From: Lachnospiraceae bacterium
GTDB taxonomy: Bacteria; Bacillota; Clostridia; Lachnospirales; Lachnospiraceae
DNA: 39,430 bases
Reading direction: 5' to 3'
NCBI GenBank assembly: GCA_029068555.1
Contig: JAIECJ010000100.1
Location: forward strand, 1 to 39,430
This document shows, piece after piece, positions 1 to 39,430 of the stretch. The number at the start of each line of letters is the position of its first letter. Position 1 is the first letter of the stretch. Under the pieces are notes generated by a model. The model was given only the letters and a program-made list of their open reading frames with translations. It did no database searches and was not told the origin of the DNA. The position numbers were made by a program, and so were the translations under genes.

Positions 1-1
1 A

Positions 2-169
2 AAACATATAAAATCTGAAAAGTTTTTTAATTACAATGGAAAGATGGAGATTTTTCGGGAATATGACGAGAATGGGAACATGACGGCGCAATATGTCTAC
101 AACAAGGACGACTCCATTGACTGGGACTGTTCGTATATATGGGAATACGATGAAATGGGCAATATGTAA
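2..169 (+). CDS. C-terminal tail of a YD-repeat-like protein (5' end outside window)
   Basis: An open frame enters from the left edge and stops at 167-169. It encodes about 55 residues with the repeated pattern EYDENGNMT ... YIWEYDEMGNM, which resembles the tyrosine/aspartate (YD) repeats of RHS proteins and related repeat proteins. Only the tail is visible, so the full size and role are unknown. It is followed at once by a good hairpin terminator (196-231), so it is probably the last gene of the preceding transcription unit and separate from the injection-system operon. It could be an effector or an associated repeat protein, given the RHS gene at the other end of the window. The YD resemblance is by eye only. 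Confidence 0.55.
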   Translation, partial: KHIKSEKFFNYNGKMEIFREYDENGNMTAQYVYNKDDSIDWDCSYIWEYDEMGNM

Positions 170-195
170 TGCGTATAAATAATATGTCACAATTT

Positions 196-231
196 GGGCG
201 GAAAAATGAACCTTTTTCATTTTTTTCGCCC
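196..231 (+). terminator. Probable rho-independent terminator
   Basis: A GGGCG...CGCCC stem closes an A-rich/T-rich extension (GAAAAATGAA pairing with a TTCATTTTTTT stretch, one slip allowed) with a tiny loop. It lies 27 bases after the stop of the left-edge gene. The sequence after it is T-rich. It separates that gene from the kinase operon. Confidence 0.6.
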
Positions 232-350
232 GCTTTTTGCAATAAATAGATTAAAAAGTCAATTTTAGAGTGTTTTTAAAAAACCAAAAAAATTTTTTTT
301 ACACCCTCTCAGCCTGCATAAAATAAGGGTTTCTGAAAAACCAACATTAC

Positions 351-386
351 CTATAGTTCCGGAATGTGGCAAAAACGGAACTATAG
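351..386. promoter_or_regulatory. Perfect 11-bp inverted repeat, possible operator or leader hairpin
   Basis: CTATAGTTCCG at 351-361 is mirrored exactly by CGGAACTATAG at 376-386, with a 14-base spacer. It lies about 160 bases upstream of the kinase start. There is no T-run after the second arm, so it is not an ordinary terminator. A dimeric regulator site or an RNA hairpin would both fit. Confidence 0.45.
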
Positions 387-496
387 CTCCATTTATTAAT
401 TCGACAAAATGTGATAAAATTTTTATTATTTGTACTTCGTAAATATCGACTGGAAAATTATGTAATAAAATAGCAAAAATTTTAATGATTTATACT

Positions 497-519
497 CGTT
501 ACTGGAATGGACAGTAACG
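497..519. promoter_or_regulatory. Perfect 8-bp inverted repeat close to the ribosome site
   Basis: CGTTACTG (497-504) and CAGTAACG (512-519) are exact reverse complements around a 7-base loop. The repeat ends 15 bases before the GGGAGGA ribosome site of the first kinase. It could be an operator, or a hairpin tuning translation start. Confidence 0.4.
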
Positions 520-544
520 GTTATTTTAGATTTGGGAGGAAGCC

Positions 545-2251
545 ATGCTGGAAATTGGTTCAGTGATTGACGGGAAATATAAAATATTGAATCAGATAGG
601 CAAGGGCGGTATGAGCGTGGTATATCTGGCGATGAACGAGCGAGCCAACAAGCAGTGGGCAGTGAAAGAAGTCAGAAAAGACGGTGTGCAGGATTTCGAG
701 ATAGTCAGGCAGGGACTTATCGTCGAGATGGAGATGCTCAAGAGACTGCGCCATCCATACCTTCCGACAATCATTGATGTGATAGATACCGACGATAGTT
801 TTTTGATTGTCATGGACTATATAGAGGGAAAGCCGCTGAGCAGAGCGCTTGCAGAGTATGGGGCACTGCCGCAGGAGTACGTTATTGAGTGGGCAAGGCA
901 GTTGTGTGAAGTGTTAGGTTACCTCCATACGCGGGAAAAGCCTATCATCTACAGGGATTTGAAGCCAGAAAACATCATGCTCAGACCAGATGGGAGCATT
1001 ACGCTGATTGACTTCGGCATTGCGCGGGAGTACAAGGAGTATGCCACACATGATACAAGGGCGCTTGGAACGCAGGGATATGCTGCGCCAGAGCAGTTCG
1101 GCGGGCAGGGGCAGACCGATGCGCGCACAGATATTTATGGGCTGGGAACGACGCTTTACCACCTTGTGACAGGGTATAACCCGTCAGAGCCGCCATATGA
1201 GATATTCCCCATCCGGCACTGGAATCCGTCGCTCTCACAGGGATTGGAACAAATTATCTGGAAATGCATACAGCGAAACCCGAAGGACCGCTATCAGTCC
1301 TGCGCTGAGATACTTTATGCGCTGGAACATTATCAGGATTTGGACAACAGGCGCTCGCTGAAACTGAAATTAAAGCTTGTGTCGTTTCTGACCATGACAG
1401 TGCTTACAGTCGGATTGTCGATGACCTCCTTCTGGGCCTATTATACAAAGACAACCATGGTGACACAAAGCTATGACGCCTATATCGAAGATGGCAGAAG
1501 CGGCGCGACAGCGGAGGAGCAGTTTGGTTATTACGAGAAAGCGGTGCAGCTGATGCCAGGGAAACAGCAGGCGTATCTCGACATGATAGACAGGCTGTAC
1601 CTTGGTGATGATATTTTGACGGCAGAGGAGGATCGGCAGCTGCGAACCCTGTTAATCAGGAAAACGGGTTCAGGAAAGACATATGAGGAAGAATTAAAGG
1701 AAAACAGCCAAGGATATGAGGAGCTGGCATACAAGCTTGGGATTGCATATTTTTATTCGTATGAGGATCAGGGAAACAAGGCAATGTCCACAAAGTGGCT
1801 GACAATTGCGGCAAATGCGGCCAGCTTAAATGAAAGTCAGGTACAAAGAGCGGCAAAGCTTGGAAAGATTGCGGAGTATTATGCGAAGCTTGGTGTTGAG
1901 AGCAAATCCGGCGATGACAATATAAGCTATGCTGATTACTGGATCGATTTGTGTCAGGTTACGGAAGGAAATATAGCACAGATGGATAATGCCACGACAG
2001 CCCTGATGGTTTACAGGGAGATGGTGTATCAGATTTATGTAAATGGGATGAAGTTTAAGAAGGCAGGTGTATCGAAAGAGGAACTGCAGGGGCAGCTTGA
2101 CAATGTCAGGGAACGTCTGAAAACAGATATTGGTGCGGATGCATCAGGGAACGAGCGGCTGCAGGCGCTTTTCAGTGAGGTGCAGGGAAATCTGGAACAG
2201 GCACAGCGGGTGCTGGACGATTACGATATATGGAATGGAGAGGGACAATGA
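545..2251 (+). CDS. Membrane Ser/Thr protein kinase with TPR-like sensor part (PpkA/PknB class)
   Basis: A 568-residue Hanks-type Ser/Thr kinase. The kinase domain (about 10-265) is intact: glycine loop GKGGMS 19-24, catalytic lysine K41 in AVKEV, catalytic loop YRDLKPEN with D138, and DFG at 156-158, then an APEQFG activation segment. One membrane helix follows (about 278-300). The remaining 270 residues are helical and TPR-like (YYEKAVQLMPGK near 330) and should lie outside the membrane, where PASTA repeats sit in PknB. A strong ribosome site (GGGAGGA) precedes ATG 545. The next gene overlaps its stop (ATGA), so the two are translationally coupled. By family and context it should phosphorylate threonines that recruit the FHA proteins of this cluster, as PpkA does in T6SS; that role is inferred. 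Confidence 0.9.
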   Translation: MLEIGSVIDGKYKILNQIGKGGMSVVYLAMNERANKQWAVKEVRKDGVQDFEIVRQGLIVEMEMLKRLRHPYLPTIIDVIDTDDSFLIVMDYIEGKPLSRALAEYGALPQEYVIEWARQLCEVLGYLHTREKPIIYRDLKPENIMLRPDGSITLIDFGIAREYKEYATHDTRALGTQGYAAPEQFGGQGQTDARTDIYGLGTTLYHLVTGYNPSEPPYEIFPIRHWNPSLSQGLEQIIWKCIQRNPKDRYQSCAEILYALEHYQDLDNRRSLKLKLKLVSFLTMTVLTVGLSMTSFWAYYTKTTMVTQSYDAYIEDGRSGATAEEQFGYYEKAVQLMPGKQQAYLDMIDRLYLGDDILTAEEDRQLRTLLIRKTGSGKTYEEELKENSQGYEELAYKLGIAYFYSYEDQGNKAMSTKWLTIAANAASLNESQVQRAAKLGKIAEYYAKLGVESKSGDDNISYADYWIDLCQVTEGNIAQMDNATTALMVYREMVYQIYVNGMKFKKAGVSKEELQGQLDNVRERLKTDIGADASGNERLQALFSEVQGNLEQAQRVLDDYDIWNGEGQ

Positions 2252-2700
2252 ATGGATGGATTTTGCTGACAGACATCTTGTATGTGCAGGAGACAATATT
2301 GCGGTATCACAAAATATTTTTCTACTGCCGACTGCTTGCCGTAGTGTGCGGCGGACTCTCTGTCATGCTTTTTATCGCACTGGGAATTCCGGGCGTGCTG
2401 GGCGAAATTACGGGTGTGTCCGCAAAGAAAATGATAAAGAAGTTTGAGGAAAACAACGCTGCTGCAATGCGCCATACGCAAAAGAAGTTTTTTGAGACGG
2501 GTAAAGGACTGTCATGGGAAATAAAGAGGGACAGCAGCCAGAATGAGACAGTTGTGCTGCAGGAAGAGACAACTATACTGCAGCAGGACACAGGGGGAGC
2601 GACAAGCGTGCTGGACACTGCCACAGTGGACAGAAATGCGACAAGAGTGCTGGACACTGCCACAGAGGATACCAATGCAACAAGAGTGCTGGATGAATAA
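2248..2700 (+). CDS. Small membrane protein with TxxL repeat tail, possible FHA-docking scaffold
   Basis: A 150-residue protein; the ATG overlaps the kinase stop as ATGA and has an AGAGGGA ribosome site, so I prefer it to the in-frame ATG at 2230. It has one membrane helix (about 28-52) and a polar tail. The tail carries five T-x-x-L motifs: TVVL 101-104, TTIL 108-111, TSVL 119-122, TRVL 132-135 and TRVL 145-148. The last three are copies of a 13-residue unit. FHA domains bind phosphothreonine with preference for the +3 residue, often I/L, so the tail looks like an array of docking sites for the neighbouring FHA proteins, made by the coupled kinase. I do not recognise a named family. Its role is inference from the motif spacing and the gene order. 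Confidence 0.65.
   Translation: MNGWILLTDILYVQETILRYHKIFFYCRLLAVVCGGLSVMLFIALGIPGVLGEITGVSAKKMIKKFEENNAAAMRHTQKKFFETGKGLSWEIKRDSSQNETVVLQEETTILQQDTGGATSVLDTATVDRNATRVLDTATEDTNATRVLDE
2599..2697 (+). repeat. 39-nt in-frame tandem repeat (two full copies and a partial)
   Basis: Units start at 2599, 2638 and 2677, exactly 39 nt apart, each beginning GC[GA]ACAAG[CA]GTGCTGGA. They encode the ATxVLDTATxDxN unit of the preceding protein. A further copy of the unit start lies after the stop codon at 2742, offset by 65 nt and therefore out of frame, which suggests recent repeat gain or loss at the gene's 3' end. Confidence 0.75.
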
Positions 2701-2785
2701 ATTATGATGCTGCAAGAATTTGGACAAAAGTAAGTATCAATGCAACAAAAGTGCTGGATGAATATAAAATAGGAGTGGGTACAAG

Positions 2786-3925
2786 ATGAGCGGTTTAGAT
2801 TTTGGAATAGAAATGAAGGACAAGGCGGGGGAAATCATACTGAATAACTGTAAGATTCACTTTGACCCAGATAATTCGGCACAGCATTATCTGGAACGCG
2901 GCGTTTCCAGGGAAGCGTTTTTCCGGTTCGCCGGTCAGATTGGCGAGATTATGTTAAAGTGCATGGAGAAAAAGATGACCGTCGACCTTGACCTGAAACA
3001 TATCAGAATGGAGAATGATATTCCTAATTTCTCTGTCTGCATTGGCGAGAGTGGTCTTACGGACAGGGATGCAGCGCTGTATCTAAAAGACCTGGCATAC
3101 AAGGCAAATTTTATCGGCAGTGATTTTCTCATGTATGTGTACGATTATATGACCTATATAGATGCCAATATTGATAAGCCGCTGAATATTATTATCGGGA
3201 AAATCTATGCGATGGAATCCGGGACGTTTGAAAAGACGGATATACAGTCCGGATATACCAAAACGGTACATATAGAGCCGCCGGAAAGGACATCGCCGCC
3301 GACAGGAATAGAGCCGCCGACAAGGTATGAACAGCCAACAAGATATGAACAGCCGACAAGAATAGAGCCGCCGGTAAGAAATGAACAGCTGTCGACAAGG
3401 GAAGAACGGGCTGTATGGGCAGAGGAGCCGTCAAGGATGGAGCCGGAACCGTCAGTCACCGGAACACTGACTGCATTCCATCCCAATACGGAGTACGAGA
3501 ATTACAGTGAGAATGGGGAAACTGGTGTGCTTGATCCCAGCTTTTGGAACCGGTATGGCGCCGCGGCGGATTCTGGGCAGGAGGATAATCCGCACCGCAT
3601 AAAGCGTGGCGGACGAAAAGAAAGTGAACCTTCAGCAGTGCTTCAGGCACTGAGTGATGGGCAGAGATACGTGCTCGACAAGGAATGTGTAGTATTTGGG
3701 AAGGATGCTTCAAGTGCGGATTATGTGCTGCAGAATGACACGATAAGCAGGGCGCACGCGGAAATCAAAAAGCGCAACGGAGTCTACTATGTGACGGATC
3801 TGGGATCCACAAACGGAACGTTTATCAATTCCAGGAGATTACCCAAGAATACGGCGATAGAGGTATCGAACGGGGACATGGTGAAATTTTCAAATATTGA
3901 GATGCGGTTTATGACTATAGTTTGA
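2786..3925 (+). CDS. FHA-domain protein with proline-rich linker
   Basis: A 379-residue soluble protein preceded by AGGAGTGG. Residues 1-160 form a folded domain I cannot name. Residues about 170-235 are a low-complexity linker with repeated PPTR / YEQPTR / IEPP units. Residues 295-379 are a C-terminal FHA domain: SRAH at 321-324 and STNGT from 341 match the phosphopeptide-binding loops, but the usual GR at the first loop is GK (FGKDASS). FHA domains bind phosphothreonine, so this is a candidate reader for the two kinases, comparable to Fha of T6SS. It sits directly after the TxxL-repeat gene and just before the J-domain gene. Confidence 0.8.
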
Positions 3926-3948
3926 TTCTGCAAAAGGAAAGGAAAAAA

Positions 3949-4404
3949 ATGAATTATTATCAGATACTTGGAGTGGATCCAAAAGCGGATGCAAAGACAA
4001 TTAAAAATGCATTTCGGAAACTGGCAAAAAAATATCATCCAGACACCAATCAGGGTGATGCGCGTGCAGAAAAAATGTTCAAGGACATCAATGAGGCGTA
4101 TAGCATCCTAAGCAATGATGTGAAGCGCATGGATTACGATGCTTCGCTCAGAGGAGAGCGACAGGGCGGCGCAGGCCAGCAGACGCGGTCGTCACGGACA
4201 AACGCTTCGCAGCGGAAAGCGCAGCAGAAAGGAAGTTTTGCAGGCGGCTTTTCCATGAAATTTGATTTCGACGACATTATGGGTGCAGGAATGGACTACG
4301 AGCGGGAGCCGAAAAAGGATAAACAGCAGGGTGCGGCGTCTACGCCGGATTTCCTGAACTTTAACCAGCAGTTTGCCAATTTTTTTGGATTCAAACCCCG
4401 ATAG
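3949..4404 (+). CDS. Short J-domain (DnaJ-like) protein
   Basis: A 151-residue protein. The ATG at 3949 is placed behind AAAGGAAAGG; an upstream TTG at 3922 would only add a basic stretch. Residues 1-66 are a canonical J domain (YYQILGV; HPD at 30-32; [13 protein letters not shown]). It lacks the zinc-finger and substrate domains of housekeeping DnaJ. The rest is a basic/Gln-rich linker and a short tail rich in F and N ([11 protein letters not shown]). J domains stimulate Hsp70 ATPases, and this operon carries an unusual Hsp70-like ATPase at 16441-19134, its most likely partner. The pairing is inference. Confidence 0.85.
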
Positions 4405-4417
4405 GTGGAACATAGAT

Positions 4418-5977
4418 ATGGATAAACGGATAACAGGAATAAAAAGGCTCCTGCTCTGTGCTGTGTTCATCATAGTGCTGTGCATGGACGGAATCTGCCT
4501 GCATGCGGAGGAGCCTGCTGCATACAAAAAATATGATATTGTAGTCGCGATTGATGTGAGCGGATCCATGAAACAGACGGATTCAGAGCGGGTGGCATTT
4601 GAGACCATAGAGCTTCTCGTCAGGCTGTGCGGCAGCAATGACAGGTTCGGAGTGGTCGCCTTTAATGATACCATTGTTTATAATAGTGGTCTTGTGTTAA
4701 TGTCGGACGAGAAGGCAAAAAGCGAACTGTTGGCGAATCTGGAACAGATAACGTATGCAGGAGAGACGGATAACGGACTTGGAATGCGGGAGGCAGTGTC
4801 GCTTCTGACTGCTGACAGAACAGAAGATTCAGGAAAAATGCTGATATATCTGGCGGACGGTGTCACAGACTTGGAGAGAAGCAATACCGGGCGCACGATG
4901 GAGGAATCAGAACAGGACATGCAGTGGAGTACACAACAGGCAGTGGCGTATCAGATTCCGGTATTTACCTTTGGATTTACGGGAAGCTTCGGACAAGATA
5001 TGGACGAACTGACGGCGGTTTCCGCCAAGACAGGGGGATCCTACAATGCATGTGCAGGACCGCTTCAGATGATGAATATGATTAGCAGTATTTTTATCAC
5101 AAACAAGGCAGGCACACTGTTGCCGCAGGATACCATCACGATACCTGAGAAGATGGGCGAGTATCCCCTGACGATAGGAGAGCGGGAGAAAAGGGATGTT
5201 GTAATACTGTTCCAGACTTCACAGAAACTCGAGGATTTTAAGGCGGTGATGCAAGATAACAACTATGAGATGGAAGGAACTGCGCACTGCCAGATTATTA
5301 AAGTACGGGATGCAGTGCAGGAAGACATTACACTGGTATATACAGGCGAGGAGAATGCAAGGTGCATTATTATGGCAGCGGAGTGGATTCGGCCAGAGCC
5401 GTTAAGATTTAGGGAAATTGTTTTTAAGAAAAGGGTTATGGTGGAGGAAACACCCGATGAGCCGACTATATGGGAGCGTTACCACACACAGATTACAACA
5501 GCGGCTGTGGCAGGTATACTGCTGTTGACAGCGATTATCTGTATTGTTATTGTCCGGGCATTTTTCGGGAAAAAGCGTCAGGAGAAAGACGAGACACAGC
5601 TGCAAGGATATCTTTATGCAGCGTTTATTGATTTGAAAAGCAGAAACGATATCCCGCCGATTACCTGGAACCTTGCGGATTATCCGCAGGAGGGCGTCAC
5701 ACTCAAGGAACTGTTTGAGGGGGAGGGAATCAAGGAGGATCTGCCAGAGCTTGATCGGATATGTCTGTACCCGTCGGAACCGGGGCAGATACTCCTTGTG
5801 CACTGTACTGGGGGCGGAATTTTTATAGACGACAGAAATATATCGGCAAACGTTCCGGCAAAGCTCCGGTCAGGGGAAACCATCTATGTCGCATTTCCGG
5901 AAAATGCCTCGGAGTTTTCCATAAAGTATCAGACCGAGTGTGAGGAAAACAGGGAAGCGCTGGACCGGCAGCAGTAA
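4418..5977 (+). CDS. Membrane-anchored von Willebrand factor A protein
   Basis: A 519-residue protein. I chose ATG 4418 behind AGGTGG; the longer frame from 4373 would overlap the J-protein gene. Residues 9-29 form a signal peptide or first membrane helix. A VWA domain follows (about 38-230) with an intact metal-binding MIDAS motif DVSGS (D46, S48, S50). A middle beta-rich region leads to a second membrane helix (about 361-382) and a 135-residue cytoplasmic tail. The VWA domain should thus face outside. VWA domains mediate metal-dependent protein contacts, so it could anchor or sense the particle at the envelope. Its place between signalling and structural genes supports an accessory role, but no exact homologue is recognised. 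Confidence 0.75.
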   Translation: MDKRITGIKRLLLCAVFIIVLCMDGICLHAEEPAAYKKYDIVVAIDVSGSMKQTDSERVAFETIELLVRLCGSNDRFGVVAFNDTIVYNSGLVLMSDEKAKSELLANLEQITYAGETDNGLGMREAVSLLTADRTEDSGKMLIYLADGVTDLERSNTGRTMEESEQDMQWSTQQAVAYQIPVFTFGFTGSFGQDMDELTAVSAKTGGSYNACAGPLQMMNMISSIFITNKAGTLLPQDTITIPEKMGEYPLTIGEREKRDVVILFQTSQKLEDFKAVMQDNNYEMEGTAHCQIIKVRDAVQEDITLVYTGEENARCIIMAAEWIRPEPLRFREIVFKKRVMVEETPDEPTIWERYHTQITTAAVAGILLLTAIICIVIVRAFFGKKRQEKDETQLQGYLYAAFIDLKSRNDIPPITWNLADYPQEGVTLKELFEGEGIKEDLPELDRICLYPSEPGQILLVHCTGGGIFIDDRNISANVPAKLRSGETIYVAFPENASEFSIKYQTECEENREALDRQQ

Positions 5978-5994
5978 GGGGAAGAATTGTAGTT

Positions 5995-6882
5995 ATGGAT
6001 GTAAAAGATATCGCGTTGTCTCCACATACACGCCTGCATGGAAAATATGAAGTACAGGAAGTCTATTACTGGGGCCACACAGGCATCATATATCTGGCTG
6101 CCGATATGGAAAAAGAAATGATGACAGCCATAAAAGAATACTGCCCGTATAGCCTGTCAAACAGGGATCTTGACGGCAGGGGCGTAGTCTATAAGGGAAA
6201 TAAATACAGGACATATTTTATAAAGGGATTTGCCAATTTCCTGCAGGAGTGCGAAATCGTAAAAAAGGTCAGCAGCATCAGGGAACCATATGGAAACTGC
6301 ACGGTGCAATATCTGGATTCCTTCGCGGAAAACGGAACAGGTTACCTTGTTACGCACTATATAGAGGGCATGAACCTCAAGGAATATATAGATACAGGGC
6401 AGAAATATTCCGTGGAAGAGTGCGTCGGCTATCTTATCCAGATAGTCAGGCAGGTGCATAAGCTTGGAATCCTGCACAGGGATGTCAAACCGTCAAACAT
6501 TATCATACGTCCGGATAACAGGCCCGTACTGATAGATTTCGGTTCTGCCTGTTATGCGGCAGACAGCCGTTCGGAGCTGCAGTTTGTGAGTAACGGCTAT
6601 TCGGCGCCAGAGCTTTATCAGGGTGTCTGTACAGATGTCAGGACGGACGTGTACAGTATGGGGGCACTTTTGTACTATATGCTGACAGGATGCAGGCTTC
6701 CGCCTGCCAACGAGATAACGGCGGATGAACCTGTGCCATATGTATCAGAGTATGCATCGGTGACAGAGGAACTGGAACAGGCAGTCATGAGGGCGATAGA
6801 GCCCGACTGGAATAAAAGGGCAGCGAATATGGACATGCTTGCAGAAGCCCTGAAAACAGACAAATGCATGATACCCATGTAA
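5995..6882 (+). CDS. Soluble Ser/Thr protein kinase
   Basis: A 295-residue kinase-only protein without a membrane segment, 17 bases after the VWA gene and preceded by AGGGGAAG. Catalytic features are present: lysine K47 in AIKEY, HRDVKPSN (161-168, D163, N168), DFG at 181-183 and SAPELYQG. The glycine-rich loop is poor (WGHTG, 27-30, instead of GxGxxG), so nucleotide binding may differ from the first kinase. The fold and other motifs argue for an active enzyme. It lies 49 bases upstream of the main sheath gene. It may act on different targets from the membrane kinase at 545. Confidence 0.87.
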   Translation: MDVKDIALSPHTRLHGKYEVQEVYYWGHTGIIYLAADMEKEMMTAIKEYCPYSLSNRDLDGRGVVYKGNKYRTYFIKGFANFLQECEIVKKVSSIREPYGNCTVQYLDSFAENGTGYLVTHYIEGMNLKEYIDTGQKYSVEECVGYLIQIVRQVHKLGILHRDVKPSNIIIRPDNRPVLIDFGSACYAADSRSELQFVSNGYSAPELYQGVCTDVRTDVYSMGALLYYMLTGCRLPPANEITADEPVPYVSEYASVTEELEQAVMRAIEPDWNKRAANMDMLAEALKTDKCMIPM

Positions 6883-6931
6883 GTGTCAAAACAAAGGATT
6901 ACACACGACACATAAGAAAGGAAGAAAAAAG

Positions 6932-9109
6932 ATGGAAGTAATCACACAGACAAACCGAACCATGCTTTTTGAGGAGATCAATCCTGAGAAGCTCAATCTC
7001 CTCACCATGATTGGGGATGCCAAGGATTTAGAGAGCCTTGACGATGACACGATAAAGGATATTCACAATAAGCTCCTTGTCAGAAATTTTGACGAATTTC
7101 TCGACAAGTTCGAGCCGGTTGTATACTCCTTTTTTAATGCTAACACGCAGAATGTGTTGTACACGTTGGAAAAACCGTCCAACATACCCGACGAGTTTAT
7201 CACGGAGATACCGCTCAACAGGCAGAACGATTTTCTGAATATGCTCTTTACGCTGATTGATACCAAGAAGGCGCAGGGAATCATGAATGTGGATTTCAAG
7301 TTTGAGAATGTGCTGGATATGATATCTCCCAAGAAGGTTATGAATGATATCAAGCAGGTTCGTAAAGAAATCAATTACCTGTATGAGAAGTATGACCAGT
7401 TGGACGATGAAGATCCCAAAAAGCGCGACCTTGGCGATAAGCTCAATGTAAAGTTTGAGGATGCCAGCAGAAATTACAATAATGTCATGGCTATGCTTCC
7501 ACTTGCCATTGAGGATATAAAGACCAGACTCCTGCTGACAGAGGGCGCTTCCAAGAAAGAAAACGAACCGTTAAAGCTTGGCGTTCTCAGCATGGGTGAA
7601 CATGGCGAACTGAAAGTGCTTGAGGCGCCCAAAAAGGAGAAAAACGAACTTTTGCTGGTGCAGCAGGAGAACAGCAAGGCAGGACTGATAGAGGCATTTG
7701 AAGACGATTACGATGCCCTCAATGAAGAACCATCGGATTATGTCAGGAGTCTTGTAGTCAGGACATTCTGCCCGCTAACCGCAGTGACGAACGACGAGAT
7801 TGACGTGGAGCTTGAGGTACAGAACTATAACTCATATCTTGAATTTTACAAGAAGTCAAAGGATGATTTTGTAAAGACAGTAAAGCCGCTTGTTGAAAAG
7901 CTTCTCGGCGTGCGCAGCTTCTTTGAGCAGTATGCGACCAAGAATAAGGGAATGGTTCCTTCAATGCTTGTCACGAACATTAAGCTTGAGATGCTTGTGA
8001 GCAGCATGAATATCGGAAGACTGCGGACATACCTGAACTCCGTCAACACAAAGACAAACTATGATAACACTGTATGGCTTGGTATTGTACCGGATATTGA
8101 ACTGGAAGGAAGCAGCGGAAAGAAGATAACCAGACAGCGCTTTAAAGGAAACGAAAAAGTGGACAAGGAGGCAGGAAATACACTCGAGTCGCTTGCCACG
8201 CTGCTTGATGTGACAAAAGATTACAAGATACAAATGTTTTACAGTTTCCGGACAGGCGAGGACACGACATTTAATTATGTGGCAACTTCGGGAATCGAGA
8301 AGTTTGTCGACAAGTCCGCACCTCTGATGAAGAAAGATTTCAGCGAGTATGTATCCTGCTGCATTCCGAATTTTACAGTCGTTCCAAAGGACAAATCAGG
8401 AGTGGAGCTGGATAAGCGCATGACAGTGTCAGCGGAGGGTGTAGTGGCGCTCTCAAAAGAAAGGGAAGATGTCTTAAAGCTTTGGATAGAAGGCGTTTAT
8501 ATCAGCGCGGCATATATTGCGGCAGGCATTGTGGCGGCATATCAGTGTCCCGACTATCTAAAGGAGTTTTTCCCGCAGGTAACCCCGAAATATCCAGGAG
8601 TCCGGTACGATATTGAGGCAAGTGACCATTCGCTGCGAACTGTGTCAACCATGGCAAAAGAGATAACAGGCTATACCAACACGATTAAGAACGCAATCAA
8701 CAACAAGGGATTTGGTTTCGTGTTTGCATCGGAGAGCAGCCAGCTTCAGGGCAGGGAGATTAAGAACATTACAGTATATAAGGCAAGGACACTTGCGCTT
8801 GTGGACGACGCTTACGATTCCCTGTATAAGACCATGGTAAGTACCTACGTGGAGAGAATCCTGCGTTACATGACAAACGACTTCAAGGTGGACAATGTGG
8901 AGAAGTTCTTCGGTAACCATCCAAAGAGCCAGAAGTCTATATGGGGTGCGGACAGAAACTTTGTAAATGCCATACTTGACAATGGTGATGAGATAGACAG
9001 CGTAATTGACGAGGTAACTAACGAGTGCAATATCCGCATCGCGTTCAATGGAAATGTCAAGAATCTCAAGGTATCCGTCACTAAGACAAGCACTGCAGGC
9101 GCGTCATAA
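6932..9109 (+). CDS. Contractile sheath protein, TssB-TssC-like fusion (main copy)
   Basis: A 725-residue protein with a purine-rich ribosome site. The N-terminal part (about 1-205) resembles the small T6SS sheath subunit TssB/VipA: NFDEFLDKFEPVVY at 52-65 matches its NF(D/E)xVM segment, and VDFKFENVLDMISPKK at 120-135 matches the conserved ...FKS(L/M)xDFxPDxV block, followed by helices. A charged linker (about 205-255) leads to a TssC-like part (about 260-725) ending in the beta segment NIRIAFNGNVKNLKVSV expected for the inter-subunit handshake. In T6SS these are two proteins that assemble as a heterodimer; here they appear fused. It is directly followed by two tube-protein genes. It is the longest of three paralogues in the window (others at 19165 and 26054). 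The assignment rests on sequence pattern only. Confidence 0.75.
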   Translation: MEVITQTNRTMLFEEINPEKLNLLTMIGDAKDLESLDDDTIKDIHNKLLVRNFDEFLDKFEPVVYSFFNANTQNVLYTLEKPSNIPDEFITEIPLNRQNDFLNMLFTLIDTKKAQGIMNVDFKFENVLDMISPKKVMNDIKQVRKEINYLYEKYDQLDDEDPKKRDLGDKLNVKFEDASRNYNNVMAMLPLAIEDIKTRLLLTEGASKKENEPLKLGVLSMGEHGELKVLEAPKKEKNELLLVQQENSKAGLIEAFEDDYDALNEEPSDYVRSLVVRTFCPLTAVTNDEIDVELEVQNYNSYLEFYKKSKDDFVKTVKPLVEKLLGVRSFFEQYATKNKGMVPSMLVTNIKLEMLVSSMNIGRLRTYLNSVNTKTNYDNTVWLGIVPDIELEGSSGKKITRQRFKGNEKVDKEAGNTLESLATLLDVTKDYKIQMFYSFRTGEDTTFNYVATSGIEKFVDKSAPLMKKDFSEYVSCCIPNFTVVPKDKSGVELDKRMTVSAEGVVALSKEREDVLKLWIEGVYISAAYIAAGIVAAYQCPDYLKEFFPQVTPKYPGVRYDIEASDHSLRTVSTMAKEITGYTNTIKNAINNKGFGFVFASESSQLQGREIKNITVYKARTLALVDDAYDSLYKTMVSTYVERILRYMTNDFKVDNVEKFFGNHPKSQKSIWGADRNFVNAILDNGDEIDSVIDEVTNECNIRIAFNGNVKNLKVSVTKTSTAGAS

Positions 9110-9119
9110 CTGATAATAT

Positions 9120-9170
9120 GAGATGTCAGCGGTTCAGCCCCGGGATGAACTGTAACGCCGCATCTTTTAT
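9120..9170 (+). terminator. Hairpin with T-rich tail between sheath and tube genes
   Basis: AGATG (9121-9125) pairs with CATCT (9161-9165), with inner stems GCG/CGC and GTTCA/TGAAC (9132-9136 with 9146-9150), interrupted by bulges. The second arm runs into TTTTATTAT. It could be a partial terminator or an RNA-stability element that sets sheath against tube mRNA levels, since the tube genes follow directly. Confidence 0.45.
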
Positions 9171-9208
9171 TATAGATAAAAATAAATAAGAAACACAAGG
9201 AGGACAAG

Positions 9209-9631
9209 ATGGGATTTAAAGTATCAATTCAGGCAAAAGACACAATCGACTTGGGAATGGAAACAGTAGAATCTGTTCAGTTCTTGACAGAGACACCAAA
9301 GGACAGCAATGCCCGCTCTACAGACTTAGGTATGGGAGTGCTGGTTACAGGAAAAATCAGGGCAAACATTGCAGGTGTGGCGGATGAAACCGTAAAGCTT
9401 GCACAGTGGGCGCTTGTACCTGCGGAAGATGCAAACTGCTATGGACAGGTGACCGTGGATGTGCTTTCCGCTGGCAAGGAGGTGCGGCAGATTGTTATGG
9501 ATACCGTTTACATAGCAAACTATGCCGAGAGCTTCGAGGATGAGACCGGAGTGGGTACATTCAAGCTGCTTCTCAAGCAGAAAAAGGACAAGAACAACAC
9601 CGTACAGTACCAGGGCGGCTTCGCATTTTAA
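9209..9631 (+). CDS. Hcp-like tube protein 1
   Basis: A 140-residue protein behind a strong AAGGAGG site. It is a compact beta-rich protein: an N-terminal strand (GFKVSIQ), a central helix KLAQWALV, and a closing strand pair VYIANYAESFEDETG...FKLLLKQKK. This pattern and length match the Hcp/TssD tube family, including the divergent Bacteroidetes TssD (YVVDYSENF... near the end). Hexameric rings of such proteins stack into the inner tube propelled by the sheath. The paralogue at 9657 is 25 bases downstream, and the sheath gene is immediately upstream. Confidence 0.8.
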   Translation: MGFKVSIQAKDTIDLGMETVESVQFLTETPKDSNARSTDLGMGVLVTGKIRANIAGVADETVKLAQWALVPAEDANCYGQVTVDVLSAGKEVRQIVMDTVYIANYAESFEDETGVGTFKLLLKQKKDKNNTVQYQGGFAF

Positions 9632-9656
9632 TTAACAGGACAAGGAGGAACAGACA

Positions 9657-10070
9657 GTGGGATTTATTTTAAACGTTGAAGGAACAGAGTTAGGAGTGGA
9701 AACCATTCAGACAGTAAAGTTTGCTGTGGACACACCCGACGGAACCAATGCAAAGACAACCGATGTGGCAGTGACAGCTACCATCAGGGGAAAAATACTT
9801 ACCATGCTTGACGAGGGCTCAGAGGCATCTATGGATCTGGCAAAGTGGGCAATGGTAACCTCGGATAATGCAGACTGCTACAGAAATGTCACCATAAAGT
9901 CATTAGCGGCAGGGCAGGTAGTAAGGGAGTATACCTTTACAAAGGCATTTGTCATTGACTACAAGGAAGACTATGACGACAAGGAAGGCATCGGTACATT
10001 CACGCTTATCATCAGACAGAAGAAGGATAAGATTAAGGATGCTACAGTTACCGGAGGATATGCAGGCTGA
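9657..10070 (+). CDS. Hcp-like tube protein 2
   Basis: A 137-residue paralogue of the preceding gene. It starts with GTG at 9657 behind a perfect AAGGAGGA, which decides the start. It shares the MGF start, the helix DLAKWAMV (against KLAQWALV), and the closing FVIDYKEDYDDKEGIGTFTL segment (against YIANYAESFEDETGVGTFKL). It belongs to the same Hcp/tube family. Two or more different tube proteins are usual in Afp/PVC-type particles, where one forms the bulk tube and the other joins the spike; whether this split holds here is inference. A strong hairpin (10085-10132) follows. Confidence 0.78.
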   Translation: MGFILNVEGTELGVETIQTVKFAVDTPDGTNAKTTDVAVTATIRGKILTMLDEGSEASMDLAKWAMVTSDNADCYRNVTIKSLAAGQVVREYTFTKAFVIDYKEDYDDKEGIGTFTLIIRQKKDKIKDATVTGGYAG

Positions 10071-10084
10071 TAAGGCTGCGTTAC

Positions 10085-10132
10085 ACAAGACAGGATAAAG
10101 ACTGCCGGATTTCCCGGCGGTCTATATCTTGT
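10085..10132 (+). terminator. Strong hairpin after the tube genes
   Basis: GACTGCCGG (10100-10108) pairs with CCGGCGGTC (10114-10122), one wobble, 5-base loop. The outer arms ACAAGA (10085-10090) and TCTTGT (10127-10132) extend the structure. The tail TATATCTTGTTTATT is only moderately T-rich. It is likely a terminator or attenuator that raises tube mRNA relative to downstream regulators. Confidence 0.55.
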
Positions 10133-10151
10133 TTATTAGGAAAATTGGATT

Positions 10152-10820
10152 ATGGGAAAAAAATTTATAACGTGTTATATTACAAGCCTTTTGGAGGCAG
10201 CTTCGTGGGGTGTGGCAGGAGCCCTTTTATTACGAGTATTTCAGCTTAATGTGTCAATGACCGTAAAAGTAGTGTCAGTCGTATTTCTGGCACTGTGCCT
10301 GTTTGTGGGAGAAGGTATCTTCTGCTTTGTACAGGTGATTGGAAGAGAGGGGCAGCAGGCAGCAAAGGACACAGGCGGCGATATTATAAAACCAGGAGAG
10401 GAAACTGGCAAAAGCGGTGCCAGTGAACCGGCAAAAGCGGACAGTCCGGCAAAAACGGACAGTGCGGACAGCAGCAGAAAAAAAGTCACAAGCCTTGTAC
10501 TGCTGAATGAGCAGGGAAGCGTACTGCTCGAGTGGAGCCTTCAGAGCAAGACAGCGCTCATCATTGGAAAGAGCAATGGAAAGGACAATGTGGATGTTGA
10601 TTTGTCCGGCTCTGCGGTTGCGGACATGGTATCCAAGCAGCACGCTGTGCTTAACTACACGGATAACGGATGGTATATCGACGATATTGATTCCAAGAAC
10701 GGTACAAGGGTCAAGAAAAAGTATCAGAGCGCACTTCTGGACGTGAAGCTCGTGGGTGCTGTGGAGGTCGAGGCAGGTGACATTATATATATAGCGAATG
10801 CAATGCTGCAGATCAGGTAA
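10152..10820 (+). CDS. Membrane FHA-domain protein
   Basis: A 222-residue protein. Two membrane helices (about 10-30 and 38-62) are followed by a low-complexity linker of KAD/KTDS repeats (about 90-108) and a C-terminal FHA domain (112-222). The FHA loops read IGK (138-140), SKQH (161-164) and SKNGT (181-185), so the arginine that commonly contacts phosphothreonine is lysine, as in the FHA protein at 2786. It should display a phosphopeptide-binding domain on the inner membrane face and could tie phosphorylated partners, such as the TxxL-repeat protein or kinase, to the membrane. It sits between the tube genes and the next FHA gene. Confidence 0.8.
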   Translation: MGKKFITCYITSLLEAASWGVAGALLLRVFQLNVSMTVKVVSVVFLALCLFVGEGIFCFVQVIGREGQQAAKDTGGDIIKPGEETGKSGASEPAKADSPAKTDSADSSRKKVTSLVLLNEQGSVLLEWSLQSKTALIIGKSNGKDNVDVDLSGSAVADMVSKQHAVLNYTDNGWYIDDIDSKNGTRVKKKYQSALLDVKLVGAVEVEAGDIIYIANAMLQIR

Positions 10821-10853
10821 CACACTGCAATGCATTGGAGATGGAGGTAAATC

Positions 10854-11387
10854 ATGGGATTAAACCGTTGTAAAAATGGGCATATGTTCAGTGCCAGAAA
10901 ATATGGGGATACCTGTCCCTACTGCAACACAAATCTTGAGTTCAACACAAACATGATGAACAACAAAAGGCTGATGCTGGACGATCCGGATAAGACAGTG
11001 TCTGTATCAGGCGTGACCGATACTATAGATCCGGTTACAGGCTGGCTCGTGTGCATAGAGGGACCGCAGTACGGTAAGGATTTCAAGATACACGCTGGCA
11101 AGAATTTTATCGGGCGTGCCGATAACATGCACATTCAGATTCTCGAGGACAATACTGTATCGCGCATTAACCATGCCGCCATAAGCTACGACGGAAAGAA
11201 CAGGCAGACATATCTGCTGCCAGGCGACTCGTCGGGACTTGCGTATGTGAACGGCGAGGCAGTGTACACGCCCGTTGCACTTGAGGCGTTTTCCATAGTG
11301 GAAGTCGGAAAAAGCAAGTTTATTTTTATGCCGTTGTGTGGGGAACATTTTGAATGGAATGACGGCAATCCGACTACAGAGCAGTAA
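10854..11387 (+). CDS. Zinc-ribbon FHA-domain protein
   Basis: A 177-residue soluble protein behind GGAGATGGAGG. The N-terminus has a small zinc ribbon (C6, H10, C21, C24). The FHA domain covers about 62-170: IGR (86-88) is intact, the second loop is SRINH (103-107) with one extra residue, and the third loop is GDSSGLAYVNGE in place of STNGTFVNG. It is the third FHA protein of the cluster and the only one with the canonical GR. It ends 11 bases before the PP2C phosphatase gene. It is likely a phosphothreonine reader of the control circuit. Confidence 0.82.
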   Translation: MGLNRCKNGHMFSARKYGDTCPYCNTNLEFNTNMMNNKRLMLDDPDKTVSVSGVTDTIDPVTGWLVCIEGPQYGKDFKIHAGKNFIGRADNMHIQILEDNTVSRINHAAISYDGKNRQTYLLPGDSSGLAYVNGEAVYTPVALEAFSIVEVGKSKFIFMPLCGEHFEWNDGNPTTEQ

Positions 11388-11398
11388 AGGAGACAGAC

Positions 11399-12238
11399 AT
11401 GATACAGACAGCACTTATCGCTGCGGCGGTAATCATTTTTATCGTGCTCGTGGCATGTATAGGAATCCGCTACCTGTCAGAGCACAGGCATATCTATAAA
11501 AACAGCAGGATCAGACTTGACATAGGAAACGCGCAGATTATAGGGAACCGGGAAAAGCAGGATGACTCGTTTGGCACCAGCCTGCGCCCTTACGCAGCAT
11601 TTGCCATTGTCGCAGATGGTATCGGAGGCTATCAGGATGGAAAGCTTGCAAGTGAGATTGCAGTAGCTACCTATATTGATGAGTTCGAGAAAAGGGATAT
11701 CACGGAAAACATAACTTATTTTTTCCAGAAGTCCGCTGTGATGGCAAACGGTCATATCCGTGATGAATTTGGAGAGATAAAAGGAGGCACCACACAGGTG
11801 TCTATTGTCATTGTTGAGGACAGGATGTATTGGTCGTCGGTCGGAGACAGCAACATTGCGGTGCTGCGAAATGGGCGGCTGATAGAGGTCAACCGCAAGG
11901 AGAATGTAAAGAACTGGCTTGAGGATCAGTATTATGCAGGAATGATAGGCAGGGAGGAGGCGATGGGAAGCGCCACGGACAAGCGTCTCGTCAACTACCT
12001 CGGCTTTGACGGCTTCAAGAAAGCGTGCGAGTCCGACCGCCCTATCTATCTCAAGAAGCACGACAAGGTACTGCTGTATTCCGACGGAGTGGAGCTTTTA
12101 GGACAGATAGAGCTTGAGAACATATTGGCAAAACGCTGCGGCGCCCAGAAACAGGCGGATCTTATTATGGAATCACTTGAGCGGAACCCGGCAAGGAATA
12201 AAGATAATGCGACGATTATTATATTGACGGTGATGTGA
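11399..12238 (+). CDS. Membrane PP2C-type protein phosphatase (PppA/PrpC class)
   Basis: A 279-residue protein with an N-terminal membrane helix (about 4-25) and a cytoplasmic PP2C domain (about 38-279). All metal-binding motifs are present: KQDD (54-57), VADGIGG (71-77), SVGDSN (147-152), YSDGVE (227-232) and KDNAT (268-272). PP2C enzymes use Mn/Mg to remove phosphate from Ser/Thr, so this is the expected counterpart of the two kinases. The gene follows the zinc-ribbon FHA gene with a GGAGACAG ribosome site. It is the last core gene before the first AT-rich island. Confidence 0.9.
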   Translation: MIQTALIAAAVIIFIVLVACIGIRYLSEHRHIYKNSRIRLDIGNAQIIGNREKQDDSFGTSLRPYAAFAIVADGIGGYQDGKLASEIAVATYIDEFEKRDITENITYFFQKSAVMANGHIRDEFGEIKGGTTQVSIVIVEDRMYWSSVGDSNIAVLRNGRLIEVNRKENVKNWLEDQYYAGMIGREEAMGSATDKRLVNYLGFDGFKKACESDRPIYLKKHDKVLLYSDGVELLGQIELENILAKRCGAQKQADLIMESLERNPARNKDNATIIILTVM

Positions 12239-12300
12239 CCATAAGTGATAGAAAAAACTGGCGATATAAACCCTAAAATATTTATAAGGAGATTATTTAG

Positions 12301-12972
12301 GAAAACATATTCATCAGCCAGTCCATTCATTTTATAATCCCCTGTTATGTTTTGACAGATGATAATGTGGATATAGAAGCAAGCTGGAAAGAAGCACTGC
12401 AAAAGTTTTGCGATGAACCAGTATATAAACATTATGAAGAAAATAAAAAATTAATTACAGCTATTTGGGGAATTGCAGCTGCAGTTGTTGTCGGTGGTCT
12501 TGTCATAGCAGCATGTGTGGCGACAGGAGGACTTGCAGCTGGTCTTGTTGTTGCGGGAAGCGCCGCTTTGGTAGGAGGAATTAGTTCGGTAACAAATTAT
12601 GCATTACAAAAGGCATCTGAGGAAGGAAAGGTAGACTGGTATCAAGTGGCGATAGCTGGTTTTGGAGGCGCTATAAGTGGTACGGTAGCAGCTTCACCAT
12701 TAGGCATATCTGGTCAAATGATAGTAAATGGAGCGATTGGTGGGTTACAGTCATATTCAACTGGACAAAGCACATGTAGTATATTGTGTAATACGGGCGC
12801 TGGAATTTTTGCTGGGTACATAGGAGGCGCAGGACCAGACTGGAATGATACAAAAGAATTATTTTTTGTAAGTATCATCTTAAAAAAGCGTAACAGCGTA
12901 AGATGCTGAGATGATCCAATAGGTTTTGCAAAAAAGATTTGGGACAAATGTAAACCAAAGTGGCTTAAATAA
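12301..12972 (+). pseudogene. Orphan fragment of a polymorphic toxin (hydrophobic pre-toxin region)
   Basis: The frame is open from 12301 but has no ATG or GTG start; the first usable codon is TTG 12352, without a good ribosome site. It encodes EENKKLITAIWGI, a long Gly/Ala/Val-rich hydrophobic stretch and VDWYQVAIAGFGGAISGTV, typical of the region just ahead of the toxin tip in RHS and similar polymorphic toxins. A TGA stop at 12907-12909 is followed in the same frame by 20 more codons (DDPIGFAKKIWDKCKP...) ending at 12972, so a short tip was cut off by a nonsense change. I read it as the displaced C-terminal end of an effector. The base composition is clearly more AT-rich than the flanking phosphatase genes. 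Confidence 0.6.
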
Positions 12973-12986
12973 GGAAAAGGAGAAAA

Positions 12987-13076
12987 ATGGGATTCATTTC
13001 AGGTAATGAAGGTAGCCATACTTGTTATTATGGTAGAGGAATCAAGGTGATATATGGAACGAAGAAAGGGGGATAA
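12987..13076 (+). CDS. Very small ORF, possible RHS/toxin scrap
   Basis: A 29-codon frame (MGFISGNEGSHTCYYGRGIK...) with an excellent AAGGAAAAGGAG ribosome site. The segment THR-CYS-TYR-TYR-GLY...ILE-LYS-VAL recurs in translation at 22182 in the second island, which suggests both are remnants of one larger coding region. It may be translated, but I see no function. It lies between the toxin fragment and the small membrane protein gene. Confidence 0.3.
   Translation: MGFISGNEGSHTCYYGRGIKVIYGTKKGG
13020..13034 (+). repeat. Scar repeat shared by both islands, copy 1
   Basis: ACTTGTTATTATGGT is identical at 22182-22196, and the match continues imperfectly into GAATCAAGGT / GAATCATCAAGGT. In each island it is followed by a gene of the same small membrane protein family (13085; 22300). 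Confidence 0.6.
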
Positions 13077-13084
13077 ATAAGAGG

Positions 13085-13609
13085 GTGAGACAGTTTAATT
13101 GGAAATATTATTTGACGCTGGTACTTTTTATCCCTGTTATATTCAAAGCGATGAATCATATGAATATTTTTGGGGCAATGGCTTTGTTTATGGGGTATTT
13201 TTCATGGATGATGTTTTCGGGGATTATTATATACATATATAAGAGGAAAGCAGGGGTGCGAGATAATTTTTGTATTGATTATATATATAACACATTGACA
13301 ATGCTTTTTTGGATTGACACTGTTCATAAGGAGCTGGCAGTTTTATGTATGTTAAATCCATTTAGAATACAATATTTTTCATTGGATAGTGTTGAGAAAA
13401 TAGAACCTGTAGTCTCCTATGCAGGAAAAAAAAAGAACAATGCATATGGAGTATATTTTAATATTACAATTAACGGAAAAAAAACAAGTGTTGGTGTGGC
13501 TTCTTCAGGAAAAGGACCTTTAATCAGTATGAGGTTTGTGAATAGTTATTTGGAAGATATACAGGAATTTAAGGATGTAATCTGGGAAGCAAAGTCAATG
13601 AAAAAATGA
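13085..13609 (+). CDS. Small two-helix membrane protein, orphan-immunity-like family, copy 1
   Basis: A 174-residue protein with a GTG start at 13085; upstream GAAAGGGGG is the likely ribosome site. Two membrane helices lie within residues 9-55, followed by a soluble domain. The family signature is GVRDNFCIDY, then FWIDTVHKELAVLCMLNPF and IQYFSL; the same motifs occur in the proteins at 22300 and 22853. The family name is unknown to me. All three copies sit in AT-rich islands beside broken RHS or toxin fragments, so an immunity role against toxins is the most economical guess. No toxin partner is intact next to this copy. Confidence 0.6.
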   Translation: MRQFNWKYYLTLVLFIPVIFKAMNHMNIFGAMALFMGYFSWMMFSGIIIYIYKRKAGVRDNFCIDYIYNTLTMLFWIDTVHKELAVLCMLNPFRIQYFSLDSVEKIEPVVSYAGKKKNNAYGVYFNITINGKKTSVGVASSGKGPLISMRFVNSYLEDIQEFKDVIWEAKSMKK

Positions 13610-13640
13610 AAGATAGTAGTAGAGCACTAAGAAGAAAAAT

Positions 13641-14252
13641 ATGACAATAGATGCGCTGAGAAGAATAATTACTGAATACAATATATTATGTCGGTTTGAG
13701 GCAGAAGATATTGTGAAAGAAATAGTTGACAGGGATGAAAATTTTTATGAATTACAAATTAGGGAAAAGGAGGCAGCCATTTTTTATATAGAAAAAGAAA
13801 GAAGAAGTGAGATTCATAAGCTATGTTGTGTAGAACGGGGAGACGGAATAGCATGGTTTGCGGCTTTATTATTATCTAAGAAAGAGTTGGAATATAACGA
13901 AGAAAGTATAAAAACATTACTGTTGCCAATATGCCATCAAGCAAATTATAAAAATGAAGACATTGAAAGAATAGGTGATTTTCAAGTAAATAATGATTAT
14001 TGTTTTGTGAAAAATGATGAGATTCCTGTAAATTTGATTGAAACTAGAACAGGATACGAATTAAGTGTAAACGTAAACAATAAATGCATATATAAAGAAA
14101 GTTTAGAATCAGGCGTTAACACATATAAGGTACTAGTTTTCATGCTGCACAAATATCATTTTTTACATGAGGTAGTAACGAAAATGAGTTTATATTCAAT
14201 CCATTTAATGGAAGACAGAATGTTTTTAGAAAAATATTTTAAATTAGATTGA
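13641..14252 (+). CDS. Hypothetical protein in toxin/immunity island
   Basis: A 203-residue soluble, AT-rich gene starting at ATG 13641 behind AAGAAGAAA. I recognise no domain. The protein is acidic to neutral with alternating helices and strands and has no signal peptide or membrane helix. It ends 111 bases before the PP2C-like gene that resumes the core cluster. Its position downstream of a toxin fragment and a family of putative immunity genes suggests another orphan immunity protein, but nothing in its own sequence proves that. Confidence 0.5.
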   Translation: MTIDALRRIITEYNILCRFEAEDIVKEIVDRDENFYELQIREKEAAIFYIEKERRSEIHKLCCVERGDGIAWFAALLLSKKELEYNEESIKTLLLPICHQANYKNEDIERIGDFQVNNDYCFVKNDEIPVNLIETRTGYELSVNVNNKCIYKESLESGVNTYKVLVFMLHKYHFLHEVVTKMSLYSIHLMEDRMFLEKYFKLD

Positions 14253-14363
14253 AGTATGCTAATCGTTGCTGTCAATGTTTGTAAAATATGCCTAATGGTA
14301 TATAGAAAGAGCTTAGACCATACAAAAGCTTTATAAAAGTAAGATAGAGAGGATAAGGTTTGT

Positions 14364-16328
14364 ATGCGCAAGGAAAATGCATCATTTAAGACAAAGTTCA
14401 TATCGGAGTCCGGAAGTTATCTGATCAACTCAGATTATTTTGCGTTCGTGGAGCTGAAGGATTATGCGTGCTACTGTATCGCGGACGGCATAGACAACGA
14501 CCAGCATGCGGAGAGTGCCAAGATGGCGGTCACGGAGCTGATTACAGCCTTCACGGAAAATCCCGGCATGTCCAAGGGAAAGTGTAAAAAGTATCTGAAT
14601 ATTGCCCACAAAGTGCTGCTGAAAGAGTCAAAGGAAATCCGGCTCGAGGTGAGCATGGTGGTCGTGCTGACCGATTACAAGAAATTCCGCTATGCCCATG
14701 CCGGAAATGCAAGGCTTATCGCCATCCGGAACGGTAATATTAAGTACCGCACCAAGGACACGTCACTCAGCCAGCGGATGGCGGACAATGAGGAAATCCC
14801 TATTGATCAGGTTGCAGGCCATGAGGAGCGTCATAACCTTTACAGCTATCTGGGACAGCCCGGAAGGTTTTCTCCGGTATTTTCCAAGAAGAAAAAGCTC
14901 GAGGACGGCGACATTATCTGCCTGCTGACCAGAGGAATCTGGGAATCAGTCGGGGATGCGGAAATACTCGATTCCATAGACGGTGCATCCGAGCCGGAGA
15001 CGGTATGTACCAATATGGAGGACATCGTGCTGAGCCATCAGCGCACCCTGCTTGAGAATTACACCATTGCCACCGTGTTTGTGGACAAGGTTTACAATAA
15101 TCCCAAGGCGGGCAAAATCAAGAAAGTTGTGAAGATTATCTCTACAGTGCTGGTAACCGTATTTATGATTTGCTTTGCAATATTTTTCATGAAATACCGG
15201 ACAAACAAAAGGAATGCCGAGCAGATGCTTACCCTGAAGGAGCGGGGAATTACATACCTGAACGAACTCAATTACGCCGCGGCTGACGGTCAGTTTGACG
15301 AGGCGGTGGAACTTGCGGACAAGATAAAGGCTGGGAAAAATTCCAAGATGAACACCGCAAAACAGACCGTGCTTGTGTATGATGCTGTGTCGGGCTACCT
15401 GACCGAGGCAGAGCAGGCAGTCTCCGAGGGCGAGTACAAAAAGGCGGCGAATAAGTACAGCGCCGCGCTTGGGAAATCGGAGGAATTAAAGAACGAGTAC
15501 GGTGAAAATACCGATTATGATAAGGCGATAGGAACATATAAAACATATGCAGAGAACATGAGGGATGGAACAGAGGCATTGTCAGCATACAATTACGATG
15601 CCGCCTCCGAGACGTTTGAAGCTGCAGCCAAGGCAGCAGACAGTATTGATGATACTGCAAAGAGGGATGTGGCAAATGACAACTTAAGGACAGTCAACGG
15701 GGAAAAAGCGATGCTTGACGCTGCATCATTTGAAAGCTCTGGACAGGCACTCATGGATCAGAAACTCTATGTACAGGCAAAGACAGAGTATCAGACAGCG
15801 CTGGAGCTATACCAGCTTGCCAAGGAAAACTACAATGTAGCAAACGCAGACAGCAGGATTTCACTGGTCAACATCAAACTTGACAACATAGAAGAAAATA
15901 TCAAGAAACAGACCACGCAGGAACTCGAAGCCGAGGCGGACAGCTATATCCAGAAAGGCAACGAGGCGCAGCACAGCGGCAAATTCGACGAGGCGGCGGA
16001 GTACTTTGCCACAGCAAAGCAAATCTATGCGCAGACTGGAAATGTAAGCCAGGCGATGAACGCAGGCTCCAAGCAGGAGGGCGCCCAGTACGGACCCGAC
16101 CAGCAGCAGGCTCTCCAGAGCGTCCTTGACGGAATGTCCTATATGGCATGCGGGGACTACGAGTCGGCAATTGACGAATTGAGCAATGCAAGGGATGCGT
16201 ACAATAATTTGGGAGATACGTCCAGCGCAACGGCAGTAGGGAACACAATCACTTCTCTGCAGCAGCTTCAGAAGGCGCTGTACAGTGAGGATAACACAGT
16301 GACAGACCCCGTGGATGTGACCAATTAA
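14364..16328 (+). CDS. Degenerate PP2C-like protein with membrane helix and TPR-like domain
   Basis: A 654-residue protein. Residues 1-240 have the PP2C fold: CIADGID (38-44) keeps the aspartate of the VADG motif and YAHAGNARL (110-118) replaces VGDSR. But the late metal sites are lost: LLTRGIW (188-193) stands where SDG is expected, and ENYTIATV (231-238) where DNxT is expected. A membrane helix (about 255-277) is followed by an external helical region (about 285-654) with TPR-like repeats (AADGQFDEAVELA; AAEYFATAKQIY; SAIDELSNARDAY). The layout mirrors the kinase at 545. It is probably a weak phosphatase or a pseudo-phosphatase that binds phosphoproteins. The following gene is the Hsp70-like ATPase. 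Confidence 0.75.
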   Translation: MRKENASFKTKFISESGSYLINSDYFAFVELKDYACYCIADGIDNDQHAESAKMAVTELITAFTENPGMSKGKCKKYLNIAHKVLLKESKEIRLEVSMVVVLTDYKKFRYAHAGNARLIAIRNGNIKYRTKDTSLSQRMADNEEIPIDQVAGHEERHNLYSYLGQPGRFSPVFSKKKKLEDGDIICLLTRGIWESVGDAEILDSIDGASEPETVCTNMEDIVLSHQRTLLENYTIATVFVDKVYNNPKAGKIKKVVKIISTVLVTVFMICFAIFFMKYRTNKRNAEQMLTLKERGITYLNELNYAAADGQFDEAVELADKIKAGKNSKMNTAKQTVLVYDAVSGYLTEAEQAVSEGEYKKAANKYSAALGKSEELKNEYGENTDYDKAIGTYKTYAENMRDGTEALSAYNYDAASETFEAAAKAADSIDDTAKRDVANDNLRTVNGEKAMLDAASFESSGQALMDQKLYVQAKTEYQTALELYQLAKENYNVANADSRISLVNIKLDNIEENIKKQTTQELEAEADSYIQKGNEAQHSGKFDEAAEYFATAKQIYAQTGNVSQAMNAGSKQEGAQYGPDQQQALQSVLDGMSYMACGDYESAIDELSNARDAYNNLGDTSSATAVGNTITSLQQLQKALYSEDNTVTDPVDVTN

Positions 16329-16340
16329 CATGCAAATCCA

Positions 16341-16398
16341 TCCAGTTAGAAATTGAAGTTGAGAACCATGCATTCCGCAACTTAAATTTTTAACTGGA
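16341..16398. repeat. Long near-perfect hairpin before the Hsp70-like gene
   Basis: A 21-nt arm (16341-16361) pairs with 16378-16398 with a single mismatch and one wobble around a 16-base loop. No T-run follows, so it is not a standard terminator. It lies 13 bases after the PP2C-like stop and about 30 bases before the ribosome site at GAGGAG. It may be an RNA processing or stability element that uncouples expression of the two genes. Confidence 0.65.
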
Positions 16399-16440
16399 TT
16401 GAGTACACCAGACACACAAAAACAGAAAAGAGGAGTTTTC

Positions 16441-19134
16441 ATGCCAAACAAACCGTCATACACATTACATTTGGACAACAGTCCGGTAAAGACCTACAGC
16501 AACACCTACAGGAGGAAAAACCTTGAGGAGATGACGACCTACCAGCTGCGCGACATCTGCACCAAGGAAAAGATTATCAAGGGCATCACTGACCCGCTCA
16601 ACAGGTATGAATTAATTGAGACCATACTCCGATACAGGGGCGAGCGGGAGGCGCTGCTCATCCGGCGCGAGACGGAGGGCGGCATGGACAGGCTGTCTAA
16701 TCTGCTGTTCCGGAAGATGGGGGCGTGCTTGCGGGACGAGGGAACCATCCACAACCCGGCAAGACTCGTCCTCTACAACGGGCTTGACCTCTCGCTGTAT
16801 GACAAGTATCAGGTAGGCATCGACAGGAGCAAACGAAACGACATCAGCAAGGTCGTCATAAACCACCTTGTGGAGTCCAATGTGCTGCTTGTCGGCGAGG
16901 ACAACGGAATCTGTACGATTTTGAATCTCGTAAGCGACGGTGCGGATCCAGAGGGATTTTTCCTTGAGAGGGACGGTTCACAGCCAATCAGGTTAAGCGA
17001 CCACAAGGCATACTATCTGATGTTTTTTGAAAAAAAAGAATCGGACATCCTCTATCGTGTCTACTATGATATCGACCAGAAACCGCTTGTCAGCCTCAAC
17101 TATTACCGCATACCGCTCGTAGACCTTGAAATCCGCGAGGTTGAAGACACGGACGCCATCCTGTCCATTGACTTTGGCACCACCAATACCACCGCAGGCA
17201 CATACCTTGACTACGGTTACATACAGAACCATGACAACAATGACCTCTTGAACCACCGCGTACAGCTTGACGCCGTCAATGAGGTCTACTTTTTAAATAA
17301 TGTCAAAAATGAGAAGAAATGGGTGCCGATGCTCCCGACCGTCGCGTGCGTGGCGGATTGCAGCGACAGGGACAACATTATATACCACTTCGGCTACGAG
17401 GCAAAAAAAGATACCCGCGTGAAATACTATGATGAGTCTTTCAGCATCTTCTATGAGATGAAACGATGGGTCGGGAGCTATGACCAGCTGCAGGAGGTTA
17501 CGGACAAGGAGGGGCATATCGCAAAGGTGGTCAGGGGAACCATCATCAGGGAGTATCTCCTGTATGTCATCAGGTGTGCCGAGCAGCGTTTCAAATGCCG
17601 GTTCAAAATACTCCACCTGACAAGCCCCGTAAAGCTCAAGCAGCAGTTTAACAGGATGTTCACGGAACTTCTTCCCGAGTATGAGATTGATGCGGTGCAC
17701 ATGCTTGACGAGGGGACAGCAGTCATTTATAACTCCATAAGCAGCCTGATTGAAAAGCAGCGGTATGAGGACGGCGCATTATATTCCGCGCTGATTATAG
17801 ACTGCGGGGGCGGCACGACAGACCTGTGTTCCAGCCAATTTACCATCAGCAATGACAGCGTGGCATACCGCGTGGACATAGAGACAACCTATGAGAATGG
17901 CGATACCAATTTCGGAGGCGACAACATCACGTACCGCATCATGCAGTATATCAAGATCATGTTTGCCAATTATTACAGCAAAAAGGAAATGGTGCACATT
18001 GATGACCTGATTACCGTGGCGAGCGAGGATATTTTCCGCTATGTGGACGAATTCGGAAAAGACGAGGTTTATGGGAAGCTCAACGAGGCATATGACGCGG
18101 CGGAGAAAATCATTCCCACGCGCTTTAAGCAGTACGAAAACCATACGAGGGACGAGTACTACATGGTTAAGAATAATTTCTACTTCCTGTTCGAGATAGC
18201 GGACAAGATGAAGAAGAAGTTCTATGCAAGCGAGGGAATTGTCAGGAACCGCTTCCAGTCAAATTATGAGAAGGAGGACGAGGACCTGCGCATCACCCGC
18301 ATAGACCGCTGGAACCTTGTGGTGTGTGAGAATGGGCAGCTTGTATACAACCACACCTTTCCGGATGTGGTATTCAACATCAAGGAAATCGAGCTTCTGC
18401 TGAAGGCGGACATATACAGCATTATCAACAAGTTCCTGCTGGAATTCTACACGAACAGGACACTGGACGCTTACTCCATGATTAAGCTGACGGGACAATC
18501 CTGCCGCATAGACATATTCAGGGAGGCGTTAAAGGAATTTGTGCCCGGAAAGAGCATCGAGTTCAAGCAGCAGACCAGGGATAACAGCAAAAACAGTATC
18601 ATAGAGTTGAAGCTTGCATGTGTCAGGGGGGCAATCCAGTACGTAAATGCCAAGAAGCTTGGCTTTGCCGACGTGAACCTGCGCTACACCATGCCCGCCA
18701 TCCCATACTCCATCAGCGGCATGACCCACGACGGCCACGAGGTAATGCTAATCTACAGCCTTGACCGCCAGCAGACTTACGGGCACCTGTCCAGAAACAG
18801 GAACATTGCTCACCTGGAACTGATGCTCAAGGACGGGGACGGCATCCTGAAATACCGTTATTCCTACCACAACAGGAAAGAACAGTACAGGAAGAAGACG
18901 TATGAGGAAATCGTGGAGAAATATGACAAATATACCGAGTGCCTGCCGCAGGATGAGATGGACATCATAGAGGATGACGAGGTAAAGTTCTTCGTATTTG
19001 CGGCAAAGGACCAGTGGGGATTTTTCCTCGTGCCCATCATGCGTACTGACTCCGAGCTGTATCTTGGCTGCGACCAGTTCTTTGCGTTTGAGAATGAGAA
19101 GTGGGAGATGAGCTTTTTTGACGGGACGAAGTAG
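16441..19134 (+). CDS. Large Hsp70/actin-fold ATPase with SAP-like N-terminus
   Basis: An 897-residue protein; ATG 16441 is placed behind AGAGGAG, rather than the upstream TTG 16399 inside the hairpin arm. Residues 28-66 form a SAP-like helix-extended-helix segment (TTYQLRDICTKEKI...ELIETILRYRG). The ATPase part has phosphate-1 loop IDFGTTNTTAG (243-253) and phosphate-2 loop IDCGGGTTDL (453-462), typical of Hsp70 and actin-fold proteins. Spacing between these loops is larger than in DnaK, and the standard substrate domain is not evident. The next gene is a sheath paralogue and a J-domain protein lies upstream in the cluster. I infer a dedicated chaperone-like ATPase for particle assembly or recycling. 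No ClpV is present in the window. Confidence 0.8.
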   Translation: MPNKPSYTLHLDNSPVKTYSNTYRRKNLEEMTTYQLRDICTKEKIIKGITDPLNRYELIETILRYRGEREALLIRRETEGGMDRLSNLLFRKMGACLRDEGTIHNPARLVLYNGLDLSLYDKYQVGIDRSKRNDISKVVINHLVESNVLLVGEDNGICTILNLVSDGADPEGFFLERDGSQPIRLSDHKAYYLMFFEKKESDILYRVYYDIDQKPLVSLNYYRIPLVDLEIREVEDTDAILSIDFGTTNTTAGTYLDYGYIQNHDNNDLLNHRVQLDAVNEVYFLNNVKNEKKWVPMLPTVACVADCSDRDNIIYHFGYEAKKDTRVKYYDESFSIFYEMKRWVGSYDQLQEVTDKEGHIAKVVRGTIIREYLLYVIRCAEQRFKCRFKILHLTSPVKLKQQFNRMFTELLPEYEIDAVHMLDEGTAVIYNSISSLIEKQRYEDGALYSALIIDCGGGTTDLCSSQFTISNDSVAYRVDIETTYENGDTNFGGDNITYRIMQYIKIMFANYYSKKEMVHIDDLITVASEDIFRYVDEFGKDEVYGKLNEAYDAAEKIIPTRFKQYENHTRDEYYMVKNNFYFLFEIADKMKKKFYASEGIVRNRFQSNYEKEDEDLRITRIDRWNLVVCENGQLVYNHTFPDVVFNIKEIELLLKADIYSIINKFLLEFYTNRTLDAYSMIKLTGQSCRIDIFREALKEFVPGKSIEFKQQTRDNSKNSIIELKLACVRGAIQYVNAKKLGFADVNLRYTMPAIPYSISGMTHDGHEVMLIYSLDRQQTYGHLSRNRNIAHLELMLKDGDGILKYRYSYHNRKEQYRKKTYEEIVEKYDKYTECLPQDEMDIIEDDEVKFFVFAAKDQWGFFLVPIMRTDSELYLGCDQFFAFENEKWEMSFFDGTK

Positions 19135-19164
19135 CAGGGGATGCAAGGGAGAGAAAGGATAAAG

Positions 19165-21189
19165 ATGGAACAGACGAACAGAACGATTTTATTTGAGGAG
19201 TTGAATCCGGAAAAAGTAAATTTATTGAGTTTTATTACAAATGACACTGTAGAGGGTGTCAGTGATGATGAACTGGCGGAGATGCATAGTATCCTTGAAG
19301 TAAGTTCCTTTGAAGACGCCTTGGAAAAGTTTCAGCCTGTGTTATATATTGCGATGGATGCGGTGCAAAAGAAGGCACTATGCACAAAAAGAATGGCAGC
19401 GGCTGAAACCTTCAGGGAAATAATCCCTGTAAGGTTTGACAGGACAAATAAATTACTGCAATTATTTACATGTACATTGTCAAAGATGAAAGGTAAAGGT
19501 GTGATGTGCTCTGCCAAAAATATAGCACATACAATGTTTTCCTTGCCGGATTCCAGGGAATTTAAGAAGAACGCAAATAAAGTAATCAGATATATCATCA
19601 GTGAGAAAGATGATGATGCAGAAAAAGAATTGCGGCGCATGCTAAGTGTATACGATAATAGTATTTTTTTAATTCAGATCTTTATTGCTGAGATGCAGAA
19701 GCTGTATGAAAATGATAACATGCAGAGTGATGATAAGGTAATTGTATTGGAGGACAAGGAGGAAATGCAGGTTCGTGTATTACGGTGTTCGGAGTACTTT
19801 TATCTTTGTAATATGAAGCTGGGTGAGGAAGACAAAAGAAAAGTAAACCAGTTTATTGAAAAATTTATAACGGTTGGGACAGTATATAATCCTGAAATAT
19901 GGAAAACGCTGTTTTGTGTGTTTGAAGAAGATACAGACCAGCATCTTCTGAAATTATATGAGGAATACACTGCATTCTATAAGGAAATCATTACAGAATT
20001 TTGGAGTAAATGCTCTGATTTGCTGGAGACACTGCTGGGAATCTATGCATTTTTTAACCAGTATGATGCGCAGGAAAAAATAATGCCACCTAAGCTGGTT
20101 GTTGCCAACTTATTGCCCGAGTCAATCATTGACATCCGAAACCGCAGGAAACTGTTTACCTATCTGACAAGCACGAACCAGAAAAGTTATCAGGAAACTG
20201 TTATTTGGTATGCAGTGATTCCCAGACTGAAGTGGGGTGACGTGAATGATTCCGAGAACATAAGGGAACGATTTGCGGGAAATGACAAACAGGTGGAAAA
20301 AGACAGTAATAGCGTACGAAGTGTGCATGTCCTGGCAAACATCCTTGCAGAGTATCAGATACAGTCATTTATCTGTCCGGTAATAACGGATAAGGCGACA
20401 AACCGCTATATGGCGGTAAAAGGGATAGAGGAATGGACTTCTTACCAGACGAATTATGCAGACAGGGAGCATGCGAAATATATATACCCGTGTATCCCAA
20501 ACTTTACGCTGATTCCTGCGGAGCATGCTGCGATTGATATTGCAAAAAAGCTTTCCATTTCTGAATGGGGAGAAGTCAGTGTAAGCGAGACAGTTATAAA
20601 AGTATGGTTAAAGACAATTGGAATTGGGGCCGCATATGTGGCGGCAGGCTTGCTTGCGGCGTGTCAATGTCCAGGCTACTTAAAAATGCATCATAAACAA
20701 AATGTGAATGATAAGATACCAGGAGTGGGATATAAAATACTGTCCAACAATTATGCACAAAAGACATATGCATCATTGAAAATGGATATTTTACGATATG
20801 AGACAGAGGTTATGGAAATTTTGGAAAGAAGAAAATCAGGTATCATATTTATGCCATACATAGATGGTTCAACAGTATTCTCAGATTACGCTGCCTCACG
20901 GCTATATGGGCAAAAGGATACCTTTTCAGACATACAGACATTAACATACATGGAAAGAAAAATACGGTATGAGACACAGGATTTCAAAAGCGAACTTATC
21001 AAACAATTTTTCCAAAACCGGCTAGGGAGCATAAGACAAAGCTGGTCAGAGAATATCAATATGGTAAATGGATTACTTAAAAAAGGTGAGCGTTTAGCGT
21101 TTTCGATAGATGAAAAAAATGGAAAATGTACTTTTGAGGTTTCTTTTGAAGAAAATAAAAAACAACAGGTTGTGAAACTGAATCAGTAA
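19165..21189 (+). CDS. Contractile sheath paralogue 2 (TssB-TssC-like fusion)
   Basis: A 674-residue paralogue of the protein at 6932. I place the start at ATG 19165, behind AGGGAGAGAAAGG, because it lines up the conserved EQTNRTILFEELNPEK start with the other copies; ATG 19141 would add eight residues. The TssB-like segment SFEDALEKFQPVLY is at 48-61, and the segment AAYVAAGLLAACQCPGYL near 490 matches AAYIAAGIVAAYQCPDYL of copy 1. It is shorter mainly in the linker. It is likely a minor sheath or baseplate-proximal sheath protein, as Afp/PVC particles carry three sheath paralogues. It heads a small group with the genes at 21216 and 22006. Confidence 0.72.
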   Translation: MEQTNRTILFEELNPEKVNLLSFITNDTVEGVSDDELAEMHSILEVSSFEDALEKFQPVLYIAMDAVQKKALCTKRMAAAETFREIIPVRFDRTNKLLQLFTCTLSKMKGKGVMCSAKNIAHTMFSLPDSREFKKNANKVIRYIISEKDDDAEKELRRMLSVYDNSIFLIQIFIAEMQKLYENDNMQSDDKVIVLEDKEEMQVRVLRCSEYFYLCNMKLGEEDKRKVNQFIEKFITVGTVYNPEIWKTLFCVFEEDTDQHLLKLYEEYTAFYKEIITEFWSKCSDLLETLLGIYAFFNQYDAQEKIMPPKLVVANLLPESIIDIRNRRKLFTYLTSTNQKSYQETVIWYAVIPRLKWGDVNDSENIRERFAGNDKQVEKDSNSVRSVHVLANILAEYQIQSFICPVITDKATNRYMAVKGIEEWTSYQTNYADREHAKYIYPCIPNFTLIPAEHAAIDIAKKLSISEWGEVSVSETVIKVWLKTIGIGAAYVAAGLLAACQCPGYLKMHHKQNVNDKIPGVGYKILSNNYAQKTYASLKMDILRYETEVMEILERRKSGIIFMPYIDGSTVFSDYAASRLYGQKDTFSDIQTLTYMERKIRYETQDFKSELIKQFFQNRLGSIRQSWSENINMVNGLLKKGERLAFSIDEKNGKCTFEVSFEENKKQQVVKLNQ

Positions 21190-21215
21190 ACGTTTTATAC
21201 AGACGGAGGTTGATA

Positions 21216-21995
21216 ATGAACATACAGAGATTACCGATTTTTAAAAGTGGAAATATATTAAAACAGGAAATGATGGAATCGCTGAAGCAGTATATGGTTG
21301 ATTATACCATACTCAAATATAGCGGGTATTCTGATGGCATACTCAGAGGCTGCAATATAACAGTATCAGATAACAGAATTGTTTTACACAGCGGCATATT
21401 AATACTTGGAGGAATGCCGTTCTATATAAAAGATACCTTATCAATAATGTCTAAACCAACAAATACCGTCAAGGCGTTAATAGTGAAAGCAGGTGAAGTA
21501 GAGTACGAAAGATGTTTTGAATCGAAAAGGATAGAACTTCTAATGGTTGATGTGGAAGAAATCAACCATACTGATATTGAAATATGTAAATTCAGATTAC
21601 AGCAAGGGGCAAAGCTAAGATATCAGTATAGGGATTTGGAAGATATGAATACTGAGTTTGATACCATTTGCCTTGTGCGTTCGCAATGGGCAGCTTTTGG
21701 CGGAAATAGTTTATCTTATTTTATTTTACATCAGTTTGCTACAGATATGTTGAAAACAAACGGAGTGACACAGGAGGACAGACAATTTATAGGGCAGATA
21801 TTTGCAGCCAATGGGGAATCGCTTTCTTCGGAATGTATCAACAGCTATACGGCAGGCAAAATGAACAGGCCTTATGAGGAAAGAAAAGTGGATGAGATGT
21901 ACGCAGATTTACTTCAGGTTTTGAAGATGGCGAAAACCGGAAAAAGGGGAATGGCGGTACGTGACATGAAGGAACGAAGGCTTATCGTGGATTGA
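21216..21995 (+). CDS. Baseplate-candidate protein, copy A
   Basis: A 259-residue protein starting at ATG 21216, six bases after CGGAGG; TTG 21210 overlaps the ribosome site and is unlikely. It is a paralogue of the protein at 30101: both begin with R(L/M)PIF(K/S).G..L.Q(E/D)M, share a YSDGIL/YTNGII segment with repeated strand-turn units, a DMNTEFDT/DMDTEYDT block, and end (R)(K/R)L(L/I)VD. I do not recognise a named family; the beta-rich start resembles phage baseplate or tail-tip proteins in general. Its place directly after a sheath paralogue in both copies points to a structural part of the injection particle. Confidence 0.6.
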   Translation: MNIQRLPIFKSGNILKQEMMESLKQYMVDYTILKYSGYSDGILRGCNITVSDNRIVLHSGILILGGMPFYIKDTLSIMSKPTNTVKALIVKAGEVEYERCFESKRIELLMVDVEEINHTDIEICKFRLQQGAKLRYQYRDLEDMNTEFDTICLVRSQWAAFGGNSLSYFILHQFATDMLKTNGVTQEDRQFIGQIFAANGESLSSECINSYTAGKMNRPYEERKVDEMYADLLQVLKMAKTGKRGMAVRDMKERRLIVD

Positions 21996-22005
21996 GGTGG
22001 AGAAA

Positions 22006-22182
22006 ATGACGACTGGACTGTTTGAAAAAGGGTTTGACATGGAAAGCTTTATTGAAAAGCGGCTGTTGGAAATAGATAATCTTGATGGCAGAAAGTCCGC
22101 AAGGCTGTTGATGGAGGAGGTTTTCCGGCAGATATATAGATACACACAAGAGGAGTACAATAAACTGCAAAAAGTGAACTAA
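22006..22182 (+). pseudogene. 5' stump of a baseplate-candidate gene
   Basis: A 58-codon frame from ATG 22006 behind GAGGTGGAG. It aligns with the first 57 residues of the 421-residue protein at 28115: FEKGFDMESFIEKRLLEID here against FEDGFDYKKYIDERLLEID there. It stops at 22180-22182, exactly where the scar repeat of the second island begins. I read it as the remaining 5' end of a duplicate gene cut by insertion or deletion at the island edge. It might still yield a small helical protein, since its ribosome site is intact. Confidence 0.7.
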
Positions 22183-22196
22183 CTTGTTATTATGGT
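22182..22196 (+). repeat. Scar repeat shared by both islands, copy 2
   Basis: Identical over 15 bases to 13020-13034 and directly abutting the stop codon of the truncated gene. In the matching frame it reads TCYYGGIIKVSE, against TCYYGRGIKVIY in copy 1, until a TAG. It marks the left boundary of the second island. Confidence 0.6.
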
Positions 22197-22299
22197 GGAA
22201 TCATCAAGGTTTCAGAAGTCAAAAGTAATCCAGATTCTGAATAGAATTATAGCAATGGTTACTTGCTAAATCTGAGATTAGGATATATTGGGTGATAGT

Positions 22300-22836
22300 A
22301 TGAAGAAAATTAATTGTATATATTACATTATTTTAAGTGTAATGATGTGTGCAATGATAATATTCATGAAAGAAATAATAATGACGATTGGATTAGGCTA
22401 TATGATAATTAGTCCGCTTTATACACTCTATTTTTTGTTTTCTCAGAATATTATTTATGCAGTAGTGAAAAAGAAAGGGGTAAAGGATAACTTTTGCATT
22501 ACGCATCAGTACAAGTTCGAATGGTCAATGTTTTGGATAGATGCACAGCATAATGAACTGGCATGTTTATGTATGTTCAATCCCTTTAAAGTGCAATATG
22601 TGTCACTGAGCCATGTACACGATGCAGACATAAAAGTACGATATTTTAGTCATAAGGAGTATATTTCATATCTGAGTTTCCGTTTATATGTTGATGGAAG
22701 GAGACATTCATTTCGTATAAAGACAAGCGGAAGATACCAGCGTGCATGGATAGGGACAGATACATATGGGAAGGAACTGATTCAAGAAGTACAGGAATTT
22801 GCGGATATACTCAATAAAAGGCGGAAATCAATGTAG
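22300..22836 (+). CDS. Small membrane protein, orphan-immunity-like family, copy 2
   Basis: A 178-residue protein. I chose ATG 22300 (MKKINCIYY) over TTG 22288, since the paralogue at 22853 also begins MKKINYFY. Two membrane helices lie within residues 7-55. The family signature follows: GVKDNFCITH, MFWIDAQHNELACLCMFNPF and VQYVSL, close to the copies at 13085 and 22853. It lies at the left end of the second island, 117 bases after the truncated baseplate-candidate gene. It is probably an immunity protein kept after loss of its toxin; this is inference from context. Confidence 0.6.
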   Translation: MKKINCIYYIILSVMMCAMIIFMKEIIMTIGLGYMIISPLYTLYFLFSQNIIYAVVKKKGVKDNFCITHQYKFEWSMFWIDAQHNELACLCMFNPFKVQYVSLSHVHDADIKVRYFSHKEYISYLSFRLYVDGRRHSFRIKTSGRYQRAWIGTDTYGKELIQEVQEFADILNKRRKSM

Positions 22837-22852
22837 CCGGAATGGAGGGAAC

Positions 22853-23377
22853 ATGAAGAAGATTAATTACTTTTATCTTATATGCACGACATTTATGTTT
22901 TGGGCAGTAGTGGATGGACCGTTATGCATTTTTTCATATTGTCCGGGGTGGCTGGTATTGGTACTTCTTTTGTTTTATGTGGTCTTGTATCTTATGGGGA
23001 TGCCTCTTATCTATGTCATAAATAAAAGAAGAGGAGTAAAGAATGGTTTTATAACTTCATATCGTATGGAAGCACAGTGGACGACAATCTGGATTGATTG
23101 CGCTGGTAAAGAACTGGCATATTTATGCATGTTTAATCCACTCACAATACATTATCTGCCACTTCATTTTATTGATAATGCAAAGGTAGAGGTGTATTAC
23201 TCAAAGGACAAAGCGTATATTGATCATGTGAATTGTAGTTTTTGTATTAATAATAAACAGAATAGAATTCGAGTTGCCACGAGAGGAGGGTATGATCTTA
23301 TCGAGGCAGAAACAAGAGGAAAAGATCTTATAAATATGTCACAGCAGTTTGTGGATATACTGAACAGGGATTGGTAG
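22853..23377 (+). CDS. Small membrane protein, orphan-immunity-like family, copy 3
   Basis: A 174-residue protein starting at ATG 22853 behind GGAATGGAGGGA; the longer frame from 22799 overlaps copy 2 and is unlikely. It shares the two N-terminal membrane helices and the signature RGVKNGFITSY, TIWIDCAGKELAYLCMFNPL and IHYLPL. It is 16 bases after copy 2, so the pair is a tandem duplication in one transcript. Directly downstream is a broken RHS/toxin end (23387-23703), consistent with an immunity role. Confidence 0.6.
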   Translation: MKKINYFYLICTTFMFWAVVDGPLCIFSYCPGWLVLVLLLFYVVLYLMGMPLIYVINKRRGVKNGFITSYRMEAQWTTIWIDCAGKELAYLCMFNPLTIHYLPLHFIDNAKVEVYYSKDKAYIDHVNCSFCINNKQNRIRVATRGGYDLIEAETRGKDLINMSQQFVDILNRDW

Positions 23378-23386
23378 GGAAAGAGT

Positions 23387-23644
23387 ATGGAAAATCAAAT
23401 GATGACAGCATTAACGGACATAATAATTGAAGGCGCTGGGAGCTACCAAAGCATATTGTCGCTTAAAATAAATACGGCAGCAAATGAGGAAAACCGCTTT
23501 CGATATACAGGTGAACAGTATGATTATATCGGGAAACGATTTTTGATGAATATGGTAGAAAAGTCGGTCACAATGATTATACAGACCATGGAAGACCAGA
23601 TATTGCGTCTCATACGAATCCTCATTATCATCCCAATCCAGTGA
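23387..23644 (+). pseudogene. Chimeric fragment: unknown start joined to RHS core end
   Basis: An 85-codon frame with AGGGAAAGAGT ribosome site. The first 35 residues (MENQMMTALTDIIIEGAG...) match nothing I know. Residues 36-46 read NRFRYTGEQYD, the conserved end of the RHS core just before the variable toxin tip. After that the frame is nonsense-like, while the true toxin tail continues in another frame (23524-23703). It is a recombination product between an unknown gene and an RHS end, and unlikely to be functional. Confidence 0.55.
23488..23523 (+). repeat. 36-bp RHS-core-end repeat, copy 1
   Basis: It matches 24488-24523 at 35 of 36 positions, exactly 1000 bases apart. It encodes ENRFRYTGEQY(D/E), the boundary between RHS core and toxin tip, the known swap point of RHS tips. 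Confidence 0.8.
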
Positions 23645-23703
23645 ATAATCCGAGTCAGCATGGTGGTGGTATACCGGGATTGCATCCACAGACACCTAGA
23701 TAG
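23524..23703 (+). pseudogene. Detached RHS toxin C-terminal tail
   Basis: A 59-codon frame, open after a TGA at 23521-23523 and ending at TAG 23701-23703, lies in a different frame from the RHS motif just upstream. It reads LYRETIFDEYGRKVGHNDYT... and continues with DHGRP, HTNPHYHPNP and a Gly/Pro-rich end. The HTNPHYHP-type histidine cluster is familiar from C-terminal tips of Gram-positive RHS proteins. It has no start codon. A frameshift has separated it from the RHS core end. The gene at 23753 directly follows and is the likely immunity partner. Confidence 0.6.
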
Positions 23704-23752
23704 TGTTTTATGGGACATCAATGCATGACGAGAGAAAGGGTGGTTTAGAAGT

Positions 23753-24259
23753 ATGACACTAGCAAATTATTTATATGCACTTGTGTATAGTGGCATGTAC
23801 AATGAATATAAGTGGCAGAAATGGGCAGAAAGATTATTAACAGATGCGGACTTTAATGATGATACGGAGTGGGTATATGATGTTGTTTTTACAAATAACA
23901 GGTTAAGATTATTTGAAGTAATATCAGAGAGGATGCTTTGCGAGAACTATTTGAATTTTAACGACAATACTTTAACAGAAATAATTCAGGGCTATTATTA
24001 TCATCAATATCTTAGTAACGAAATAAGTTTATACGAATTATTAGACAAGTCGGGAAATGTGGAGGATGCAGGAGAGGGGGCGGTAGGGTGCGAGTTCTTT
24101 TATGGATTGTTGAATAGTATGGATGATGATTCAGACATTATTTATTCAAAAGAATTTGTTGAGAAGGTAGCTGTTTATTTTCAACCATTAATGATAGCGG
24201 CTATGGAACAGAAAAGGAAGTTGGAATCGGCTACAATAAGTGATTTGAAACTCACATAG
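23753..24259 (+). CDS. Putative immunity protein of the broken RHS tip
   Basis: A 168-residue acidic, mostly helical soluble protein. ATG 23753 follows GAGAGAAAGGGTGG. No domain is recognised. It begins 49 bases after the detached toxin tail, the usual place for an immunity gene. Its segment EIIQGYY near residue 79 recurs in a truncated 30-codon frame at 24867, so part of a second copy once existed nearby. Function is inferred from position only. Confidence 0.55.
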   Translation: MTLANYLYALVYSGMYNEYKWQKWAERLLTDADFNDDTEWVYDVVFTNNRLRLFEVISERMLCENYLNFNDNTLTEIIQGYYYHQYLSNEISLYELLDKSGNVEDAGEGAVGCEFFYGLLNSMDDDSDIIYSKEFVEKVAVYFQPLMIAAMEQKRKLESATISDLKLT

Positions 24260-24318
24260 ACTTAATCTCCTGAAAAAATTATACACAGATTACCCCCTGA
24301 TGCTGTATTGCCGGAAGG

Positions 24319-24491
24319 GATGTCCTGACGGAGACCGATGCCGAAGGCTATGTATTAAGATTCCTGCGCGGTCATACGATAATAAGCCGCGACAGTGAAA
24401 AGGCAAAGAATTACTACCACTATGTCAGGGACGAGCTGGGGAGCATTACCCATCTGGTAGCGGACGGAAAGGACAACGGGCAAACGTGGAA
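24319..24491 (+). pseudogene. RHS core fragment
   Basis: Open frame starting at GAT 24319, without a start codon. It reads DVLTETDAEGYVLRFLRG, then HTIISRDSEKAKNYYHYVRD and ELGSITHLVADG, a clear piece of RHS core (the FLRGH and DELGSITH segments near its end). The expected stretch between this and the core-end motif is missing, and the frame changes at about 24485. It is more GC-rich than its surroundings and resembles the composition of the RHS gene at 36085. It is a deletion remnant. Confidence 0.7.
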
Positions 24492-24523
24492 AACCGTTTT
24501 CGATATACAGGTGAACAGTATGA
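24488..24523 (+). repeat. 36-bp RHS-core-end repeat, copy 2
   Basis: It is 35/36 identical to 23488-23523. It is followed by a different toxin tip, as expected for alternative tips joined at the same RHS boundary. Confidence 0.8.
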
Positions 24524-24766
24524 AAACCTAGGACCATTGGCTGACATGAATGGTACGCCAGCACAAAATTTTTATGGTGGAAGATATAATATGGAGATTT
24601 TGCCAGAAGACAGAATTTATTTAGAGGAGGTAATTCACAAAATCCTTTAGGGCAATGGTTTACAACACAACCTCCAGAGTCAATTATCAAAGTCAGGATT
24701 GATACGGATATATTAGGTTATTACAAGTCTCTTATGGAATATTATGAAGAATTACATTTAAGTTAG
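24524..24766 (+). pseudogene. Frameshifted RHS toxin tip, second type
   Basis: After NRFRYTGEQYE the frame continues ENLGPLADMNGTPAQNFYGG and RYNMEILPEDRIY, then stops at TAG 24648-24650. A one-base frame change near 24620 restores RGGNSQNPLGQWFTTQPP and ESIIKVRID up to TAG 24764-24766. The RGG ... NPLGxWFT ... VRID pattern is common in polymorphic toxin tips; an ADP-ribosyltransferase-like fold is possible but I am not certain. It is inactivated by the shift. Confidence 0.55.
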
Positions 24767-24866
24767 TAAAAGATATTTCATTTTATTATCTTTAATGCAG
24801 AGAAGGCGATGGGATGATTTACAAAGTGCTGTCCAGAATTTTGGATAGGTTTATATTATATACACC

Positions 24867-24959
24867 ATGGAAGCAGAAATAATTCAGGGCTATTATGATG
24901 AGCCAATATATACACATATGTTTGTGACTAAGAAGGAAGGCGGTTGTTATGGAAAATAA
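24867..24959 (+). pseudogene. Remnant of a second immunity gene copy
   Basis: A 30-codon frame contains AGAAATAATTCAGGGCTATTAT, shared with the immunity candidate (about 23979-23999), both reading EIIQGYY. The rest diverges. It overlaps the start of the gene at 24949. It appears to be a leftover of the same immunity family. Confidence 0.4.
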
Positions 24960-25512
24960 TTACGATAAGGCAATTGAAGAACCGAAAATTAATGCAAATG
25001 AACAGAATGACATTTTTAACCGGGGAACAAAAGCAGATAATATGATATCAAATATTGGAATGGTAATGACAATTCTATTTATTGTATGGGCATTGCGCGG
25101 TGCCATTATGACATTGGACGCGCGCTATTTTTTAGTGAGTATCATCCTGCTTTTGTGGGGGTATCGGTTTGGGAAACTGTTTATCAATGATACTCTGGCC
25201 AGAAAACGTTGTATTAAGTATGGGAAAAGATATGCTGCAGTTATTTTGAATGCAGAACAGTACGAATTACCAGTGAAAGAAGATGCAAAATCGGGTGCCA
25301 GACGCAAAGAATATAGACTGCAGATTAAATCAATCGAGGATTCTAAAGTATATTTACTGTATGGATATAATCTTGATCCCAACGAGTATTTGGAAAATCC
25401 ATATTGTAATATATATATTTATGGGAAAAAAATTATTGCAAGCGATTTCAAGGTAAAGGATAAATATATTTCAGAAAGTGGATATTTAATTAAAAAGGAG
25501 AAGCAGTCATGA
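24949..25512 (+). CDS. Two-helix membrane protein of unknown function
   Basis: A 187-residue protein behind GGAAGGCGG, start ATG 24949. It has a polar N-terminus (1-32), two membrane helices (about 36-55 and 60-80), and a soluble beta-rich domain (KEYRLQIKSIEDSKVYLLYG). No family is recognised. Its stop overlaps the next start (ATGA), so the two membrane proteins are co-translated. Located at the right end of the second island, they may be immunity proteins. They do not share the signature of the 13085/22300/22853 family. Confidence 0.55.
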   Translation: MENNYDKAIEEPKINANEQNDIFNRGTKADNMISNIGMVMTILFIVWALRGAIMTLDARYFLVSIILLLWGYRFGKLFINDTLARKRCIKYGKRYAAVILNAEQYELPVKEDAKSGARRKEYRLQIKSIEDSKVYLLYGYNLDPNEYLENPYCNIYIYGKKIIASDFKVKDKYISESGYLIKKEKQS

Positions 25513-26012
25513 AATTAATAAAGAAGCTAAATAACAGAATAAAGATATTACTTTTGACGGTAACAATTATGCAGATATTATTGTGGATAGGGTATCTGAC
25601 AGAAAAAATAATTATGTTTAAGAATATATTGCCATTTATCTTAATTGCATTTGCGGTATTGACATTAGGACTTTGGATGCTGGGGTTCTGCAATTTTTTT
25701 ACAAAGGGATTTCAAGATTTTTATAACGGACTTGATGCGGGTGAAAAAATGAATCTTGATTCAAAGGTTGAATCCATGTCGGACAGTCAGAATACAATTT
25801 TTATGGAGAAGTATTTGGTGAACTATTCTTTTATTGTGTTAAAGGCAATACCATATAAAAATATTGCTTCAGTACAGAATTTAGGTAAAAAGCTTTTGGT
25901 GTTTGGAAAAGAGCCGAAAGACACGGTTGCGCTTGTGGGAACAAATGATATGTCAGTGGCGGATATGTTGGAAAGTATACGGAATAAGAATCAGGAAATT
26001 ATTGTGAAATAG
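25509..26012 (+). CDS. Two-helix membrane protein, coupled to preceding gene
   Basis: A 167-residue protein whose ATG overlaps the previous stop and is preceded by AAAAGGAGAAG. Two membrane helices (about 13-32 and 38-62) are followed by a soluble domain of unknown type. AT-rich like the rest of the island. It ends 41 bases before the third sheath paralogue and so closes the island. Likely partner of the preceding membrane protein. Immunity or accessory function cannot be separated from sequence. Confidence 0.55.
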   Translation: MKLIKKLNNRIKILLLTVTIMQILLWIGYLTEKIIMFKNILPFILIAFAVLTLGLWMLGFCNFFTKGFQDFYNGLDAGEKMNLDSKVESMSDSQNTIFMEKYLVNYSFIVLKAIPYKNIASVQNLGKKLLVFGKEPKDTVALVGTNDMSVADMLESIRNKNQEIIVK

Positions 26013-26053
26013 GTAAGGAAGATTTAAGTAAGACAGAAAGGAGTGAGATCCAC

Positions 26054-28090
26054 ATGATACAGACTAACAGGACGCTCCTTGTGGAGGAGCTTGAGCCAAA
26101 CAGGGAAAATATTGTGTCCATCGTAAGATACGTAGAGAACCGGGAAAGCTTCTCAGATGAGGAAATTGCCGAAATACACAGTCATCTCGAGGTGTCCTCT
26201 TTTGAGGAGGTTATAGAGAAATTTTCGCCGCGGATATATGTGTCGCTTGATACGGACCAAATGAAAGCCGATTTTTACAGAAAGCTGCCTGAAAAAGCAC
26301 AGACATCATATCAGGAGGTTCCAATATGCGGGAGCATGGCTTTTTTTGATGAGCTGGTAACCCTGATGGAGAATAAGAGAAAGCGCAGATATGTCCTCAC
26401 ATCCTTTCAAAATTTTGGCGACAGGCTTCTTCCGTCTAAGGAACCAGACGGTTTCTGGCGGCTGCGCGAAAAAATATTGAGGACAGTATGCGCAGACAGA
26501 ATACAGTCAGCAACAGAACTGATGGACGGTCTGATGCGTGAATATGATGATAGCATATTTCTTGTAAAAACATTTCTAAAGGAAACATACCAATATATAC
26601 AGGAGGCAGCGGCTGGAAATGACAATCTGTGTTTTGTCATTGAGGACAGTGAGGATGTGGAGGTTCATACAATGTCTGTCTCCAGCCATTTTGAACATAA
26701 TTACTGCCATACCGAAAAGGAAGAAGATCAATATTTTGCATTCTTAAGCAGTTATTTTAACCAAAATAAGCCCAAGAACAAAAATCTCATGGTGTTGTGT
26801 ATGGAGCTGTTCTGCAAACCCAAAAGGAAAAATCTTGAGCTCCTTGAAAAATTTTATCGGGAATATCTTGAGTATTATATCAGTCTGCTGCATGGCTTCT
26901 GGTGGGAGGCAAAGCCCCTTATCGAAACGATGCTTGGAATCAGAAGTTTTTTCGGGAATTATACGCCGGCAGAAGGGGCGATGCCGCCGAAACTGGTAAT
27001 AACCAACTGCACACCAGAGTTGTTGTTGGATAACCGCTATAAAGAGACGTTCCGGCTCTATATGGAAACCGTTAATGAGAAGAACCATGTGGACGGCGCC
27101 ATATGGTATGCGATCATTCCAAGACTCCCATATGCAGGCGGAACCAAAGAGAATATCAGGGAACGTTTTTTATCAACAGCGAAAGATGATCACATATATC
27201 CGGTAAACCGGGCGGAAGGAGTGCAGGTAGTGCTGGATATACTTGGAAGGTATCAGGTACAGACATTTTTAAGCGTTATGGCGCGAAATGACACAACATT
27301 TCATTCTGTGCGGGAAAAGGGAATTGACAGTTTTGAGGAATCATTTCAGTTTTTAAACAGCTCCGAAAACAGGGAGTATATCATTCCATGTTATCCGAAT
27401 TTTACAATTATACCACAGGAATATACCCTGATGATGCCTGGGAGAAAGACAAGCTATGATGCGCTAGAAAACAGGATATATCTGGGCGGCGAACGAAAGA
27501 TGTGGATGGATGAACTGATTGTGGAGGCTTCTTATGTTGGTGCAGGTCTTGTGGCGGCATGCCAGTGCCCATCCTATCTGACAGAGCATTATGGTAGCAG
27601 AAGGGTTCAGGAGGGAATGCCGGGTGTTGCTTACAGACTGTGTGGGGAAAGGCATAATGCACAGACAAAAACGAAAATGTTTGGGGAAGTAGTCAGTTAT
27701 AGTGATGAAATCTATAACCAGATAGAACGGTATGGAAAAGGTATTATATTTGCCCCATACAGGGGACGTGTGGTTGCCCTTACGGACAGGGCACATTCTT
27801 ATAAGTCGAGTACGCCTGACAATATTGCGATTATTCAGACACTTACATATATCGAGCGGGTGATCAGGTATGAGACACAGGATTACAAGGAGCATCTGAT
27901 AAAGGACTTTTTCCAGGAACGTCCCGGAAGCATCATAGTGCGCTGGAAACAGGCAGCAGAATGTGTGAATGGAATGCTCAAAAAAGAAGAAGGACTCAGA
28001 TATTATATAGACAGCGAGGGCGCGACATGTCGATTCGAGCTGAAACTGAACGAGCGGAAAATGGATGATACGGTGCGTATCAGCAGATAG
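26054..28090 (+). CDS. Contractile sheath paralogue 3 (TssB-TssC-like fusion)
   Basis: A 678-residue third member of the sheath family, start ATG 26054 behind AAAGGAGTGAG. It shares IQTNRTLLVEELEP at the start, the TssB-like SFEEVIEKFSPRIY at 49-62, and SYVGAGLVAACQCPSYL near 490. It is closer in length and overall pattern to copy 2 (19165) than to copy 1. It begins the distal structural block, with baseplate-candidate, spike and effector genes downstream. It is probably a specialised sheath ring near the baseplate or an end cap; which of these cannot be told from sequence. Confidence 0.72.
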   Translation: MIQTNRTLLVEELEPNRENIVSIVRYVENRESFSDEEIAEIHSHLEVSSFEEVIEKFSPRIYVSLDTDQMKADFYRKLPEKAQTSYQEVPICGSMAFFDELVTLMENKRKRRYVLTSFQNFGDRLLPSKEPDGFWRLREKILRTVCADRIQSATELMDGLMREYDDSIFLVKTFLKETYQYIQEAAAGNDNLCFVIEDSEDVEVHTMSVSSHFEHNYCHTEKEEDQYFAFLSSYFNQNKPKNKNLMVLCMELFCKPKRKNLELLEKFYREYLEYYISLLHGFWWEAKPLIETMLGIRSFFGNYTPAEGAMPPKLVITNCTPELLLDNRYKETFRLYMETVNEKNHVDGAIWYAIIPRLPYAGGTKENIRERFLSTAKDDHIYPVNRAEGVQVVLDILGRYQVQTFLSVMARNDTTFHSVREKGIDSFEESFQFLNSSENREYIIPCYPNFTIIPQEYTLMMPGRKTSYDALENRIYLGGERKMWMDELIVEASYVGAGLVAACQCPSYLTEHYGSRRVQEGMPGVAYRLCGERHNAQTKTKMFGEVVSYSDEIYNQIERYGKGIIFAPYRGRVVALTDRAHSYKSSTPDNIAIIQTLTYIERVIRYETQDYKEHLIKDFFQERPGSIIVRWKQAAECVNGMLKKEEGLRYYIDSEGATCRFELKLNERKMDDTVRISR

Positions 28091-28114
28091 TGAAACGAAA
28101 GATTGGGGAACAAT

Positions 28115-29380
28115 ATGGCAATGAGATTTTTTGAGGATGGATTTGATTACAAAAAATATATAGACGAACGCCTGCTTGAAATAGATGACCTTGAGAAAAG
28201 GAGTCAGCTCAGGAATGTTATGGGTGATATGCTGCTGCCTTTTTATGAGCATATAGAGGAAAGCTACCGGAATATAGAAGACAGGATGTTCACAGCCCAG
28301 AATGAGAATCAGGGAAGCTTTCAGATTGTCACAGGCATTGAGGAAAGAGGTAAAATAGATGTCACTGACACCACCATGGTTCCGATGCGCATGGAGGATA
28401 TGGAGGAAAAGAAAATTCCGGTGGAAGAACTCCTCTCGGCGCTTGAACATGAAAAAAGCTACCGGCTCTGTACGGTATTTGTCAATGCGGATTACAGCGT
28501 TATACGCGATATAGAGCAGGCAGACAGAAAGTACAGGGCGGAGATCATAACAGATTACGGTGAATATCCTGCGTCAGTGAAGCTCAGGAGAAATCGTGAG
28601 TATATGGACATTATAAAAAAGCTGTATCAGGAATTTCTCAATAATGGGATAGAGTGGAATACAGTGTGCGCCCCGTATCTTCACAAAATATTTGATGTGG
28701 AGGCTGTATCGGCAGAGTGCAGTGATGAGGAACAGATACAGGAGATAAAGGTATATTTCGAGGAATATGAGCCTTACATCAGATATCATTATGTACCTCT
28801 TTGGAATATCAGGAGTGTTATTGCAAGGACGAGTGCATACCCTTCTTTCTGTCTTGACAGGATACATTATGAGCACTGTATCTATGGCAATAAGCTCAGG
28901 CAGACAAGTGATTATATGGTGGCAGGCAGCAAAAGATTGTGGAGTATACATCGGTCTGGCGGGGATTTATATATACAGTGTGACGAGGAACAGTCAGTAA
29001 ACTGGGAGCTGCGTGAATTTGGGCATGAACCGGTTACAAGGCAATACGCACTGCCGCTGATGAAAAATACAGGGAGCACAGCAAAAAGACAGATACGGAC
29101 AGTGGCAGAAGCAAAATATTATGTAGAGCATTTGGGATGTGGGGAATATATCAGTCTGGTCGACATTAATCAGAAACCACATACGCAGAAAGAAGAGACA
29201 TATGACTGTGATGATTTTATAATAGACGAAATACGAAAGTCTTCGCAAAGTCCGGCATTGTATTTTGAATTTTCGGCTATAGACAAAGCTTCTATACTTA
29301 CCAGGGACATTATGAGCTATGCAGTAAGCAGGCTGCAGCTCATATATCCCGAATACAACTGTAAAGGAATACTTGTGTAA
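28115..29380 (+). CDS. Baseplate-candidate protein (421 aa)
   Basis: ATG 28115 follows GGGGAA; the TTG at 28103 is a poorer choice. The N-terminal 57 residues (FFEDGFDYKKYIDERLLEID...) are a helical block also present as the stump at 22006. The middle and C-terminal parts mix helices and strands; no family is recognised. By position between a sheath gene and the spike gene it would correspond to a wedge component such as TssF/Afp11, but I see no specific motif for those. It lies 24 bases after the sheath gene. Confidence 0.6.
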   Translation: MAMRFFEDGFDYKKYIDERLLEIDDLEKRSQLRNVMGDMLLPFYEHIEESYRNIEDRMFTAQNENQGSFQIVTGIEERGKIDVTDTTMVPMRMEDMEEKKIPVEELLSALEHEKSYRLCTVFVNADYSVIRDIEQADRKYRAEIITDYGEYPASVKLRRNREYMDIIKKLYQEFLNNGIEWNTVCAPYLHKIFDVEAVSAECSDEEQIQEIKVYFEEYEPYIRYHYVPLWNIRSVIARTSAYPSFCLDRIHYEHCIYGNKLRQTSDYMVAGSKRLWSIHRSGGDLYIQCDEEQSVNWELREFGHEPVTRQYALPLMKNTGSTAKRQIRTVAEAKYYVEHLGCGEYISLVDINQKPHTQKEETYDCDDFIIDEIRKSSQSPALYFEFSAIDKASILTRDIMSYAVSRLQLIYPEYNCKGILV

Positions 29381-29407
29381 ATAAATATAAGAAAGGCAGG
29401 AGGTATG

Positions 29408-30079
29408 ATGGAGGATATATGGAACAGGATTATAAAGGATCAGGCAACGGTTCGATACAGTCAGTCAGATTTTTTTTCACCATACTGTGAGTCCGTGATC
29501 GGAAGCATAAAAAAGCAGCCTGATGGGACAGACCGCATAACGATGAATACATTTTATCGTTACGACGATATCTTTCTCTTGCTGTTTGAGCAAAATGATA
29601 TTGAGGAATACATCAGGGACTGGATTTTAGACGGTATGATGCATCTGCTGGCAAGGCTTGAACTGAGAAATGGCACAGACAGTCATGAATATGCACTCCG
29701 AAGTGTATGGCAGGACGTTGTTGGGGGCAGATACGGCATCAGGCTGATGCAGCTTTTTGAGGGGCTGACAGACAGCAAGCGTTATCTTGCCACACATCTG
29801 TTGATACAGCAGATGCGATGTGGGGAAAGTACAGAGCTTTTTGCGCATGCGCTCACAAGCATCACGGAGGATGGTGTTGTGTATAAAAGCGAGAAGAATC
29901 CCAAGGAGCTTATGCTTTACATGGGAAAAGAGGAAAATGAACAGAATCAGATTGAGATTGAATTTGCCAAGGAAGCATACATGCCCTTTGATTATAGCCT
30001 GAGAGTATTTTGGAATCATTCTTTTGGAATCATGGAGGATGACAGGTGTATGCAGATTGGCAGTATAGAAATTTATTAG
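29408..30079 (+). CDS. Baseplate-candidate protein (223 aa)
   Basis: I prefer ATG 29408, four bases after AGGAGG, to ATG 29405, which abuts it. The protein is soluble, with FFSPYCESVIGSI near the start and a helical centre (WILDGMMHLLARLEL). No family is recognised. It sits between two other baseplate-candidate genes in tight succession (spacing 24-27 bases). A small wedge protein such as TssG is one idea by position alone. Confidence 0.55.
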   Translation: MEDIWNRIIKDQATVRYSQSDFFSPYCESVIGSIKKQPDGTDRITMNTFYRYDDIFLLLFEQNDIEEYIRDWILDGMMHLLARLELRNGTDSHEYALRSVWQDVVGGRYGIRLMQLFEGLTDSKRYLATHLLIQQMRCGESTELFAHALTSITEDGVVYKSEKNPKELMLYMGKEENEQNQIEIEFAKEAYMPFDYSLRVFWNHSFGIMEDDRCMQIGSIEIY

Positions 30080-30100
30080 GAATTTGTAAGGAGGATGCAT

Positions 30101-30877
30101 ATGACAGGATATAGGATGCCCATTTTTTCACAAGGAAGCTTATTGTCGCAGGATATGCTTGAGGCGCTGGGGGAGTATGAACTCCGGGTGTCGGAAAATT
30201 ATTTTGCAGGTTACACAAACGGTATAATTTCGGGGGCTAAGGTTCATGTCAGCCAGGGAGTGATATATATAGGACAAGGGCTTGTCAGATATAACGGAAG
30301 GTTGTTTTTTATACCTGAAAATACAAGAGTCGGAGTGCATCCGTCAAATGAATGGCAGAGTATCCGGGCAGTGTTCTCCGATATGGAAAGAACGAAGACA
30401 TTTGAAAACCAGGAGATGAAGATAGAATTGTCCACTAGGCTTGAGCATGAGGGAAATACCATAGAGATATGCCGCATCAGGCTTCAGGATGGGGCAAGAC
30501 TCAGATGTGAGTACAGGGGTCTTGCGGATATGGATACAGAGTATGACACGGTCAACCTGATTGATGCACAGTGGTCAGCATACGGAAAAGAAAGCATTAA
30601 CCCTGAGATCCTTCGGGAATTTGTCTGTGAAGCGTGGAAGTGCAGGCTGGATAATCCCTTGGACATTTCTTTTGTCATGGAATTATCCGGAAATGACGGC
30701 AGGGCAGTAAATCGTGAACTAATACAGCATTATTTGGAAAACAGACTTGAGAAAAAAGACAGGGATTACACGAACCGCGAGATTTATCAGGGGTTATGCA
30801 GGATATTAAAACTGGTTAAGACGGGTGCGTCACAGACTACGGAGGTACGTAAGCCAAGAAAGCTGCTGGTAGATTAA
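30101..30877 (+). CDS. Baseplate-candidate protein, copy B
   Basis: A 258-residue paralogue of the protein at 21216. ATG 30101 lies six bases after AAGGAGG; ATG 30095 directly abuts that site and is rejected. Conserved blocks: RMPIFSQGSLLSQDM, YFAGYTNGIISGAKV, DGARLRCEYRGLADMDTEYD and the RKLLVD end. The strand-rich N-terminal half with Gly turns resembles tail or baseplate proteins in general. It lies in the same order relative to a sheath paralogue as copy A, but with two genes between. Confidence 0.6.
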   Translation: MTGYRMPIFSQGSLLSQDMLEALGEYELRVSENYFAGYTNGIISGAKVHVSQGVIYIGQGLVRYNGRLFFIPENTRVGVHPSNEWQSIRAVFSDMERTKTFENQEMKIELSTRLEHEGNTIEICRIRLQDGARLRCEYRGLADMDTEYDTVNLIDAQWSAYGKESINPEILREFVCEAWKCRLDNPLDISFVMELSGNDGRAVNRELIQHYLENRLEKKDRDYTNREIYQGLCRILKLVKTGASQTTEVRKPRKLLVD

Positions 30878-30916
30878 GGAATGATAAGGGATGAGGAAGG
30901 GGGATTTCAGAATAAT

Positions 30917-31558
30917 ATGGCATATACAGATGAAGAAATACTGAAAGCAAAAAAAGCCAGACAACAGGAGGAGAAGAAACAGTACGATAAGGAAAAAATG
31001 GAAAAGGAGAAAGCAGAAAGCATCTTTGATGGCAGTGTGCACATTTATGAGAGAGAGACGGCATTTTCGAGACGGGAAATAGAGGAATGCGGCATTTCTA
31101 TTTATATGCCGGAGGAGTTCGAGGAGCTTGAAGATGAAATTAAAAAGCTGATATTTCCGTTTGCCCATCCGCCAAAGTATGTATTTGCATCAGGGGAAAC
31201 ACAGTTTCAGATAACACTGAATCTCACGGACAATATCGTACCCGACAGCGGTATGCCCAAATTTATGAAAACAGCAAAAGCCCTGATGGAGCGGATGGGA
31301 CCACAGGCAAGGATATTGTCATGTGCCACTGTACAGAAAGAGGAACGCAATATCGGAATTATGGAGGTGGCGACAAGGGCAGTAGACATGAATGTATACA
31401 ATGTAATGTTTTACCTGAGTATTGACCAGAAACTCCTGACAGGTTCCGTGATATGTCCGGCAAAGTGCCATGAACGCATGGTTCCGATAGCCAAGGAAAT
31501 TATAGATAGTATAGAGATTATGAGGGAGGCTCGGGATGGAAACAATAACATATCTTAA
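30917..31558 (+). CDS. DUF1795/DcrB-like protein, possible Eag-type effector chaperone
   Basis: A 213-residue protein; ATG 30917 (MAYTDEEIL) has GGAAGGGGG upstream, though ATG 30881 would add 12 residues and cannot be excluded. Residues about 8-40 are a highly charged coiled coil rich in K/E. The rest (about 50-205) has the pattern of DUF1795/DcrB proteins: ISIYMPEEFEEL, the basic-aromatic KYVFASGETQFQITLNL, VYNVMFYLS and LTGSVICPAK. DUF1795 members in T6SS loci (Eag) are chaperones for effectors with transmembrane segments, such as RHS proteins. The VgrG-RHS gene nearby has such a segment. The gene overlaps the next by 23 bases. Confidence 0.6.
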   Translation: MAYTDEEILKAKKARQQEEKKQYDKEKMEKEKAESIFDGSVHIYERETAFSRREIEECGISIYMPEEFEELEDEIKKLIFPFAHPPKYVFASGETQFQITLNLTDNIVPDSGMPKFMKTAKALMERMGPQARILSCATVQKEERNIGIMEVATRAVDMNVYNVMFYLSIDQKLLTGSVICPAKCHERMVPIAKEIIDSIEIMREARDGNNNIS

Positions 31559-32927
31559 CCTGAAAGTGGATGGGGCGCCAATCAAAAAGATCACATCACT
31601 TACAATCACCAATGCGGCAAACACCTATGGAATGGTACAGCTTAGCGGAGAAGTGGAACCCGCTGAGGGAGAAAGTTTTGCGGGCAGGGCTGATGAGAAT
31701 ACCTGTATCACCATCAGGACAGAGGCATCAGGACAGCCACCAGTGCTTTTTATGGGAATCGTGGAATCCGTTTCGTTGTCAAAGACATCGGAATACGCAT
31801 TGCTGAATCTGATTCTCAGGGCGGAAGCATCAAAGCTGAATACCAAAAAGGAGCACAGGAGTTTTCAGAACACAGGAAGCACCTATGAGGAAGTTATAAA
31901 TAAGGCGCTCGGAGGAAAAGCAGGATTACAGATGAATGTCAGTGACAAATCAACCGGACGCCTTATTGTCCAGTACAATGAAACAGCGTGGGAGTTTGCC
32001 CTGAGAATGGCGTCAGAGTTCGGGGCGCCGCTGTGTGCCAATGTGGAAACGCAGATTCCGCAGCTGACAGTCGGTGTGCCGGAAACAGGCAATACATACC
32101 AGCTCAGCGATGTGGAGTATGATTTTGGCTCCAATGGAAATGCCTATGAGAAAATGCAAAGCAACAGCAGCAATTCATATATGCAGGAAGATTTTTCGGG
32201 AACAGGCATATCGACTGACCAGTATGTAATGCTGGGAGATACCATTACCTACGGAGGTCAGACACAGCAGGTACAGCAGTTCAGTTCCACACTCGAAAAC
32301 GGGATACTCCGTACAAGTATCAGCGCAGCTGTTAAAACAGGATTTACACAGGCATTGCAGCCCAATGCGCAGGTGTCAGGAAAAATGTTTCTGGGTGAAG
32401 TAAAGGCTGTGGAAAAGGATAAAGTGCAGGTCCATCTAGTAGACATAGATGATGAGTATGATTCGGGCGGAAACTTGTGGCTGCCGTATTCCACGGCATA
32501 TTCCTCAAATGACGGAAGCGGTTTTTACTGTATGCCGCAGGAGGGGGACAGCGTGAGGGTATTTTTCCCGTCGGATAATGAGAAGGATGCTTTTTGTGCA
32601 AGCTCTGTAAATGTATCTCCTTTGGATGACCCGAAGCACAAGAAATGGCGTTCCCCGGCAGGAAAGGAAATCTTATTTACGGAAAAAGGAATATTCATTA
32701 CCTGCAGCGAGCAGAGGATATACATCAACCTTGAGGATGAGAACGGCATCAGTATCTGTGCGGATAAGGACATTAATATATGTTCAAACAACAATATTCT
32801 CTTATATGCACAGAATACGCTTCAAGTACAGTCGGAGAACAAGATTCTGCTGAGCACCGGATGCTCATATATTGATATAACAAAGGAAAGCATACAGCTT
32901 GGCGCAAAGAATGTGGTGATTAAATAA
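31536..32927 (+). CDS. VgrG-type spike protein
   Basis: A 463-residue protein with ATG 31536 behind GGGAGG, overlapping the chaperone-like gene. Residues 1-270 form a gp27-like part (ITSLTITNAAN; ETAWEFALRMASEFGAPL, the segment that is conserved in VgrG and phage gpD proteins). Residues about 277-365 are a gp5-type OB fold (GEVKAVEKDKVQVHL...WLPYSTAY...FYCMPQEGDSVRVFF). Residues 375-463 are short repeated strands (ICADKDINICSNNNILLYA) of the beta-helix needle. It should sit at the tip of the tube beneath the PAAR-like protein. No enzymatic extension is present. Confidence 0.85.
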   Translation: METITYLNLKVDGAPIKKITSLTITNAANTYGMVQLSGEVEPAEGESFAGRADENTCITIRTEASGQPPVLFMGIVESVSLSKTSEYALLNLILRAEASKLNTKKEHRSFQNTGSTYEEVINKALGGKAGLQMNVSDKSTGRLIVQYNETAWEFALRMASEFGAPLCANVETQIPQLTVGVPETGNTYQLSDVEYDFGSNGNAYEKMQSNSSNSYMQEDFSGTGISTDQYVMLGDTITYGGQTQQVQQFSSTLENGILRTSISAAVKTGFTQALQPNAQVSGKMFLGEVKAVEKDKVQVHLVDIDDEYDSGGNLWLPYSTAYSSNDGSGFYCMPQEGDSVRVFFPSDNEKDAFCASSVNVSPLDDPKHKKWRSPAGKEILFTEKGIFITCSEQRIYINLEDENGISICADKDINICSNNNILLYAQNTLQVQSENKILLSTGCSYIDITKESIQLGAKNVVIK

Positions 32928-32956
32928 TAGTGTGAAAAATGAATTTTTACATGGCA

Positions 32957-32977
32957 AATTTGTGCCTGGCACAAATT
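32957..32977. promoter_or_regulatory. 21-bp palindrome between spike and pentapeptide genes
   Basis: AATTTGTGCC and GGCACAAATT flank a single central T. The arms are too close for a stable RNA hairpin with all pairs, so a protein-binding operator is plausible. It lies 20 bases ahead of the next start and 30 bases after the spike stop. Confidence 0.5.
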
Positions 32978-32996
32978 CGCAGGCTGAGAAAGGAGC

Positions 32997-33989
32997 ATGG
33001 TGATTATCATGAGCAATGATATACAGAACAAAACAGCCTGCCTTCGGGAGTTTGAGGAAAAGGAATATCAGGAGATAACAAGGCAGTTTATGGCGAAAAC
33101 TGCTGCATATGTAAGAGAGAATGCGATGGCGGTCATAGAAAGGATTAAGACACAGCTCGACAGTTTCATGGCAAATATCGCAAAGCAGCAGAAGATACAG
33201 ATGATACCGGTCGGGCAGATTACGCTCTCGCTGATACGGGTATCGGCGTGGGAGGAGAAAAAGCTCATAAGGATGGATGCATATGATGAAGAACAGCTCA
33301 TGGGCAGAAATGTGGCATACCAGTATATTGAGGCTGACTGGATCTTCACAGAATGGCAGGCGTATTATGACAGCCTGAAGAATGCGGTAAAGAAGAAAGG
33401 AAAAAGCCTGTATATCAAGGAGGCATCCATCAGGAAGCTGATGGACAGAAGCATAAAAAAACTGGTGTATATACTGGCGGCAACGCTCAAATATACATTA
33501 AACGACGCGGATTATCTGGAACATTTTCAGGAATGTGCAAGAGCAGAGGGATTCATCATCAGTGTTGGCGAGTATATGGACTGGCAGAAAGTATTGTATG
33601 CAGAGCCGCCGGAAGTGGACATTTTTTTCAATCTGGACAGGCATCCGCTGGTGTTTCAGAAGCTTGAGAACAAGCGTTACCGGGACAAGGAATTCTGCGA
33701 GCTGGATCTCAGGCATGCCAGATTTACACACTGTGATTTTATCAGATGCAGTTTTGAGGATACGGATTTGTCAGATGTGTGCTTTGTGGACTGCAGATTC
33801 AAAAATGTTGACATGAAGTCGGGAAAACTGTACGGAGCCTCCTTTATTGCCTGTATACTTGAGAATACGGACATGGAGGGAATACAGACAAAATGGGTTC
33901 CCTTTGCGGAAGAAGAACAGGAAACGGATGTATACAGGGAAGTGGTATACAGGGAATGTCTCATTGATGGCGAGCTGACGGGGGAATGA
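32997..33989 (+). CDS. Pentapeptide-repeat protein
   Basis: A 330-residue protein with AAAGGAG upstream; possible starts are ATG 32997, GTG 33000 and ATG 33009, and the spacing does not settle it. Residues 1-205 are helical and unassigned. Residues about 222-310 have pentapeptide repeats (CELDLRHARFTHCDFIRCSF...DLSDVCF), forming a right-handed quadrilateral beta-helix. Pentapeptide proteins with similar placement occur in PAAR/spike loci, where some act as adaptors. It is followed without gap by the gene at 33990. Confidence 0.75.
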   Translation: MVIIMSNDIQNKTACLREFEEKEYQEITRQFMAKTAAYVRENAMAVIERIKTQLDSFMANIAKQQKIQMIPVGQITLSLIRVSAWEEKKLIRMDAYDEEQLMGRNVAYQYIEADWIFTEWQAYYDSLKNAVKKKGKSLYIKEASIRKLMDRSIKKLVYILAATLKYTLNDADYLEHFQECARAEGFIISVGEYMDWQKVLYAEPPEVDIFFNLDRHPLVFQKLENKRYRDKEFCELDLRHARFTHCDFIRCSFEDTDLSDVCFVDCRFKNVDMKSGKLYGASFIACILENTDMEGIQTKWVPFAEEEQETDVYREVVYRECLIDGELTGE

Positions 33990-34520
33990 ATGATGGAATA
34001 TTTTTTGATCAGGTCATGTGCGGTGACACCTTTTGAACCGATTCACATGAACCGCAGTCTGTATACGAATCTGATGACAGAAGAAGCTTTTGAGGAGATT
34101 CCGGAGGATATTATCTATTATTATCATTTCAGTGGGGAGATAGAGCTTCCGGATGTAATGTTTCGTCCGACCTTTATGACCGGGGATGGTCTTCACGACA
34201 TTATCAGTCTGTATGATGAGAGCATACAGTGGAAGAATATGCAGATATTCCCAGACATGCAGGATTTTCCGAGGGAAATGGCAAAGAGATACTGGATACC
34301 GCTTTTAAAAGAATATCGGTGCCTGCATAAAGACACACTGGTTCTGCCGGACAAGACGACAAAAAAGCCAATCCTTGACAGAAGTCGGCTTAGGAATACA
34401 GATATATTCAGGATATCCGGAGTCAGTCAGAATCTTGTGGCAGTATCGCTGGCGCTGGCTGAAAGTATCAGCAGAAGGGAATTATATGGAATTACGTTTG
34501 AGAGATTGGAGGTGCGGTGA
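33990..34520 (+). CDS. Imm11-like (DUF1629-like) protein
   Basis: A 176-residue protein starting at ATG 33990 (or 33993), just after the previous stop. The C-terminal segment with ILDRSRLRNTDIFRISGVSQ and SISRRELYGITFERLEV has the pattern of Imm11/DUF1629 immunity-associated proteins (DRS ... FRI ... gitFe.l). In polymorphic toxin and PAAR loci such proteins sit beside the effector, as here before the PAAR-like gene. Whether it is immunity or adaptor is unclear. The family call is by eye. Confidence 0.55.
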   Translation: MMEYFLIRSCAVTPFEPIHMNRSLYTNLMTEEAFEEIPEDIIYYYHFSGEIELPDVMFRPTFMTGDGLHDIISLYDESIQWKNMQIFPDMQDFPREMAKRYWIPLLKEYRCLHKDTLVLPDKTTKKPILDRSRLRNTDIFRISGVSQNLVAVSLALAESISRRELYGITFERLEVR

Positions 34521-34523
34521 CAG

Positions 34524-35996
34524 ATGGAACTGATGGAATCACAAGAACAGAAAAAACAGTTTGTCAGGAGACTGATGGTGGCGGCATGTGAGTGTGGCAG
34601 TCTGGAGTACCAGTACCTGAATCTGCCGGAGGATCACGGCGTGTACTTTGAGGATGTGGATCATCCGCTGATGAACGCAAACGATCATGAGGGCAATAAA
34701 CATATCATGCAGTTCGGAAGATGCGATGCGGAAGCGAATCCTAAGAATATAATGAGTAATATGCTGGCAAAAGTAAGTCCGGCCTTCGCCCTGATCAACA
34801 AGGCGAAGGAAGCCATGGGATGTGAAGGATGCAAATGTTCTCCCATGGTCATCAACTCGTGGGCGAAGGGGGATACGGCGAACCGGCTTGACGGGGCGCC
34901 CTGTATCACCAATGAGAGTACGCTCCACTGCCTTTATGGCGGACTGATAAAGATTACGGAGATACCGAAAAGTGCAGACGAAGATGAAAATGCGGACAAT
35001 GTCGACGCGCCTGAAGAGGAAGAGTACAACCCTCTTGACACGGTTCCGGAAGCCATGCAGGACAAGATCAACAGCATGAATGAAAATGCAGCGTCCGAAA
35101 GCGACAGCAGTGCCCAGGACAGTTCCGCAGATGCGGGTGCAGGAAACGGACCGGAAAGTGGAAACAGTGCAGCCGGAAACGGGGCTGCAGGAGGAACAGG
35201 AGGCGGAAGCAGCATGACGGGCGGCGCCTCTGGTGGAGGCATGTCAGGCGGGGCGTCATGGGGAGATATGGGTGACGCTTCAGGGCTGTTATCCGATGCA
35301 CAGCAGTGGTATCAGGATAACGGACAGGACTTTATGGAGATGTACGCCGTGTCCGATGCGCTGATCGACCAGAATTATATGCGTAACAGGGCTCAGGTGC
35401 TCAATCCCGCATGCTTTAATGATGAGGGTTTCATAGCGGATGCATCGCTTTTGGATAACTTCAACATGGGCGGTTCCAATCTTGCGAGAATCGGGGGCAG
35501 CTGCATAGCGGCATTCAATCTCATGCGCGTTCTCGGAGCGCCAATGGAGATGTGCGACATTATCAGGGATGCGGAGAGAAGGCAGACGGTAAAAGGATTT
35601 ATGGATGAAGGACCCATGGGGATATCGCTCTGTAGTATGGTTGACGGGATGCGATCAAAAGGCATGTCAGCTAAGCTGGTGTGTGGAGAGCGGACAATAT
35701 CCTCAGCATTGAAAATGAAAGCAGGCGAGGCAGCAGTGCTCGGTATTTCAGATAAAGGAAAAACACAGTTTTGCACTTTGAAATGCGGTGCGGCAGGAAA
35801 AATCAGCTGTGCAGAGCGTCCGGAAATGTCTGTGGAGAAAATGTGCAGCGTCACATCAGGAAAAAAGATGGCAATGATGAAAGTAGGAAGTGCGAAGAAA
35901 TTTACGGAAGCAGTTAAAGACACTGGCCTGGAAAAGCGAAAGATTAGCTCCGGAAAAATACAAAAAGCAGGTGTCCTGCGGAAAATCGGTCAATGA
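34524..35996 (+). CDS. DUF4280 PAAR-like spike-tip protein with C-terminal extension
   Basis: A 490-residue protein starting at ATG 34524 behind GGAGGTGCGG. Residues about 14-145 match DUF4280, the PAAR-like tip family: VAACECG, GCEGCKCSPMVINSWAKG, and CLYGGLIKI. A long linker (about 148-255) is first acidic, then rich in G, S, A and N. The C-terminal domain (about 256-490) contains IGGSCIAAFNLMRVLGAP with C327, which resembles the start of papain-like/C39-like peptidase folds or their inactive relatives; a catalytic His/Asp cannot be assigned by eye. I infer a spike-tip effector or cargo adaptor. Such extensions are usual in PAAR effectors. Confidence 0.75.
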   Translation: MELMESQEQKKQFVRRLMVAACECGSLEYQYLNLPEDHGVYFEDVDHPLMNANDHEGNKHIMQFGRCDAEANPKNIMSNMLAKVSPAFALINKAKEAMGCEGCKCSPMVINSWAKGDTANRLDGAPCITNESTLHCLYGGLIKITEIPKSADEDENADNVDAPEEEEYNPLDTVPEAMQDKINSMNENAASESDSSAQDSSADAGAGNGPESGNSAAGNGAAGGTGGGSSMTGGASGGGMSGGASWGDMGDASGLLSDAQQWYQDNGQDFMEMYAVSDALIDQNYMRNRAQVLNPACFNDEGFIADASLLDNFNMGGSNLARIGGSCIAAFNLMRVLGAPMEMCDIIRDAERRQTVKGFMDEGPMGISLCSMVDGMRSKGMSAKLVCGERTISSALKMKAGEAAVLGISDKGKTQFCTLKCGAAGKISCAERPEMSVEKMCSVTSGKKMAMMKVGSAKKFTEAVKDTGLEKRKISSGKIQKAGVLRKIGQ

Positions 35997-36000
35997 AGGT

Positions 36001-36048
36001 AACAGTTCAGCCTGATGCTTGTAGCAGGAAGCCGAAAGCTGGACTGTT
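36001..36048. repeat. 11-bp inverted repeat between PAAR-like and VgrG-RHS genes
   Basis: AACAGTTCAGC (36001-36011) pairs with GCTGGACTGTT (36038-36048), one wobble, loop 26 bases with a small inner hairpin. There is no T-run. It could be an RNA element that sets effector expression. Confidence 0.45.
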
Positions 36049-36084
36049 AAGTAAAGTTAAGAAGAAAGGTACAGGAACGATAAG

Positions 36085-39000
36085 ATGAAAAAGGAACGAT
36101 ATATCATATCAGACCTTAAACTGGATGTCGCAATTGCATACAGTTCTGTCCTCTCGCTGAGGATAACTTCCGGACAGGGAGAACACGGCAGACTGTGTGT
36201 TACCGTTGAGACGGATGAGGGGATAACACAGTCCGATGTGCTCCGGTGCAGTGACACGGACGTGACGGTAAGCCTGTCGGATGGGAGAAAGATTTTCTCT
36301 GGTGTATGTACAGGTGCATCCATGTCAAACCAGGGTCAATATAAATGTGTGACGCTGGAAGCATGCACCTGTTCCGTCAGAATGGACTCCGAGAGGAAAA
36401 AGGCAGTATTCCAGGATCCGGGAAAGACACTGCAGGACATACTTGGGTATGTGTGCTCATCATATGGTGCGATGCTCACGCTTGACAGCGATCCCGCCAT
36501 GAAAAATGTGGAGTACCAGCAGGATGAGACCGACTGGGCATTTTTAAAGAGACTGTCCGCCGCACAGCAGAAGGCAGTGTTTACGGATTTGTCGGGAGGC
36601 GGGATAAACATATACTGTGGGGAGACCGGATTCCGGTCTTTTGGCGGCGACATACTCGGGGAGCAGTGCGGCAGCAGCCGTAACGTGTCCGAACTTGCAA
36701 GGGCAGGGGAACTGGAACCGGTTTCCGGTTATATGTATGACACCATGGAATACTTGAGCGCAGAGCCATGCGCGTCCGCTGGAGACCTGATAGACGGCAA
36801 ATACTGTGTGCGCAGGTCGGAACTGAAACTGGACGGTGGCACACTCACAAACAGACTGTGGCTTGGCTACAGTGACAGTATGCGCCCGTCCGTGGAGGAG
36901 AGCACGCAGCCCTCTTTTACGAGCGGTGTGCTGCAGGGAACAGTGCTTGCAGTGAGCGGCAATCAGGTGCAGGTGCAGTTTGATTCCGAAGCAGGGGGCG
37001 GATCCGCCATGTGGCTACCGTATGAGGCAGCCATCAGCAACTCTTTTTACTGTATGCCGGACGAGGGTGACAGGGTATTTGTATACCAGGAAAATGACGG
37101 AAAGGCAGTATGCCTTGGAAGCCGCCATGTGGAAACCGGACGCCCTGATTTCATGAAGCCCAGGGAGGATGTGCTCACCAACCATGACAAGATGGTGAAA
37201 CTCGGCGAGACGGCGCTCACCATCACAGCAACGCGCGATGCCCATGATAACGGCTCCACGGATGAAATCACGATACACATGGACAGTGACGAGGGCATCA
37301 CCATATCCTCGGCAAAGGACATCTATATTGTGACATCCGGGAACATGAACATCGGTGCGCGGGTGCCTGAAAATGCGGATGAGATGCAGCAGGAGGGGCA
37401 TGACCGTGTCAAGGAGCGCGACGCGGAGGGCGATACAAAATATAGCATTGAGAGCCTTGAATACTTTGGCGGCGCCGCGCTGTCGGGCTTCCTGAAGGAG
37501 AGTGCGAGACAGTTTGGTGAGGAAGTGAAGCAGCAGGCGATTGACACCATCAAGGGGATGACCTTTGCCGACCTGTGGTTTCCGAAAAAGGAAAATGACG
37601 CCGTTGGGGATGATGATGCCTTTGAGACCGGTGTGGTCACGCTCTATGGCTATGACTACCTGGTACTTTCGGTGGGTGAGAACAGGATTGAGCTTGGCGC
37701 GGAGGACATCAGCATAACCACGGAAAAGTTCTACTGGCTCGGGTATGAGCGGCAGAAGCACAGTCCGGAAGAAATCCCGCTCAAGGACTGGTGGGAGACC
37801 GCCCTCGACGGGCTGCAGCTTGTGCTGGACATAGCAGGCATGATTCCGGTGTTCGGTGCGATACCCGACCTCATCAATGCCGGGGTGTCGCTTGCAAGGG
37901 GAAATTATGTGGAGGCTGCGATGAGTGCATTTGCGGCAATCCCGGGAATCGGTGACGCGGCCGGGGCGCTCAAGACAGGCGCAAAGGTTGTAAAGACGGT
38001 GACAAAGCTCACCAAGGCACAGAAGATCATAAAGACAATCCAGCTCATTTACCAGGGACTGCAGCTTGCCTACTCGGTGTACCAGAAGAGGGACGCCATA
38101 GCAAACTTATGGAACAAGCTCACGACGGGCACATTTGACATAACGAACATTGATGATGTCAATGACCTCATCAGTGTCCTCGGACTTGCGCCAAGTATGG
38201 TCCAGTTCGGCATGGATGCAAATAATCTCAGGAAAGGGCAGAAGGTGGAGTATTCTGTTGACGGCCCCGACAAAAAGCTTGACGCGGAAACGACAAACAG
38301 GGATAATGATTACTGTGCGACAGACCCGGTAAATGTCGTTACCGGAAGCCTTGTTGCAGACTATGACGATCTGCAGCTCCGGGACATCCGGGAGACCTTT
38401 ATCCTAAGGCGCACTTATGAGTCGGCATATGAGAACAGGGGACTCCTTCTCGGGAGCAGGTGGTTTTTGAACATCGAGAGCCGCACTGCCATGGAAGGGG
38501 ATACCATGAAAGTGCAGCTGCCGGACATGCACCTGCTGAGTTTCCACAGGACAGAGGACGGCAGCTGGGAAAACACGAAAGCCGGCGACCGCAGCCTGCA
38601 GCTTGAGGATACTGCCGACGGACTGCAGCTTAAGGACAACAAGGGGCGCAAGACCTATACCTACACAAAGGACGGCAGGCTGGAATCCATCAGCGACCGG
38701 TATGGGAACACAACGCGCTTTTTATATGAGGAGGGTGTTCTCTACCGCATGGAGCTTGCAGGGGGACAGTTTCTTGACTTCGAGATGAAGGAGGGGAAGC
38801 TTGACACCATCCGGGATACCATGGGGAGAACATACCGCTATGAGTATGAGGGCGACCTACTGACCTGTGTTACCCTCGCAAACGGCGGGCAGATACACTA
38901 CGAATACACCCCCGAGGGCTGGATGAAGCGCATAACGGACCAGAACGGGAAGTGCTACGTGTCAAATGAGTACGACCTGCGCGGCAGGGTGGTAAAACAG

Positions 39001-39430
39001 ACGACTGCCGATGGCGGCGAGTATGTGATGTTCTATGATGCGGCGAAACACTGCAACACGTTCACCGACCTTGCGACAGGAGAGGTGACAAGGTACGAGT
39101 ACGGCAGGCAGCGCGTACCGACAAAGACCATTTATGCGGACGGTACATACTCCGAGATCCGCTATGACGAGTGGGAGAACAAGGTATACGAGCGCGACAG
39201 GAACGGTGCGGAGACCTTCCGTACCTTTGACCGGTACGGGAACCTTTTGGAAGAAAGGCTTCCGTCAGGGCTTGCCACCACGAACACCTATGATGAAAGC
39301 GGGAACATCATCCGCCAGACTGACAGCATGGGCAGGGAAGTGCGCTGGGAGTATGACGGAAAGGGGATGCTCACGGGCGAGCACATGCTGCTTGACAGGG
39401 ACACATGGTGCAGCATGCATTTCGAGTGGG
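36085..39430 (+). CDS. VgrG-RHS fusion effector (3' end outside window)
   Basis: An open frame from ATG 36085 to the right edge, 1115 codons so far. Residues 1-280 are a gp27/gp5-like VgrG part (DETDWAFLKRLSAAQQ; later GTVLAVSGNQVQVQF...WLPYEAAISNSFYCMP, the OB fold). Residues about 575-640 are a hydrophobic pre-RHS segment (LDIAGMIPVFGAIPDL...). DUF6531 follows (DPVNVVTGSLV near 747), then YD repeats from about 850. So one polypeptide carries spike and RHS cage. The RHS toxin tip lies outside. The hydrophobic segment fits an Eag-type chaperone (30917). The fragments in the second island look like displaced RHS core and tips of this type. Confidence 0.88.
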   Translation, partial: MKKERYIISDLKLDVAIAYSSVLSLRITSGQGEHGRLCVTVETDEGITQSDVLRCSDTDVTVSLSDGRKIFSGVCTGASMSNQGQYKCVTLEACTCSVRMDSERKKAVFQDPGKTLQDILGYVCSSYGAMLTLDSDPAMKNVEYQQDETDWAFLKRLSAAQQKAVFTDLSGGGINIYCGETGFRSFGGDILGEQCGSSRNVSELARAGELEPVSGYMYDTMEYLSAEPCASAGDLIDGKYCVRRSELKLDGGTLTNRLWLGYSDSMRPSVEESTQPSFTSGVLQGTVLAVSGNQVQVQFDSEAGGGSAMWLPYEAAISNSFYCMPDEGDRVFVYQENDGKAVCLGSRHVETGRPDFMKPREDVLTNHDKMVKLGETALTITATRDAHDNGSTDEITIHMDSDEGITISSAKDIYIVTSGNMNIGARVPENADEMQQEGHDRVKERDAEGDTKYSIESLEYFGGAALSGFLKESARQFGEEVKQQAIDTIKGMTFADLWFPKKENDAVGDDDAFETGVVTLYGYDYLVLSVGENRIELGAEDISITTEKFYWLGYERQKHSPEEIPLKDWWETALDGLQLVLDIAGMIPVFGAIPDLINAGVSLARGNYVEAAMSAFAAIPGIGDAAGALKTGAKVVKTVTKLTKAQKIIKTIQLIYQGLQLAYSVYQKRDAIANLWNKLTTGTFDITNIDDVNDLISVLGLAPSMVQFGMDANNLRKGQKVEYSVDGPDKKLDAETTNRDNDYCATDPVNVVTGSLVADYDDLQLRDIRETFILRRTYESAYENRGLLLGSRWFLNIESRTAMEGDTMKVQLPDMHLLSFHRTEDGSWENTKAGDRSLQLEDTADGLQLKDNKGRKTYTYTKDGRLESISDRYGNTTRFLYEEGVLYRMELAGGQFLDFEMKEGKLDTIRDTMGRTYRYEYEGDLLTCVTLANGGQIHYEYTPEGWMKRITDQNGKCYVSNEYDLRGRVVKQTTADGGEYVMFYDAAKHCNTFTDLATGEVTRYEYGRQRVPTKTIYADGTYSEIRYDEWENKVYERDRNGAETFRTFDRYGNLLEERLPSGLATTNTYDESGNIIRQTDSMGREVRWEYDGKGMLTGEHMLLDRDTWCSMHFEW

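Follow-up and report, generated by a model that had tools for sequence, protein, structure and literature searches.

A probable single-chain sheath of type VI secretion type, with TssB-like and TssC-like parts, in a gene cluster of Bacillota

The gene at positions 6932–9109 of the plus strand in a 39,430-nucleotide stretch of DNA from a Lachnospiraceae bacterium (contig JAIECJ010000100.1; the window) probably encodes, as judged from sequence and predicted structure, a single-chain sheath of type VI secretion system (T6SS) type belonging to an injection machine of Bacillota. T6SSs are mostly described as Gram-negative systems, and their sheath as being built of two proteins. No earlier description of the sheath or of its operon was found in the open-licence literature. 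A sequence-only reading of the window had proposed a fusion of TssB and TssC (VipA and VipB). Of this proposal the single-chain sheath of T6SS type stands as probable, from the predicted fold, two TssB-type sequence blocks and searches that found no separate TssB gene; kinship to TssC in sequence did not emerge. The chain may have arisen by fusion, and may be the intermediate which that reading proposed, or it may be of ancient single-chain descent, with TssB and TssC separating from it later. The gene, its parts and its two paralogues are as follows.

6932..9109, plus strand: predicted contractile sheath protein, a single chain of 725 aa (open reading frame, AlphaFold2 model, PDB and BFVD matches, relatives)
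6932..7546, plus strand: putative TssB-related part, residues 1–205, with blocks 1 and 2 and a helical region (TssB profile tests, invariant columns, secondary structure)
7085..7111, plus strand: block 1, NFDEFLDKF, residues 52–60, on TssB 'dNFD..m..m.P' (best diagonal; query 51, TssB 65)
7289..7330, plus strand: block 2, VDFKFENVLDMISP, residues 120–133, on TssB 'VDL.FESMDDFSP' (second best diagonal; query 116, TssB 90)
7328..7372, plus strand: residues 133–147, with P133 and then V136, I140, V143 and I147, in the spacing of TssB Pro103/Val106/Ile110/Leu113/Leu117
7547..7804, plus strand: linker and helices of low confidence that separate the TssB-like part from the core, residues 206–291 (pLDDT below 50 at residues 204–250 and 282–289)
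7805..9085, plus strand: sheath core expected to match TssC/VipB, residues 292–718, with a long helix, a sheet and C-terminal strands (from the model, with an inferred boundary)
about 19141..21189, plus strand: paralogue B of the sheath (28% identity), in which block 1 is retained and block 2 degenerate (alignment)
26054..28090, plus strand: paralogue C of the sheath (29% identity), in which block 1 is retained and block 2 degenerate (alignment)

The reading frame is intact in the window's list of open reading frames (725 codons from an ATG), has a purine-rich GGAAG stretch 5' of its start and sits within a long run of plus-strand genes. Twenty-two relatives align with it over their full length at 61–79% identity, and a frameshift or assembly artefact was rejected because full-length relatives occur in many species. 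A pattern scan of genome contigs matched 376 stretches, of which 269 encode a relative; the best 80 of these served as the loci for neighbour counts, and their source taxa are, as judged by organism names, all Bacillota. With its own genome counted, the family is present in 12 of the 398 genomes sampled from the phylum and in 9 of the 391 sampled from the class. The gene thus belongs to a conserved Bacillota family and is no oddity of one genome, a point that the sequence-only reading had missed. Relatives are known from named, isolated strains.

Searches by tblastn returned no relatives among 50,697 phage records or 72,556 plasmids, and one scan of IMG/VR viral contigs gave 48 pattern matches and 0 relatives. 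Pfam (up to E 0.1), NCBIfam and PHROGs hold no family match for the protein, and PDB sequences gave five chance-level matches, the best at E 0.12. When 47 members were compared with Pfam up to E 1, TssB and TssC were absent among the families listed; T6SS_TssG matched five of the 47, at best with E 0.22, and was judged a chance match. The host genome carries three sheath-family copies, all of them inside the window; paralogues B and C lie downstream of 6932–9109 and had escaped the earlier reading, and tblastn found no relatives of paralogue C in plasmids. Phage_sheath_1 (PF04984) matches two genes elsewhere in the host genome and none on the window. A prophage or tailocin gene was rejected, since phage relatives were not found and PF04984 is silent on the sheath.

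The full-length protein was modelled by AlphaFold2 from 47 sequences, with a pTM of 0.77 and a mean pLDDT of 73.9. In a Foldseek search of the PDB with this model, VipB (5myu) ranks first (E 1.2e-3, probability 1.00), two P1 sheath entries follow at ranks 2 and 3 (each with probability 1.00), and an unrelated protein takes rank 4 with a probability of 0.14. The alignment with the 430-residue VipB chain spans 495 columns at a low TM-score (0.29 by query, 0.45 by target), and the PDB E-values are modest, none falling below 0.001. In BFVD, ranks 1–5 have E-values from 1.5e-5 to 2.8e-3; the first is an uncharacterised phage protein, ranks 2–4 are named tail sheaths and rank 5 is without a name. 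Judged by this model, the 725-aa protein very likely has the contractile sheath core fold. The sequence-only reading had called it a sheath protein, and the whole-chain prediction bears this out, with VipB first in the PDB and tail sheaths in BFVD. The fold alone is not specific to T6SSs, because VipB and phage sheaths fit the model equally well, the latter with better E-values in BFVD.

Along the model the elements run in the order strand, NFD helix, strand, SP helix, helical region, long helix (292–332) and core, which would correspond to the TssB and then the TssC elements of the Pseudomonas aeruginosa sheath. In that sheath, as described in excerpts of PMC5807055, TssB supplies the N-terminal handshake strand, contributes two of the strands in the central sheet and has a helix that bundles with the N-terminal helices of TssC. 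When residues 1–210 were modelled alone, AlphaFold2 returned a poor, uninformative model (pTM 0.41) with no TssB match, a result that does not count against a TssB fold.

Two segments of TssB type had been pointed out in the N-terminal 200 or so residues, and profile comparison confirmed them at residues 52–60 and 120–133. The TssB alignment consists of 12 plasmid records, 11 annotated as tssB and one as 'type VI secretion protein'; of the 13 loci gathered for it, one without annotation (L106) was excluded. Among all ungapped profile diagonals of the 721 x 171 comparison, blocks 1 and 2 score best and second best, and they stand in the same order as in TssB. The collinear two-block score, a statistic devised after the blocks had been seen, although the earlier reading had named them beforehand, is 35.3 for TssB and at most 29.3 for 418 overlapping decoy windows (209 forward and 209 reversed), a z of about 6.4; the best decoy is the C-terminal window of a phage-sheath group.

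HHalign sets residues 50–64 of the sheath on TssB 66–80, and when forced it lays residues 1–215 collinearly on TssB, interrupted by one main insertion some 30 residues long. Against TssB, the N-terminal 250 residues outscore all of 200 column shuffles and the whole chain outscores 199 of 200, and with a deeper alignment of the sheath family the score exceeds 299 of 300; split in two, the block-1 part lies above 300 of 300 shuffles and the block-2 part above 299 of 300. The pairwise HHalign probability is low, at 1–15%. A phage-sheath group of two sequences reaches a single-hit score of 23.7 against the N-terminal 250 residues, where TssB reaches 23.6, and a two-block score of 25.3, where TssB reaches 35.3. 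A profile search of the N-terminal part had been suggested as a check: the block scores rise above decoys and shuffles, but a match to the Pfam TssB family is not among the results.

A TssB HMM was also run over 9,840 open reading frames from 104 stretches (the window and 103 loci). Sheath reading frames, told by position and length, make up nine of the ten best matches there, the best at E 0.21, although the sheath-family members of these stretches are mutually dependent. Among 655 further reading frames, the only two sheath genes present take ranks 1 and 2 (E 0.34 and 0.41); taken singly, these E-values of sheath genes are not significant. Held-out real TssB proteins reach 96–123 bits with the same HMM (E 1e-27 or better), so the kinship between sheath and TssB is remote. 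Compared with 15 families of the operon, the TssB profile gives its top score, 22.9, to the sheath, and the next is 19.0. Taken as sequence evidence, the TssB signal of residues 1–205 is weak but specific.

Conservation within the family falls in the same places. Across 41 non-redundant members, F53 is kept in 39 and F60, P62 and P133 in 40 each, and the N-terminal part opens with an invariant QTNR..L..E..P, which would be the handshake strand. Block 2 runs into a candidate TssB-type helix at residues 133–147. In TssB the helix that binds TssC carries Pro103, Val106, Ile110, Leu113 and Leu117, and in enteroaggregative Escherichia coli binding requires Ile-110 and Leu-117 (excerpts of PMC3840085). 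P133 is followed by a hydrophobic residue at all four corresponding places in 30 of the 41 members. The other 11 comprise four paralogues of the B or C type, the member that has diverged most (L094) and a further six, which keep P133 and positions 136, 140 and 147 and differ solely at 143 (S in five, E in one); paralogues B and C and L094 are without block 2 or its helix spacing.

The remainder of the chain had been read as TssC-like, and here the two kinds of search part company: fold searches place VipB first, but in sequence there is no TssC signal. HHalign of the TssC-like part with TssC scored 17.4 against a shuffle mean of 17.7, and 17.3 against 16.9 on repeat; the C-terminal part gave no HHalign signal with TssC, the P1 sheath or any of four phage-sheath groups; and no sheath reading frame stands among the listed best matches of a TssC HMM over the 104 stretches and eight more. 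The lack of a TssC signal says little, because the P1 sheath itself gives none with TssC. Phage-sheath groups are likewise uneven under HHalign: PhA and PhC match at 99.8%, but PhA does not detect PhB, or PhB PhA.

A separate TssB gene was sought in the host genome and in related loci. Pfam T6SS_VipA (PF05591) gave no match in the host genome, with an E. coli control positive, and neither the 104 stretches nor the eight further ones yielded such a gene. Beyond the sheath genes, matches of the TssB HMM are at noise level, at E 0.42 and worse in the 104 stretches (a 240-aa reading frame of locus L118 giving the 0.42) and at E 2.5 and worse in the other eight.

The sheath gene stands among genes for other parts of an injection machine. 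Counts in the following list refer to the 80 loci, several of which end early at contig ends.

545..6882, plus strand: upstream regulatory genes, for a kinase (545), an FHA protein (2786), a vWA protein (4373) and a kinase (5995) (Pfam)
9209..9631, plus strand: first copy of the tube protein, called Hcp-like from its resemblance to copy 2 (matched in 79 of 80)
9657..10070, plus strand: tube protein copy 2, Pfam TssD (PF17642, over the cut-off), with Hcp1 6bdc at E 0.013 (79 of 80)
10152..12238, plus strand: FHA protein (10152), FHA-like protein (10854, so called from a sub-threshold Yop-YscD match) and PP2C phosphatase (11399) (each in 79 of 80)
14364..16328, plus strand: PP2C-type phosphatase with TPR repeats (79 of 80)
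16399..19134, plus strand: ATPase of Hsp70/actin fold, 911 aa, part of the cluster core (weak DnaK/MamK matches; 73 of 80)
28103..30079, plus strand: two conserved proteins of 425 and 224 aa (28103, 29405) (73 and 72 of 80)
30095..31558, plus strand: two conserved proteins of 260 and 225 aa without a family match (Pfam, gene order)
31536..32927, plus strand: VgrG-like spike with Phage_GPD (PF05954) and Phage_base_V (Pfam; HHalign to T6SS VgrG 89%)
34524..35996, plus strand: PAAR-like tip of the DUF4280 family with a C-terminal extension (PF14107, E 2.3e-18)

An Hcp-type tube (PF17642), a VgrG spike (PF05954) and a PAAR-like tip (DUF4280) are all present at the locus. The two tube copies match each other's relatives, and several relatives of the locus have a single tube gene. 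The ATPase carries putative nucleotide-binding motifs, and its fold assignment comes from these together with the weak DnaK and MamK matches. The proteins encoded at 28103 and 29405 gave no convincing match to Pfam, the PDB or T6SS profiles, and from their position one might guess that they are baseplate proteins. When 14 operon families were compared with T6SS parts by HHalign, only VgrG was firmly identified (89%); a 17% match of the Hsp70-like ATPase to Hcp was judged to be chance.

VgrG is matched in four and DUF4280 in three of the 80 loci. Because most flanks stop before that part of the cluster, six other genomes were followed downstream. In four of them (L134, L136, L138, L139) the gene order is conserved from the tube to DUF4280: tube, FHA, FHA-like, PP2C, PP2C-TPR, 28103, 29405, ATPase, 30095, VgrG, DUF4280, with some small genes unmatched. 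L140 has VgrG and DUF4280, while 28103, 29405 and the ATPase are absent from its stretch; L141 shows the first part of the order only. Neither TssL/DotU (PF09850) nor TssK (PF05936) was found in the host genome. A Pfam scan of 28 of the 33 listed reading frames of the window (all but those at 2230, 13085, 22799, 23387 and 25509) gave no match to ClpV, gp25, TssE/F/G, Baseplate J, TssJ or TssM, positions 1–544 and 36,000–39,430 being covered by the listing of reading frames only.

A working model can be drawn from these parts. One 725-aa chain would do the work of both TssB and TssC of the Gram-negative T6SS. Its N-terminal 205 or so residues would be the TssB equivalent (handshake strand, NFD block, strand, and an 'SP' helix docking on the TssC side) and residues of about 292–718 the TssC-like sheath core, the two parts being joined where the C-terminal helix of TssB meets the N-terminal helices of TssC, on what is the outside of a T6SS sheath. 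The chain may assemble by itself on the Hcp-like tube (9209, 9657) and be kept in an extended state, until a signal gated by the kinase, FHA and PP2C set causes the sheath to contract. Contraction would expel the tube from the cell together with VgrG (31536) and the DUF4280 tip (34524). The Hsp70-like ATPase (16399) could stand in for ClpV, and paralogues B and C might serve as alternative or end-of-sheath subunits.

The protein could instead be an ordinary single-chain sheath of phage or eCIS descent that was recruited to the cluster, with TssB-like blocks that are convergent or due to chance and nothing fused. In favour of this, phage sheaths consist of one chain and agree well with the model, the sheath has no sequence link to TssC, one phage-sheath group equals TssB on the single-hit HHalign score, and another supplies the best two-block decoy. 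On that two-block score, however, TssB stands at 35.3 and no decoy, phage sheaths included, exceeds 29.3; the TssB helix spacing is kept in 30 of 41 members; Phage_sheath_1 matches two other loci of the genome and not the window; and no relative turned up in the 50,697 phage records, the 72,556 plasmids or the IMG/VR scan. We regard such a descent as unlikely.

A different possibility is that the sheath core is T6SS-like and depends on a second, small subunit that has diverged strongly and is encoded nearby, such as the 224-aa product of 29405, so that the sheath is not truly single-chain. The operon does contain several conserved small genes without an assigned function, and sequence searches are weak here. 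Both TssB blocks, however, already lie on the 725-aa chain, all 14 other operon families score below the sheath with the TssB profile (19.0 at most, next to 22.9), and the best matches of the TssB HMM beyond the sheath genes are at noise level, which makes a separate subunit very improbable.

The cluster quite possibly represents a class of type VI-like machine of its own within Bacillota, found in many species of Paenibacillus, Brevibacillus, Lysinibacillus, Clostridium and Lachnospiraceae. In such a machine TssB and TssC would form one chain, an Hsp70-like ATPase would replace ClpV, and a Gram-positive envelope would be served without TssJLM (of which TssL/DotU was checked across the genome); the chain may keep the ancestral state before the split into two subunits. 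A single-chain TssB–TssC, if true, is a testable link from phage and eCIS sheaths to the T6SS sheath.

Several known systems invite comparison. The sheath resembles TssB/TssC of the T6SS in having VipB as its best PDB match and TssB blocks with the spacing of the TssC-binding helix at its N-terminus, and its neighbours (a TssD-type tube, VgrG, a PAAR-like tip, FHA, kinase and PP2C genes) are those of a T6SS. It differs in being one chain, in having no Pfam T6SS match and in its occurrence in Bacillota, as well as in a host genome where DotU and TssK were not found and in scanned window genes without ClpV. With the sheaths of phages, R-tailocins and eCISs (Phage_sheath_1) it shares the single chain and, by prediction, the core fold; unlike them, it is not matched by PF04984, has a TssB-like N-terminal part and is surrounded by T6SS-type phosphorylation genes, and the scanned window genes include no gp25 or Baseplate J. 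The haloarchaeal T6SS-mode CIS is likewise a contact-dependent machine outside the Gram-negatives with a one-protein sheath, Cis2; the best structural match of that protein is Streptomyces Cis2, and a TssB part is not mentioned in the excerpts, 'tssb' occurring 0 times in the text (PMC11566945).

In the literature as excerpted, phage sheaths have been modelled and T6SS sheaths treated as two proteins that are structurally near the sheaths of giant phages (PMC9230969), and firmicutes have been tabulated among T6SS carriers, against a strict Gram-negative-only view (PMC3482391); a term search of PMC5014421 gave no mention of Gram-positives. Other CISs are described in parts of PMC11566945, PMC8213781, PMC12210884 and PMC4122934. 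The Firmicutes mentions in the available portions of PMC12210884 and PMC4122934 concern clusters of eCIS type, which in the latter contain gp25, VgrG and Baseplate J.

The closest precedent is an 'unknown phage-like translocation system' of Firmicutes, inferred in 2021 beside PAAR_H2 and Phage_GPD genes (PMC8651086, in excerpt), after the same possibility of Gram-positive phage-like translocation had been raised in 2016 (PMC5349215). The locus around 6932–9109 fits that system: both have a Phage_GPD VgrG near a DUF4280 gene, in Bacillota, with no canonical T6SS or eCIS genes recognised. In the text consulted, the two papers argue from PAAR-like and Phage_GPD genes only, to which the locus described here adds a sheath, tubes, an ATPase and regulators; it thereby offers candidates for the sheath, the tube, the ATPase and the regulatory set of the inferred Gram-positive translocation machine.

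Two diverged paralogues of the sheath protein, 28–29% identical to it, are encoded in the window, and two ordinary Phage_sheath_1 genes lie outside it in the host genome (G000):

19141-21189, sheath paralogue
26054-28090, sheath paralogue
G000:C5:15939-16376, Phage_sheath_1 gene
G000:C37:42154-42609, Phage_sheath_1 gene

Both window paralogues have retained block 1 of the TssB-like N-terminal segments but not block 2. One paralogue each is also found, within the flank examined, in the Lachnospiraceae loci L001 and L005, which carry sheath relatives; another genome bearing the family, G713, has two sheath genes near each other.

Smaller genes are also present within the operon:

12352-14252 and 22288-26012, nine small genes

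None of the nine has a match in the relatives' 80 sheath loci (the best 80 of 269), and three of them (13085, 22288 and 22799) resemble one another by eye. They could represent cargo- or immunity-type insertions.

Further downstream is the gene for the PAAR-like tip:

34524-35996, DUF4280 tip protein

Beside DUF4280, the sole family named by Pfam, this product has a linker rich in Gly and Ser and, at its C-terminus, a possible cargo domain in which the stretch IGGSCIAAFNLMRVLG resembles, by eye only, a cysteine-peptidase-like module. In three other genomes the DUF4280 gene is followed by a second, longer VgrG-like ORF:

L134:1787-4660
L136:1831-4764
L139:15604-19899, running off the stretch end

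These remain open for ~960–1,430 codons and possibly encode a spike bearing an extension.

Another gene of the operon encodes a putative ATPase:

16399-19134, Hsp70/actin-type protein, 911 aa

It carries nucleotide-binding motifs of this type, is 48–72% identical to five aligned relatives, and is matched in 73 of the 80 sheath loci (again the best 80 of 269). This protein may have taken over the role of ClpV, the recycling ATPase of T6SS.
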